A stretch of DNA of 64,000 nt from Cordylochernes scorpioides (taxonomy: Eukaryota; Arthropoda; Arachnida; Pseudoscorpiones; Chernetidae). The translations under genes were made by a program, and so were the position numbers. Within the stretch, counting starts at the first letter, position 1. Each line of letters begins with the position of its first letter. Shown piece by piece: positions 1 to 64,000 of this stretch. Below the pieces are notes generated by a model that saw nothing but the letters and a program-made list of their open reading frames with translations, made no database searches and had not been told where the DNA came from. The stretch is from NCBI GenBank assembly GCA_030710605.1, contig CP092865.1:141319282-141383281 (forward strand), written 5' to 3'.

Positions 1-36
1 CGAATTATCATAACAGATGGCGCGTTAATGTATCAT
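1..36 (+). mobile_element. 3' end of a hammerhead-bearing element, cut by window edge
   Basis: The first 36 bases contain the conserved 3' terminus seen at 12360-12384 and 13495-13521 (CAGATGGCGCG followed by TTAATGTATCAT here). The rest of the element lies outside the window. Confidence 0.55.
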
Positions 37-806
37 ATTATAAAGCATTGTGTTATTCAATGCAACCACTGAGCATGAAAGCATCTCATGCTGATTAGCT
101 ATTAACACTCAACGCTCATTGGATGATTAAGGTCATGTGATAAGAGATAACCAATCGGGAAAGGCGAATAAAGTAGATACCATCCATCCATATTGACATG
201 TAGCCATATGAACAAAGCCACAACACCAAGGCAAATAGGCCGAAACCATGTTCTCGGTGAAGCAGTAAGTCTGATCCATGATTTGTAAAATAAAAGAAAA
301 TGGTATACATATGCTAAAACCTATACTCTTTATTGATAACTCCTTTCGTAGGAAGTTATGAAATCGAAGCCGTCTCTGAGCTGAAGAGGGCCATAGCCAG
401 AAACAATGGAATACAGGTGGTTAGATTTTGCCGATATAAACTTACACTGGTGTTGTGATCAATCACTTATCTGAATCCGAGCATTCCATTTAAATAATAT
501 CAAATGATGGATTGGTTAATGCATTCTAATGATGATATTCTTTTTTGTGGTGGTGTTTATCTCCATGGTTAAACCGATTCCTGAAGTCCACTCTTCTCCA
601 ATTTTGCGATGGTAGTTATCTTTTAAAATATAATTTTGTATAAGATATAAGTATACCGTTGGTATATAACGATAGCTAAACAACTAATTATAAATCTTCA
701 TTGAGAAATTTGGCATTCGAAAACTTATTCGGAAATAAAATAAATCAGACTTTGCATGTTCATATTCACGTGATTTAAAAATCAAGCCAGTTGCATTTTA
801 TAATAT
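37..806. other. no recognisable feature
   Basis: AT-rich sequence with no plausible ORF, terminal repeats or RNA motif that I can see. The short reading frames here look random. Confidence 0.5.
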
Positions 807-1028
807 TGTAGCGTAGAAATCAAGTCTTTGTATATCTGGAGATGTGAAAGTATTTATTGATGACGTCACCAGTCGACAATTATTAACAAATTAACCAAAC
901 TATCTACAGCTAGAGAATATCGAGCAAGCAATCTAGGCAACTAAATAATGATTTTACAAATAATAAATCTGTTTCCAAATATTTTCATTGAATAATTAAA
1001 TTAAATAATAAATTATTTCTTGGCCACA
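807..1028 (-). repeat. solo LTR, gag-only LTR family
   Basis: The sequence starts TG and ends CA, and is flanked on both sides by ATAT, a 4-bp target duplication. It is a diverged copy of the 252-bp LTRs at 53854-54105 and 55585-55836: same start TGTAGCGTAGAAATC and same AT-rich 3' half. Orientation is taken from the full element, whose gag reads on the minus strand. No internal region remains, so it is a recombination product (solo LTR). Confidence 0.8.
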
Positions 1029-1540
1029 ATATCATACTCTTATTTTTCTTTTTATCACATTTTTAGATAAGCATGAACATTCCAAGTATTTTTAATGATC
1101 CAAATTGTAGTTGATATATAAAGGGCCAACGCTCTTTTTGGCTGCAAATATTAAAATGATCGAATAAAGTGGTAAAAAGACGCTAAAAAGAAGGAAATGT
1201 CATCTCCCTACCTAATAGTCTGACAGCCCTTCCAATCTGACAGCTATAATTTGACATTCAAGAATAAAGAGGATTTTCTGAATATCTACATAGAATTCTA
1301 TTCAGTAAATCAATATACCAATGCCACACCGTTATGCAAACTTGTTAGAACACGAATGAAACACAAAACCTGTTATAAAGCAGTAATGCTAGCTATAGGG
1401 AATTTGTACCAAATCCTTCAAAAATGACCTCTGGGAAAACCCCAGGACTATAATAGAAAAGCTGAGACAATGGAACCTAATGGTGATCGTTTAAACTATT
1501 TGAAGAATAAGTAACAACAACACATATAGGGAATGAAAGA
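1029..1540. other. no recognisable feature
   Basis: AT-rich DNA without terminal repeats or coding potential. A CTACTGTCC-containing relic of the hammerhead-bearing element begins just to the right. Confidence 0.45.
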
Positions 1541-1690
1541 ATTTAAACACGAATGTTTATTTTAAACATAAAACAAACCTCTACTGTCCTTACTGCGATG
1601 AAAAATTATTGAGAGGATTTGACTTATCAGTGTTGAATACTCCCAGCGCTTTTGCCAATTTATATGTAATTCTACTATCCTAAAGGCTTA
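1540..1690 (-). mobile_element. degraded hammerhead-bearing element
   Basis: The CTACTGTCCTTACTGC end, the hairpin strand and a decayed core can be read (TTATCAG instead of TCATCAG, TTTTGCC instead of TTTCGCC on the plus strand). The catalytic residues are mutated, so this copy should be inactive. Confidence 0.55.
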
Positions 1691-1997
1691 TGAACATTTT
1701 TTTGCGTATCCATAGTACACGCAGTACAGGCCATGATAATCATGGTGGGTAGAAGTAGCCGGCTGCTTTTACTGTGAGTACAGCTCATGTCTACACATGT
1801 GAAAAGCAGTTCGACTTTGCACTTACAAATGTGCCAGAGCCCCGTTTGGTTACTTGCACTCACTGGTGGGGTTGGACTTTCACAAGAATCGGGGCCATTG
1901 GAGCTTTTTTATCAGAAAAAAGTGCCCAATGCGGGAATCGATCCCGGGTCGTAGCAGTCGAAACCTAACGGTTTAGACCATCCTTCCACCGACCCCT
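1690..1997 (-). mobile_element. tRNA-derived SINE (family A)
   Basis: On the minus strand a tRNA-like head (about 1925-1997) contains a B-box-like GGGATCGATTCCC and an A-box-like GGATGGTCTAA. A unique body follows, ending in an A-rich tail (TTTTTTT on the plus strand near 1697-1703). A second copy with the same head and body is at 4193-4500, and truncated 3' ends are at 23629 and 47789. The tRNA-like part does not fold as a perfect tRNA by eye, so it is a SINE promoter and not a tRNA gene. Confidence 0.7.
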
Positions 1998-2094
1998 TAT
2001 GTCCATAGTTTGCTTAAATACAATTTATAATATTCTACCTTTCAGTTTTGCATATATAATCAGAATCGTCTAAAACAATATTAAATCTTTAAGA

Positions 2095-2153
2095 AGTGGT
2101 CTGGTGTAATAAATTGGCGAAAACGCTAGGAGGGTTCTCCTCTGATGAGTCAA
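2095..2153 (+). ncRNA. permuted hammerhead-like module, divergent copy
   Basis: Plus-strand order: AGTGGTC, a linker, TTGGC-GAAA-ACGCT, a linker, then CTGATGA-GTCAA. Stem II (GTCAA with TTGGC) pairs with one G-U. Stem III has one mismatch and one G-U. Stem I is weak. The catalytic CTGATGA, GAAA and GTC are intact. The surrounding element runs from about 2030 to 2400. Confidence 0.55.
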
Positions 2154-2403
2154 GACCTCCCAATATTTTCCATTGGAATAAAGACGGTAGAAGTTTGTTT
2201 AATATGCAAAAGAAACATCCGTGCTTTAAAGATTTCCTTCCCTATAAAACTTGATATTCAAAAAAAGATTTATGTTATTTACCACGGAGCATTATATAAA
2301 AGAAATTTATTCAATAAATCAATAAACCGATGCCACACCGTTATGAAAACTTGTTAGAACAAGAATGAAACACAAAACTTGATATAAAGCAATTATCTAT
2401 ATA

Positions 2404-2679
2404 CACCTATCTCCCGATTTACACGATATTTGTTTTACACGTTTTCGCTTTTACACGGTTTTCCAAATAAGTTTTTTTTGTTTTTATCGCACTATACTAA
2501 ATGCTACTGTGATTGAACACATGCGCTGTGTACACATCTCACAAGGAATCCCGAGCTTATGTGCTGACTACATATTTTAACCTGTCAATGCATTTTATTT
2601 TTATTTCTGTGTACACCTATCCCCCGATTTACACGTTTTTCTCAGGAACGTATCTACCGTGTAAATCGGGGGATAGATG
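2404..2679. mobile_element. MITE with TA target duplication
   Basis: Terminal inverted repeats CACCTATCTCCCGATTTAC (left) and its complement with GGGGGATAGATG (right) are flanked by TA. An extra internal copy of the terminal motif is near 2612. There is no coding capacity. The TA duplication points to the Tc1/mariner/pogo superfamily. Confidence 0.7.
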
Positions 2680-2998
2680 TATAGGGAATGGAAGAATTTA
2701 AGCAAAGGGACAACGTTGTATATTCATTGGACTTAAGAAAGCTTAAACTGATTACAAACTAGAGAGAGAGTATCACATTCCTATAAATAAATTGTAATGT
2801 GAAGATTAAAACTTGTAAACAGAACTATAGAATATTTTCATATTTTTATTAGCTTTAGGAAACACTTTTATAAAAATATTCTCTGATTCTAAAATACTAA
2901 TCATTTATTAGCTCTACACGAGAATATGTTAGAGCTAACATAAGCTCAATAAAATTAATGCCAATATGCAAAAATCCGGCCTAAACATATGTATATAT
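2680..2998. other. no recognisable feature
   Basis: AT-rich spacer with no terminal repeats and no credible ORF. Confidence 0.45.
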
Positions 2999-3363
2999 TG
3001 TTGCACCAAGTTGCAGCTTTGCAGGGGCGTTGACCTGGGTTTCTTCCTTCTTGGTGTTATACACGTTTCCCGTGCGGGTTTCCATATTCAAAGCAAATAA
3101 ATAAAAGTAAATAAAAATAAATTACCTTTTAAAGTTATTGTGTTTATTTATTCGTTGTCTTCCTCGTAGGTCGCGATCCGCTGTTTTCGTCTAGGTCCTC
3201 TCTCGCTCCAATAACCAATCAAGATATATGTACAATAAAGTATTACAAACGGAATTAAACTATAAAAAGGAATGATGATAATCTAAATAATCTGTTTTAA
3301 ATAAATATTAAATATCATAGAATATTTTGAATAAATGTAGGGCGCATTAAAATTGATGCAGCA
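2999..3363 (-). repeat. solo LTR of the MxxETRSG Gypsy family
   Basis: TG...CA ends (365 bp) with ATAT on both sides. It is a reverse-oriented relative of the solo LTR at 12736-13097: it ends on the minus strand in CTTGGTGCAACA and encodes the same gag N-terminus (ETRSG ... LQLG), decayed here. It sits directly against the MITE at 3369. Confidence 0.8.
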
Positions 3364-3368
3364 ATATA

Positions 3369-3545
3369 CAGTTAAACCTGTCTATAGCGCCCCCTCTTGG
3401 GACTCACCAAAATTGGGTGCTATAGAGAGGGGGTGTTATAGACAGGTCACTTTTAATTTAAATCGCATCGTACTACGTATTTGAAATCGGGCGCTATAGA
3501 GAGGGAGACGCTATTTAGAGGTGGCGCTATAGATAGGTTTAACTG
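3369..3545. mobile_element. pogo/Tigger-like MITE
   Basis: 177 bp with inverted ends CAGTTAAACCTGTCTATAGC and complement, flanked by TA. The CAGT start and TA duplication are typical of pogo-type non-autonomous elements. Related copies are at 8315-8492 and 29388-29567. Confidence 0.8.
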
Positions 3546-4192
3546 TATATACAAGTATAACAATTATCTAACGGTGTGATTGTATATTTGTACACTTGTA
3601 GAAGGGCTACCAAAGCTAAAGTTGGCAATAAATAGAAGTAACTCATCTCCGGAGACTTATTGACTTGTTTAATAGCTAATTAATCTTTTTATAATGGAGA
3701 TACTGAATGCGAGGTAGATAGGTGAACAATTTAGCGCCTTTTAGAAGTTTTAGTTGTAAAATTACAGATTTATTTTGCACGATAATTTATATACGCTGTA
3801 AAATAATGAACTCCTAAAAACACCTTCTGGAGATTTAGCAACCCACTGAAGACGTTGAGAACTATTTCAGAAAATAAAAAAATATAGCAATAGAACTCTA
3901 TAATTTCAACAGATCAATTGTAAATAGATTCATACACAAAAGAGGCAGTGAGGAAAGTTTTAGAACAGACGTGTAAATAAATCCCTTTTCAAACAAAGGC
4001 TCACGTGCACATGGGGAAAGGGATAAAAAAAACTGCTGTATTGTTTTGTTGTTGTATGGCGAATCCATACAGGGTAATGGGTCCTAAAAAAACCTTTTTT
4101 TGTTGTAAAATAATGATTAAATTCTTAATAAACTGAAGTTTAATGATATTCCCCGAGGCCATTACATTTACAGAATATTGCAGAGCATAAAC
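3546..4192. other. no recognisable feature
   Basis: AT-rich intervening DNA; nothing recognised on either strand. Confidence 0.45.
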
Positions 4193-4500
4193 CTTTTTTT
4201 TCTACTTATCCCTAGTACACGTGGTACAGGTCATGATAATCATGGTGGGTAGAAGTAGGCGACTGCCTTTACTGTAAGTGCACCACATGTCTACACACAT
4301 GAAAAGCAGTTTGACTTTGCACTTACAAATGTGCCAGACTCATTTTGTTAATTATACTCGCTGGAGGGGTTGGACTTTTGCAAGAATCGGGGGTCATTGT
4401 AGCATTTTTTATATATCAGAAAAAGTGCCAAATGCGGGAATCGAACTCGGGTCGTAGCGGTCGAAAACCAACGGTTTAGACCATCCTTCCACCGACCCCC
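4193..4500 (-). mobile_element. tRNA-derived SINE (family A), second copy
   Basis: Same layout as 1690-1997. The tRNA-like head (4435-4500, minus strand) has a good B box, GAGTTCGATTCCC. The body matches the first copy and the tail is A-rich (T run at 4194-4201 on the plus strand). Confidence 0.7.
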
Positions 4501-4743
4501 ACAGAGAAGAACATAAACGTGGATGACAAGGGTAAACATCACATTACTGCCCGCAAGATCTTAGTAGGATGAAACACCAAAGAGCATTCTAATATAGCTG
4601 ATGTATGGATGAAATATCAGGAATTGGAAAGCCGAGAATGAAATTTATGGACAATTTAGGGAGAAAACCCTATGATATCATCATCAGAGTAGCCATAGGA
4701 AGCTCTGAAAAGACAGAAATACTGCCCAAAAACCTATGTATTA

Positions 4744-5085
4744 AGGGAAAATAAACTCATGGACAAATATTAGGGAGGTTGTACCTTGTAGTATGTATAT
4801 TGAGATTCAGACAATAACTCTGAAAGATATTACAGTGACCTTTATTGAAGACACACGAGATAACCAAGTTTGAACAAAATTGCCTCTGTCTCCTTCAAAC
4901 TTAAGGAAGTTATACCTTTCAATATGTATATCGGGATTCAGACAATAACTCTGAAAGATATTACAGTGACCTTTATTGAAGACATAGGAGATAACCAAAT
5001 GTGAACAAAATTGCCTCTGTCTCCTTCAAAAAACAGATGACCGGCGACATTTATGACTTTCCATCTTCCTTAAGTTTTATCGATG
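4744..5085. mobile_element. Tc1-type MITE with tandem internal repeat
   Basis: The ends resemble ACTCATGGACAAA and its complement TTTTATCGATGAGTG. The inside is duplicated: two copies of a roughly 120-bp block each carry CAGACAATAACTCTGAAAGA. This is the same family as the long array at 24514-25660. Confidence 0.6.
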
Positions 5086-5315
5086 AGTGTAGATTGTATT
5101 TAAAACCCCATCTCTATAATTGCTGTATTGATACCTATATTGGACTATTTGAAGAATGTGTTAAACAACATCAATATACCCATTACTAAACAATAAATCT
5201 TTCTTCAACGACAACATGTGCAATGATATAACTAACCATATTCCAGGAGAAGCGGAGAATTATACCACCTAATCTATCACAACACCAGACACAAATGGAA
5301 TATTACTTATATTAT

Positions 5316-5840
5316 TGTTACGTTGTTGGTTGACAAAGAATAACTTCCGTGAGTACAAAGGATCTTTAGGACTTTATTTAAGTCTAATCAATAAATAATT
5401 ACAGATGAGTCCACAAATAAAACAACAATAAAGAAAACAGCAGTTAAAAACTCACCAACTGCAGCACGGTGAAGGAAATCAGGAGCAGAACAGGAGACAG
5501 AAGTTAGTAGAACCTTCTAGAATCTTCCAGTACATCGGCGTCGGTGGTAAGCAGCAGTCCGACCTCTTGAGACAGCAGCTCGCGTTTTCTTGGAGTACAC
5601 CACGTAGCTTCGTTCTTCTACTCTCCGGCATGAGTTCCTCATCCCTATATATCCCGTAGTATATCTTTCCAGAACGATCATGGCTAGTCAGCCAACCAGA
5701 AAGTAGCCGGCACTAAGACTTGCGCAATCACTTTAAATTGGCCAATCAGTTTTTCTCCGAATTTTATACATTATTCTTGAACGTTCTGAAACATTTTATT
5801 CTGGAATGCGCGCTTTTTTTTTTTTAATTTCTACGTAACA
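5316..5840 (-). repeat. solo LTR (TGTTACG...CGTAACA family)
   Basis: 525 bp with matching ends TGTTACG and CGTAACA. On the minus strand it contains a TATATAG promoter-like box near 5650 and an AATAAA-like signal near 5390, so I orient it minus. A near-identical copy lies at 27488-28013. No clear target duplication and no coding region. Confidence 0.65.
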
Positions 5841-6018
5841 AAATTATATGAGGTTTCCAGTAAAGGAGAATTTATATAAAATTTAACAAGTTCTTCAGAC
5901 TCTATCTCAACTACAGTGGACATGAATTACACTAATGAAATAAATTTCTAGATTTTATTTGTAAAATTTATTATTTTTAAATAATATATATTTCTATCAT
6001 CAATTTAGTGGTTAATTA

Positions 6019-6252
6019 CAGTAAACTTTCCTATAACGCGATTAATGTGTTCCGTGTTGTATGAAATCGCGTTATAGGAATTCGCGTTGTACGAAATAAA
6101 ACTTGTATAACGCGAGTGTTGTTAGGGTAAATTGTTTTATTTTATAACGCGTTATACGAAAATTCGCGTTGTATAAATAAATCTGTCGTATTTTTTTTAT
6201 CGCGTTGTACGAAATCGCGTTGTAAAAACTCGCGTTATAGGAGAGTCTACTG
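6019..6252. mobile_element. pogo/Tigger-like MITE rich in CGCGTT motifs
   Basis: 234 bp; inverted ends CAGTAAACTTTCCTATAACG and complement of CAGTAGACTCTCCTATAACG, flanked by TA. The interior repeats CGCGTTATA and CGCGTTGTA words. Second copy at 28192-28428. Confidence 0.8.
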
Positions 6253-6539
6253 TATTATTGATCAAAAACTATAAAATAAGATATAATATGTAAATAAATT
6301 TTATTTCTTGTATAAATATTGCTCTAAAATGTAAATTAGATAATTTTTCACTTTCTCTCACTAATACTAGAAATAATTTGTATATATATATATTTTGAAT
6401 CAATTTACATGAAAAAATTTAAAAATTTACACGCAAATATCTTCGTTGGATATATCGTGTGTTTTGTATCAAACGAATAAATAAAAAAATTTAATATTAT
6501 ATGCATTAGATTGTCATCGGTAATGAGAAATCTAAGCTA

Positions 6540-6670
6540 TTTTCGACACGTATGTTTCTTTTTGAAATAAAACAAGTTTCTACTAATATTACTGCAATGA
6601 TAAACTAATGAGTGGGTCTGGCTCATCAGTGGTGAGCACTCCCAGCGGTTTCGCCAGTTTAATAGAGAAC
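6540..6670 (-). mobile_element. truncated hammerhead-bearing element
   Basis: Keeps the CUGAUGA strand, stem II (CTGGC/GCCAG) and the GAAA strand at 6618-6656. The NUH strand is missing: after GCCAGTTTAAT the sequence becomes unrelated. It cannot form the cleavage site. Same truncation in copy 2 near 28785-28860. Confidence 0.6.
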
Positions 6671-7215
6671 TTGATGTCCCCCAGACACAAATCACCAATT
6701 TGAAGATCCTAACTCTTAGAAACACCTGCCTGATTCCATGCTGAACGAGGAAAACCAAGTTTCCTTTTTATAAAGTTTTCTTATGGAAAAAACGCTCAGC
6801 TTTTATAAATATAAATTCTTTACGAAAACAATATTATTAAATACGAAATGTGCATATTTTATTTATATTTTACATATGTATTACTCAGTTTTATCGAATG
6901 CATATCTCTATATTAAATATTAAAAAGGCATATATTAGATTGAATATTTTTTATTCAATTCAATATATACCTTTTTATTATCTAATGCTTTAAGTTGGAT
7001 TGCTCTATTTTTAAAACCATATCTATAATTCATTTAGCGTAGAATATATATATGTGTTAGTTTCCTTCATAACAGAACATATTTTTGCTCTTCAAATTAT
7101 TTAGAGTGTTTTTAAAAATATATTTTTGATATAAGTAAAAAAAAAAAAGAAAATCGATATATATAGAAAAGACGTAATAATATATTGATTTTAGGAATAA
7201 AAAATATATATACAG

Positions 7216-8308
7216 ATTCCCAACATCTTATCCTCACTCAACAATTATAACAATAGCTTACGTTTCACAATAGAAAAAGAAAATAATTGCACATTGCCAT
7301 TTTTAGATATTAAAATAATTAAAATAGATAATAGATTGCAAACAACAGTTTACTACAAACCTTCATTCACCCCAATTATATAAAATTTTATTCATTCTGC
7401 CCCATTAGTCATAAAATTAACACAGTGAAAACATTAACTAAAAGAATTTATACTCATTGTTCTATAAATCAATACAAAACGCAAGAAACGCAAACCGTTA
7501 TCAATAATTTGACATCAGCTGGTTATCCCAAAACATTTATTTTAAAACATTTCTATCAGGCACAGGTCACATCTAACATGTCAGCACAAAAAACTAAAAT
7601 ATACAGGCAGAATTGCTACATCCCATATACCCCGAAATCCATCCACATTTCTAGAACACTAGATAAATATGGAATAAAAACCTTTTATAGCAACTCTCCC
7701 AACTTATCAGATATCTTAAGAAACCCGATTACAAAAAACAGGCAAACCGAATATATATCAAGCAGAAAAGAGGTAATTTATTCTATAGAATGTAATAATT
7801 GTAATGCCAAATATGTAGGAGAAACGGGAAGAAAATTGCATAATAGAATCATTGAACACAGAAGAAACATAAACAGAAATGACCCATTATCATTAATAGT
7901 ACAACACTCCAATTCAACAGGACACACATTTAACTTAAATGAACCTAAAGTACATTATAACAATATTAATAATAAATTTCAAAGATTAATAATTGAAGCA
8001 ATAGTGTCCAAACAATATAGCAGTATAAATCGCAGAATTGATTTACCAGAAGCATATAATTCAATTGACTTAAATAAAATAAGATAAAAATAATTCAATC
8101 ACAGTATATCACATGTCTGATGGGATACCTTGCAAGTTGAAATGCACGTGTATCGTGGATATGCACGTTAAATTTATAAACAAATCTTATTTCAAACTAG
8201 TTGGATTACTGTTTTATTAATTCCTGTAGAAGGGCGTATGTGCCCGAAAGCTCGTATATATTTGTTTTAATAAAGAAACGCAGCCCTTGATGCTTTGTTT
8301 TATTTACT
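7216..8308 (+). mobile_element. 5'-truncated Penelope-like element insertion
   Basis: The insertion is flanked by the 9-bp direct repeat TATATACAG (7207-7215 and 8309-8317). The corresponding site in copy 2 (about 29380-29390) is empty, which defines both ends. The body encodes the RT tail and a GIY-YIG endonuclease. The 3' end carries a hairpin with GGGCGTATGTGCCC followed by GAAAGCTCG near 8230-8253, resembling Penelope-terminal ribozyme-like motifs. Confidence 0.85.
7258..8087 (+). pseudogene. Penelope-like RT C-terminus plus GIY-YIG endonuclease
   Basis: Two frames cover the C-terminal half of a Penelope-like polyprotein. The first (7258-7380) has the FTIEKEN...LPFLDI...VYYKPSF block that follows the RT thumb, then stops at 7381. 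The second is open from about 7383 to 8087 (ORF from GTG 7425, 220 aa). It contains the SHK.N.VKTL.KR block and, near residues 118-145, VIYSIECNNC...YVGETGRKLHNRI, the GIY-YIG nuclease motif with its upstream C..C pair and a conserved Arg and His. The protein normally nicks DNA and primes reverse transcription of its own RNA in the nucleus. The RT catalytic domain is absent (5' truncation) and the two parts are in different frames, so this copy is dead. Family call is firm; clade is not determined. Confidence 0.85.
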
Positions 8309-8314
8309 TATATA

Positions 8315-8492
8315 CAGTTAAACATGTCTATAGCGCCCCCTCTAAATAACGCCTCCCTCTCTATTGCGCCTGATTTTAAATACGTAGTACGATGCGATTT
8401 ACATTAAAAGTGACCTGTCTATAGCCACCACCTCTCTATAGCACCCTATTTTGGTGAGTCCCAAGAGGGTGCGCTATAGACAGGTTTAACTG
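8315..8492. mobile_element. pogo/Tigger-like MITE (copy of 3369 family)
   Basis: Inverted ends CAGTTAAACATGTCTATAGC and complement, with TA at both sides. The Penelope-like insertion hit exactly at its left TA/CAG boundary and duplicated it. Confidence 0.8.
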
Positions 8493-9523
8493 TATATGTA
8501 TATGTTGTAATGTCTGGAGCCGACAATACGTCGCAGTAGGCTTCTCATCCAATATGCAGTCATGGGCCAAAGTGGGAGCGCACTAGCCTGAAGATAAATG
8601 GAGACCACACCATAGGAACATGGTTACCTCGGTTTAGAGGGGACAGCATCCGGGAAGGTGAAGTGGACTGAGAGAGTCCTGGGATCACTGGTTAATCTGG
8701 CAGCATGGCGACCTGACTGCTGTCTATACTGTGCTCCTGTGGACTCAGAAGGAACCCAGCTTATATGATAATGGTGACGTCAGAGAGGGCGAACCTTTTT
8801 GGGTGTCCGTGTCTAATCAAGGACTGGTCTGCTCTTTTTTTTTATGTTTTCTTAGCTTTGTGGAATGGTTGCGTGCTAGTGTGGCTTGTGGAAAGGCCGC
8901 TGATATAATTATAATTATTTTTATAAAATAAATGTATTTATTTAAAGCCAGAAATATATAAAGAGAAAAGAAGTAACGGCCGCTGGAAGCAAGCCTTGTT
9001 GTTCGAACGACGCGCGTGCTTAGAGTCCAGGATGCCACCCGCGCATGCGGGTTGTCCCAGTTCGCGCTCGCTGAAGCAAAGTGTTGTCGCCACAGCTTCT
9101 TTAACACTGCCAATGCCCTGTTATTCGACCTTAATGGGTGCCGCGCCCCTTCTTTTCCGGTGGTAGATTTTATTGAACGCTATCTTGAAGTTACATCAGG
9201 CTTGGTGTTTCTTGATTTTTCTATGTCGAACATTCCTATTTGCAACAAATATAATACGGCATAGATTTATATAGAATTGTTCCGAATCAAGTGACGCTTA
9301 TCATTCTCCAGATATTTGGATGGTTCTTCAAGTTTGGCCTTAATAGTATATCGTGATGCTTCAGTTTAAGGTTCTGATAGTTAATACTTTCAGGTAGGAT
9401 AAAAAATACCTTACTCCTTGGCAACGAATCTTACAGAGCGTGATTACCTTTTGAAATAACGCTTTTGCCATACACGCTGGAAAATATTTCTTTTTTTCAA
9501 ATCTCTATATAAAAGACAATGTA
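8493..9523. other. unclassified segment, GC-richer than its surroundings
   Basis: Bases 8500-9230 are clearly less AT-rich than the flanks and hold a TATAAAG-like box at about 8956. They are conserved in copy 2 (about 29580-30330). Open frames on both strands (about 66-98 aa) resemble no family I know, and some change between copies through single-base indels, which argues against coding. It may be an old LTR or TE fragment. 9260-9523 shows nothing. Confidence 0.4.
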
Positions 9524-9737
9524 CACTCATGGACAAAACCTAAAGAAATGGATAGTCTTTAATTTCGCCAGTCTTCTGTTTTTTTTTTTTAAGGAGACAG
9601 AGGCAAATTTGTTTACACTTGGTTAGGTCGTGTGTCTCCAATAAAGGTCACTGTAATATCTTTCAGAGTTATTGTCTGAATCCTGATATACATGCTAAAA
9701 GATACAGCCTTCTTAAGTTTTGTCTATCTCTCTCTCT
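9524..9737. mobile_element. Tc1-type MITE, diverged copy
   Basis: Left end CACTCATGGACAAAACC after TA. The interior contains the family block in reverse (CTTTCAGAGTTATTGTCTGAATCC), and the right end is degraded to a CTCTCTCT run. Copy 2 equivalent: 30602-30815. Confidence 0.6.
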
Positions 9738-9889
9738 GAGGCAGCATGTACAGAGTCATTGTATATAGTTTATTTTTTATTTTATTTTTTCGTTTTATAA
9801 TCATCATCTTTCTCATTATTGTTAATTTCTCATATAAATAGTACGGACTGTGCACTTTACCTGTATCGACAAGATATCAATAAAACTAT

Positions 9890-10320
9890 TGTAACAGAGT
9901 ATTTATTATTATATTAGCAGAGTATTATTTTTTATGTTTATATTTGCTATACTCTGTGCACTTACTTCTTTTGCTTATCTTTGTTTATTACTCATAGATT
10001 GTTCTTGCCTTAAATAAATTGTTGTCTCATCCCGAAGTTGGTCTTCTTTTATTTATTAAAAAAAAATCTTTTCCCCTTGAAATTTAACTTTGTAATTGAA
10101 TTTTTTTACAGTATCAATTCCCTTCTTTCTCTACCTCCCTGACCCGGGGATACTTACTTGTGTTACAGCTCTGTTGGCTTGCTGCTTCCTTGGTTCATTG
10201 CCACAGTGATCGTTCTGCTTGGTACAGCCTGTTGGTAGGACTAGATGACCATTCTATAATGGCCAATTAGTCGAATTAAAGTCAGTCAGAAGTTGGTCTT
10301 ATCTAATTTTCCACGTGGCA
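9890..10320 (+). repeat. solo LTR related to the TRIM at 58072
   Basis: 431 bp, TG...CA ends, flanked by CTAT on both sides. Its first ~160 bp and last ~25 bp match the 173-bp LTRs at 58072 and 58568. About 240 bp between two copies of GAAGTTGGTCTT is extra here, so the TRIM LTR looks like an internally deleted version, or this one gained an insertion. Copy 2: 30969-31398. Confidence 0.7.
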
Positions 10321-10536
10321 CTATGTTATTTGTCTCTCTCCATGAGTGAATACAAATACATTTTTAATAAATAAAGGCATATAAATATATATCCTGGATC
10401 GAAAAATAAACGGGTCATTGATATTTTGATGGTCAGAAATATCAAGTGATAAATTCCGTTTATTTTCTGATACAAGATGTGCTATTTATGGTTGAATGTT
10501 GAATTTCACTGATGGTGATATTTTGAGAAAAATAAA

Positions 10537-11162
10537 TGTGATGATTTAAGACCATGGAATTGTTGTAAATAATCCAGATATCTACTACCACATATTTCAC
10601 CACGTGACTGCATATAACTTGTTATTTACTGCAAATAGAAAGCATCAAATAACATCAATATGTACCGCGTAAGACTCTAATAAAGTATAGCAACTGTACA
10701 GATAGAAGGAATGGAGAACAACAGGAGAAAATTAAGGCTAAAACTAATCAGGCCTAAATGAGAATAAGAAAGTAGGCCTATCGAGCCCAGTCCAATTTTT
10801 ACGAGGTCGTGGCCCTCCTGGATGATGTAACTCCCCCCCCCCTGTTTACGTCATAAAAGGGCAGTGACCTGCCTGGACCCAGGGAAGCTATAAAAGGAGG
10901 CCCCAAGCATCAGTTAGTCAGTCTTTTGTTTCAGTCTTTGTTTCAGTCTCCAGTCCGCGTAGGCCGCTCCTATAGAGGTAACCCTTTCCTACCTCCTCCT
11001 CCCATTCCTTCTTGACGTTCAGACGCTTCTTAGTGGAATCTGTTTGTTTATTTCACCTTTGGCCCAACTGTGTCGCCTTCCACCACGACTGCACGGTAGA
11101 GGTGACATCGAGGTTCGTCTAGCATCAGAAAACACTGGTCCCAGAGGTCCCAAGATATCACA
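10537..11162 (+). repeat. solo LTR with strong RNA polymerase II promoter
   Basis: 626 bp from TGTGATGATT to AGATATCACA. The same unit occurs in reverse at 59672-60310, where flanking sequence differs, confirming the ends. The interior has a run of C near 10830 that varies between copies, then a TATA box and initiator (separate entry). No internal coding region is attached. Copy 2: 31615-32244. Confidence 0.7.
10889..10923 (+). promoter_or_regulatory. LTR core promoter (TATA plus arthropod initiator)
   Basis: TATAAAAG at 10889-10896 is followed by TCAGTC at 10918-10923, putting the initiator A 31 bp downstream of the first T. That is the classic TATA-Inr spacing of arthropod promoters. The same pair is at 31971-32005 in copy 2. 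Predicted start of LTR transcription: 10920. Confidence 0.65.
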
Positions 11163-11400
11163 AAAATATATCTGAAACCTTATGTAACCTATATTTAAGA
11201 CCCGTATAGATGAAATTTTACCATGGCGTAGATTAGACGGAGTCACCATCATAGTCTAGACCTGGGATTGGCAACATTTTGAGTCGGAAGTGTCAAATAT
11301 TGAAATTTACAAAATTTCAAAGTTTTCAAAGATCCACAAAATTTCTTCTCAAATAATTCTATTTTATTCTTTTTATCAGGTAAATATTGAGTAAAAATAA

Positions 11401-11580
11401 AAGTCGGTGGACGAGTGCGTATAACACCTTCGATTCCCGACAGTCATGAACCGGGATTGAATCCCGCGTTAAAATTTTGTTTAATATTTGAATAACCTTC
11501 ACATATTATTCACTGTTTCAATTATCATAAACTAGGTTGCTCTTGTTGAGCGGTACCTAATAAAGTGATTTTGAACCGGT
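11401..11580 (+). mobile_element. tRNA-derived SINE (family B)
   Basis: A head with TGGACGAGTGCG (A-box-like) and GGGATTGAATCCC (B box) is followed by a tail module GGTTGCTC...TTGAGCGGTACCTAATAAAG. Related copies are at 32483-32662 and 57838-58015, and a possible tail fragment at 60345. The head resembles a Ser/Leu-type tRNA only loosely. Confidence 0.6.
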
Positions 11581-11757
11581 AAATATTGACTGAGTTGTCA
11601 ATAAAAGTGTTTTAATTGTTAATTGTCACAAAACTTCTTCTTATCAACAATAATACTCGTTATCAAATTACAAAACTATTTTAGAGGCGTAATATTCTTT
11701 TTTAAAATAAAACAATTTCTACTGTCTTTACTGCAAAGGAAAAATTAAAGGGAGGGC

Positions 11758-11816
11758 CTGGCTCATCAGTGGTGAACCCTCCCAGCGGTTTCGCCAGTTT
11801 AATCTACCATACCGCT
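11758..11816 (-). ncRNA. permuted hammerhead-like module
   Basis: Minus strand: AGCGGTA - TGGT - linker - CTGGC-GAAA-CCGCT - linker - ACCA-CTGATGA-GCCAG. All catalytic residues are present with a GUA cleavage triplet. Stem III is 6 bp, stem II 5 bp, stem I 4 bp. GGGAGGG in the linker can also pair with CCCTCCC beyond stem II. Confidence 0.7.
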
Positions 11817-12204
11817 GATATATTGCATTTTTGGAACTTCCTTTTATAGTTGACTGTTGTAAGACTTTTGGAATGGGAATTTTAGAAGAACTATGGACAT
11901 AAGCTTTTAGGACAGCAGAATTAAATATTATTATAAATATATAATATGCTTCGAGCAATCGCTCTTCCGCAAATATCAAATTGTGTCTTTTATTTGAACA
12001 ATTATATTACGTAATATAATTGTTCAAATAAAAGACACAATTTGATATTTGCGGAAGAGCGATTGCTCGAAGCATATTATATATTTATAATAATATTTAA
12101 TTCTGCTGTCCTAAAAGCTTATGTCCATAGTTCTTCTAAAATTCCCATTCCAAGAGTCTTACAACAGTCAACTATAAAAGGAAGTTCCAAAAATGCAATA
12201 TAAC

Positions 12205-12263
12205 AGCAGTATGGTAGATTAAACTGGCGAAACCGCTGGGAGGGTTCACCACTGATGAGCCAG
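12205..12263 (+). ncRNA. permuted hammerhead-like module
   Basis: The other arm of the palindrome. Core intact (CTGATGA, GAAA, GTA). Stem III has one mismatch because AGCGGT has become AGCAGT. Confidence 0.65.
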
Positions 12264-12396
12264 GCCCTCCCTTTAATTTTTCCATTGCAGTAAGGACAGT
12301 AGAAATTGTTTTATTTTAAAAAAGAATATTACGCCTCTAAAATAGTTTTGTAATTTGATAACAGATGGCGCGCTAGTGCATCATAATAATACTCGT

Positions 12397-12735
12397 ATAA
12401 ATGAAGTTTTTAGGTTAGGTTATGTTTAGCGTCTACTTTAAAGGTAGAGATGATCTTTATTTTTTATAGATTTCTGCAATACCTTTCTCTGTTATGCACT
12501 TAAGAACGCCTGCAAAAAGACTACAATTTTGTAGTTTTACAATTAAGCAATAAGCCTGAGCGCTTTTATTCGAAATCTTAACTTTTAAAAGTGTATGATA
12601 AAGATATTGTAAAAGTCTTCAACTTTTATACACACGCTTTTCAAATCCAATTCTTTTATCCAGTCTGTTTTATCAACTCTGGTGGAACACCTCGCTTATC
12701 TTTTTTAGTTATACAGGAAATATTGTCGTCTATAT
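12397..12735. other. no recognisable feature
   Basis: AT-rich spacer between the palindrome and the solo LTR, conserved in copy 2. No credible ORF or repeat ends. Confidence 0.4.
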
Positions 12736-13097
12736 TGTTGCATCAATGCGCCCTACATTTATTCAAAATATTCTATGATATTTAATATTTATTTAAAACA
12801 GATTATTTAGATTATCATCATTCCTTCTTATAGTTTCATTCCTTTTGTAATATTGTTATTGTACATATATTTTGATTGGTTATTGGAGCGAGATAAGACC
12901 AAGACCAAGACTGCGGATCACACGACCTACGAGGAAGACAACGAATAAATAAATACAATAACTTTAAAAGGTAATTTATTTTTATTTACTTTTATTTATT
13001 AGATTTGAGTATGGAAACCCGCTCGGGAAACGTGTATAACACCAAGAAGGAAGAAACCAAGGTCGACGACCATGCAAAGCTGCAACTTGGTGCAACA
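12736..13097 (+). repeat. solo LTR carrying the start of gag
   Basis: 362 bp, TG...CA, flanked by ATAT on both sides. Near its 3' end (from 13005) it encodes MSMETRSGN...KLQLGATI, matching in layout the first ~30 residues of the gag of the full element at 18215-23490. The gag start codon therefore lies inside the LTR in this family. Copy 2: 33820-34181. Confidence 0.85.
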
Positions 13098-13200
13098 ATA
13101 TCTTCTAGATCGATACTTTGTATTTCTTCTCAGCGATTATATCCCGGTTTCCATCCAATCTATGTTGGCCAAATGCAAACTGGCTAAACAATCTACATCT

Positions 13201-13521
13201 ATGAAAATTCGAAACTATTATAGACGCGTATGATTCTAAGCGAGGAATTCTAAGCAAGTTGATGGGAGAGGAAAAAATTCTGTTTTGTAATTGAATGCCT
13301 GTGAATTCTGCTTTTCTGACAATCTAAACAGGACTTTGACCAATTATTTATTGTTTGATTCATTTTGGGCCAAAAGTATTTTTGAGTTATTAGTTTTCTT
13401 GTTGCACGCATTCCTAGATGAGACAAATTAAGGGCAGTAAATATTGTTTAGTTTTTAAAATAATCATACGCGTCTATAATAGTTACGAATTTTCATAACA
13501 GATGGCGCGCTAATCCATCAT
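13201..13521 (+). mobile_element. foldback form of the hammerhead-bearing element
   Basis: Inverted arms of about 45 bp (ATGAAAATTCGAAAC..., complement at the right) surround ~230 bp lacking the ribozyme core. The right end has the family 3' terminus GATGGCGCGCTAATCCATCAT. Flanking 11-bp repeats AATCTACATCT and AATCCATATCT look like a target duplication with two mismatches. Confidence 0.6.
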
Positions 13522-13609
13522 AATCCATATCTATACAAAGCAATAACGCGCCATCTATATATAACAAATGAAAACATTAAGACACGAATGTTTCTTTTAA
13601 TAAATAAAT

Positions 13610-13845
13610 CAAACTTCTACTGTTCTTACTACGATGAAAAAATATTTGGAGGGCTTGGCTCGACAGTGGTGATCCCTCCCAGCGGTTTCGCCAATTTTTA
13701 ATCTACCAGACCGCTTCTTTAGCTATAATACTGTATTGGATGATTCTGTTTTTATATGCTACACTGAAGGGTGGAATCTTAGAAATGGAATTCAAGCAAA
13801 CTATGGACATAAGTTTTTAGGACAGTAGAATTACATTTAAATCTA
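13610..13845 (-). mobile_element. hammerhead-bearing element
   Basis: Runs between CTTCTACTGTTCTTACTACG and TTTTAGGACAGTAGAA, the inverted end pair of the family. The module inside is at 13655-13715. Copy 2 homologue at about 34680-34915. Confidence 0.7.
13655..13715 (-). ncRNA. permuted hammerhead-like module, core mutated
   Basis: Stem III (AGCGGT/ACCGCT), the GTC triplet, stem I (TGGT/ACCA) and stem II (TTGGC/GCCAA) are intact. CTGATGA has become CTGTCGA, which should abolish catalysis. The same mutation is in copy 2 (34740-34798). Confidence 0.6.
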
Positions 13846-13984
13846 TGTTGGCCACATGCAAACTGGCTGCACAATCCATAGCTGGTTAGATTATTGTGTA
13901 TATTCTCACATATTGATGGCCTTTAATACCCATTTTTCGATTTTTCAGGAAGCCTCAAGATCCAAATTTTTTGGTTGTTGATGT

Positions 13985-14035
13985 ACAGCCTTCACCACGC
14001 TGACGAAGGCCAACAGGTTGAAACACGTAATATTT
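13985..14035 (+). ncRNA. decayed type-I hammerhead relic
   Basis: CACCACG, CTGACGA, AGGCCAACAGGTT, GAAACACGTA in the normal type-I order. One core base has changed (CTGATGA to CTGACGA) and the downstream stem I strand is lost. Related to the better copies at 26297 and 51630; a similar relic is at about 35068-35115. Confidence 0.5.
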
Positions 14036-14233
14036 TAGATTTTCTGGATTAATCAAAAGAAAGGGTATTTGTATGTCCAATATATTCTAGAATATCTTTT
14101 TAAAAAAATCAACAATAATTTACATTTTTTACACACATAAAACAAGCTTTATTTAGAAGTTACACACATTGTATCATTAGTTACATAAAGTGATAATAAA
14201 GTTTGCCAGAGAGAATGTGTACAAAGCTATATA

Positions 14234-15730
14234 CACTGGTGTCCAAAAAATAAGAAACATTTGTTTTTTAATGATATGTTTTAAAATATACAACGCTAAA
14301 AGCTAAAAAGTAATTTAATTAGGTATTTTAAGTCGTAGAATTTATTTATCGCAACCATTCGATTCGGTAAAATTGAAAATATGCAAATTTTTGTTGCTTG
14401 TCTTTATAAGTGTGCTATTTGGCGTGTCGTTTACCCCATCTAAGAATTGTCCAATTATAATTTTATTTAATCCTTAGTTAATTATGAGTTTACGAATATT
14501 TTAGCAGATGATTTAAAATGGAGAGCTGTTGGAAGAATGGAGGCAGGGCAATCACAAGTTGAAGTAGCAAAATGGCTAAATGTGAATAAATATGTGGTCA
14601 GCAAAATATGGAAACAGTTCATTGAAACAGGAACCATCAAAAGAAAAGAAGGTTCTGGTAGAAAAAGAAAAACAGCTACCTCTGAAGTCCGTTATCTGGT
14701 CGTAACTGCCAAGCGCCATAGGGAGATGACAGCTATTCAACTCTCTAATGAACTCTCAAGTGCTACTGGAACGAGAATTTCAAGACAAACTGTTTACCGA
14801 AGGCTTCACGAAGGTGCTCTTTATGCAAGACGACCAATGGTCTGTATCCCTTTAACCTCTGTTCACAGGAGAGCCCGCTTGAATTGGTGCTTGGAACATC
14901 ACGCCTGGACTCATGATCAGTGGGCCAATGTTCTCTTCAGTGACGAATCAAGATTTAGTTTAAAAACAGATTCTCGACGAGTTTTCTTCTGGAGGGAGCC
15001 TGGAACCCGCTATCATCCCAGTAACATCAGGGAAATAGACAGTTTTAGAGGGGGCAGTCTCTTAGTCTGGGCTGGCATCAGTTCTAGCAGACGCACACCC
15101 CTCCACATTTTTTCTGGGGGCACTTTAACTGCCCAAAGGTACAGGGACGAGATCCTTGAGCCCTATCTAAGACCTTATAGAGATCAAATTGGTCACAATT
15201 TAATTTTAATGGACGATAATGCTCGTCCGCATAGGGCTAGGCTAGTCAATGAATATCTCCAGAGTGAGAATATTCGAAGGATGGATTGGCCAGCCAGATC
15301 TCCGCACCTGAAACCAATAGAGCATGTGTGGGATGCTCTAGGGAGGCGTATTGGAGCTCGTCACCCCTCTCCCAGAACCCTCGTTGAGCTAAGAACTGCT
15401 CTATTGGCGGAGTGGGGTTTACTGCCCCTGGACCTCCTCCAAAGCCTAGTAAACAGTATGAGGGCTCGCTGTGAGACCTTGATAGCTGTTAGAGGTGATC
15501 ATACTCCCTATTGATATCTTATTTCTTTAAGATCTGGAACCTTAGCTTTGGGTATGTTGGTAATAATTTGCATATTTCATAATTTCAAATATATTTTTTA
15601 AATTTTCATATAGCTAGTCAAATTCTCCATAGTTTAAACTATTTGTATACTAAATTTTATATTTGTTAATAATTTAGCTTTTGAGAAATTTCAATATTGG
15701 TTAAGTTTCTTATTTTTTTCGACACCAGTG
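14234..15730 (+). mobile_element. Tc1-type transposon, copy-1 specific
   Basis: 1497 bp with inverted ends CACTGGTGTCCAAAAAATAA and the complement of CACTGGTGTCGAAAAAAATA, TA on both sides. The matching place in copy 2 (about 35305-35320) is an uninterrupted AT run, an empty site. It encodes one uninterrupted transposase. Confidence 0.95.
14537..15514 (+). CDS. Tc1-family transposase (DD34E)
   Basis: A 325-aa transposase that would cut and paste the surrounding element by binding its inverted repeats. The N-terminal third is a paired-like helix-turn-helix region (VEVAKWLNVNKYVVSKIWKQ, then a GSGRKRK hook and a second HTH ending RQTVYRRLHEGAL). The catalytic triad is D136 in FSDESRF, D227 in LMDDNARPH and E262 in LKPIEHVWD. 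D227 and E262 are separated by 34 residues, the Tc1 spacing. SPDLNP is changed to SPHLKP here. The frame is open upstream to a stop at 14468 without an ATG; an out-of-frame ATG at 14484 suggests a one-base loss at the true N-terminus, so a few residues may be missing. Otherwise intact. Confidence 0.93.
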   Translation: MEAGQSQVEVAKWLNVNKYVVSKIWKQFIETGTIKRKEGSGRKRKTATSEVRYLVVTAKRHREMTAIQLSNELSSATGTRISRQTVYRRLHEGALYARRPMVCIPLTSVHRRARLNWCLEHHAWTHDQWANVLFSDESRFSLKTDSRRVFFWREPGTRYHPSNIREIDSFRGGSLLVWAGISSSRRTPLHIFSGGTLTAQRYRDEILEPYLRPYRDQIGHNLILMDDNARPHRARLVNEYLQSENIRRMDWPARSPHLKPIEHVWDALGRRIGARHPSPRTLVELRTALLAEWGLLPLDLLQSLVNSMRARCETLIAVRGDHTPY

Positions 15731-15784
15731 TATATACATTATACTTTGATTCAATCTATAAGGAATCAAGGGCTTCGTTTCTTT

Positions 15785-15960
15785 TCTTATTTCTTTTATT
15801 TCTCGAACTTTCGGGCTAACATGCCCATCAATACGGAGATCCTATAGGACAACTTCACGCCTTGAAATTATACTTCAGGATCTCCGTGTTGAAGAGCATG
15901 TTAGCCCGAAAGTTCGAGAAATGAAAGAAAATAAGAAATAAGAAACCAAACCTTTGGTTC
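15785..15960. repeat. inverted repeat with Penelope-terminus hairpin, one minisatellite unit
   Basis: The arms TTTCTCGAACTTTCGGGCTAA and the complement at 15900-15930 enclose one 37-bp unit (ATCAATACGGAGATCC...). On the right arm GAAGAGCATGTTAGCCCGAAAG repeats the hairpin found at the Penelope-like 3' end. In copy 2 the enclosed unit is expanded to about 13 copies (35397-35883). Confidence 0.65.
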
Positions 15961-17110
15961 CTTATAGATTGAATAAAAGTGTAAAAGCAGGTAATAATAT
16001 ATATTGTATACATTATAGTTTACGTTTATTCTGAAAGATGACGCAAGCCATCAGCAACTTTAACTTACACAATCAGAAGATACTTATTTCTTAATTTATC
16101 AACCTGATTTCAGCACAATTTTACTTTTGTTCTATTTTTACTGATTCACATATTGGAAATAAAAACTTTAAAATAATTCTTATTATAAAATATGAACTAA
16201 AAAATTACAAAAGATTCAAATATTATGTAAATTAATAAAAGGCAAATAGAATTGTAAGTATAAAAAGGTAATATATTAGATCTAAATGTGTCAAAAGTTT
16301 TATATAAAAACTTTCTATATAAATAATTATTTATATATTATTATATTTATTCTTAAAAGATATTTAATGTAAATTTTCTTTACTAAAAGTTTTCAGAAGC
16401 GAATATATTAAATAATTAGAAATAAAATATCTTCAGTGTATGAAAAAATATTTGGAACTTTTTCCATTTTGAAAGACGAAATTTATTTTTTGGATCAATA
16501 CTTTTATCCACTTTAAAATTCTGTATATATATAATAGGGAGGATTTTCCGCATATTTTTATTAAAATAAGTTTTGTAAAATATTGGTTTTTAATAATATA
16601 TTACTTGGAATATATATTTATATATGTACATATATTTATTCATTCTTCACAGCTAGAATATATAAAATTGTTGGAAAAATTATTTTATTGAAATGTTTAG
16701 TGAAATAGAGGTGAGTTTAGGAAAAGATTATCTCGCTTTAATATTTAATCTTTTACCCTCCCACACATGCTGTGGAATTTTGTGTTAAAATACGGATGTC
16801 TCTTTAATATATAAACTTCTACTGTCCTTACTGCGATGAATATATATATATATATATTATAAAAATAATGATGATTAGATATAGCTTTAATTGAGCTAAA
16901 ATAATATATTAAAACATAATTTGATAAAAAGTGATGCCTGTCTTAAGGCGTAAGAATCTAAAAATGAAAAACTTATTCACATAATTACAAAAGGTTTGAG
17001 TCGGCCATCGGGAAACAACAACAATGAGTTTTTATAGGAGAAGCGTGACCTCTGGCGGTCGATCTAACAGAGTATTTGACTCCATGAAATATAATTTTAA
17101 ACAAAATAAT
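15961..17110. other. no gene; AT-rich spacer
   Basis: Long AT-rich stretch with a short CTTCTACTGTCC relic at about 16815 and an (AT)n run at 16842. It matches copy 2 at 35990-36840 and 42400-42690. Nothing codes here. Confidence 0.5.
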
Positions 17111-17135
17111 ATCCTTATATATATATTAGGAGGGC

Positions 17136-17195
17136 TTGGCTCATCAGTGGTGAGCCTTCCCAACAGTTTCGCCAATTTAATCTATAAAGACTGCT
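17136..17195 (-). ncRNA. permuted hammerhead-like module with compensatory change
   Basis: Stem III reads AGCAGT/ACTGTT: the G-C pair of other copies is replaced by A-T, plus a G-U. Stem II is TTGGC/GCCAA. CTGATGA, GAAA and GTC are intact. Stem I is damaged (TTTA opposite ACCA). The element runs to about 17315 (AGGACAGTGGAATT). Confidence 0.6.
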
Positions 17196-17426
17196 TCTTA
17201 GATCTCTAATACTGTATTGGATCATTCTGTTTATATATGCTACATTGAAGGGTGGAATCTTAATTAGGCTATTTAAGCAAACTATAGATATAATCTATTT
17301 TAGGACAGTGGAATTACATATATATTATTATTATTGCGTATGATATTGTTTTTTACAGCACAATACAACAATGTTGGCAAGTTTAGTGCTGTAAAGACCA
17401 GGATATCCTAAAGGATTACATATATA

Positions 17427-18168
17427 TGGTGTGAGATCTCGCTATACTGTGATATCCGAGAGGGTCTCTCGCTTTACTGTGGTAACCGAGAGGGTCAAAC
17501 CTGTAGTAACCGAGAGGGACAATCAGGGTGTGGAGAGTTTTCTAGTACCTCTCTGCACCTTGGAAGACCTTTAACAGTTCTCACAGAGTACAGGCAGTCG
17601 TGGTCGAGGCAGAGTGGAAGACTTGGGAATTTCCACTCACAAAAAACGAAGGGACACAGTTGTACTAGGAAAGTTCCGTGAAAGGATAAAAGTCGAGCTA
17701 GGAGCGAAAGATGGAGATATAGAGTTTTTACTGATCTACATGGTGGATGAGGTGGACCTTGGACACAACCGACAAGGGCTCCCGCGTACTATGAAGTGAC
17801 TGTCTATTTCCACGAAATGACAGCTTTATGTATCTTTGCCGAGAGGAAATATTGGGTTTCAGCGGATGCAACAAGGGCCTGGATAGGAAGAGATGTTATT
17901 TTACACTCCTGGAAAAGTCCTGATATCTTCCTATATTCTTTTAAGCCTCGTTTTTATACTTTGTTGGACTTCTATCTCAATCTCTTGCTTTAGCTCAACT
18001 CAATCTATTACAGAGTTTCATTTATTTATCCTCAATTTGTACAAAGTACATTACATTTGATGACACATTTCAATCATGCGTATAATTATTTACAGATGTG
18101 TTTCTATTAAACAACATGAAAATCTTGTTATACTATATACAATATGGGGTTGTTGGTTTATATTACCA
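17427..18168. repeat. putative solo LTR, copy-1 specific
   Basis: 742 bp with inverted ends TGGT...ACCA inside (AT)n; both sides read TATATA. The corresponding copy 2 locus (about 47650-47665) lacks it. The interior repeats a phrase ending CCGAGAGGGTC near 17455-17515. Frames of 61-65 aa look non-coding. The LTR call rests on ends and the absent/present comparison only. Confidence 0.5.
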
Positions 18169-18214
18169 TATATATACACATATTCGGGCTTTAATGATCT
18201 TTTTATATATATAT

Positions 18215-18549
18215 TGTTACATCATGATTAATGGCGTATTTCCTATATTATTTTTAATATATTTGAAATTTAAATTATATATTTATTTATTTTTATATTC
18301 TATGATATTTATTTAAAACAGATTATTTAGATTATCATCATTTGTATTTAGGTACACGTGTGACTTCACTGCTCTCTTTGATGTGAGAAAATAAATAAAG
18401 GATTCTGGAGGCTACTTAAAGAAGACTTATCTCGTTATTCCCTTTTATAAAGTTGTAGGATGGTTGAAACACGCTCTGGTAAGATGCAAGACCCAGCACA
18501 GGAGAGAATCAAGGCTGAAGAGTCTGCCAAGCCGCAACTTGGTGCAACA
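18215..18549 (+). repeat. 5' LTR of the Gypsy element
   Basis: TGTTACATCATG...CTTGGTGCAACA, 335 bp. Contains an AATAAATAAAGG polyadenylation-like stretch near 18390 and, at 18460, the gag start codon. Confidence 0.95.
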
Positions 18550-19608
18550 ATTGGTGGAGATGCTAGTTCCGACCCAATTGTCCTGAATCCCAACATCGAC
18601 ATCCCCAAGTATGATGGAACAGAAGACCCTCGCCCATGGATAGAATCCCTCGAAGAGATTGGTTTCCTCTATCATTGGGCAGACTACATAATTGCCCGTT
18701 ATGCCGCCATGAACATGACGGGAAGCGCTAAAACCTGGTTGAATTTACACAAAGCGAGTTTCACGAGCTGGGAAAATATTAAAATCCGCCTCATTCAGGA
18801 TTTTTCTCTGGACGCCAATAAAGAAGAACTAAGAATGAAGCTCAACAGAATGCAACACTGGAATGAACCAGCAATCAGGTTCGCGGAAGACACCCTAGTG
18901 TTGTGCAACAAGGTTGACTCCGCAATGGAAGAAGAAACAAAAATCGATCATGTTACTGGTGGACTGAAAAAAGAGTACTCATTCGCGCTCTACCTGAACC
19001 CTCCTAAAACGACCGATGAACTTCTTGTCGTGGGCAAGAAAATGGATTCTTTTGAAAAGAAGTATCGGGAACGTGTGGAGAAATCCAGAAACCTATATAA
19101 CGGCCCACGCTATTCTAGACCCCAACAACAATCGAGGTACGTGCCGCCGACTGCCACACGAAACTACCAGACCCCTTCCAGGCCCCAAGCCCCTGTTTCC
19201 AATAATTACAAGAACGACTTCCCTCCTACTCCCAGGCAGTATCGAAACAACTTGACCCAGCCCTTTTTCCCGAGACGTCCTTATAATCCAAATTTTGTGC
19301 CTAAACCAAACCTCCAGAGAAACACCTACAATAAAAGTCAAGAAGTGAGCAAAAATAGGACGGAAGATGGAAGACCAATCTGCTTCAAGTGTAACAAGCC
19401 AGGGCACGTGGCCCGTTATTGTAGGGTCAAGTTTATAAGAATCCTAGAAGAGGATCCAACAGCTACCCAAAAGAAGATCGAAGAGAAATGCCAAATGAAT
19501 GAAATATCAGTTAAATCAGGACCTCGGCTTTATGCTGATGTATGTCATAGCACACAGACAAATATTCCTACCCGGAATAGATATTCCGTGTTGGAAGATT
19601 TAAACTAA
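18460..19608 (+). CDS. Gypsy gag polyprotein
   Basis: A 382-aa capsid/nucleocapsid precursor that would package the element RNA into cytoplasmic particles. It opens with MVETRSG inside the LTR and reads through the LTR end and primer-binding region without a stop. Residues ~45-210 are a typical retrotransposon gag core (YDGTEDPRPWIESLEE..., later KTWLNLHKASFTSWENIK). A Pro/Arg/Asn-rich linker follows. A single zinc knuckle CFKCNKPGHVARYC is at residues 308-321. The ORF ends right after a slippery heptamer (19599-19605), from which pol continues in the -1 frame. No breaks are visible; this is the only intact ORF of the element. Confidence 0.93.
   Translation: MVETRSGKMQDPAQERIKAEESAKPQLGATIGGDASSDPIVLNPNIDIPKYDGTEDPRPWIESLEEIGFLYHWADYIIARYAAMNMTGSAKTWLNLHKASFTSWENIKIRLIQDFSLDANKEELRMKLNRMQHWNEPAIRFAEDTLVLCNKVDSAMEEETKIDHVTGGLKKEYSFALYLNPPKTTDELLVVGKKMDSFEKKYRERVEKSRNLYNGPRYSRPQQQSRYVPPTATRNYQTPSRPQAPVSNNYKNDFPPTPRQYRNNLTQPFFPRRPYNPNFVPKPNLQRNTYNKSQEVSKNRTEDGRPICFKCNKPGHVARYCRVKFIRILEEDPTATQKKIEEKCQMNEISVKSGPRLYADVCHSTQTNIPTRNRYSVLEDLN
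19599..19605 (+). promoter_or_regulatory. -1 ribosomal frameshift site TTTAAAC
   Basis: The heptamer fits X-XXY-YYZ in the gag frame (T TTA AAC) and is followed at once by the gag stop TAA. The pol frame is open upstream across this point, so a -1 slip would join gag to pol. I did not identify a downstream pseudoknot. Confidence 0.7.
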
Positions 19609-20730
19609 GCGTCGCGCCTGAATATGTCAATCAAAGCAAGTCGACCATAAATGGAATCAAAAAGTTGGACCCTAAATACAAATTAAAAATTCATGTGGAC
19701 AAGATAGGAACTTTTAAAGCTTTGGTTGATACAGGCGCTGACCTCTCAGTGGTCGACCTCAGAACGGCCCTCGATACAGGCCATGGTATAAGTAAACTCG
19801 CAAAAACTTGTGCAGGACCCGATGGAAAAAAATTAGACATAGTAGGAAGTATATTGTTAAATATAAAAATTGATGACAAAGCATTATCGCACAAATTTGT
19901 GATATTGAAAACGCATTTACGGACATTAATTTTTGGATGAGATTTCCTTAAGAAAATGAACGCAAAAATAGATTGCAAAAAAGAAATAATAAAATACGAT
20001 CTGACGAATAATCATGACATAAGCAATTATGAACTGAAAAAAATAAAAAGCGTTGAAGATACTGTTATACCTGAACTGTCTATTAGATTAATTAAGGCCT
20101 CAATAGAAGCAGAGGATGGCGAATATGTCATCGAAGAGAACAACAGAATGATTCAAACAAATGGCCTTCGATTGGCAAGAAGTTTGCTTACTGTCACGGA
20201 TAGGAAAACTCATATCTGGATAACGAACCCTTATCCTCGACCTTTAAAAATCATGAAAGACCAAACATTGGCTCATGGAAGCCTTCCTGCAGAGGTAAAG
20301 TTCATAGAGAAGTTAGAGCAAATTAATAATGACGAAATCCAATTTCAGATAAACAAAAATCTATCACCTAAAGAACAAGAGGATTTGAAACAAATTTTGA
20401 TTAAGTATGCTGATTTGTTTTCGCCGAGGTTAGGCAGGACCAATTTGGCAAAACACCGGATCGATACAGAAGATGCAAAACCGATAAAGCACAAGCCATA
20501 TAGGGTGAGCCCCAAAGAACGGGACATTATAAAAGATCAAATTGATGAAATGCTCAAAGAAGGCATAATTAGACCATCTTCAAGTCCCTGGTCTTTCCCT
20601 GTAATACTGGTCAAGAAGAGAGATGGTAAGTTCAGATTTTGTGTAGACTATAGAAAATTGAATGAGGTAACAGTAAAGGATGTTTATCCAATCCCAAGAA
20701 TTGATGACGTAATGGATACTCTCCAAGGAT
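19606..20730 (+). pseudogene. Gypsy pol: protease and first part of reverse transcriptase
   Basis: Continues from gag in the -1 frame. The aspartic protease motif DTGA is at 19728-19739 with its second domain ending LRTLIFG; a TGA at 19938-19940 interrupts the frame directly after it. The same frame then runs on through an RT start: KHKPYRVSPKE, EGIIRPSSSPWSFPVILVKK, RDGKFRFCVDYRKLN. The frame is lost at about 20727-20730 within DDVMDTLQGS, where the sequence switches to the inverted RT segment. The protease would mature the polyprotein and the RT would copy the RNA; neither can be made whole from this copy. Confidence 0.88.
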
Positions 20731-21222
20731 CTCAAGTTCTTCAAAAGCAAATCTGCATTTCTTGTCGTTCAGTTTCAAATTAGATTCACTAAAACATTTT
20801 AAGACAGCTTCAAGTCTTTTAAGGTGGGTTGGAAAGTCTGAGCTGTATATAATAACGTCGTCCAGATAACAAAGGCAAATCTGCCATCTTAGATTTCCAA
20901 GCACATTGTCCATATTCCTCTCAAAAGTAGCAGGGGCGTTGCATAGTCCAAAGGGCATGACGTTGAATTCATATAAACCGTGGGTCGTAGTGAAAGCTGT
21001 CTTCTCCTTGTCTTTCTCTTCAATTTCGACTTGCCAATATTCCGATCTAAGGTCTATTGCTGAGAAGTACTTCGATCCTTGGAGAGTATCCATTACGTCA
21101 TCAATTCTATGGATTGGATAAACATCCTTTACTGTTACCTCATTCAATTTTCTATAGTCTACCCAAAATCTGAACTTACCATCTCTCTTCTTGACCAGTA
21201 TTACAGGGAAAGACCAGGGACA
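20728..21222 (-). pseudogene. inverted reverse transcriptase core of the same Gypsy element
   Basis: Read on the minus strand this gives the RT region from the SPWSFPVILVKK motif through FSAIDLRS, MPFGLCNAP and the catalytic YLDD to FEELEILG. On the plus strand it sits precisely where the RT core should be, but reversed, and its first ~150 bases duplicate 20580-20730. Both sides of the left junction share CCAAGGATCT in opposite orientation. The orientation makes the active site unusable from the element promoter. Confidence 0.9.
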
Positions 21223-23172
21223 ATTCAATATCAAAGCCGTTAGGGATTTTCCTCAGCCCAAGAAGGTCAAAGAAGTACAATCGTTCCTAGGAATGTGTTC
21301 CTATTATAGAAAATTCATTAAAGATTTCTCATTAATTGCTGACCCATTGACAGGTCTCATCAGGAAAAATGCGCAACTTTCCTGGACAGAAAAACAAGAG
21401 GAAGCATTTCAAAACCTTAAAAAAGCTCTGATAAATCCGCCAATTTTAGGTCACTTTGATCCAAATGCAGCCACCTACATTCACACAGACGCCTCTAACA
21501 TCGGCTTAGGTGCAACACTGGTCCAAATTATCTGTGGGGAAGAGAAGGTGATATCATATTTGAGTCGAACTCTAAGTAAAGCTGAGCAAAATTACTCAAC
21601 CACCGAAAAGGAATGTTTGGCTGTGGTGTGGGCGATATCAAAACTACGACCCTACCTATATGGAAGACACTTCAAGATAATTACAGACCATCACGCATTG
21701 TGCTGGCTGAAAAATCTTAAAGATCCAACAGGTAGACTTGCAAGGTGGGCACTGAAAATTCAGGAATACGATTTTAACATAATACACAAATCGGGTAAAA
21801 AACATATGGATGCTGATGGCTTATCTAGAGGACCCCTACCTGAAACGGATTGGGTCGAAGATTATGAACGACTATTTTTGAATCAGATAATAAATGAAGA
21901 GGATGAATTCATAGAAAATGTTAAGAAAAGCCTTAAAGGAAGCAAACGAGCAATCACACAGAATTTTAAAGAGGAAAATGGATGTCTATATAAGAAGAAC
22001 CCAAACCCTGAAGGCAGAGCATGGTTGCTGGTAGTGCCGAAGAAGAGAAGGAAAGAAACCATGAGTGAATTCCACAACCATATGCTGAATGGCCATCTAG
22101 GCGTCGCCAGAACCACATACCGTTTGAAGAATAAATATCATTGGCCTTCCATGCTGAAAGATGTTTCAGAATTTGTAAAGACGTGCATCTTTGCCAAAGT
22201 CGGAAAGGTTCAAATCAGTCGCCCTCTGGACTTTTGCAACCCATTCCCCCAGCTAACTACCCTTTTGAAAGAATCGGGATTGACTTTGTTGGTCCCTTGC
22301 CATCAACGAAAAGAAGGAAGTGGATAATTGTGTTGACTGATTATTATACCAGGTACGCTGAAACAAAGGCAGTCTCAGAAGCAACAGTGAAAGAAGTCTC
22401 TACATTTTTAACCGAACAAATTTTTTTACGTCACGGGGCCCCAAGGTTTCTTATTAGTGACAGAGGTTCACAGTTCACTAGCAATTTGATGAAGGAGGTT
22501 ATGAAAATGTGCAAAGTTAAACACTGCTTCACGACGAGCTACCATCCCCAGACTAACGGACTAACGGAACGGCTAAATAGAACTCTAATCAACATGATAA
22601 GCATGTATGTAAATACAGACCAGAAGAACTGGGACGAAATCCTCCCTTTCGTCACCCACGCGTACAATACCACGATTCAAGAAACCACAGGCTACTCTCC
22701 ATTTTTCCTGTTATTTGGGAGGGAACCCATGTCCCTCTTAGACGACGATAATATCCCAATTGACAGTAACATGAACGATTATGACGAATATATAGAAAAT
22801 TACTTAGATAAAATAGCAAGGACGAGACAGGTAGTCATTAACAACACAGAGAAGACTCAGGAAAGAATGAAGAGAAACTATGACAAAAAACACAACGAGA
22901 GAATCTATGAACCAGGACATTTAGTGGCAGTTTGGACACCAGTCAGGAAAATCGGAAAATGTGAAAAACTATTGAGAAAATATTTTGGCCCATATCGAAT
23001 ATTAAAGAAGCTGTCTAACGTAAATTACTTAATTGAGCCGAAAGATAATCCTGGCCAAGACCCATTGATTGTCCATGTCTCAAGACTCAAACCCTATTTT
23101 GAGAGAATTGATGAGGTAACTAACGAGGACGTGACGACCTCTGGAGAGGGGGAAGTGTTACATCATGATTAA
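21223..23172 (+). pseudogene. Gypsy pol: RNase H and integrase
   Basis: Resumes after the inversion. The RT connection (IKAVRDFPQPKKVKEVQSFLG) is followed by RNase H (THTDASNIGLGATLV, TEKECLAVVWA, ITDHHALCW). The integrase has its H-H-C-C zinc finger around 22080-22195, broken by a one-base frameshift near 22190. It continues in a second frame with GIDFVGP, SDRGSQF and NGLTERLNR (the D, D, E residues), then a GPY/F-type motif (RKYFGPYRILKK) before the C-terminus at 23172. The last codons overlap the 3' LTR start. The integrase would insert cDNA with a 4-bp stagger, matching the ATAT duplication. Confidence 0.9.
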
Positions 23173-23490
23173 TGGCGTATTTCTTATATTATTTTTAATA
23201 TATTTGAAATTTAAATTATATATTTATTTATTTTTATATTCTATGATATTTATTTAAAACAGATTATTTAGATTATCATCATTTGTATTTAGGTACACGT
23301 GTGACTTCACTGCTCTCTTTGATGTGAGAAAATAAATAAAGGATTCTGGAGGCTACTTAAAGAAGACTTATCTCGTTATTCCCTTTTATAAAGTTGTAGG
23401 ATGGTTGAAACACGCTCTGGTAAGATGCAAGACCCAGCACAGGAGAGAATCAAGGCTGAAGAGTCTGCCAAGCCGCAACTTGGTGCAACA
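23156..23490 (+). repeat. 3' LTR of the Gypsy element
   Basis: 335 bp, matches 18215-18549 with one visible substitution near 23180. It again carries MVETRSG... at its end, then ATAT. Confidence 0.95.
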
Positions 23491-23628
23491 ATATATAGAT
23501 AGCCCCTTATTGTTTTTATAAGATGTTTATTGTGTGTGTATATGTGTGCGTGTTTGCGTATAACTGAGGATTTATATAGTTGTAATAGAACAGTATAGGT
23601 AAATGTTAAGTATAAGACATTTTATTAT

Positions 23629-23699
23629 CCCTAGTACACATGGTACAGGCCATGATAATCATGGTGGGTAGTAGTTAGTGACTGCTTTCACTATAAGAT
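23629..23699 (-). mobile_element. truncated SINE family A (3' body only)
   Basis: Matches the 3' body of 4193-4500 (CCCTAGTACAC...GTGGGTAG) without the tRNA-like head. Copy 2: 47789-47859. Confidence 0.6.
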
Positions 23700-23946
23700 A
23701 TAAAAAACATTATATCATGAAACATTAGCGGGCCATCTGTTAAGAGAATTCAAAACTATTATAGACGCGTATGATTCCTTAAAAAATTGAACAATTTTCT
23801 CTCTACTGTCCTTACTGCAATGGAATATTAAAGAAAGGGCCAGGCCTTAAAAACATTATATACCCAATTTTTAATTTTATTAATAAATCTTACATAGGTA
23901 ATTATGATAATTATGATATTACTATGATAAAAAATAATGAGAGGGC

Positions 23947-24006
23947 TTGGCTCATCAGTGGTAGAACCCTTTTAGAGGTTTCGCTAATTTGTACCACCAT
24001 AACTCT
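23947..24006 (-). ncRNA. permuted hammerhead-like module, stem I extended
   Basis: Stem I is TGGTGG/CTACCA (6 bp, one G-U). Stem II is TTGGC/GCTAA (one G-U). Stem III is AGAGTT/ACCTCT, in which the usual C-G pair is replaced by A-T. CTGATGA and GAAA are intact and the triplet is TTA. Homologue at 48096-48155. Confidence 0.65.
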
Positions 24007-24059
24007 TTTTAAAGATCTACTTTTAAAATTAGAAACTATTATAGACGCGTAAGATTCAT

Positions 24060-24420
24060 TTTGAAATCAAACAATTTCTACTGTCCTTACTGCAATGGAA
24101 AAATTAATGGGAGGGCCTTGCGCTCATCAGTGGTGAACCCTCCCAGCGCTTTATATTGCATTTTTTATCTTCCTTTTATAGTGATACTGTTGTTAGACTT
24201 TTGGAATTGGTATTTTAGATGAACTATGGACATAGGCTTTGAGGACAGTAGAATTACATACAATTATAAATATATAATATGCTTCGAACAATCTGCTATT
24301 GGGTATTGGACGATTCTGCTTATATATAGTTGACACTGTAGATTGGAATCTTGGTTGTGGGATTTAAGTAAACTATGGACATAGGCTTCTCGAGGCTTAT
24401 ACATAACTTGTTAATTTAGT
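24060..24420 (-). mobile_element. hammerhead-bearing element, module partly deleted
   Basis: Keeps CTACTGTCC, GGGAGGG and the CTGATGAG strand (24110-24150), then jumps from AGCGC to the distal part, losing the GAAA and NUH strands. The copy 2 version (48190-48420) is complete. Confidence 0.6.
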
Positions 24421-24513
24421 ACTAAATTATGGCCATGTCTTTATTGTTTGAGGAAAATCATTGCTCAATCCAAATATTCACATGTATTTTGACTGTTCAT
24501 AGAGTTTGTGTCC

Positions 24514-25660
24514 ATATACACTCATGGAAAAAACTTAAGGAAGTTGTACCTTTCAGCCTGTATATTGGGATTCAGACAATAACTCTGAAAGATACACTCA
24601 TAGACAAAACTTAAGGAAGTTATGCCTCTTAACATGTATATCGGGATTCAGACAATAACTCTGAAAGATACACTCATGGACAAAACTTAAGGAAGTTGTA
24701 CCTCTTAGCATGTATATCGGGATTCAGATAATAACTCTGAAAGATACACTCATGGACAAAACTTAAGGAAGTTGTACCTTTTAGCATGTATATCGGGATT
24801 CAGACAATAACTCTGAAAGATACACTCATGGAAAAAACTTAAGGAAGTTGTACCTCTTAGTATGTATATTGGGATTCAGACAATAACCCTGAAAGATACC
24901 CTCATGGAAAAAACTTAAGGAAGTTGTACCTTTTAGCATGTATATCTGGATTCAGACAATAACTCTGAAAGATACACTCATGGACAAAACTTGAGGAAGT
25001 TGTGCCTCTTAGCATGTATATCGGGATTCAGACAATAACTCTGAATGATACACTCATGGACAAAACTTATGGAAGTTGTGCCTCTTAGCATGTATATCGG
25101 GATTCAGACAATAACTCTGAAAGATACACTCATGGACAAAACTTAAGGAAGTTGTACCTTTTAGTATGTATATTGGGATTCAGGTAATAACTCTGAAAGA
25201 TACACTCATGGACAAAAATTAAGGAAGTTATAACTCTTAGTATGTATATTGGGATTCAGACAATAACTCTGAAAGATACACTCATGGACAAAACTTAAGG
25301 AAGTTGTGCCTCTTAGCATGTATATCGGGATTCAGACAATAACTCTGAAAGATACACTCATGGACAAAATTTAAGGAAGTTGTACCTCTTAGCATGTATA
25401 TCGGGATTCAGATAATAACTCTGAAAGATACACTCATGGACAAAACTTAAGGAAGTTGTACCTCTTAGTATGTATATTGGGATTCAGACAATAACTCTGA
25501 AAGATACACTCATGGACAAAACTTAAGGAAGTTGTACCTTTTAGTATGTATATCGGGATTTAGATAATAACTCTGAAAGATACACTCATGGACAAAAATA
25601 TTAAGGAAGTTATAACTCTTAGTATGTATATTGGGATTTAGACAATAACTCTGAAAAATA
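24514..25660 (+). repeat. 76-bp tandem array grown from a Tc1-type MITE end (~15 units)
   Basis: Unit begins CACTCATGGACAAAACTTAAGG and ends ATAACTCTGAAAGATA; spacing between starts is 76 bp (24593, 24669, 24745...). The first part of each unit is the MITE inverted end; a right end (CTTCCTTAAGTTTTATCTATGAGTG) occurs only once, near 25765-25790. Copy 2 has about 3 units (48545-48780). Confidence 0.9.
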
Positions 25661-25934
25661 TTTGATATACAGTGTCCTTTAATGAAGACACGAGATAACC
25701 AAGTTTAAACAAAATTGCCTGCCACCTTAAAAAATAGACAACAGGTGGCCTCAAAGACTTTTCCCCACTTCCTTAAGTTTTATCTATGAGTGTAAGTTTT
25801 TATAAAAATTTCTACTGTCCTCTAAACTTATATCCGTCGATTCATTAAATACCTAAACCAAGAATTTATTCTAAGTCCTAAATTTATAAGCAGAAGAGTA
25901 CAATGCAGTATTAAATACAAGCATGCAATATCAT

Positions 25935-25992
25935 AGCAGTATGGTTGATGATCTGCAGTAAATTCTGGAAAGGTTCACCACTGATGAGCCAG
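25935..25992 (+). ncRNA. hammerhead-like module with central deletion
   Basis: NUH strand (AGCAGTA-TGGT) and CUGAUGA strand (ACCA-CTGATGA-GCCAG) intact, but the GAAA strand is collapsed to CTGGAAAGG. Stem III is lost. Homologue at 51265-51322. Confidence 0.55.
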
Positions 25993-26203
25993 GCCTTGTC
26001 AACAGTTTTTCATTGCAATAAGAATAGTTCAAGTTAAGATTTCTTCAACCGTTTTCTAAACTAAAAGGAAGACATCTCCTGATCGTGCTACTAAAATTTG
26101 CTGATGGTTTGCGCCATCCGTCGGAATAATATATAAACTAATCTTTGATTTTTAGTTATTTCAAAATTGGCCGAATACCCTTTTTTGATTAATCAAGAAA
26201 AGC

Positions 26204-26255
26204 TAAACAGGTACGCGTTTCGAGAGCTGTTAACCCTCATCAGTGTGGTGCAAGC
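26204..26255 (-). ncRNA. type-I hammerhead ribozyme-like, opposite strand
   Basis: Minus strand: CACCACA-CTGATGA-GGGTTAACAGCTCTC-GAAA-CGCG-TA-CCTG. Stem II has three pairs; stem I has a mismatch at its first pair. Copy 2 equivalent about 51537-51590. Confidence 0.45.
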
Positions 26256-26296
26256 TGTACCTCAACGATCAAATAGCTGGTCTTGGGACATATTGG

Positions 26297-26348
26297 GCTT
26301 GCACCACGCTGATGACGACCAACATCCCGAAACGCGTACGTGGTTAGC
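26297..26348 (+). ncRNA. type-I hammerhead ribozyme-like (Penelope style)
   Basis: CCACG-CTGATGA (26309-26315), then GAAA (26329-26332), CGCG, TA, and CGTGG (26339-26343), which pairs with CCACG to make stem I. Stem III is only the self-complementary ACGCGT, as in the minimal hammerheads known from Penelope-like elements. Stem II is poorly paired here. Predicted cut after GTA at 26338. Confidence 0.5.
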
Positions 26349-26352
26349 TTTT

Positions 26353-26991
26353 CTTGATTAATCAACAAAAAAAGGGGTTTTGACTAATTCTGAAATAGCT
26401 AAATATCAACGATTAGTTGATATTTATTCCGAAAGATGGCGCAAATAATTCGAAGCTTTTAGTCATACGATCAGGAGATGCCTTTTTCTTAATTTATCCA
26501 CCTGATCCTAGTACAAATTCAGTTTGTACTATTTTTTTTTCACGTTTTGTAAACGCGCAACGTTCATTATTGGACAATAAAGAACAAGAAACGTTTATAA
26601 AAAGTGTTGATGGAATCTTGAATTAATCAAAATACAATCCATATACATGTATATAATTTTGATATTCTCATTAAGGACAGTAATAACTCCACCTTTGCTG
26701 GACCCAAGCCCGAGTGAAAAAGAAGGAGGGGGAGCAGTAACAAGCTCACTAAAAAACATGGGCTCAGCTGGCCCTGCTGATAGTACCCTGTAAGGGCTCC
26801 TAATCCAGGGATACAGGATGATCAGTGTTTGTACTCCATGTTAGGAGCGGCTGCACATGGCGTCTGTTCCTCATGTCAGAGGCGGCCATTTATTTTGGAG
26901 CTAAGTCGGCCTGCCACTGAGTAGTGCTCCCAGTCTTAATGACAAAGGCAGACGCATTCTACTTCACCCAGAGATAAGAAAGAAGAAAAAG
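26353..26991. other. unclassified, less AT-rich from 26690
   Basis: Nothing coding recognised. Matches 51691-52322 closely. The ~300 bp before the gap (TTTGCTGGACCCAAGCC...) look like a TE or LTR fragment of unknown family. Confidence 0.4.
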
Positions 26992-27091
26992 NNNNNNNNN
27001 NNNNNNNNNNNNNNNNNNNNNNNNNNNNNNNNNNNNNNNNNNNNNNNNNNNNNNNNNNNNNNNNNNNNNNNNNNNNNNNNNNNNNNNNNNN
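26992..27091. other. assembly gap, exactly 100 N
   Basis: The run of N is 100 long, the conventional size for an unknown-length scaffold gap. Sequence to its right restarts at the counterpart of 4918. Confidence 0.99.
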
Positions 27092-27487
27092 TTCAATATG
27101 TATATCGGGATTCAGACAATAACTCTGAAAGATTTACAGTGACCTTTATTGAAGACATAGGAGATAACCAAATGTGAACAAAATTGCCTCTGTCTCCTTC
27201 AAAAAACAGATGACCGGCGACATTTATGACTTTCCATCTTCCTTAAGTTTTATCGATGAGTGTAGATTGTATTTAAAACCCATCTCTATAATTGCTGTAT
27301 TGATACCTATATTGGACTATTTGAAGAATTTGTTAAACAACATCAATATACCATTACTAAACAATAAAATCTTTCTTCAACGACAACATGTGCAATGATA
27401 TAACTAACCATATTCCAGGAGAAGCGGAGAATTATACCACCTAATCTATCACAACACCAGACACAAATGGAATATTACTTATATTAT

Positions 27488-28013
27488 TGTTACGTTGTTG
27501 GTTGACAAAGAATAACTTCCGTGAGTACAAAGGATCTTTAGACTTTATTTAAGTCTAATCAATTAAATAATTACAGATGAGTCCACAAATAAAACAACAA
27601 TAAAGAAAACAGCAGTTAAAAACTCACCAACTGCTGCACACGGTGAAGGAAGCAGGAGCAGAACAGGAGACAGAAGTTGGTAGAACCTTCTAGAATCTTC
27701 CAGTACATCGGCGTCGGCGGTAAGCAGCAGTCCGACCTCTTGAGACAGCAGCTCGCGTTTTCTTGGAGTACACCACGTAGCTTCGTTCTTCTACTCTCCG
27801 GCATGAGTTCCTCATCCCTATATATCCCGTAGTATATCTTTCCAGAACGATCATGGCTAGTCAGCCAACCAGAAAGTAGCCGGCACTAAGACTTGCGCAA
27901 TCACTTAAATTGGCCAATCAGTTGTTCTCCGAATTTTATACATTATTCTTGAACGTTCTGAAACATATTTATTCTGGAATGCGCGCTTTTTTTTTTTTAA
28001 TTTCTACGTAACA
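27488..28013 (-). repeat. solo LTR (copy of 5316-5840)
   Basis: Same ends TGTTACG and CGTAACA; a few single-base differences from copy 1. Confidence 0.65.
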
Positions 28014-28191
28014 AAATTATATGAGGTTTCCAGTAAAGGAGAATTTATATAAAATTTAACAAGTTCTTCAGACTCTATCTCAACTACAGTGGACATGAAT
28101 TACACTAATGAAATAAATTTCTAGATTTTATTTGTAAAATTTATTATTTTTAAATATATATATTTCTATCATCAAATTTAGTGGTTAATTA

Positions 28192-28428
28192 CAGTAAACT
28201 CTCCTATAACGCGATTAATGTGTTCCGTGTTGTATGAAATCGCGTTATAGGAATTCGCGTTGTACGAAATAAAACTTGTATAACGCGAGTGTTGTTAGGG
28301 TATATTGTTTTATTTTATAAACGCGTTATACGAAAATTCGCGTTGTATAAATAAATCTGTCGCAATTTTTTTTATCGCGTTGTACGAAATCGCGTTGTAA
28401 AAAACTCGCGTTATAGGAGAGTCTACTG
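28192..28428. mobile_element. pogo/Tigger-like MITE (copy of 6019-6252)
   Basis: Same inverted ends and TA duplication. Confidence 0.8.
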
Positions 28429-28784
28429 TATTATTGATCAAAAACTATAAAATAAGATATAATATGTAATTAATTTTATTTCTTGTATAAATATTGCTCT
28501 AAATGTAAATTAGATAATTTTTTCCACTTTCTCTCACTAATACTAGAAATAATTTGTATATATATATATTTTGAATCAATTTACATGAAAAAATTTTAAA
28601 ATTTACACGCAAATATCTTCGTTGGATATATCGTGTGTTTTGTATCAAACGAATAAATAAAAAAACTTAATATTATATGCATTAGATTGTCATCGGTAAT
28701 GAGAAATCTAAGCTATTTTCGACACGTATGTTTCTTTTTGAAATAAAACAAGTTTCTACTAATATTACTGCAATGATAAACTAA

Positions 28785-28860
28785 TGAGTGGGTCTGGCTC
28801 ATCAGTGGTGAGCCCTCCCCAGCGGTTTCGCCAGTTTAATAGAGAACTTGATGTCCCCCA
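28785..28860 (-). mobile_element. truncated hammerhead-bearing element
   Basis: Counterpart of 6618-6656: CUGAUGA and GAAA strands present, NUH strand absent. Confidence 0.55.
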
Positions 28861-29387
28861 GACACAAATCAACAATTTGAAGATCCTAACTCTCAGAAAC
28901 ACCTGCCTGATTCCATGCTGAACGAGGAAAACCAAGTTTCCTTTTTATAAAGTTTTCTTATGGAAAAAACGCTCAGCTTTTATAAATATAAATTCTTAAC
29001 GAAAACAATATTATTAAATACGAAATGTGCATATTTTATTTATATATTACATATGCATTACTCAGTTTTATCGAATGCATATCTCTATATTAAATATTAA
29101 AAAGGCATATATTAGATTGAATATTTTTTATTCAATTCAATATTACCTTTTTATTATCTAATGCTTTAAGTTGGATTGCTCTATTTTTAAAACCATATCT
29201 ATAATTCATTTAGCGTAGAATATATATATGTGTTAGTTTCCTTCATAACAGAACATTATTTTTGCTCTTCAAATTATTTAGAGTGTTTTTAAAAATATAT
29301 TTTTGATATAAGTAAAAAAAAAAGAAAATCGATATATATAGAAAAGACGTAATAAAATATTGATTTTAGGAATAAAAAATATATATA

Positions 29388-29567
29388 CAGTTAAACATGT
29401 CTATAGCGCCCCCCTCTAAATAACGCCTCCCTCTCTATTGCGCCTGCTTTTAAATACGTAGTACGATGCGATTTACATTAAAAGTGACCTGTCTATAGCC
29501 ACCCCCTCTCTATAGCACCCTATTTTGGGTGAGTCCCAAGAGGGTGCGCTATAGACAGGTTTAACTG
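29388..29567. mobile_element. pogo/Tigger-like MITE; marks the empty Penelope site
   Basis: CAGTTAAACATG...GTTTAACTG with TA. The AT run to its left joins it directly, where copy 1 carries the Penelope-like insertion. Confidence 0.8.
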
Positions 29568-30601
29568 TATATGTATATGTTGTAATGTCTGGAGCCGACA
29601 ATACGTCGCAGTAGGCTTCCTCATCCAATATGCAGTCATGGGCCAAAGTGGGAGCGCACTAGCCTGAAGATAAATGGAGACCACACCATAGGAACATGGT
29701 TACCTCGGTTTAGAGGGGACAGCATCCGGGAAGGTGAAGTGGACTGAGAGAGTCCTGGGATCACTGGTTAATCTGGCAGCATGGCGACCTGACTGCTGTC
29801 TATACTGTGCTCCTGTGGACTCAGAAGGAACCCAGCTTATATGATAATGGTGACGTCAGAGAGGGGCGAACCTTTTTGGGTGTCCGTGTCTAATCAAGGG
29901 CTGGTCTGCTCTTTTTTTTTATGTTTTCTTAGCTTTGTGGAATGGTTGCGTGCTAGTGTGGCTTGTGGAAAGGCCGCTGATATAATTATAATTATTTTTA
30001 TAAAATAAATGTATTTATTTAAAGCCAGAAATATATAAAGAGAAAAGAAGTAACGGCCGCTGGAAGCAAGCCTTGTTGTTCGAACGACGCGCGTGCTTAG
30101 AGTCCAGGATGCCACCCGCGCATGCGGGTTGTCCCAGTTCGCGCTCGCTGAAGCAAAGTGTTGTCGCCACAGCTTCTTTAACACTGCCAATGCCCTGTTA
30201 TTCGACCTTAATGGGTGCCGCGCCCCTTCTTTTTCCGGTGGTAGATTTTATTGAACGCTATCTTGAAGTTACATCAGGCTTGGTGTTTCTTGATTTTTCT
30301 ATGTCGAACATTCCTATTTGCAACAAATATAATACGGCATAGATTTATATAGAATTGTTCCGAATCAAGTGACGCTTATCATTCTCCAGATATTTGGATG
30401 GTTCTTCAAGTTTGGCCTTAATAGTATATCGTGATGCTTCAGTTTAAGGTTCTGATAGTTAATACTTTCAGGTAGGATAAAAAATACCTTACTCCTTGGC
30501 AACGAATCTTACAGAGCGTGATTACCTTTTGAAATAACGCTTTTGCCATACACGCTGGAAAATATTTCTTTTTTTCAAATCTCTATATAAAAGACAATGT
30601 A
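29568..30601. other. unclassified, copy of 8493-9523
   Basis: Same less AT-rich segment. Single-base differences shift the small open frames, supporting a non-coding reading. Confidence 0.4.
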
Positions 30602-30815
30602 CACTCATGGACAAAACCTAAAGAAATGGATAGTCTTTAATTTCGCCAGTCTTCTGTTTTTTTTTTTTAAGGAGACAGAGGCAAATTTGTTTACACTTGG
30701 TTAGGTCGTGTGTCTCCAATAAAGGTCACTGTAATATCTTTCAGAGTTATTGTCTGAATCCTGATATACATGCTAAAAGATACAGCCTTCTTAAGTTTTG
30801 TCTATCTCTCTCTCT
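30602..30815. mobile_element. Tc1-type MITE (copy of 9524-9737)
   Basis: Same diverged copy with CACTCATGGACAAAACC start. Confidence 0.6.
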
Positions 30816-30968
30816 GAGGCAGCATGTACAGAGTCATTGTATATAGTTTTATTTTTTATTTTATTTTTTCGTTTTATAATCATCATCTTTCTCATTATTG
30901 TTAATTTCTCATATAAATAGTACGGACTGTGCACTTTACCTGTATCGACAAGATATCAATAAAACTAT

Positions 30969-31398
30969 TGTAACAGAGTATTTATTATTATATTAGCAGA
31001 GTATTATTTTTTATGTTTATATTTGCTATACTCTGTGCACTTACTTCTTTTGCTTATCTTTGTTTATTACTCATAGATTGTTCTTGCCTTAAATAAATTG
31101 TTGTCTCATCCCGAAGTTGGTCTTCTTTTATTTATTAAAAAAAATCTTTTCCCCTTGAAATTTAACTTTGTAATTGAATTTTTTTACAGTATCAATTCCC
31201 TTCTTTCTCTACCTCCCTGACCCGGGGATACTTACTTGTGTTACAGCTCTGTTGGCTTGCTGCTTCCTTGGTTCATTGCCACAGTGATCGTTCTGCTTGG
31301 TACAGCCTGTTGGTAGGACTAGATGACCATTCTATAATGGCCAATTAGTCGAATTAAAGTCAGTCAGAAGTTGGTCTTATCTAATTTTCCACGTGGCA
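30969..31398 (+). repeat. solo LTR (copy of 9890-10320)
   Basis: TG...CA, CTAT on both sides, includes the extra ~240-bp internal part. Confidence 0.7.
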
Positions 31399-31614
31399 CT
31401 ATGTTATTTGTCTCTCTCCATGAGTGAATACAAATACATTTTTAATAAATAAAGGCATATAAATATATATCCTGGATCGAAAAATAAACGGGTCATTGAT
31501 ATTTTGATGGTCAGAAATATCAAGTGATAAATTCCGTTTATTTTCTGATACAAGATGTGCTATTTATGGTTGAATGTTGAATTTCACTGATGGTGATATT
31601 TTGAGAAAAATAAA

Positions 31615-32244
31615 TGTGATGATTTAAGACCATGGAATTGTTGTAAATAATCCAGATATCTACTACCACATATTTCACCACGTGACTGCATATAACTTGT
31701 TATTTACTGCAAATAGAAAGCATCAAATAACATCAATATGTACCGCGTAAGACTCTAATAAAGTATAGCAACTGTACAGATAGAAGGAATGGAGAACAAC
31801 AGGAGAAAATTAAGGCTAAAACTAATCAGGCCTAAATGAGAATAAGAAAGTAGGCCTATCGAGCCCAGTCCAATTTTTACGAGGGTCGTGGCCCTCCTGG
31901 ATGATGTAACTCCCCCCCCCCCCCTGTTTACGTCATAAAAGGGCAGTGACCTGCCTGGACCCAGGGAAGCTATAAAAGGAGGCCCCAAGCATCAGTTAGT
32001 CAGTCTTTTGTTTCAGTCTTTGTTTCAGTCTCCAGTCCGCGTAGGCCGCTCCTATAGAGGTAACCCTTTCCTACCTCCTCCTCCCATTCCTTCTTGACGT
32101 TCAGACGCTTCTTAGTGGAATCTGTTTGTTTATTTCACCTTTGGCCCAACTGTGTCGCCTTCCACCACGACTGCACGGTAGAGGTGACATCGAGGTTCGT
32201 CTAGCATCAGAAAACACTGGTCCCAGAGGTCCCAAGATATCACA
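31615..32244 (+). repeat. solo LTR with TATA-Inr promoter (copy of 10537-11162)
   Basis: TATAAAAG at 31971 and TCAGTC at 32000, the same 31-bp spacing; the C run near 31912 is longer than in copy 1. Confidence 0.7.
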
Positions 32245-32482
32245 AAAATATATCTGAAACCTTATGTAACCTATATTTAAGACCCGTATAGATGAAATTT
32301 TACCATGGCGTAGATTAGACGGAGTCACCATCATAGTCTAGACCTGGGATTGGCAACATTTTGAGTCGGAAGTGTCAAATATTGAAATTTACAAAATTTC
32401 AAAGTTTTCAAAGATCCACAAAATTTCTTCTCAAATAATTCTATTTTATTCTTTTTATCAGGTAAATATTGAGTAAAAATAA

Positions 32483-32662
32483 AAGTCGGTGGACGAGTGC
32501 GTATAACACCTTCGATTCCCGACAGTCATGAACCGGGATTGAATCCCGCGTTAAAATTTTGTTTAATATTTGAATAACCTTCACATATTATTCACTGTTT
32601 CAATTATCATAAACTAGGTTGCTCTTGTTGAGCGGTACCTAATAAAGTGATTTTGAACCGGT
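32483..32662 (+). mobile_element. tRNA-derived SINE (family B)
   Basis: Copy of 11401-11580 with the same B box GGGATTGAATCCC and tail module. Confidence 0.6.
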
Positions 32663-32741
32663 AAATATTGACTGAGTTGTCAATAAAAGTGTTTTAATTG
32701 TTAATTGTCACAAAACTTCTTCTTATCAACAATAATACTCG

Positions 32742-33446
32742 TTATCAAATTACAAAACTATTTTAGAGGCGTAATATTCTTTTTTAAAATAAAACAATTT
32801 CTACTGTCCTTTACTGCAAAGGAAAAATTAAAGGGAGGGCCTGGCTCATCAGTGGTGAACCCTCCCAGCGGTTTCGCCAGTTAATCTACCATACCGCTGA
32901 TATATTGCATTTTTGGAACTTCCTTTATAGTTGACTGTTGTAAGACTTTTGGAATGGGAATTTTAGAAGAAACTATGGACATAAGCTTTTAGGACAGCAG
33001 AATTTAAATATTATTATAAATATATAATATGCTTCGAGCAATCGCTCTTCCGCAAATATCAAATTGTGTCTTTTATTTGAACAATTATATTACGTAATAT
33101 AATTGTTCAAATAAAAGACACAATTTGATATTTGCGGAAGAGCGATTGCTCGAAGCATATTATATATTTATAATAATATTTAATTCTGCTGTCCTAAAAG
33201 CTTATGTCCATAGTTCTTCTAAAATTCCCATTCCAAGAGTCTTACAACAGTCAACTATAAAAGGAAGTTCCAAAAATGCAATATAACAGCAGTATGGTAG
33301 AATTAAACTGGCGAAACCGCTGGGAGGGTTCACCACTGATGAGCCAGGCCCTCCCTTTAATTTTTCCATTGCAGTAAGGACAGTAGAAATTGTTTTATTT
33401 TAAAAAAGAATATTACGCCTCTAAAATAGTTTTGTAATTTGATAAC
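32742..33446. mobile_element. palindrome of two hammerhead-bearing elements (copy 2)
   Basis: Centre at 33093/33094. Modules at 32841-32898 (minus) and 33288-33347 (plus), as in copy 1. Confidence 0.85.
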
Positions 33447-33819
33447 AGATGGCGCGCTAGTGCATCATAATAATACTCGTATAAATGAAGTTTTTAGGTT
33501 AGGTTATGTTTAGCGTCTACTTTAAAGGTAGAGATGATCTTTATTTTTTATAGATTTCTGCAATACCTTTCTCTGTTATGCACTTAAGAACGCCTGCAAA
33601 AAGACTACAATTTTGTAGTTTTACAATTAAGCAATAAGCCTGAGCGCTTTTATTCGAAATCTTAACTTTTAAAAGTGTATGATAAAGATATTGTAAAAGT
33701 CTTCAACTTTTATACACACGCTTTTCAAATCCAATTCTTTTATCCAGTCTGTTTTATCAACTCTGGTGGAACACCTCGCTTATCTTTTTTAGTTATACAG
33801 GAAATATTGTCGTCTATAT

Positions 33820-34181
33820 TGTTGCATCAATGCGCCCTACATTTATTCAAAATATTCTATGATATTTAATATTTATTTAAAACAGATTATTTAGATTATC
33901 ATCATTCCTTCTTATAGTTTCATTCCTTTTGTAATATTGTTATTGTACATATATTTTGATTGGTTATTGGAGCGAGATAAGACCAAGACCAAGACTGCGG
34001 ATCACACGACCTACGAGGAAGACAACGAATAAATAAATACAATAACTTTAAAAGGTAATTTATTTTTATTTACTTTTATTTATTAGATTTGAGTATGGAA
34101 ACCCGCTCGGGAAACGTGTATAACACCAAGAAGGAAGAAACCAAGGTCGACGACCATGCAAAGCTGCAACTTGGTGCAACA
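33820..34181 (+). repeat. solo LTR carrying the start of gag (copy 2)
   Basis: Same as 12736-13097: 362 bp, ATAT on both sides, MSMETRSGN coding start at 34089. Confidence 0.85.
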
Positions 34182-34739
34182 ATATCTTCTAGATCGATAC
34201 TTTGTATTTCTTCTCAGCGATTATATCCCGGTTTCCATCCAATCTATGTTGGCCAAATGCAAACTGGCTAAACAATCTACATCTATGAAAATTCGAAACT
34301 ATTATAGACGCGTATGATTCTAAGCGAGGAATTCTAAGCAAGTTGATGGGAGAGGAAAAAATTCTGTTTTGTAATTGAATGCCTGTGAATTCTGCTTTTC
34401 TGACAATCTAAACAGGACTTTGACCAATTATTTATTGTTTTGATTCATTTTGGGCCAAAAGTATTTTTGAGTTATTAGTTTTCTTGTTGCACGCATTCCT
34501 AGATGAGACAAATTAAGGGCAGTAAATATTGTTTAGTTTTTAAAATAATCATACGCGTCTATAATAGTTACGAATTTTCATAACAGATGGCGCGCTAATC
34601 CATCATAATCCATATCTATACAAAGCAATAACGCGCCATCTATATATAACAAATGAAAACATTAAGACACGAATGTTTCTTTTAATAAATAAATCAAACT
34701 TCTACTGTTCTTACTACGATGAAAAAATATTTGGAGGGC

Positions 34740-34798
34740 TTGGCTCGACAGTGGTGAACCCTCCCAGCGGTTTCGCCAATTTAATCTACCAGACCGCT
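34740..34798 (-). ncRNA. permuted hammerhead-like module, core mutated
   Basis: Copy of 13655-13715 with CTGTCGA in place of CTGATGA. Confidence 0.55.
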
Positions 34799-35364
34799 TC
34801 TTTAGCTCTAATACTGTATTGGATGATTCTGTTTTTATATGCTACACTGAAGGGTGGAATCTTAGAAATGGAATTCAAGCAAACTATGGACATAAGTTTT
34901 TAGGACAGTAGAATTACATTTAAATCTATGTTGGCCACATGCAAACTGGCTGCACAATCCATAGCTGGTTAGATTATTGTGTATATTCTCACATATTGAT
35001 GGCCTTTAATACCCATTTTTTTCGATTTTTAAGAAAGCCTCAAGATACAGATATTTTCGTCGTTGAGGTACAGATTGCATTACGCTAACGAAGGCCAACT
35101 GCTTGAAACACGTAAAATTTTGGATTTTCTGGATTAATCAAAAGAAAGGGTATTTGTATGTCCAATATATTCTAGAATATCTTTTTTAAAAAATCAACAA
35201 TAATTTACCTTTTTTACGCACATAAAACAATCTTTATTCATTACACACATTGTATAATTAGCTACATAAAATGATAATAAAGTATGCCAGGGAGAATGTG
35301 TACAAAGCTATATATATAAATTATACTTTTATTCAATCATTAAGGAATCAAGGGCTTCATTTCT

Positions 35365-35955
35365 TATTTCCTTTTATTTCTCGAGCTTTCGGGCCAACAT
35401 GCCCTTCAATACGGAGATCCTGTTATACAACTTCACGCCCCATCAATACGGAGATCCTGTAGTACAACTTCACGCCCCATCAATACGGAGATCTTGTAGT
35501 ACAACTTCACGCCCCATCAATACGGAGATCCTGTTATACAACTTCACGCCCCATCAATACGGAGATCCTGTTGTACAACTTCACGCCCCATCAATACGGA
35601 GATCCTGTTGTACAACTTCACGCCCCATCAATACGGAGATCCTGTAGTACAACTTCACGCCCCATCAATACGGAGATCCTGCAGTACAACTTCACGCCCC
35701 ATCAATACGGAGATCCTGTAGTACAACTTCACGCCCCATCAATACGGAGATCCTGTAGTACAACTTCACGCCCCATCAATACGGAGATCCTGTAGTACAA
35801 CTTCACGCCCCATCAATACGGAGATCCTGTAGTACAACTTCACGCCCCATCAATACGGAGATCCTGTAGTACAACTTCACACCTTGAAATTATACTTCAG
35901 TATCTCCGTGTTGAATGGCATGTTAGCCCGAAAGCTCGAGAAATAAAAGGAAATA
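35365..35955. repeat. 37-bp minisatellite inside an inverted repeat (~13 units)
   Basis: Units of CCCCATCAATACGGAGATCC plus 17 further bases repeat about 13 times between 35397 and 35883. The outer arms (CTCGAGCTTTCGGGC near 35379, complement near 35920-35940) are those of the copy 1 inverted repeat, which encloses a single unit. Reading frames across it are repeat artefacts because 37 is not a multiple of three. Confidence 0.92.
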
Positions 35956-36840
35956 AGAAACCAAACCCTTGATTCTTTATTGATTGAATCAAATTGTAAA
36001 AGCAGGTAATAATATATATTGTATACATTATAGTTTAAGTTTATTCTGAAAGATGACGCAAGCCATCAGCAACTTTAAGTTACATAATCAGAAGATACTT
36101 TTTCTTAATTTATCAACCTGATTTCAGCACAATTTTACTTTTTTTTCTATCTTTCCATTCCTGATTCATATTGGAAATAAAAACTTAAAAATAATTCTTA
36201 TTATAAAATATGAGAACTAAAAAATTACAGAAGATTCAAATATTATGTAAATTAATAAAAAGTAAAAAAAGGTAATATATTAGGCCTAAATGTGTCAAAA
36301 GTTTTATATAAAAACTTTCTATATAAATAATTAACTATATATTATTATATATTCTTAAAAAAGAAATCTAATGTAAATTCTCTTTACTATAAGTTTTCAG
36401 AAGCGAATATATTAAATAATTTTCAGTGTATGAAAAAATATTTGGAACTTTTCCATTTGAAATACCAAATTTATTTTTTGGATCAATACTTTTATCCACT
36501 TTAAAATTCTGTATATATATATATAATAGGGAGGATTTTCCGCATATTTTTAATAAAAATAAGTTTTGTAAAATATTGGTTTTTAATAATATATTACTTG
36601 GAATATATATTTATATATATCTTTCTTCTTTCTTCACACCTAGAATATATAAAATTGTTGGAAAAATGACTTTATAGAAATGTTTAGGGAATAGAGGTGA
36701 GTTTAGGAAAATATTATCTCGCTTTAATATTTAATCTTTTATCCTCCCACACATGCTGTGAAATTTTGTGTTAAAACACGGATGTCTATTTTACATATAA
36801 ACTTCTACTGTCCTTAATGCTATGAATATATATATATATA

Positions 36841-37420
36841 TGTAGTAATCCCGAGGTGGAATGTACTGGGCAGTCGTGGTAGTGGGTGCGTGATGGGATT
36901 CCCGCACTGGGACAGCAAGAGACAGAGGCAGGTCTAGATGGTAACTCCAAGAAGGTAGAGGTAGACCACGGACGAAGACAGTCGGACCACGGGCGTCACG
37001 GATGCCCTACATCGCGGATAGGGGTGAGAAACCCGACCGTATGACGGCGTCGCTCTGAAAACCAGCTAACTAACTACTAACCTTGTCCCATCTTGGGGGA
37101 CCTTATATACTCGACTCTGGCAGATGTTGGCGAGTTCTGATTGGTTCCCGTTATCACGCCACCTGTCAAGCGCTGGGTTATTAATTATGTCTGGCCACGT
37201 GTTCGGCCACCTGCTGACGGGGGAATGAACTCATTAGCATAAACACCTGTTAGTCTGGTCTTTGTCGTCTGGCTTTTGTCGCGTCGTCTACCTCTACATC
37301 TTTATTTTATTGTCACTTTGTTGTTACAAGTTTGATACATGTTTTTATATACAGATATGGGGTTATGTGTGATAATTATTAGAAGAAGATTGTGATTTAT
37401 CTATGTCAAAATATACTACA
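36841..37420 (-). repeat. LTR of the LARD-like element (left)
   Basis: TGTAGTAATCCCGAGG...ATATACTACA; the ends are themselves inverted (TGTAGTA/TACTACA). Confidence 0.9.
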
Positions 37421-40400
37421 GAATGTGTCCCCGGTGATGAAGGTTTGTTTGGGGGAATGACATGCAATGAATGATAACCTAACAAACCTATTATAAAAAT
37501 AAAAGAAATAATTTGTATACAAATTAGTTAAAATTATTATGAAGTTACAAGTTAAAAGGAGAAAGATGTTGTAAGGGTGGTGTATCAATAAAAACGTACA
37601 GAATGAATGATAAAAGATTAAGAGTAGGTATATAATACAAAATGGTAACTATGGTAAAATGAATCGTACAAGGAAAGTAATATCTTATTGTATTAAAGAT
37701 GAGAGAAAAAAAATGAAGTTAGTTTATTGACTGAAACTTATAATGTGACGCTAAGGTTGAAAAAGGGAAATGGGGTATCTGAGCATGTTTCTGCAAAAGT
37801 AGTATCCCAAGCATTCTGCAATGCAATGCGAACTTGTTTAAGTGAGGCATTGTTTTCATTAACAGAAGGCCTAAGATATTCCGTCTGCATCATTAGCTCA
37901 GACAGCGGAAAGAGGTGGGAAGATTGATGGAGGTAAAAGGGGGAGGTAGAGGTAAGAGGGATCCCTGTTGTCCATAATGATTGTGCCCGGTTGAATTGTG
38001 AAAAAAAAGTGAAAAGTTGAAAAAATGATGAATTGATATGATGCGTCGGGCGATGAGAAAAAAAAAAAAAAAAATATCGCGCTGGATATCCTGAACTCAT
38101 TATTGGGAATGGTATAGTGAGGAAGGATTGTTCCAGTCGGATTAATCAATGGAAAAAAACAAAAATGTTCGGCGAACTGGAATCCCTTGGAAGGTTGGAG
38201 GTTTGAAGGATGCGGAAAAGGAGAGGTGGGTGTAAGAGAATTATTGCTGTCAATTTTGATTGTGTCCGGCTTGTGTGGTGAAAAGAAAAAGTTGAAAATG
38301 AAAAAAATGATGAGCCGGACGATGAGAGAAAAAAATAAAAAATTCTAACTGGGTCTCCTGAGCTCACTGTGGGGAAATGTACAGCGAGGAAGGGTCTTCT
38401 AGTTAGTTAATCAACAAAAAAAAAAGAAAATGGCTGACGAACAATAATCTCTTGATGGCTGTAAAAAGTTGGGAGGAAAGGTTCATGGGATAGAGTTAGA
38501 GGTTGTAAGGGAAGCGTCAAAAATAACATTTTGAAATCTACAAAGAAAAATAAAATGATAAATGTTTTATCTGTTTTAAGAAATATTATAATATTGTTAG
38601 GTGTACGTTTTTTTAAAATGGTGCCTAAAATAGTTGAAGTTGTAAAATGCTAAGTCTAAACATGATGAAAAAAGGAAAATAAAAATATTAAAGGTAATAA
38701 TATATAAGGGTTCATTGGTAGTTGAAGGCATTAATAAACAAAATGATATTATCGATTAATATTGAAATGTTTTATCTACATTGGTAAGTAAAAAAAAACA
38801 AAGTCCAACACCACAAAACTAAGCAAACTGTAAGTCTATTTACACATAAATGGGAGAAAAGCTAGCAAACCTATTAAATGGGAAATAATTTGGGGCACAA
38901 ATTAGTTACTAGAATAAAAATAAAGATAAAAGGGAGTAGTGGTGACATACTGATATAATATTATAAAACTACAAAAAATATATAAGAGGAGTACATAGGA
39001 AGGATAAATTTAAAGTAAACACACACAATAGCGAAAGTAAATATTTGGGAAAGTTGGTATACTAGTTATAGTTTTTTGTTACTTAAGGTGCCTTGAATAT
39101 TTACAACATAGTTTCAGGGATGTAATACAGGAAGGAGGAGAAGTAGAGGTAATAAAAGTAAAATTAAAATATAAAAGAAAATTGACTTAAGCAAAAGGTT
39201 TGCGATAGGTAATGACGCAGTGAGGAATAAAGGAAGAAGGTCTGAATTGGTTTCTGCAAAGGACATCTCAGGAGTCCTGCCCTGCAATACGAGCTTAGAA
39301 GCGAAGTATTGTTTTCAAGGTTCAGCAATCTCAAGATGTTCTGTAAGTAGCATTAGATCAGATAGGCAAAAGGCGTGAAGATCGAAGGAGAGGTAGTTAA
39401 TGGGAGAATATGGGAAAGAAATCTTTTCTGAGAGAGGTTAAAAAGAGATGGTGGTTTAAGAGCTGCGCTGCTGTCGGTGATTGAGCTCGACCAGATGAAA
39501 AATAAAATTAAGCGAAAAATGAGTGGGCGCATCGTGCTAATGATGGCCTGGGTCGAGCGTTAGAGAAAAAAAAGTCTCGCTGGTTACCCAAGCTCTCCGT
39601 GTGGAGTTAACATGGGGAGGAAGAGTGTACCAAGTCGATGGATCATTAAAAAATAAAAATTAAAAAATGTTGACGAGCAGGAGTCTCGGGAACCGTTTGA
39701 AGAGGTTAGAGGATGGAGATAGATTGTGAAAACAGGGCTCGACTGTTGCCATTGATTTATTGAACCCGGGTTTGAGGAAAAAAGAATGAAATAAAGAATG
39801 TTTGGACGGTGACCTGGGTGTAAATGAAAAAAATCGGCAAACAGGAACTCTGCGATGGACGAGGGGTGGTTAGAACGAAGGCATAGAAGGCCAATGGAAA
39901 ATGATCAAGAGACGAGAGAAGCATGGAAGGCCTATAATTGAATGATTGACAGGTAAGAGTGTTGAAGTAGGAAGGGCTATCTGCTAATGGTGAGTACAAG
40001 GTCATTCCACCCCTTTAGAAGTAGGGATGGGAAAAGACGAAGTAGAAGAAAAAAAAAAAACAATTAGGGGGAGTTCAGTGCGTCCTTGATCTTATGTCGT
40101 TGGGATGAAGACTGGAATTAATTGTCCTTTCTCTTTGTCGTGCCTGTCATTTGTACGTTGTACTGATATTTCTCTACTTTCTATTATACTGGGATTTATA
40201 TCATTACATAACTCGGGGAATTTTCAATTTTGGGATGTTATAGTATGGGGCGTGTCCTTTATATTTATTAGTAACTATCTTGATTAACTTCGTCCACGAG
40301 GTTCCAGGATTCTCTAGGTGCAATAACCTTAGTTTCCCGGTGAGTGTCGCGTTAAGACGCTCAGGCAATTCGTTAGATTGGAGATTATTAGCGGTGATTA

Positions 40401-40980
40401 GGTTAGAAAAATTATAAAATAATGAATTTACGAAATTTTTCTAAGAGAAAAGGTTATGGCATGGGTACAAAATTCAATAGAGATTCGTTATTAACAATTT
40501 AACATAGGCAGGAATGAAATGTAATGGGGTATGGAAATTTTATGGTATGATATTTAGTTTTTCGCATATTACATTTATAGTTGTATTTGTAATTGTGGGA
40601 AAAATGGGAGGCACATTTTGAGATGAGATAATTTAAAATTGGTATTTATAAAAATACAAATCTAGGACTAGTTTTTAAAACTTTTAAATATTGAGAAATA
40701 TCAATTGAAGTAGTAATAGGTTAAGTAAAATAAAGAGCGTAATAAATTTAATTTGAAAGTTGCATATTTGGGTAATGCTATTTTAGGTGAATTTAAGAAA
40801 GGCATGTAAGATTAGTAAATTGGCAAAAATGCGTGATTGAATATTTTTAAAATAAAATTGAAAATGATGAATTAAAGTTTATAATTTGATTAAAATAAAG
40901 TAAAAATGATAAATGAGAGTGTGAAAGTTTTAAAAATTGAATAAAAAGTGCTATAAAAAGGTTATAATTGATTTTAAAAT
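37421..40980. other. low-coding interior with diverged direct repeats
   Basis: Purine-rich on the plus strand. A block containing a GATGAGA-A(n) run, a CTG...CC.GA.CTC phrase and GAGGAAG recurs around 38040-38130, 38310-38400 and 39550-39630. Minus-strand frames full of Phe/Ser are compositional. Confidence 0.5.
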
Positions 40981-40982
40981 GC

Positions 40983-41291
40983 TTAAAGTGAAAATATAAG
41001 AATAGAATTTATGGGAAAATGGCAGAAACAAAGTTTAAGTACCTTGAAATGGCTGATGCTGGCTGGAGTTGGTCTCTGGAGATGGCTGTATGGAAGAAGG
41101 CTGCTTGTTGCGTGTGATCCGTCGAAAGAGGAGATAATGGCCTCGTCCGCACTAGGCACGGCTTGTCCCCGCATGGCGTCTGCCAGGCGGCCTACTAGGT
41201 CGTCGCAGTGGGGTTGCATGTTGGTCAGGGCATCCGCGACGTATTCTTCTTCGACCTCCGTCATCCTCTGCTTGCTGCTGTCCTCAGTCAT
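40983..41291 (-). CDS. short gag-like or leader ORF of the LARD-like element
   Basis: A 102-aa frame starting MTEDSSKQRMTEVEEEYVADAL just downstream of the right-hand LTR on the minus strand. It is acidic at first and holds a helical stretch (CDDLVGRLADAMRGQ); its last ~20 residues are hydrophobic and probably run past a real end. The position suits the N-terminus of gag, but no zinc knuckle or capsid core follows. The frame also stays open upstream into the LTR. I do not recognise a family; treat as a possible gag remnant. Confidence 0.4.
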   Translation of the reverse strand: MTEDSSKQRMTEVEEEYVADALTNMQPHCDDLVGRLADAMRGQAVPSADEAIISSFDGSHATSSLLPYSHLQRPTPASISHFKVLKLCFCHFPINSILIFSL

Positions 41292-41312
41292 CCTGTCGAC
41301 TTTAACGGGTTC

Positions 41313-41889
41313 TGTAGTAATCCCGAGGTGGAATGTACTGGGCAGTCGTGGTAGTGGGTGCGTGATAGGATTCCCGCACTGGGACAGCAAGAGACAGAGG
41401 CAGGTCTAGATGGTAACTCCAAGAAGGTAGAGGTAGACCACAGACGAAGACAGTCGGACCACGGGCGTCACGGATGCCCTACATCGCGGATAGGGGTGAG
41501 AAACCCGACCGTATGACGGCGTCGCTCTGAAAACCAACTAACTAACTGCTAACCTTGTCCCATCTTGGGGGACCTTATATACTCGACTCTGGCAGATGTT
41601 GACGAGTTCTGATTGGTTCCCGTAATCACGCCACCTGTCAAGCGCTGGGTTATTAATTATGTCTGGCCACGTGTTCGGCCACCTGCTGACGGGGAATGAA
41701 CTCATTAGCATAAACACCTGTTAGTCTGGTCTTTGTCGTCTGGCTTTTGTCGCGTCGTCTACCTCTACATCTTTATTTTATTGTCACTTTGTTGTTACAA
41801 GTTTGATACATGTTTTTATATACAGATATGGGGTTATGTGATAATTATTAGAAGAAGATTGTGATTTATCTATGTCAAAATATACCACA
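41313..41889 (-). repeat. LTR of the LARD-like element (right)
   Basis: 577 bp, nearly identical to 36841-37420. Confidence 0.9.
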
Positions 41890-41899
41890 TATATATATA

Positions 41900-42227
41900 T
41901 GAGATATGATCCTGTCGACTTTCAATGTGACAATATAGTGGTAATAATGTGGTGAGGAGAGAAATAATCACACGACGAGTTGGAAGAGGAATCTGGAAGC
42001 CATCCGAGAGAGAGAGCGGAGCGAGAGGGCTGTCCGCTGAACGACCCCTTGTGTGGCCACCACGTCCCGACTACTCCCAAAATAGTTCTCAGGTGTTGAC
42101 GGGCGGGCCCCTTTTGCCGCCCCTTTGGAATGTCGTGATGACTAAAGTCTCCCTTTAGCTACCCATCTCTCTCTCTGGCTGACTCTAGGTTTGTTTTATT
42201 AATCCTGGAAGAGCATATATTATGACA
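41900..42227 (-). repeat. solo LTR in (AT)n
   Basis: 328 bp; on the minus strand TGTCATAATATATGC...ATATCTCA. Reverse-oriented relative of 47077-47406. Both copies sit in AT microsatellites. No internal region. Confidence 0.65.
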
Positions 42228-42713
42228 TATATATATATATTATATTTAAGTAAAAAAAAAAGATTAGATTTCTGTTGTATATTATATAAATTTAAAAAAT
42301 AAGATTTCTGTTGTTTTGGATCATCTGGTTGATTTTACCATGGTGGTGCAGTCGTGGCTAAAATCTTGAAATAAAAATAATATTTAAGATCATAGATTTC
42401 TTTATTTGAGCTGAGTAATATATATGAATAACATAATTTGGTAAAAAGTACTGCCTGTCTTAAGGCGAGTAGAATAAGGAAACAAAAGAATATTTACATA
42501 ATGTACAAAAGTTTTGGGTCGGCCAATCGGGGAAGAGCAACAACGAGTTTTTATATGCAAAGTGTGACCTCTGGCGGTCGATTTAAGATAATATTTTTAT
42601 CTATGAAATATATATTTTTGAATATAATAATATATCAATATAACATTTTAAATAATATCTCAATATAACATTTCAAATAGTACCCTTATATAACATTTAT
42701 ATATATATATATA
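42228..42713. other. unit spacer, no gene
   Basis: Counterpart of about 16880-17110 in copy 1 (TGCCTGTCTTAAGGCG, GTGACCTCTGGCGGTC shared). Nothing codes. Confidence 0.45.
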
Positions 42714-43074
42714 CTAGCGGATGTGCCCGGCTTCGCCCGGGTTTTACCCGAGTGAATGTTTGTCTAATGAACATTTGTTAAAACAATTCTCTATAACTTA
42801 TAAAACGTACTCGGCTTCGCCCGGGGTTTTACCCGAGTAAAGGTTTGTCTAGCGAACATTTGTTAAAAACAATTCTCTAAAAACTTATTTAAAAAAAAAG
42901 ATATATTTTGATAATTTGAAACTCGTAAATTTGAATCTCTCGATAAAGTGAACATTTTTTCCCGGTCCCTGTGTGCCGTGTCATCCTGAATTTTGGTCTT
43001 TCCTAATTTTCTACATTAGAAAATCATTGTTTTATCTAGTGAACATTTTTTCCCGTGTCACATTGCCTTTATTC

Positions 43075-43820
43075 TTCATTGTTGGCTTTTTATATTATAT
43101 TTACTCTTCTTTGTTGGTTTTTATCTTAAATTTATTCTTCATTGTTGGGCTTTTATATTACATTTACTCTTTATTGTTGGCTTTTTATCTTACATTCATT
43201 CTTCATTGTTGGCTTTTATATTATATTTACTCTTCATTGCTGGCTTTTTATCTTACATTCATTCTTCATTGCTGGCTTTTTATATTACATTCACTCTTCA
43301 TTGTTGGCTTTTTATCTTACATTCACTCTGTTGGCTTTTCATATTACATTTACTCTTCATTGTTGGCTTTTTATCTTACATTCACTCTTCATTGTTGGCT
43401 TTTATATTATATTTACTCTTCTTTGTTGACTTTTTATCTTACATTCATTCTTCATTGTTGGCTTTTTATATTACATTCACTCTTCATTGTTGGCTTTTTA
43501 TCTTACATTCACTCTGTTGGCTTTTTATATTACATTTACTCTTCATTGTTGGCTTTTTATCTTACATTCACTCTTCATTGTTGGCTTTTTATATTATATT
43601 TACTCTTCATTGTTGGCTTTTTATCTTAAATTCATTCTTCATTGTTGGCTTTTTATATTATATTTACTCTTCATTGTTGGCTTTTTATCTTACATTCATT
43701 CTTCATTGTTGGCTTTTTATATTACATTTACTATTCATTGTTGGCCTTTTATCTTACATTCACTCTTCATTGTTGGCTTTTTATCTTACATCCATTCTTC
43801 ATTGTTGGCTTTTTATATTA
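43075..43820 (+). repeat. ~32-bp minisatellite (CTTCATTGTTGGCTTTTTAT)
   Basis: More than 20 units alternate between ATCTTACATTCACTC and ATATTACATTTACTC variants. It resumes at 44646 after the nested Helitron. All three frames are open for up to 218 codons only because the repeat lacks stop words. Confidence 0.92.
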
Positions 43821-43822
43821 CA

Positions 43823-44645
43823 CTAGCGGATGTGCCCGGCTTCGCCCGGGTTTTTACCCGAGTAAAGGTTTGTCTAACGAACATTTGTTAAAACAATTCT
43901 CTATAAACTTATTTAAAAAAGAAGATATATTTTGATAATTTGAAACTTGTAAATTTGAATCTCTCGATAAAGTGAACATTTTTTCCCGGTCCCTGTGTGC
44001 CGTGTCATCCTGAATTTTGTCTTTCCTAATTTTCTACATTACAAAATCATCGTTTTATCTAGTGAACATTTTTTTTCCGGTCCCTTGAAAAATACTCGAT
44101 AAGTTGAATAAAATCAATATTAATTGGTTCCCTCGGTAATTGGAAGTTAAAGGAATAGTATCTTCGCCTTGGAATTGTATCATTATTCTTGTCTCAAATA
44201 AATTGCCGTGTCATCCTGAGATAATCTTACTTTTGATAAATAATATTTAAGATTTTATTATATATATTATATATTATATTGTATATATATTACACGTTAT
44301 TTGTTTTCTTGGCCGACTGTTTTACATATGGTGTTATCTTAAAATTGCTTGTTTTGAATATTTTTTTATATTGAGATTATTAGCTAGTATGTAAAAAAAT
44401 TAACTCTGTTGAAATTTAATTTTGTATTTATATATAAATAAAATTAACTCTGTTGATTTTTTTTTGTATTTAATCGATAACAGCGAAGTTACGCATGTTA
44501 ATGTTAGGGAAAAATATTTTGATGTTAAGCAAAACCTGCTCCATCTCGTTTTACATAAATGTTGAAAATTTGGTTGAAATTGATGCATTGTAACGAAGGT
44601 TTTTAGTGATGTACACTTATGAAATTTGCATTTTATTAATATAGA
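43823..44645 (-). mobile_element. non-autonomous Helitron nested in the minisatellite
   Basis: 823 bp; minus strand begins TCTATATTAATAAAATG and ends with the CCCGGGCGAAGCCGGGC hairpin then CTAG. The host repeat is cut exactly between A and T (TATTACA | TTCACTC), the standard Helitron target, with no duplication. Confidence 0.85.
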
Positions 44646-44814
44646 TTCACTCTTCATTGTTGGCTTTTATAGAAAATTTTATAGAAAATCATAGTTTTAT
44701 CTAGTGAACATTTTTTCCCGTGTCACATTGCCGTGTCATCCTGAGATAATCTTACTTTTGATAAATAATATTTGAGATAACAAACTCTCTTATATATATA
44801 TATATATATATATA

Positions 44815-45909
44815 CTAGACGAATGGCCCGGGCAACGCCCGGGTTTTACCCGAGTGCGTATATATTTTAAAAATGTTTTAATTCAAATACTATTCGTTAC
44901 AATTATAAATTGGCGCCATGGATGTCACTCTTGTGAAACGTCCCGTTCCAAACTGTGTGTTTTTAAAATGTTTTAATTAAAATACTATTCGTTACAATTA
45001 TAAATTGGCGCCATGGATGTCTCTCTTGTGAAACGTCCCCGCCCCAAACTGTGTGTGTCTTGAAAATATAAAAATAAAAATGTGAATTTTCTTAAAGATT
45101 TCATCATGTCGATTTTTTTTTGCATTTCACCTACTAAATCGATAGAGATAATTACATTTGCAACATGAACTCAGGTATATTGACTAAATAGAAAACTGCA
45201 TAGTAATAAAGATCATTTTTAAAGGCACCATATCGTTTTTTTTTTTCAATAAAATCGAATCAAAAATTAACGATAAATAACGATAATTGCCTTAAAAAGA
45301 AATTGCCTTAAAAAAAGAAACATTCGCGGTGATTTTGTTTTGCATTCGTTTATACAATTATTATATACGAATGACCCGGGCAACGCCCGGGTTTTACCCG
45401 ATTAAATGCTTTTATTCAAATACTATTCGTTACAATTATAAATTGGCGCCGTGGATGTCATTCTTGTATAATATATAAATGAGTTTTGAAAATTGTAAAA
45501 AAAAAAAAAAAAAAATGCATCGGCCGAGAATCGAACCCGGGCCGCCCGCGTGGCAGGCGAGCATTCTACCACTGAACCACCGATGGTTATGAAAAATCCC
45601 ATCCGTGAGCTTCAGACAAACAAACAGACAAACAGAATAAGGCAAATATATAAGTAGATATATATATATATATAGTGATAAGAAAACTTGTTATCATCGT
45701 CACAATGGGGGCGCTGCTTGCGAGTTAAATCTACAAATCTGCAAGTAACTCTAAGGATATTCAAGATATTTATGAAATTATTTTTCAAAAACCTTCCCGG
45801 TGATATACCTAATAATATCCCAAAATTTCACGGTGATTGGATGTATGGTTTTTGAATCTATAGAGTACAAACAAACAAACAAACAGACATTCAATTTTAT
45901 ATATATAGA
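44815..45909 (-). mobile_element. composite Helitron containing another Helitron
   Basis: CTAG 3' end at 44815-44818 and a 5' end TCTATATATATAAAATTGAATG at 45909. A ~100-bp internal duplication lies at 44868-45055 (TTACAATTATAAATTGGCGC twice). A second element with its own GGGCAACGCCCGGG hairpin (45367) and 5' end (45658) is nested and carries a tRNA-Gly. Confidence 0.7.
45516..45586 (-). tRNA. tRNA-Gly (anticodon GCC), Helitron-borne
   Basis: 71 nt folding as a cloverleaf: acceptor CATCGG/CCGATG, D arm GTGGTTCAGTGGTAG, anticodon loop CTGCCAC, T arm CCCGGGTTCGATTCTCGG. The first acceptor pair is mismatched (C opposite C). A T-run follows the gene on the minus strand, a Pol III terminator. 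Likely a captured and slightly decayed gene. Confidence 0.8.
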
Positions 45910-46335
45910 TTAATTAAATCAAATACCTAAACACTAATATAATACAATTTTTGCCATCACACACACTTTTTTCCTGTAGTTTATGTGTTACTTCTGTATT
46001 GCTATTCTATGGCACTTCTAATACGGATTTATTATTGATATACTTTTAGTATGAAGGAAATTGCACCCAAGGGATTTCTCGGGCGAAGCCGGGTCATTCG
46101 CCTAGTCTCTATATATATATAAAAGTCAATGTCTGTCTGTTTCGCGATAAACTCAAAAACTACTGAACCAATTGGTACCAAATTTTGCATGTCGCTTTTT
46201 ATAAACCTGAGGAAAATTTCCGGGTACATTTTGATTAGTATTTTTGGCTATTTCTTTTTTTCATTTGAATAACTTTTTTTTTAGGCGGAGTAATCCGGAA
46301 TGGAATGAATACCCAAATATGGCCATTTTTTATAA

Positions 46336-46406
46336 GCATCGGTAGTTAAGTGGTAGAATGCTCGCCTGCCACGCGGGCGGCTCGGGTTCGATTCCCGGCC
46401 GATGCA
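46336..46406 (+). tRNA. tRNA-Gly (anticodon GCC), Helitron-borne
   Basis: Acceptor GCATCGG/CCGATGC fully paired, anticodon loop CTGCCAC, T arm CTCGGGTTCGATTCCCGG, discriminator A, then T(9+). The D arm has two changes from the usual form (GTAGTTAAGTGGTAG). No intron. Confidence 0.85.
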
Positions 46407-46509
46407 TTTTTTTTTTTACAATTTTTAAAACTCATTTATATTATATATAATATAAATATGTATTATTATATCAACTATATTAATTAAATCAAATACCTAA
46501 ACACTAATA

Positions 46510-46850
46510 CAGTGGACCCTCGGTTTGCGAGCATAATCCGTTCCAGAGCCATGCTCGTACTCCAAAACGCTCGTAGTGCGAAACTAATTTCTTATTTTTA
46601 ATAATTGAAACTCGGGCAATTCTTCTTGCTACGAACAATTGCACAGTTTCCCACATTTTACATATTTCCCGAATCTGATCTGAAGGGAGGGATCCCAGTG
46701 AATTTTCATCCATCACGATTACGGGCAACCATCACGAGTTGCTCGTAATGCGAAATTTCACTCGTAATCCGAGGTAAAATTTTTCAAAAAATTTTGCTCG
46801 TACTGCGAAAAGCTCGTACTCCAAGGTGCTCGTAAACCGAGGGTCCACTG
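46510..46850. mobile_element. pogo/Tigger-like MITE nested in a Helitron
   Basis: 341 bp, inverted ends CAGTGGACCCTCGGTTTGCG and complement, flanked by TA. Several CTCGTA words form internal inverted repeats. A minus-strand frame (MDENSLGSLPSDQIREICKM) could be a transposase tail remnant, not proven. Confidence 0.85.
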
Positions 46851-47013
46851 TATGATGCAATTTTTGCCATCACACACACTTTTTTCCTGTAGTTTATGTG
46901 TTACTTCTGTATTGCTATTCTATGGCACTTCTAATATTTATTATTGATGTACTTTCAGTATGAAGGAAATTGCAATCGGGGGAATTTTCGGGCGAAGCCG
47001 GGTCATACGTCTA

Positions 47014-47014
<1 letters not shown>

Positions 47015-47076
<62 letters not shown>
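47015..47076. repeat. (TA)n microsatellite
   Basis: About 60 bp of pure TA between the Helitron end and a solo LTR. Confidence 0.95.
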
Positions 47077-47080
<4 letters not shown>

Positions 47081-47406
47081 ATAATATATGCTCTTCCAGG
47101 ATTAATAAAACAAACCAACAGCCAAAGAGAGAGAGAACGCAGCTAAGGCCGGTCACTTGATATAGCAGTCACATTCCAAGGGGGCGACCGCAGGGCCTTT
47201 TCTTGGAACCTCAGTTCTATGTTTACTCAGTCGGAGGGGTGGTGGCCACACAAGACGTGCATTTTCCGCGGTGGCAGCCCGCTAGCGCTCCCTCTCTCCC
47301 TCGGTTTGCTGGGTTCCATCTTCCAAACTTGTTGTTTCCTTATTTCTCACTCACCACATTATTATCACTATAGTGCCACATCGAAAGTCGACAGGATCAT
47401 ATCTCA
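47077..47406 (+). repeat. solo LTR in (AT)n
   Basis: 330 bp, TGTCATAATATATGC...ATATCTCA, opposite orientation to 41900-42227; contains ATTAATAAAAC and CT-rich runs. AT repeats on both sides hide the target duplication. Confidence 0.65.
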
Positions 47407-47465
47407 TATATATATATATATATTCAATATAATTCAATATATATATATATATATATTGGGAGGGC

Positions 47466-47524
47466 TTGACTCATCAGTGGTGGACCCTACCAACAGTTTT
47501 GCCGATTCAATCTACCAGACCGCT
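47466..47524 (-). ncRNA. permuted hammerhead-like module, divergent
   Basis: Stem III AGCGGT/ACTGTT holds with two G-U pairs; GTC and CTGATGA intact; GAAA has become CAAAA and stem II is weakened (TTGAC opposite GCCGA). Confidence 0.5.
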
Positions 47525-47788
47525 TCTTAGAGCTCTAATACTGTATTGGATCATTCTGTTTATATATTTTACAATGAAGGATGGAATATCAGAAATGGCA
47601 ATCAAGCAAACTATGAATATAAGCTCTTTTAGGAGATTAGAATTACATATACACACATTCGGGCTTTAATGTTATTTTATATATATAGATGGCGCGTTAT
47701 TTTTTTGAAAGAAGTTTTGTGTATAAGTGATGAATTTATATAGTTGTAATAGAACAGTATGTAAATGTTAAGTATAAGACATTTTTAT

Positions 47789-47859
47789 TATCCCTAGTAT
47801 ACATGGTACAGGTCATGATAATCATGGTGGGTAGTAGTTAGTGACTGCTTCCACTATAA
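47789..47859 (-). mobile_element. truncated SINE family A
   Basis: Copy 2 counterpart of 23629-23699. Confidence 0.6.
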
Positions 47860-48095
47860 GATATAAAAACATCATATCATGAAACATCAGCGCGCCATCT
47901 GTTATGATAATTCGAAACTATTATAGACGCGTATAATTCCTTAAAAAATTGAACAATTTTCTCTCTACTGTCCTTACTGCAATGGAATATTAAAGGGAGG
48001 GTCAGGCCTTAAAAACATTATATACCCAATTTTTAATTTTATTAATAAATCTAACTTTCTACTGTCCTTACTATGATGTAAAATAATGAGAGGGC

Positions 48096-48155
48096 TTGGC
48101 TCATCAGTCGTAGAACCCTCTTAGAGGTTTCGCTAATTTGTACCACCATAACTCT
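48096..48155 (-). ncRNA. permuted hammerhead-like module, stem III covariant
   Basis: Counterpart of 23947-24006. Stem III AGAGTT/ACCTCT and stem II TTGGC/GCTAA keep pairing with changed bases. Confidence 0.65.
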
Positions 48156-48263
48156 TTTTAAAATCTACTATGAATATTAGAAACTATTTTAGACGCGTAA
48201 GATTCTTTTTGAAATCAAACAATTTCTACTGTCCTTACTGCAATAGAAAAATTAATGGGAAGG

Positions 48264-48323
48264 CCTGGCTCATCAGTGGTGAACCCTCCCAGCGGTTTCG
48301 CCAGTTTGATACACCATACCGCT
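48264..48323 (-). ncRNA. permuted hammerhead-like module, best complete copy
   Basis: Minus strand: stem III 5' strand AGCGGT with H17=A; stem I TGGTG (pairs CACCA); loop; stem II CTGGC; GAAA; CCGCT; linker GGGAGGGTT; CACCA; CTGATGA; GCCAG. Stem III 6 bp, stem II 5 bp, stem I 5 bp, no mismatch. The host element spans 48190-48420 with CTACTGTCC at its right-hand (minus-strand 3') side. Confidence 0.75.
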
Positions 48324-48544
48324 GTTATATTGCATTTTTCGATCTTCCTTTTATAGTGATACTGTTGTTAGACTCTTGGAATGGGTATTTTAAATGAACT
48401 ATGGACATAAGCTTCTTGAGGCTTATACATGACTTGTTAATTTATGCCTAAATTATGGCCTTGTCTTTATTGTTTGAGGAATAGCATTGCTCAATCCAAA
48501 TATTTACATGTATTTAGACTGTTCACAGAGTTTATGTCCATATA

Positions 48545-48907
48545 CACTCATGGACAAAACTTAAGGAAGTTGTACCTTTTAGCATGTATATCAGTATTCA
48601 GACAATAACTCTGAAAGATACACTCATGGACAAAACTTAAGGAAGTTGTACCTTTTAGCATGTATATTGGGATTCAGACAATAACTCTGAAAGATACACT
48701 CATGGACAAAACTTAAGGAAGTTGTATCTTTTACCATGTATATTGGGATTCAGATAATAACTCTGATAGCTATTTGATACACAGTGACCTTTATTGAAGA
48801 CGCGAGATAACTAAGTGTGAAGAAAATTGGCTCTGTCTCCTTCAAATATAAATATATATAGACTATCGGCAAAGAGTTTCCACTTCATTAAGTTTTGTCC
48901 ATGAGTG
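48545..48907 (+). mobile_element. Tc1-type MITE with three 76-bp units
   Basis: CACTCATGGACAAAAC start after TA, three 76-bp starts, then a single right end TTTTGTCCATGAGTG before TA. Short-array counterpart of 24514-25660. Confidence 0.85.
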
Positions 48908-48997
48908 TATATAGTTTACTTATGCGAGCTGTAATTACCTAGGAATTATTTGAAAATGTAAAATTGGCTTTTGGTTAAAGAGAGTATTCTGTTTATA

Positions 48998-50401
48998 CAC
49001 TGCGTGACATTGAAAATGGAACACCAAGAAATAGTGGCCAGAAAATTATGCAAATTTCAGGGTAGACGCGCCTAACCGAGTTATGCAAATGATGTAAAAT
49101 GCGCAGCTCTCGTGCGCACATGGAGTAAGATATAAGGGAAGGAACTTGCAGAAAGGACAGTATTCGTGTCGTTATTTCTTCAGGGAAAATCATTGTAGAA
49201 ATTTTGTTCTTGTGTCAAAAGACACGTGTAATAACAGAGAATGCCAGGTCATCGTAAACGGAGGCAGTTCAAGCAGACAGACGCTTTTACGAGGGGCATG
49301 GTGATCGGACTGAAAAGGGCAGGTTGGTCCATACGTCAAATCGCAGCTGATACACACCTTGGTGCGTCCACGGTGCACCGACTGTGGAGAAGATGGTTGG
49401 AACAAGGAAATGTGGCAATTTATAGGAATGTCGGTGCAACCAGAGTGACGTCAGCACGTGTGGATCGGCGTATCCTTCGACAAGCAGTGGCGGCCCCACA
49501 AGCCACTTGTACCGCCATCCTGCAACATGTGCAAGACACCCTAGATCATTCCATCTCGACCAGAACCATTTCCCGTCGATTGGTTGCTAATGGCTTGCAC
49601 TCATGCCGTCCGCTAAGAAGACTGCCATTGACCCCACCGAATAGGCGCCAACGAGTTAGATCGACGTGGATGACGGAATGGCACAGGGTCGTGTTCTCAG
49701 ATGAGTCGCGTTTCTGCTTGTCCAGTGATAGTCGCCGTGTACGCGTGTGGCGTCGACGTAGAGAAAGGTCCAATCCGGCAGCAATTGTGGAACGCCCCAC
49801 CGTGCGACAACGTGGAATCATGGTTTGGGGCGCAATCGCGTATGAATCCAGGTCACCTTCACTTCGTATTCAGGGCACTATGACGGCCCAACGATACGTT
49901 GATGATGTGCTGCGACCGGTGACACTCCCCTACCTCCAGGGGGTACCCAATGCCCTTTATCAGCAGGATAACGCCCGACCGCACACTGCTCGCATTAGCC
50001 AACAAGCTCTGCAAGATGTACAGATGCTTCCCTGGCCACCGTACTCTCCTGATCTCTCACCAATCGAGCACGTCTGGGACATCATTGGACGCCGTTTGCA
50101 TGCCTTGCCACAGCCGCGTTCATAAGACGAACTGTGGCAAATGGTTGAGAGGGAATGGAGAGCCATCCCTCAGGACGCCATCCGTACTCTGATTGACTCT
50201 CTACCTAGACGTGTTGCTGCGTGCATCGCCGTCCGCGGTGGTCCTACTTGCTACTAAGCCGACGCCGTTCTCGCTCTGTATTATGACTATCATTTTGAAA
50301 TAGAGATCACTTATTGTCCGTCCCTGTCTCTCTCTGTCTGCCGAGTTTCATCACTTTCTGGCCACTATTTCTTGGTGTTCTATTTTCAATGTCACGCAGT
50401 G
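48998..50401 (+). mobile_element. Tc1-type transposon, copy-2 specific
   Basis: 1404 bp with inverted ends CACTGCGTGACATTGAAAAT (left) and complement at right, TA on both sides. One transposase gene with a single internal stop. Confidence 0.95.
49241..50257 (+). pseudogene. Tc1-family transposase with one nonsense codon
   Basis: Open from MPGHRKRRQFKQTD to a TAA at 50123-50125, then in the same frame to TAA at 50255-50257 (338 codons). Paired-like HTH (RAGWSIRQIAADTHLGASTVHRLW), an R-rich hook, then D154 in FSDESRFCL, D243 in QQDNARPH and E276 in LSPIEHVWD. Only 32 residues separate D243 and E276, two fewer than classical Tc1; the missing residues fall in the loop before LPWPPYSPDL. The stop removes the last 43 residues (ELWQMVEREW...), beyond the catalytic core. 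Functional state unknown. Confidence 0.9.
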
Positions 50402-50678
50402 TATTTAAAGTGTGTTATCAGCTTTCGAGAAACTGTACTCTCTTCTACAGGAAAATAATAATAAATATGCTGCAAAATGAGTCTATTTACAAAAGCAATT
50501 GGCGTACATACGCCAATATCTTTAAATTTCCTTAGTTTTTGTAAATAGCGTTATTTTGTTGTCATATTTTTTTACTTGCCCGTAGGGATGAGCAAAAATT
50601 TGAAAACTTACAACACTTCAAAAATAAGAAAAGTCAAAAGTCAATTTTTCCTTATTCCGCTCTACAGTGTTGGATATA

Positions 50679-51170
50679 CACTCATGGACAAAACTTAAGG
50701 AAGTTGTACCTTTTAGCATGTATATCGGGATTTAGACAATAACTCTGAAATTTATTTGCTACACAGTGACCTTTATTGAAGACACGAGATAACCAAGGGT
50801 AAACAAAATTGCCTGTCACCTTAAAAAAATAAACAACAGGTGACATCAAAGACTTTCCAATTGCTTAAGTTTTATCTATGAGTACAAGTTTCATAAAATT
50901 TTCTACTGTCCTCTAAGCTTATGTCCATCGATTCATAGGCAGCATATATAGACAACAGGTGACATCAAAGACTTTCCACTTCCTTAAGTTTTATCTATGA
51001 GTGTAAGTTTTAGAAAATTTTCTACTGTCCTCTAAGCTTATGTCCGTCGATTCATAGACAACATATATAGACAACAGGTGACATCAAAGAATTTCCACTT
51101 CTTTAAGTTTTATCTATGAGTGTAAGTTTTTATAAAAATTTCTACTGTCCTCTAAGCTTATGTCCGTCGA
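50679..51170. repeat. Tc1-type MITE followed by three ~118-bp repeats
   Basis: MITE start at 50679 and degraded end near 50883. Then a block with ACAACAGGTGACATCAAAG, CTTAAGTTTTATCTATGAG and TCTACTGTCCTCTAAGC is repeated three times, joining a MITE end to the start of a hammerhead-bearing element. Copy 1 has one such block (25735-25850). Confidence 0.75.
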
Positions 51171-51264
51171 TTCATTAAATACCTAAACCAAGAATTTCTT
51201 CTAAGTCCTAAATTTATAAGCAGAAGAGTACAATGCAGTATTAAATACAAGCATGCAATATCAT

Positions 51265-51322
51265 AGCAGTATGGTTGATGATCTGCAGTAAATTCTGGAA
51301 AGGTTCACCACTGATGAGCCAG
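51265..51322 (+). ncRNA. hammerhead-like module with central deletion
   Basis: Identical in layout to 25935-25992. Confidence 0.5.
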
Positions 51323-51518
51323 GCCTTGTCAACAGTTTTTCATTGCAATAAGAATAGTTCAAGTTAAGATTTCTTCAACCGTTTTCTAAACTAAAAGGAA
51401 GACATCTCCTGATCGTGCTACTAAAATTTGCTGAGGGTTTGCGCCATCCCCGTCGGAGTAATATATAAACTAATCTTTGATTTTTAGTTATTTCAAAATT
51501 GGCCGAATACCCTTTCTT

Positions 51519-51690
51519 GATTAATCAAGAAAAGATAAACAGGTACGCGTTTCGAGAGCTGTTAACCCTCATCAGTGTGGTGCAAGCTGTACCTCAACGA
51601 TCAAATAGCTGGTCTTGGGACATATTGGGCTTGCACCACGCTGATGACGACCAACATCCCGAAACGCGTACGTGGTTAGCTTTTCTTGAT
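51519..51690. repeat. inverted repeat with two opposing type-I hammerhead cores (copy 2)
   Basis: Counterpart of 26186-26352; plus-strand core at 51630-51680, minus-strand core at about 51537-51590, with the same bases at the catalytic positions. Confidence 0.65.
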
Positions 51691-52322
51691 TAATCAACAA
51701 AAAAAAAGGGTTTTTGACTAATTCTGAAATAGCTAAAAATCAACGATTAGTTGATATTTATTCCGAAAGATGGCGCAAATAATTCGAAGCTTTTAGTCAT
51801 ACGATCAGGAGATGCCTTTTTCTTAATTTATCCACCTGATCCTAGTACAAATTCAGTTTGTACTATTTTTTCATGTTTTGTAAACGCGCAACGTTCATTA
51901 TTGGACAATAAAGAACAAGAAACGTTTATAAAAAGTGTTGATGGAATCTTGAATTAATCAAAATACAATCCATATACATGTATATAATTTTGATATTCTC
52001 ATTAAGGACAGTAATAAATCCACCTTTGCTGGTCCCAAGCCCGAGTGAAAAAGAAGGAGGGGGAGCAGTAACAAGCTCACTAAAAAACATGGGCTCAGCT
52101 GGCCCTGCTGATAGTACCCTGTAAGGGCTCCTAATCCAGGGATACAGGATGATCAGTGTTTGTACTCCATGTTAGGAGCGGCTGCACATGGCGTCTGTTC
52201 CTCAAGTCAGAGGCGGCCATTTATTTTGGAGCTAAGTCGGCCTGCCACTGAGTAGTTCTCCCAGTCTTAATGACAAAGGCAGACGCATTCTACTTCACCC
52301 AGAGATCAGAAAGAAGAAAAAG

Positions 52323-52841
52323 AACAGTAATAAATGTTTTTTCCAAAGAAAATTCGCACTAAATGATTTTATTTCTTGAAAATTGATTTTCACTTGCACA
52401 ATATAATTATTTACAAAATCCAATTATTAAACAGATTCAATTATACATTACAAAATCCAATTATACTTGTAGTTTTTTTAATTTACCTTTTTCTACACTT
52501 TATATACGCATATATAAAGGTAAAAATTGGACAATACATCAATAAAAATTACTTTGAAATAAATACAAAATATAATCTCTCTTTGTAATTACACAAAGAA
52601 TTGTTATTTAACAAAAATAAATTCAATTTTGTATAACGAGATCATTAATGGGGGATTTGTAGGCGTTCAAAGTTGATTGTTTCTGCTTCAATTCTTTCAA
52701 ACCCATCAAAAATCTCTTTGAAGTCAAAGCTAATATTTTTAGCCGAAATTATTTTTATAACAAGCTGAGATTTTATTAAATTAATTTTGCTATATATAAA
52801 AATAGAGTTTCTATTCATGATAAAATTGTGAAAAAAGTTTT
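52323..52841. other. no recognisable feature
   Basis: AT-rich DNA right of the duplicated unit. A 70-aa frame at 52376-52588 looks random. Confidence 0.45.
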
Positions 52842-53171
52842 TAAAATTACAAAATATTTTCTCACAATGAGTTTATTTTTATTACAAAACGCTAGCTTTC
52901 AAGCGATAATCGCTCTTCAACGGGCTTAATAAAACATCGACTATATCTTAAAAGAAATATTTACAAAACATACGCGCGCAGCGTGGATATTTACAACTGA
53001 AAAATTTTATTGAAAAAAAGTTGTAAATATCCACGCTGCGCGCGTATGTTTTGTAAATATTTCTTGTAAGATATAGTCGATGTTTTATTAAACCCGTTGA
53101 AGAGCGATTATCGCTTGAAAGCTAGCGTTTTGTAATAAAAAGAAACTCATTGTGAGGAAATATTTTGTAAT
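52842..53171. repeat. 330-bp foldback with Penelope-terminus hairpins
   Basis: Two arms of ~150 bp (TTACAAAATATTTTCTCAC... and complement) with a ~20-bp loop at 53000-53018. The outer part of each arm has GAAGAGCGATTATCGCTTGAAAGC, a hairpin followed by GAAAGC as in the Penelope-like 3' end at 8230. Confidence 0.75.
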
Positions 53172-53395
53172 TTAAAAAAAATAGAGTGCATATGTACAAG
53201 GATCACTCTAAAAGGTTTTGCGATCAATATTAAATAATTTAAATATTAAAAAAAAAAAAATCATACCATTAAAATCTCCATGCAAGTTTTTACCCAACAT
53301 GAACATTTTCATAAAATTGTAGCAACAATGACTCATAGAGGGCACGACTTTGTTTACAGCGGCAGCGGTGTTTTCTAAACATTGTATCAGACACA

Positions 53396-53850
53396 ATGGA
53401 GTTGACTAGAGAAAGTTTACGACATTATCTTTTATGATTATAAAAGTAATTTAACTTCTAAAGAATCCCATGAAATATTGATGAAAGCTTTAGGAGATAA
53501 AGATCCTTCTATTATATATTTTTTTATTTGGTTGAATGAATTTAAATTTGGAAAAGCCAACCTTGAAGATGAACCTCGTTCAGGTCGACCACCAACAGCA
53601 GTGACCCAAGAAAAAATTGAGCTGGTAAGATTTTTAATTAGATCGAAGAATTACGTATCAGCAGTTAGAGAAAGGGGTGGGTATTGAATCGGTAGCAATC
53701 AACACCATCTTTAATGATCATTTAAAATACAGAAAACTTGTTAGTAGATAGGTACCTCACAGTTTGACTGAAGACCAAAAGCTTGGTCGCATAAAATGAT
53801 GTATTTCATGTTGAAAAAAATTATGAAGGAAAATCGAAGGCTGTTTTAAA
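53396..53850 (+). pseudogene. mariner transposase, N-terminal part
   Basis: ATG at 53396; a frameshift near 53436 leads into an open 69-aa stretch (53478-53687) holding the second HTH and linker: FKFGKANLEDEPRSGRPP. It then decays into stops (RERGGY*). Related to SETMAR-type mariner transposases. Inactive. Confidence 0.8.
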
Positions 53851-53853
53851 TAT

Positions 53854-55836
53854 TGTAGCGTAGAAATCAAGCCTTGAAATATCCTGAGATGTAAAAGTAT
53901 TTATTGATGACGTCACAGCGACGAGTCGACAATTATTAACAGGTCAGCCCACAAAACTATTTTCCGCTAGAGAATCTTAAGCAAGCAAGCAAAGAAATAT
54001 TTTAAAGATGATTTCACAAATACAGATTAATATATATTTTTATAATCTGTTGAATATTTTCATTGAATAATATTAAATTAAATAATAAAATATTTCTTCG
54101 TCACATAGCCTCCTCCTATAGAGAGCATCGACCCGATGCTCAACAGTAGACTTATGTCGTCAGTCTTAAGAACTAGTACTATGGCCAGGGATATTTTCAG
54201 GTGACTGCGGTGGATGTCTTCTTTCAGTTGAGATATCTTCTTCATGAGGACTTGGTAGGTCTATGTTTACGTCAAGGTAGCTTTTTCTCATTTCTACTGT
54301 GGTCGGCAAGGGGAGTTTTATAACTTTACGGCCTCCCCTCCAATGTGGTCTATCATCTAGTTTTAATGGCGGGGCGTCCAGCTAGATCTTCTAGCAGGTG
54401 AGAAATTTTGTCTGTTTCGACCGGTATATGGGGTAGGGCTTCGGTAGCGACTGAAATTTTTCCTCGATGATACATCGTTGGGTTCCTGAGATTCAGTTTG
54501 AGAGTTGTAGAATTCCATTGCGTCTTGCTTTCTTTGGAAATATTCATTTCTCCTTTCCTCATTGTGTCTCTTCCTGTCACGGCAATAGCGAACGACGTGA
54601 CCTGGGCGTCCGCAGTAGAAACAGATTGGCTTTCCCTCAGTTGTCCGCCATTCATTGGTGTCACATCTTCCTTGCTTTCGGTATTGAGGTTCAGGATGCG
54701 GTCATATCGTTTGGGCCTCGTATCTAGTATTTGAATCCGGCCTGGATGCTTGAGGGGGACTTATTGTAGGTTTTGATCTAGGTGCCAAGGTCTTTACAAT
54801 CTCTTCCCTCACTAAATCTTTAATGACAGCGATTTTAGGCTCCTCTTGAGGAAAGTCCAATGCTTGCTTTATCTCTTCACGAACAATTTTTCGGATCAGC
54901 GATGACAAATCTCCGTCATCCTGGTCACAGAGAGAGGCTACATTGGTAGACGCCCGTGCTTGGTTGGGGTAACTCGCCTACAACGGAGCGCTTCGACACG
55001 GCGACATTCTGTAATGAATTGCTCGGTGCTCTGTACATCCCTCGGTAGGAGTGCTTGATAAAGCTCCTCAGCTATCCCCTTCATGAGGTGGGAGATTTTA
55101 TCTTCCTCGCTCATTTGAGGATCAACCTCTTTGCAAAAGCACAGGACATCCTGGATGTAACATTCGGTACTTTCACCTTTTAATTGTGCCCGTGTTTTAA
55201 GTTTCTTCTCCGCTTGCAGTTTAGAATTTTCTTTTTTTCCGAACACATTCTCTAATTGAGATGTGAATTCCTTCCAAGTCTGTATGCTTTCTTCGTTGTT
55301 CTCAAACCATTTGAGAGTCAGTTCCAGACAGATAAAAATAAACTTTAGTAAGACAAAGGGTTTCGTCCCAATGGTTGTACTTTGCCACACGTGCATACCC
55401 TTTTAACCATTTTTGGAGATCTTCACCATCCTCCCCGGAGAAAATGGAAGGGTTCCTTGGCAGATGTTGAACAACGTAGTTGCTTACCTGAGTACCTTCC
55501 TTCTTTACATTCATAGAAGTTTCTTCTGGTTCAACAGAATCAATTTTTCTTTTATCTGGGTATCGGTCCAGTCTCTCCACCAGTTGTAGCGTAGAAATCA
55601 AGCCTTGAAATATCCTGAGATGTAAAAGTATTTATTGATGACGTCACAGCGACGAGTCGACAATTATTAACAGGTCAGCCCACAAAACTATTTTCCGCTA
55701 GAGAATCTTAAGCAAGCAAGCAAAGAAATATTTTAAAGATGATTTCACAAATACAGATTAATATATATTTTTATAATCTGTTGAATATTTTCATTGAATA
55801 ATATTAAATTAAATAATAAAATATTTCTTCGTCACA
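53854..55836 (-). mobile_element. gag-only LTR retrotransposon
   Basis: LTRs of 252 bp (53854-54105, 55585-55836) look identical, with ATAT on both sides. On the minus strand a polypurine tract (AGGAGGAGG) precedes the 3' LTR and CTGGTGGAGAG follows the 5' LTR as a primer-binding site. The interior (1.48 kb) codes only for gag, so replication would need another element's pol. Recent insertion by LTR identity. Confidence 0.9.
54353..55601 (-). pseudogene. gag of the gag-only element, frameshifted
   Basis: Four overlapping frames together give one gag. They start near 55601 (no ATG; open from inside the LTR, LVERLDRYPD). A capsid-like core follows, HLPRNPSIFSGEDGEDLQKW, then ENVFGKKENS...SEEDKISHLMKGI. 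Next come a basic/coiled segment (IRKIVREEIKQAL) and a zinc knuckle CFYCGRPGHVVRYC near 54565-54605. Three frameshifts separate them. The protein would form the particle and bind RNA. Related in layout to the gag at 18460 (same knuckle type, same LTR-spanning start). Confidence 0.8.
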
Positions 55837-55839
55837 ATA

Positions 55840-56448
55840 TTATTACAGGTGACGAAACTTGTAATTCACAATTTTGATCCAGAAACAAAACGGCAATCTA
55901 CTCTTTGGTGCTCTTCAAAATCACCTCCTCTTAAAGATGTTCATAGAGCTCGAAGTGTTGGAAACAAAAGGTCGCTTGTTTTTTTTTTTTTTTTTTAGAA
56001 AAAAGTGGTTTCATTGATATTGTGAAGTTAGAAGATTGAAAAACAGTTAATAGTGACTGGTAAACAACAAAATGCCTTCCAGCAGTATTTGAAAAAATCA
56101 AGCAAAGCAGACCAAGAGCTCAACTTAGAGAAATCCTTCTTCACCATGACAATGCAAGACCGCAAACCTCAGCCCAAACATTAGACTTTTTAGCCAATTC
56201 TGGTGTCCAATTAGTCACTTATCCACCATATTCACCAAATCTAGCACCTTGTGACTATTTTTTTATTTCCAAAATTAAGTTATTGTTGAAAGGGATAAAA
56301 TTTGATACTGATGATGAAGCACTGCAAGCCTTTATCAATGCCGTAAATTCCATCCCCGAAGATGACTGGTGTAAGTGCTTCGATAATTGGTTTTCACGGA
56401 TGAAATCTTGCATAGGTGCTGAGGGTGAATACTTTGAGAAACTCTGAA
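55840..56448 (+). pseudogene. mariner transposase, C-terminal part
   Basis: Begins at TGDET (first catalytic D), continues through several stops and frameshifts to LLHHDNARP (second D) and PPYSPNLAPCDYF (third D), with 34 residues between the last two, the mariner DD34D spacing. Ends YFEKL*. The usual His after NARP is Gln here. Heavily decayed compared with the LTR element inserted into it. Confidence 0.82.
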
Positions 56449-56534
56449 AATTTGAAAGTTGCAGCTTTAATAAAAATAAGTGATTGTAAAATCTTTTGGA
56501 GTGACCCTGATATATAGTGAATTATATATAAATA

Positions 56535-57058
56535 CTAGCCGAATGACCCGGGCAACGCCCGGGTTTTACCCGATTAAATGTTTTTATTTAAATACTATTC
56601 GTTACAATTATAAATTGGCGGCGTGGATGTCACTCTTGTGAAACGTCCCGCTCCAAACTTTGTGTCTGAGAAGCGATATTTTTATAGAAAGATGATCTGG
56701 CTTTTGTTTTCTGCTCGAATGAATGTTTTTCTGTTAGAATTTTGTTCCTGCGTACAAAATAATGAGCTGGTTTCACCCGTGGTCTCTGCTTTTTGGAATT
56801 TTTCCCGATATAATTTTGTATCTGATAATCTTACATGATACAGCAATATCGTCATCATCATTTTCTGACTAATAATATATAGTTTTAATAATTGATTTAT
56901 ATATTTTTTTAAAATAGCCTATCGTCTTCCCCGTATTTTTTTACCTATGTATGGAAATTTTGGTTTGAATTAGTGAACTACTGCGAATATGTATACCGGA
57001 CATACAAACCAACAAACAAACAAACAAACATACAAACATTCATTTATATATATATAGA
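56535..57058 (-). mobile_element. non-autonomous Helitron
   Basis: 524 bp; CTAG 3' end at 56535-56538 after a GGGCAACGCCC hairpin, 5' end TCTATATATATATAAATGAATG with repeated GTTTGTTTG. Inserted at A/T next to a related Helitron. Confidence 0.75.
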
Positions 57059-57402
57059 AGATATAATATAAATGAGTTTTAAAAATTGTAAAAAAAAAAT
57101 GCATCGGCCGGGAATCGAAACCTGGCCGCCCGCGTGGCAGGCGAGCATTCTACCACTGAACCACCGATGCTTTAAAAAATGGCCATATTTAGGTATTCAT
57201 TCCATTCCGGATTAGTCCGCGTAAAAAAAAGTTCTTCAAATGAAAAAAAGAAATAGCCAAAAATACTAATCAAAATGCAGCCGAAAATTTTCCTCAGGTT
57301 TATAAAAAGCGACATGCAAAATTTGGTACCAATTGGTTCAGTAGTTTTTGAGTTTATCGCGAAACAGACAGACAGACAGAAATTGACTTTTATATATATA
57401 GA
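57059..57402 (-). mobile_element. Helitron 5' part with tRNA-Gly
   Basis: Minus strand starts TCTATATATATAAAAGTC and matches 46106-46440 through the tRNA. Its 3' end is missing because the neighbouring Helitron lies there. Confidence 0.7.
57100..57170 (-). tRNA. tRNA-Gly (anticodon GCC), Helitron-borne
   Basis: Acceptor GCATCGG/CCGATGC paired, D arm GTGGTTCAGTGGTAG of normal form, anticodon loop CTGCCAC, T arm with one mismatch (CCAGGTTTCGATTCCCGG), T-run downstream. Best D arm of the three copies. Confidence 0.83.
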
Positions 57403-57474
57403 GAGATATAGAGATATATACGAGTATAGTGTATATAAGCTATAAGTAAAAATAATAATTATTAAAGAATTATT

Positions 57475-57827
57475 TTTCCGTCGTATCGTCTATAGGGACA
57501 TCGTCATCTTGGAGGGAAGTCTTGGCTTTGACACGGCGGTGGAATCCTGGAGCCAGTCTCTGACAATGTAGATCACAGCACCCATAGGCTCGAGGTCTTA
57601 ACGGCGATCTTCAGTTTGTCTTCCCTAATTTACCCGACATCTTCACCAAAATGTCATGTGGAAAATTAGGGAAGAACAACTTCGGGATGAGATAACAATT
57701 TATTTCAGGCAAGAACAAACTATGAGTGATAAACAAAAGATAAGCAAAAGAGGGAAGTGTACAAAGTATAACAAAATATAAACATAAAAAATAATACTCT
57801 GCTAAAATAATAAATACTTTTGTTACA
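57475..57827 (-). mobile_element. truncated TRIM element (one LTR plus leader)
   Basis: LTR 57652-57827 (176 bp, TG...CA on the minus strand, ATAT to its right) and the first ~175 bp of the interior, both reverse complements of 58072-58440. The other LTR is missing. Confidence 0.7.
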
Positions 57828-57837
57828 ATATAAACAC

Positions 57838-58015
57838 GTCAGTGAATGAGTGGGTAACACCCTCGATTCCCGACAGCCATGAACTGGGATCGAATCCTGT
57901 AGTGTACACTTTTTTCTGTGAAGAACCTGTTCATATTTCTCATGTAAATAACATAAGCTGGGTTGCTCTTTTTGAGTGGTACCTAATAAAGTTATTTTGG
58001 AATAATATAATTTAT
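57838..58015 (+). mobile_element. tRNA-derived SINE (family B)
   Basis: Head with B box GGGATCGAATCC and tail GGTTGCTC...GGTACCTAATAAAG, as at 11401. Lies between two opposing TRIM copies. Confidence 0.6.
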
Positions 58016-58071
58016 TATAATTGGTAAGCTTTCGAGTTTAAGAATTCTTCTACCGACATTCCATCCAATAT

Positions 58072-58740
58072 TGTAACAAAGTATTTATTATTTTAGCAGA
58101 GTATTCTTTTTTATGTTTATATTTTGCTACTCTGTACACTTCCCTCTTTTGATTATCTTTTGTTTATCATTCATAGTTTGTTCTTGCCTTAAATAAATTG
58201 TTGTCTCATCCCGAAGTTGATCTTCCCTAATTTTCCACATGACATTTTGGTGAAGATTTTCGGCAAATTAGGGAAGACAAACTGAAGATCGCGGTTAAGA
58301 CCTCGAGCCTATGGGTGCTGTGATCTACATTGTCAGAGACTGGCTCCAGGATTCCACCGCCGTGTCAAAGCCAAGACTTTCCTCCAAGATGACGATGTCC
58401 CTATAGACGATACGACGCAAAGCCGCTCTTCAGGCCGCAAGAAAAAGGACACAAAGGTACTAGGGACAAAGTTCCAAGACTTCGATGGAATCCTTGGCAG
58501 AAGCACGTCAGTTCCATGTCAGTAACTACAATAGCTGTGGGTCACAGCTCCCATAGGGAAGGCGCTATGTAACAAAGTATTTATTATTTTAGCAAAGTAT
58601 TTTTTTTTTATTTTTATATTTTTCTATACTCTGTATACTTCCCTCTTTTGCTTATTTTTTTATCACTCATAGTTTGTTCTTGCCTGAAATTAATTGTTGT
58701 CTGATCCCGAAGTTGGTCTTCCCTAATTTTCCACGTGGCA
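58072..58740 (+). mobile_element. TRIM element (miniature LTR retrotransposon)
   Basis: Two 173-bp LTRs (58072-58244, 58568-58740), TG...CA, ATAT target duplication, interior of 323 bp with TGGTGAAGATTTTCGG as primer-binding site and a GGGAAGG stretch near the 3' LTR. No ORF. Its LTR is a shortened form of the solo LTR at 9890-10320. Confidence 0.85.
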
Positions 58741-59153
58741 ATATATATACATTTAAAATAGATATTTATACACAGCCCGCGACTGGATTTAAGCTCATCA
58801 GACCCGCTTTGAATATTGTTTTTATAGAATTTACTTCAATAGTTTACTGATACTTTGATACCAAACATCTTGCTTTTACCATCACTGTTGTAGTTTAAAA
58901 TATGTTAATCAATAATAACCTTCTCATCTTTTAATACGGATAAACTGCGAGGTCAAATTTTTCTATTTCAACTTGAAAGTTCGCCAATTTGAATGAATTA
59001 TAAAAGAAACCTTTTCCTGAGAGATTAATTAAGTATGTGAAATAATTTTCTGCAATTTCAAACACGATTGAATACACATTTTTCTGTTAGACATCTATGA
59101 ACTTTTATAATTTTTATAATTAATATTTATTCAGAATAATCACAAATATCCTT
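58741..59153. other. no recognisable feature
   Basis: AT-rich spacer ending in one copy (ACAAATATCCTT, 59142-59153) of a 12-bp target duplication. Confidence 0.5.
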
Positions 59154-59357
59154 ATGATGCATTAGCGCGCCATCTGTAATCAAAATTGGAAACTATTATA
59201 GACGCGTATGATTCTTTTTAAAAATAAACAATTTATACTGTCCTTATTGCAATGGAAATTTGCCTTCCCAATAATTTTTCCATTGCAGTAAGGGCAGTAG
59301 AAATTGTTTATTTTTAAAAAGAATCATACGCGTCTATAATAGTTTCCAATTTTGATT
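59154..59357 (-). mobile_element. 204-bp palindromic hammerhead-element derivative
   Basis: Starts with the complement of the family 3' terminus (ATGATGCATTAGCGCGCC), then two ~85-bp inverted arms (GTATAGACGCG-type and CTGTCC-type words) with the ribozyme core deleted. Flanked by ACAAATATCCTT and ACAAATATACTT (59358-59369), a 12-bp duplication with one mismatch. Confidence 0.75.
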
Positions 59358-59671
59358 ACAAATATACTTGTTCTATTTCTGTATTACTCAGGTTTCAGTG
59401 ACTTTATTTCACGTCTTTTATATCAAATTATCAGTAAGCCCACATATTTTCTAACCAGAAAAATCGAATATGGAACTCTTGGCGTGAGGATAATGATCTA
59501 TAGAGGAAAATATCACTTATACGGTCAAAATAGACGTCAGAACTAGACGCCATCTCTGAGGGCTTCTCAGTATTCTAAAGATTGTGTTGTGGCTTTGTCA
59601 CCGACCTGAAACCTCTAGTTTGCGGAGAGGGTCAATAGATGGTTCTGTGGTTCGGTAAACCTTCATATATA
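59358..59671. other. no recognisable feature
   Basis: A 64-aa frame at 59352-59546 resembles nothing known. Confidence 0.45.
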
Positions 59672-60310
59672 TGTGATATCTTGGGACCTCTGGGACCAGT
59701 GTTACCTGATGCTAGACGAACCTCGATGTCACCTCAACCGTGCAGTCGTGGTGGAAGGCGACACAGCTGGGCCAAAGGTGAAATAAACAAACAGATATTC
59801 CACTAAGAAGCGTCTGAACGTCAAGAAGGAATGAGACGAGGAGGTTTCAGGCAGGAAAGGATTGATATACCTTTATAGGAGCGGCCTGTGCGGACTGGGA
59901 CTGAAACGAAGACTGACCGATGACTAACTAACTGAGGCTTGGGGCCTCCTTTTATAGCTGCTGGGTCCAAGCAGGTCACTGCCCTTTTCTGGCGTAAACA
60001 GGGGGTAGGGGGGAAGTTACATCATCCAGGAGGGTCACGACCTCGTAAAACTTGGAATGGGCTCGATAGGCCTACTTTCTTATTCTCACTTAGGCCTGAT
60101 TAGTTTTAACCTTAATTTTTTTCTGTTATTCTCCATTCCTTCAATCTGTACAGTTGCTATACTTTATTAGAGTCTTACGCGGTACAGAATGATATTATGT
60201 GATGCTTTCTATTTGCAGTAAATAACAAGTTATATACAGTCACGTGGTGGAACATGTGGTAGTAGATATCTGGATTATTTACAACAATTCCATGGTCTTA
60301 AATCATCACA
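59672..60310 (-). repeat. solo LTR (reverse copy of 10537-11162)
   Basis: 639 bp from TGTGATATC to ATCATCACA in AT-rich flanks. Minus-strand TATAAAAGGAGG near 59955 and the G-rich run near 60003 match the promoter and C run of the plus copies; the sequence has drifted more. Confidence 0.7.
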
Positions 60311-60662
60311 TATATATATTTAAAAAAAATTGTGTTTTCAACTAGGTTGCTCTTTTTGAGCGGCACTTAAGTGATTTTGGAACAAGGAATTAGTGTTTTC
60401 ATTTTTGATGTATATAGTTGTTTATTTGTTTTGCATATTTTTCATTTATAAATTAATCTCATAATTCAGTCTATGAAAATAAAAATATTGGACTGGTGAC
60501 CAAAACAAACTGTAAATAGATGGCTTAATGTTATAGAGTTATGAGATATACTTGTTTGTGATTATATATAAAAAAATGTGATGTTTATGTAATTTTGATC
60601 TTAATTGAATAAAATATATAAAATTTAAATGTGTTTTAACTATTAATGACAAGCACAAAACA
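60311..60662 (+). repeat. probable 5' LTR region of the Mag-like element
   Basis: Ends ...AAAACA and is followed by AC-TGGTGACGAGG (60665), a primer-binding site of the kind seen in Mag-type elements. The 5' boundary is unclear (a TG near 60331 is possible), because the 3' LTR lies outside the window. A SINE-B tail-like phrase is at 60345-60380. Confidence 0.45.
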
Positions 60663-60747
60663 ACTGGTGACGAGGAAAAGCGAATTTTGTAAAGAACAAA
60701 GAAATTGATTTGGGAGAAGAAATTATACTTCAAATAGGTCTTCAGGT

Positions 60748-61877
60748 ATGTTTGAGAAATTTGATGAGAATTTAGAAAATGTGGAAAATTATATATATCG
60801 CTTAAAACAATTTATGTTAATTTCTAAAAAAAAGGAAGATTTTAAGACGCCATTTCTTATTTCAAGTATAGGCCCTAAATATTTTAGTATCTTGCGAAAT
60901 TTAGTTTTTCCATTGGAAGTTGCTCAAGTTCCTTTTGATAAATTATGTACGATCTTATTAAAACCTTTTAATCCAAAAACTAATATAATATATGAAAGAT
61001 TCATACTTCAGAAAATGGATCAAAAGTCTGGAGAAACTATTTCAAAATATATGATACGCCTAAAAGACCAAGCTCAAAAGTGTTCTTTTGGAGATTTTTT
61101 ACAAGAATCCTTACGTGACAGATTTGTTGCTGGCATCATTGATTCATCTACCCAAAAGAAACTCCTACAAGAAGAAAACTAACTTTTGATGGTGCAGTGG
61201 ACATAGCTCTGTCTGCGGAATCAGCGGATAATGAGCTACATAATATCAAAGGATCCGAAAATGCCCATCAGTCCCCACAGTATCTTCACGCCATTAATAA
61301 TACCTGTAAACACTGTGGTAAGACTAATCATCTTCATTATAATTGTTTCTTTAAATCTGCTACTTGTAGAGTTTGTGGTAAATTAGGTCATATTTCCACA
61401 ATATTTTATAAAAAAGACAGGTCTGACCATAATTTGCCCATAAATTCTAAAAATAATTTTAATAAATTCAAGTCGCACCCTAATGTTAATAATCCTTCAA
61501 ATTCTCAAAATAGTTTGTCATTGTATAATATAAATTTACATCCTCCTTTGACTGAAACTGTGTATGTGAATGAGATTGAACTTTTGGCTGAAATTGATAC
61601 TGGTGCAGCCATTACTACTTTAACTAAATGTGTTTACTTTAAATATTTTAAAAATATTGAATTAAACAAATGTGATACCATCTTAACAGGCTATAGTGGT
61701 TCTAAAATACCTATTTTAGGCAAGGCTAAATTTGATATAAAATTTAGAAATGTTTCTAGGGTGATTGAGATACTCATAACTGATTTAAAATTCTCAAAAT
61801 TTCTTTTGGGAAGAGATTTCCTTAGTTTTTTGATATTTCTTTCAATTCTTTACATAAATTGGACTCTTTTAATGTAG
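60748..61877 (+). pseudogene. Mag-like Gypsy gag, nucleocapsid and protease
   Basis: Frame 1 (60748-61182) is a compact gag core (KFDENLENVENYIYRLKQF... RFVAGI), ending at a stop created by a one-base shift near 61180. Frame 2 (to 61877) contains a first zinc knuckle CKHCGKTNHLHYNC, a second CRVCGKLGHI whose last Cys is Phe, then the protease DTGA (near 61599) with FLLGRDFL. A second shift near 61830 separates the protease from RT. The proteins would form the particle and mature it. Clearly a different clade from the element at 18215. Confidence 0.85.
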
Positions 61878-63139
61878 AGTCACTTATAAATGATTATAAA
61901 TCCATTTTTGAATACAAATCTGGCCCTATTAAAGGTATCAAATGCCATCTTGATGTGAAGGCTGACTTTATCCCAAAATTTTACAAATTCAGACAAGTTC
62001 CTTTTGCCTTAAAACAACTGGTGGAAGATGAAATTGATAAATTGGTTGATTTGAATATTTTGTCTCCTATAGATAGAAGTGATTGTGCTTCACCACTTGT
62101 TTGTGTTGCAAAACCAGATGGCCAAGTTAGACTTTGCGCTGATTTTAAAAAGAGTTTAAATCCTTACTTAGAGGATGTTAAATATCCTATCCCTAACATT
62201 GATTCAGTCTTAAGTAATTTTCAAGGAAAGAAATTATTTACTAAATTAGATTTGTCAAAGGCTTACCATCAAATTGAGATGGATGATATTTCAAAAAAGT
62301 ATTTGGTTGTCTCCACTCACAAAGGTTTATATAAATATAATAGTTTGGCTTTTGGTATAAAGACTGCTTCTGAAATATTTCAGAAGACAATGGAATCCTT
62401 CTTCTCGGGAATCAATGATGTTTACATTTATTTTGATGATATTCTTATTGCATCAGAGGATTTGGAAAACCATTTAGATATTCTTAAGAGAACATTTAAT
62501 ATTATTAAAGAAAATAATTTTACGATAAACAAAAATAAGTGCTTGTTTGTTAAAAATGAGATTGAATATCTTGGACATAAAATTAATGGATTTGGTATAT
62601 ACCCCTTGAAAGACAAGCTAGCTTGCATAAAGAATTGTCCAGTTCCTAAGAATATAACTGAATTAAAAAGCTTCCTTGGATTTTTGTCATTTTATAGTAA
62701 TTTTTTACCAAATCTTTCAGATTTAGCATATCCTTTATACAACCTATTAAAAAAGAATGTGAAATGGTCTTGGAATGTTGAGACAGATGGATCTTTCAAT
62801 TCCTGTAAAAATGCTTTAGATGAGACCTCATGTTTATCGCATTATTCCCTAAATTTGCCTTTGATTCTTTCTTGTGATGCAAGTCAGGTGGGAATAGGAG
62901 CAACCCTTTCACATTTGAAGGATGGGGAGGTGTGTTTCATTTCCAGAACTTTAAATGTTCATGAAAGAAAATATTCTCAAGTTGAAAGAGAAGGACTTGC
63001 AATTGTTTTTGCAGTAAATAAATTTAAAAAATACCTTTTTGGTAGGAAATTCACCATTTATACTGATCACAAGCCCTTAATAACTATTTTTGGAGATAAA
63101 ATAAATTTGCCTCCACTCATTGCAAATAGACTTCATTGA
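61859..63139 (+). pseudogene. Mag-like Gypsy reverse transcriptase and RNase H
   Basis: 426 codons. RT motifs in order: ILSPIDRSDCASPLVCVAK, VRLCADFK, FTKLDLSKAYHQIE, LAFGIKTASEIFQ and YFDD at residues 191-194 (Phe in place of the usual Val or Leu), followed by LGHKINGFGI. The RNase H domain has SCDASQVGIGATLS, VEREGLAIVFAVNKFK and YTDHKPL. It stops at TGA 63137-63139, where the family normally has Arg before WAL; a CGA-to-TGA change would explain it. The frame continues past the stop. Confidence 0.9.
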
Positions 63140-64000
63140 TGGGCTCTAACTCTTTCAAATTTTAATTTTGAAATTAAGTATAAAAAAGGAAAGGATAATA
63201 TCATTCCAGATTTCCTTTCTAGATTTCCAGAGTTTCAAAAGAATAGTTTGGAATATAATGATGGGAGTGGTGAAATTTTACTCTTAAATACTTCCATCAT
63301 TGACCATGTTCATGTGGCTCATGAAACACATTTAGACAGAACTTTATTCAAATTGTATGAAATTATTGAGACAGGAGAGTTACCCTCAAGTCCCAATGAT
63401 GATCTCATTCCTTATTTAAAAAGGATTGATGACTTCACCATTCTCCAAAAATGTATTTTTCTTGAGAATAGAATGGTTATTCCAAAAGGTCTACATGAAA
63501 AGGTACTTCAATTATTACATGAGAGCCATGCAGGGACTAATAAAATGAAAATGATGGCTCGTTCATCTATTTGGTGGCCTGGCATGGACTCTTCAATAGA
63601 AATAATTACAAAAATTTGTAGTACTTGTCTTTCTAATGAAAGTTTGCCTCATCAAAGGACCGAGAGTTGGCCTAAATACGCAGGACCATGGAGGATGGTT
63701 CACATGGACTATTTCAATTTCAAAAAAAGACTGTTTTTACTAGCAGTAGATTCATTCTCTTCATGGGTTGAAGTTTCTGAAGTACCATCTACCAGTGCAT
63801 ATTTTTGTATAAATTTTATGAGAAATTGTATTGCTCGTTACGGATTTCCACAAGTAGTGGTTTCTGATAATGGTCCTCCTTTCTTTAGTAGTGACTTTGG
63901 TGATTTTTTGTCTAAGAATGGCATATCCCATGTGACATCTCCCCCATATCACCCAAAATCGAATGGACAGGCAGAAGTCTCTGTAAGAGAGGTAAAGAAA
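63140..64000 (+). CDS. Mag-like Gypsy integrase, cut by window edge
   Basis: Same frame as the RT, open to the end of the window. It begins with the tether region ending DFLSRFPEFQ. The zinc-finger H-H-C-C is around HESHAGTNKM...ICSTC. The catalytic core has D in MVHMDYF, D in SDNGPPFFS and E in NGQAEVSVRE. It would insert the element cDNA. Only the nonsense codon upstream separates it from RT. Confidence 0.9.

What the first reader, a model, noticed from the sequence alone, without database searches (positions are those of the whole stretch)
48264..48323. Hammerhead ribozyme core in an undescribed strand order (NUH - GAAA - CUGAUGA)
On the minus strand the module reads AGCGGTA-TGGTG ... CTGGC-GAAA-CCGCT ... 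CACCA-CTGATGA-GCCAG. Every invariant hammerhead residue is present: CUGAUGA, GAAA, and U16.1-H17 in GUA or GUC. Three perfect helices sit exactly against them: stem III AGCGGT/ACCGCT, stem I TGGTG/CACCA, stem II GCCAG/CTGGC. In known type I, II and III hammerheads the strands follow the cyclic order NUH, CUGAUGA, GAAA. Here it is NUH, GAAA, CUGAUGA, which cannot be reached by circular permutation. The fold would be two neighbouring hairpins (stem III, and GGGAGGG/CCCTCCC) whose loops pair through stems I and II. The 8-nt link between the far ends of stems I and II could replace the loop-loop contact of natural hammerheads. Whole or partial copies: 1619, 2095, 6618, 11758, 12205, 13655, 17136, 23947, 24110, 25935, 28785, 32841, 33288, 34740, 47466, 48096, 48264, 51265.
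Basis: partly seen in the sequence, partly recalled or inferred. Interest (0 to 1): 0.95.

Follow-up and report, generated by a model that had tools for sequence, protein, structure and literature searches.

The report
Retrozyme-like repeat with permuted hammerhead ribozyme
This genome carries tens of thousands of copies of a roughly 370-base mobile repeat that appears to cut its own RNA with a hammerhead ribozyme whose parts are in an order so far described mainly from environmental RNA, and many copies begin exactly at the predicted cut site.

Summary
The module at 48257-48323 (-) has every hammerhead core residue, and stems III, I and II score 16 of 16; no one of 200 shuffled windows exceeds 14. 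The order NUH-GAAA-CUGAUGA is not undescribed: it is the type-SGC hammerhead of Eckert et al. 2023 (PMC10085705), fourth helix included (here GGGAGGG/CCTTCCC). That paper reports no SGC RNA from the genome of a known organism.

What looks new is the setting. In this 2.62-Gb genome 76,230 places carry exact G and C blocks (control 0), and 29,207 match a 35-base pattern across the cut. Copies belong to a short unit seen as head-to-tail arrays of 371, 372 and 368 bp in three subfamilies; three of four insertions examined have 12-15-bp target duplications. It resembles a metazoan retrozyme with SGC in place of a type I hammerhead. In subfamily C, copies starting exactly at the predicted cut number 169 (137 with one 33-unit array counted once), against 2 and 29 at points five bases either side: indirect evidence for cleavage in vivo.

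The parts
48257..48323 (-). Type-SGC hammerhead module, subfamily A: stem III 5' 48323-48318, H17 48317, predicted cut 48317/48316, stem I 5' 48316-48312, stem II 3' + GAAA + stem III 3' 48304-48291, I-II helix 5' 48290-48284, stem I 3' 48281-48277, CUGAUGA 48276-48270, stem II 5' 48269-48265, I-II helix 3' 48263-48257
   Evidence: sequence; 16/16 paired; first row (L001:1528-1594) of alignment A1
48348..48355 (-). TATAAAAG box, 38 nt upstream of the predicted cut (promoter role inferred)
   Evidence: sequence; TATA-like boxes at 49 and 39 nt in the B and C units
48224..48234 (-). 5' strand of a conserved long-range helix (GGACAGTAGAA); its partner is missing upstream of this copy
48088..48155 (-). 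Second SGC module, subfamily E, directly downstream in the same direction
23939..24006 (-). SGC module, subfamily E
11649..12396 (+). Whole insertion: inverted partial unit (SGC module 11750-11816, -) joined head to head to a forward unit (module 12205-12271, +), flanked by a 12-bp duplication AATAATACTCGT at 11649-11660 and 12385-12396
32731..33480 (+). The same insertion again, within a near-identical duplicated segment of the window; modules 32833-32898 (-) and 33288-33355 (+)
2095..2161 (+). Diverged SGC module
17128..17194 (-). Diverged SGC module with poor stem I
47458..47524 (-). Decayed module, GAAA lost
7335..8087 (+). Open frame with a weak GIY-YIG match, probably the C-terminal end of a Penelope-like element; possible mobiliser only, not linked to the ribozyme repeat
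   Evidence: PF01541 E 3.4e-4, 21.3 bits, below the curated cut-off of 22.6

Best explanation
The module is a type-SGC hammerhead ribozyme inside a roughly 370-nt retrotransposing unit, a retrozyme-like element. A TATA-driven transcript (inferred) starts just upstream of the NUH block. The RNA folds with stems III, I, II and the I-II helix and cuts after H17. Transcripts of tandem arrays are cut into roughly 370-nt monomers, some of which are joined into circles (inferred). A reverse transcriptase supplied in trans (inferred, not identified) starts near a fixed point 172-181 nt downstream of the cut. On linear cut RNA it runs off at the cut site, giving copies that begin there; on circles, or by jumping, it makes multi-unit arrays. 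Shown: anatomy, copy number, arrays, duplications, and the excess of 5' breakpoints at the cut site in subfamily C. Inferred: cleavage, circles and the enzyme.
For: Core residues and helices of the window copy. 76,230 exact G+C-block matches, reversed control 0; 29,207 matches to a 35-base pattern across the cut, control 0. Subfamily C breakpoints: 169 exactly at the cut against 2 at -5 and 29 at +6, with equal allowed-base fractions (243/1024). Collapsed: the first 100 of the 169 rows fall in 57 places more than 10 kb apart (50 at 200 kb); the 29 at +6 fall in 29 and 26. The L061 array, found without asking for a cut-site start, has its repeated units starting exactly at the cut. Full-unit arrays: 371 bp in A and 368 bp in C, 372 bp in B. 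3' ends of four insertions at +172, +173, +173 and +181. Target duplications of 12 bp (window, L129) and 15 bp (L059). Compensatory changes between subfamilies in stems III, I, II and the I-II helix, and three in a separate long-range helix. Published cleavage of SGC RNAs of the same design.
Against: No RNA or cleavage data. Collapsing arrays lowers the excess over +6; rows 101-169 are not listed, so the collapsed total is unknown. The -5 pattern ends three bases earlier than the other two. In A+B the picture is confounded: 452 at the cut against 135 at -3, 289 at +2, 139 at +3 and 160 at +6; of the first 100 contexts, 22 are TCAG or CCAG, explicable by microhomology with an inverted copy, and 12 are CCAT. 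Arrays also occur with units starting at -3 and +6. Other cut-site arrays (L126, L131, C7) were found by patterns that ask for that start. The linear fold of the 368-nt unit is no more stable than shuffles (z 0.09). The number of pairs with double changes, 8, is not above column shuffles (5.9; 77 of 500), and the 64 modules were chosen partly for pairing. The B array L132 showed no clear target duplication. Outside this genome only Rfam and one viral contigs pattern were searched; neither matched.
Confidence: 0.78

Rival explanations
1. A repeat family whose ancestor carried an SGC ribozyme, but which now spreads and breaks for reasons unrelated to RNA cleavage; cut-site junctions come from DNA hairpins, microhomology or template switching at the paired region.
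For: Many junctions are head-to-head inverted copies with microhomology; most +2 matches are GGT-GGT deletions; some arrays start at -3 or +6.
Against: In subfamily C junctions at the cut have varied flanks and outnumber those at -5 and +6: 169 against 2 and 29 raw, and at least 57 separate places against 2 and 29. The tail sequence most like that site (TCTG before TAGAG) was excluded by the pattern.
Confidence: 0.14
2. Chance resemblance or an ordinary inverted-repeat transposon with no ribozyme.
For: Repeats with inverted arms are common (general knowledge); the fold of the unit is not unusually stable.
Against: 16 of 16 paired positions against a maximum of 14 in 200 shuffles; an independent, published and tested motif has the same order and the same fourth helix; subfamily-level compensatory changes.
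Confidence: 0.03
3. The blocks act in trans or as dimers between neighbouring copies, giving an ordinary two-strand hammerhead rather than the permuted fold in one molecule.
For: Copies are sometimes close neighbours or tandem.
Against: The I-II helix, its short linkers and the direct joining of stem III to it match the one-molecule SGC design, in which all four helices were shown to be needed.
Confidence: 0.05

Closest known systems
Type-SGC hammerhead ribozyme (HRIMA-1 motif and SGC variants), Eckert et al. 2023, PMC10085705
   Same: Block order S-G-C, core residues, stems I-III, fourth helix between stems I and II, and a zero-nucleotide join of stem III to that helix, which the paper reports for a few members
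   Different: Found here in chromosomal DNA of one genome at very high copy inside a mobile unit; the stem I-to-II linker is about 7 nt here against typically 3 nt in HRIMA-1; subfamily A has 4 rather than 5 stem I pairs. The published alignments (supplements) were not available to me, so no sequence comparison was made
Metazoan non-LTR retrozymes, Cervera and de la Pena 2020, PMC7229834
   Same: Short (170-400 nt) AT-rich units, head-to-tail arrays, a hammerhead in each unit, high copy (section title: up to 120,000 in axolotl), target duplications longer than 4 bp when present
   Different: Those carry type I hammerheads; this carries type SGC. Circular RNA is shown there, not here
Penelope-like elements with minimal type I hammerheads
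   Same: Tandem or inverted partial units (recalled); a weak GIY-YIG match in a frame elsewhere in the window
   Different: No frame of 140 codons or more overlaps the ribozyme insertions in the window, and the hammerhead type differs

Membership tests
Type-SGC hammerhead ribozyme | Block order S, G, C | tested here: met
Type-SGC hammerhead ribozyme | Core residues CUGANGA, GAAA, UH at cut | tested here: met
   read directly at 48257-48323. The A1 rows were found by a scan that requires CTGANGA, GAA and UH, so their conservation there is by construction. Of 96 copies picked on G and C blocks alone, 61 keep UH with stem III at 5 or more of 6 and stem I at 4 or more of 5, 5 more have stem I at 3, 30 do not
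Type-SGC hammerhead ribozyme | Stems I, II, III and the I-II helix | tested here: met
   window copy; 91.7% of cells paired in 64 modules, which were partly chosen for pairing
Type-SGC hammerhead ribozyme | Covariation of the helices | tested here: inconclusive
   covariation score 0.144 against 0.107 shuffled and at most 0.105 slid; number of doubly changed pairs not above shuffles; few independent subfamilies
Type-SGC hammerhead ribozyme | Self-cleavage at H17 | not testable with these tools
   indirect only: breakpoints
Metazoan retrozyme | Short unit in head-to-tail arrays with one hammerhead each | tested here: met
   371, 372 and 368-bp units, one array each read
Metazoan retrozyme | Type I hammerhead | tested here: not met
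   the order is SGC, not CGS; no Rfam hammerhead match in the window at gathering score nor in 47900-48500 up to E 10
Metazoan retrozyme | Linear and circular RNA expressed | not testable with these tools
   no RNA data held
Metazoan retrozyme | Target-site duplication when present | tested here: met
   3 of 4 insertions examined (window, L059, L129; not L132)

The most novel reading that the evidence does not exclude
A lineage of animal retrozymes built on the non-circularly permuted (SGC) hammerhead, making roughly 370-nt circular RNAs and spread to tens of thousands of genomic copies: a genomic home for a ribozyme class reported almost only from environmental RNA, and a case where the genome itself records where the RNA was cut.
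Probability: 0.6. Interest if true: 0.85.

Novelty: new variant of a known kind. Interest (0 to 1): 0.72.

Why it matters
Type-SGC hammerheads were described in 2023 with no SGC RNA from the genome of a known organism. Here the same design lies in chromosomes at high copy in a mobile element. That gives the class a host and a biological role to test, suggests that retrozymes need not use a circularly ordered hammerhead, and offers many natural variants for study of a pseudoknotted ribozyme. The breakpoint-at-cut-site count is a way to look for past RNA cleavage in a genome sequence alone.

Tried and rejected
Undescribed strand order: rejected after PMC10085705. Link to a Penelope-like element: a frame with a weak GIY-YIG match lies at 7335-8087, but nothing ties it to the ribozyme unit; left as a possible helper. 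Relatives elsewhere: one specific pattern found 0 in viral contigs; no Rfam family matched; genome contigs and other eukaryotes were not searched. Excess fold stability of the 368-nt unit: none. One search used a pattern shifted by one base, so that copies with a single S-block change pass (L124 and L129 are such); its count (342) is not used, and one search replaces it. Papers: searches listed no report of a type-SGC hammerhead in an animal genome; the library is open-access PMC only, and supplements were not available. Of PMC10085705 I read the outline, parts 2-6 of 8 of the text, and find passages; of PMC7229834 the outline with abstract, part 2 of 6, and find passages; every other paper only as a search listing. 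Facts on Penelope structure and TATA-to-start spacing are recalled.

Full report
Observation. On the minus strand, 48323 to 48257 reads AGCGGT-A-TGGTG-TATCAAA-CTGGC-GAA-ACCGCT-GGGAGGG-TT-CACCA-CTGATGA-GCCAG-G-CCTTCCC. A scan requiring CUGANGA, GAAA and UH in the order NUH, GAAA, CUGAUGA gave this copy 16 of 16 paired positions in stems III, I and II. Across 200 dinucleotide shuffles of the window the best score was 14, in 3 of 200. CTGATGAGCCA (up to one mismatch) occurs 14 times in 64 kb against 0.65 expected.

What the order is. Eckert et al. 2023 (PMC10085705) divide the hammerhead into blocks S (cut site), G (GAAA) and C (CUGAnGA) and report natural non-circular permutations. Type SGC has 583 predicted sequences. 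The five tested that were expected to cut did so at the predicted site; a sixth, lacking the cut site, did not. In SGC-3 each of four helices, including one joining the outer sides of stems I and II, was needed. The window module is S-G-C, with GGGAGGG/CCTTCCC in the place of that helix and with stem III joined to it by no nucleotides, which the paper notes in a few members. [quoted passage not shown] It searched RefSeq release 85.

Copy number. The window lies in a 2.62-Gb genome of 24 contigs. The pattern GCGAAAC-N8-35-CTGATGAGC matches 38,221 + 38,009 times; the reversed-pattern control matches 0. A 35-base pattern running from the S block through the cut to the G block and the first bases of the I-II helix, with three two-letter positions, matches 14,605 + 14,602 times, control 0. 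These count exact matches only.

Integrity without selection on the S block. From the first 3.06 Mb of contig C1 and the flanks of those loci I collected 96 distinct copies chosen on the G and C blocks alone. 61 of 96 keep UH with stem III at 5 or more of 6 and stem I at 4 or more of 5; 5 more have stem I at 3; 30 do not (best over 16 offsets, so slightly lenient).

Subfamilies and helices. One search found 107 modules with pairing score 18 or more of 23; 8 were dropped for weak stem III or I and 35 as repeats of the same sequence, leaving 64, 18 of them from loci picked by similarity to the window copy. In the alignment A1, 91.7% of cells over 23 pairs are standard pairs. Double changes separate subfamilies: stem III pair 3 C-G to A-U (2 rows), stem I pair 2 G-C to A-U (5), stem II outer pair C-G and U-A (32 against 29), I-II helix pair 2 G-C to A-U (6). 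The covariation score is 0.144 against 0.107 in column shuffles (0 of 500 reach it) and at most 0.105 in slid versions. The number of doubly changed pairs, 8, is not above shuffles (5.9; 77 of 500). The rows are related and partly chosen for pairing, so this is support, not proof. The fifth stem I pair is unpaired in 43 of 64. A separate helix, GGACAGTAGAA with TTCTACTGTCC in A and B, reads GGTCTGTAGAG with CTCTACAGACC in C: three double changes. It was looked for in the 37 copies where both anchors were found (19 A, 16 B, 2 C); several A copies and a few B copies pair poorly.

The unit. Head-to-tail arrays define it by its own predicted cut sites: 371 bp in A (L059, one interval), 368 bp in C (L129, three intervals between four sites, one of them with an S-block change) and 372 bp in B (L132, two identical units). 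Aligned units are 82-91% identical in the ribozyme part and 61-68% elsewhere, gaps counted. These three have a TATA-like box 38-49 nt before the cut, a GAAGAGC/GCTC hairpin and AAGCTTATGTCCATAGTT. At 370 bp the unit can hold no long protein, and no frame of 140 codons or more overlaps the insertions in the window. The linear 368-nt RNA is not unusually stable (z 0.09).

Insertion. Three of four insertions examined have target duplications, noticed by eye and then checked: 12 bp AATAATACTCGT around 11661-12384 in the window (seen again in the duplicated segment), 15 bp in L059, 12 bp in L129; L132 showed none clearly. In the window copy, L059 and L129 the insertion is an inverted partial unit followed head to head by one or more direct units. 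The 3' ends lie 173 (window), 172 (L059), 173 (L129) and 181 nt (L132) after the cut, so the 3' end is nearly fixed and is not the cut site.

Breakpoints at the cut. If the RNA is cut after H17, copies made from cut RNA should begin at the next base. I counted, genome-wide, places where four or five bases before a chosen point all differ from the repeat while the sequence after it is exact. Subfamily C, equal allowed fractions of 243/1024: exactly at the cut 169; five bases upstream 2 (whose pattern ends three bases earlier); five bases downstream 29. The 169 include one array with 33 listed units of 118 bp at C7:6527838-6531644. Of the 169, 100 are listed; these fall in 57 places more than 10 kb apart and 50 more than 200 kb apart, against 29 and 26 for the 29 rows at +6. 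So the excess over -5 is large and the excess over +6 is at least about twofold after collapsing. The base before the cut-site start is A in 36 of the 50, unexplained. L061, picked on the G and C blocks only, is an array whose repeated 122-bp units start exactly at the cut. Arrays of 105 bp (L126), 121 bp (L131) and 118 bp (C7) do too, but were found with patterns asking for that start; arrays starting at -3 and +6 also exist. Subfamilies A+B are noisier: 452 at +1 (fraction 54/256), 135 at -3 (81/256), 289 at +2 (54/256; 72 of the first 100 rows by hand count end in GC, as from GGT-GGT deletions), 139 at +3 (54/256; partly single-G deletions) and 160 at +6 (54/256). Normalised, +1 is 5.0, 3.3 and 2.8 times -3, +3 and +6, and 1.6 times raw +2. 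But 22 of its first 100 contexts are TCAG or CCAG, as expected from microhomology with the stem I of an inverted copy, and 12 are CCAT. I rest the claim on C and treat A+B as agreeing but confounded.

Mechanism proposed. Transcription starts before the S block (inferred from the TATA box); the ribozyme cuts after H17; arrays give roughly 370-nt monomers that may be circularised, as shown for type I retrozymes in other animals (PMC7229834); reverse transcription starts near the fixed 3' point. On linear cut RNA it stops at the cut, giving copies that begin there; on circles, or by jumping, it gives arrays. The reverse transcriptase is unknown; a Penelope-like fragment in the window is only a candidate.

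Relation to known kinds. As a ribozyme it meets the sequence and pairing tests of type SGC made here, with covariation inconclusive and cleavage untested. As an element it works like a metazoan retrozyme but fails one defining feature, the type I hammerhead. Hence 'new variant of a known kind'. Eight searches of the open-access library listed no report of SGC in an animal genome; that library is partial. No match was found in Rfam 15 or, for one specific pattern, in viral contigs.

Noticed in passing
window 8309-14233 and 29382-35314; 4918-7215 and 27092-29390: Two long segments are repeated at 98-99% identity in the same order, a segmental duplication of several kb.
   Followed up: no
window 24516-25660 and 48542-48766: 76-bp tandem repeat (ACTTAAGGAAGT... 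family), 15 and 3 copies, near ribozyme copies.
   Followed up: no
window 35402-35880 and 43068-43822: 37-bp satellite with 12.9 copies and a 32/64/186-bp nested satellite.
   Followed up: no
window 8115-8260: Region after the Penelope-like frame holds CTGATGGG and GCCCGAAAGCTC, possibly a decayed Penelope-type hammerhead (resemblance recalled).
   Followed up: no
G000:C1:152163/152364, 1470150/1470646, 2350404/2350611, 3520244/3520359, 4386574/4386730, 4463739/4464082, 4584483/4584841: In the first 100 rows, seven opposite-strand pairs within 600 bp are all head to head (minus then plus) and none plus then minus within 1 kb (hand count); one search has two plus-then-minus pairs, both with a subfamily D copy. 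Suggests snap-back or twin priming at the cDNA end.
   Followed up: partly
window 14471-15514 and 49235-50125: Two Tc3/mariner-like transposase frames of 347 and 296 codons.
   Followed up: no
L032, L037, L044, L052 (+ strand copies): A subfamily (D) has G and C blocks but a fixed, different upstream sequence without the S block, so it should not be able to cut itself.
   Followed up: no
G000, rows: The base just before cut-site starts in subfamily C is A in 36 of 50 separate places (C was excluded by the pattern), perhaps an added base or a target preference.
   Followed up: no
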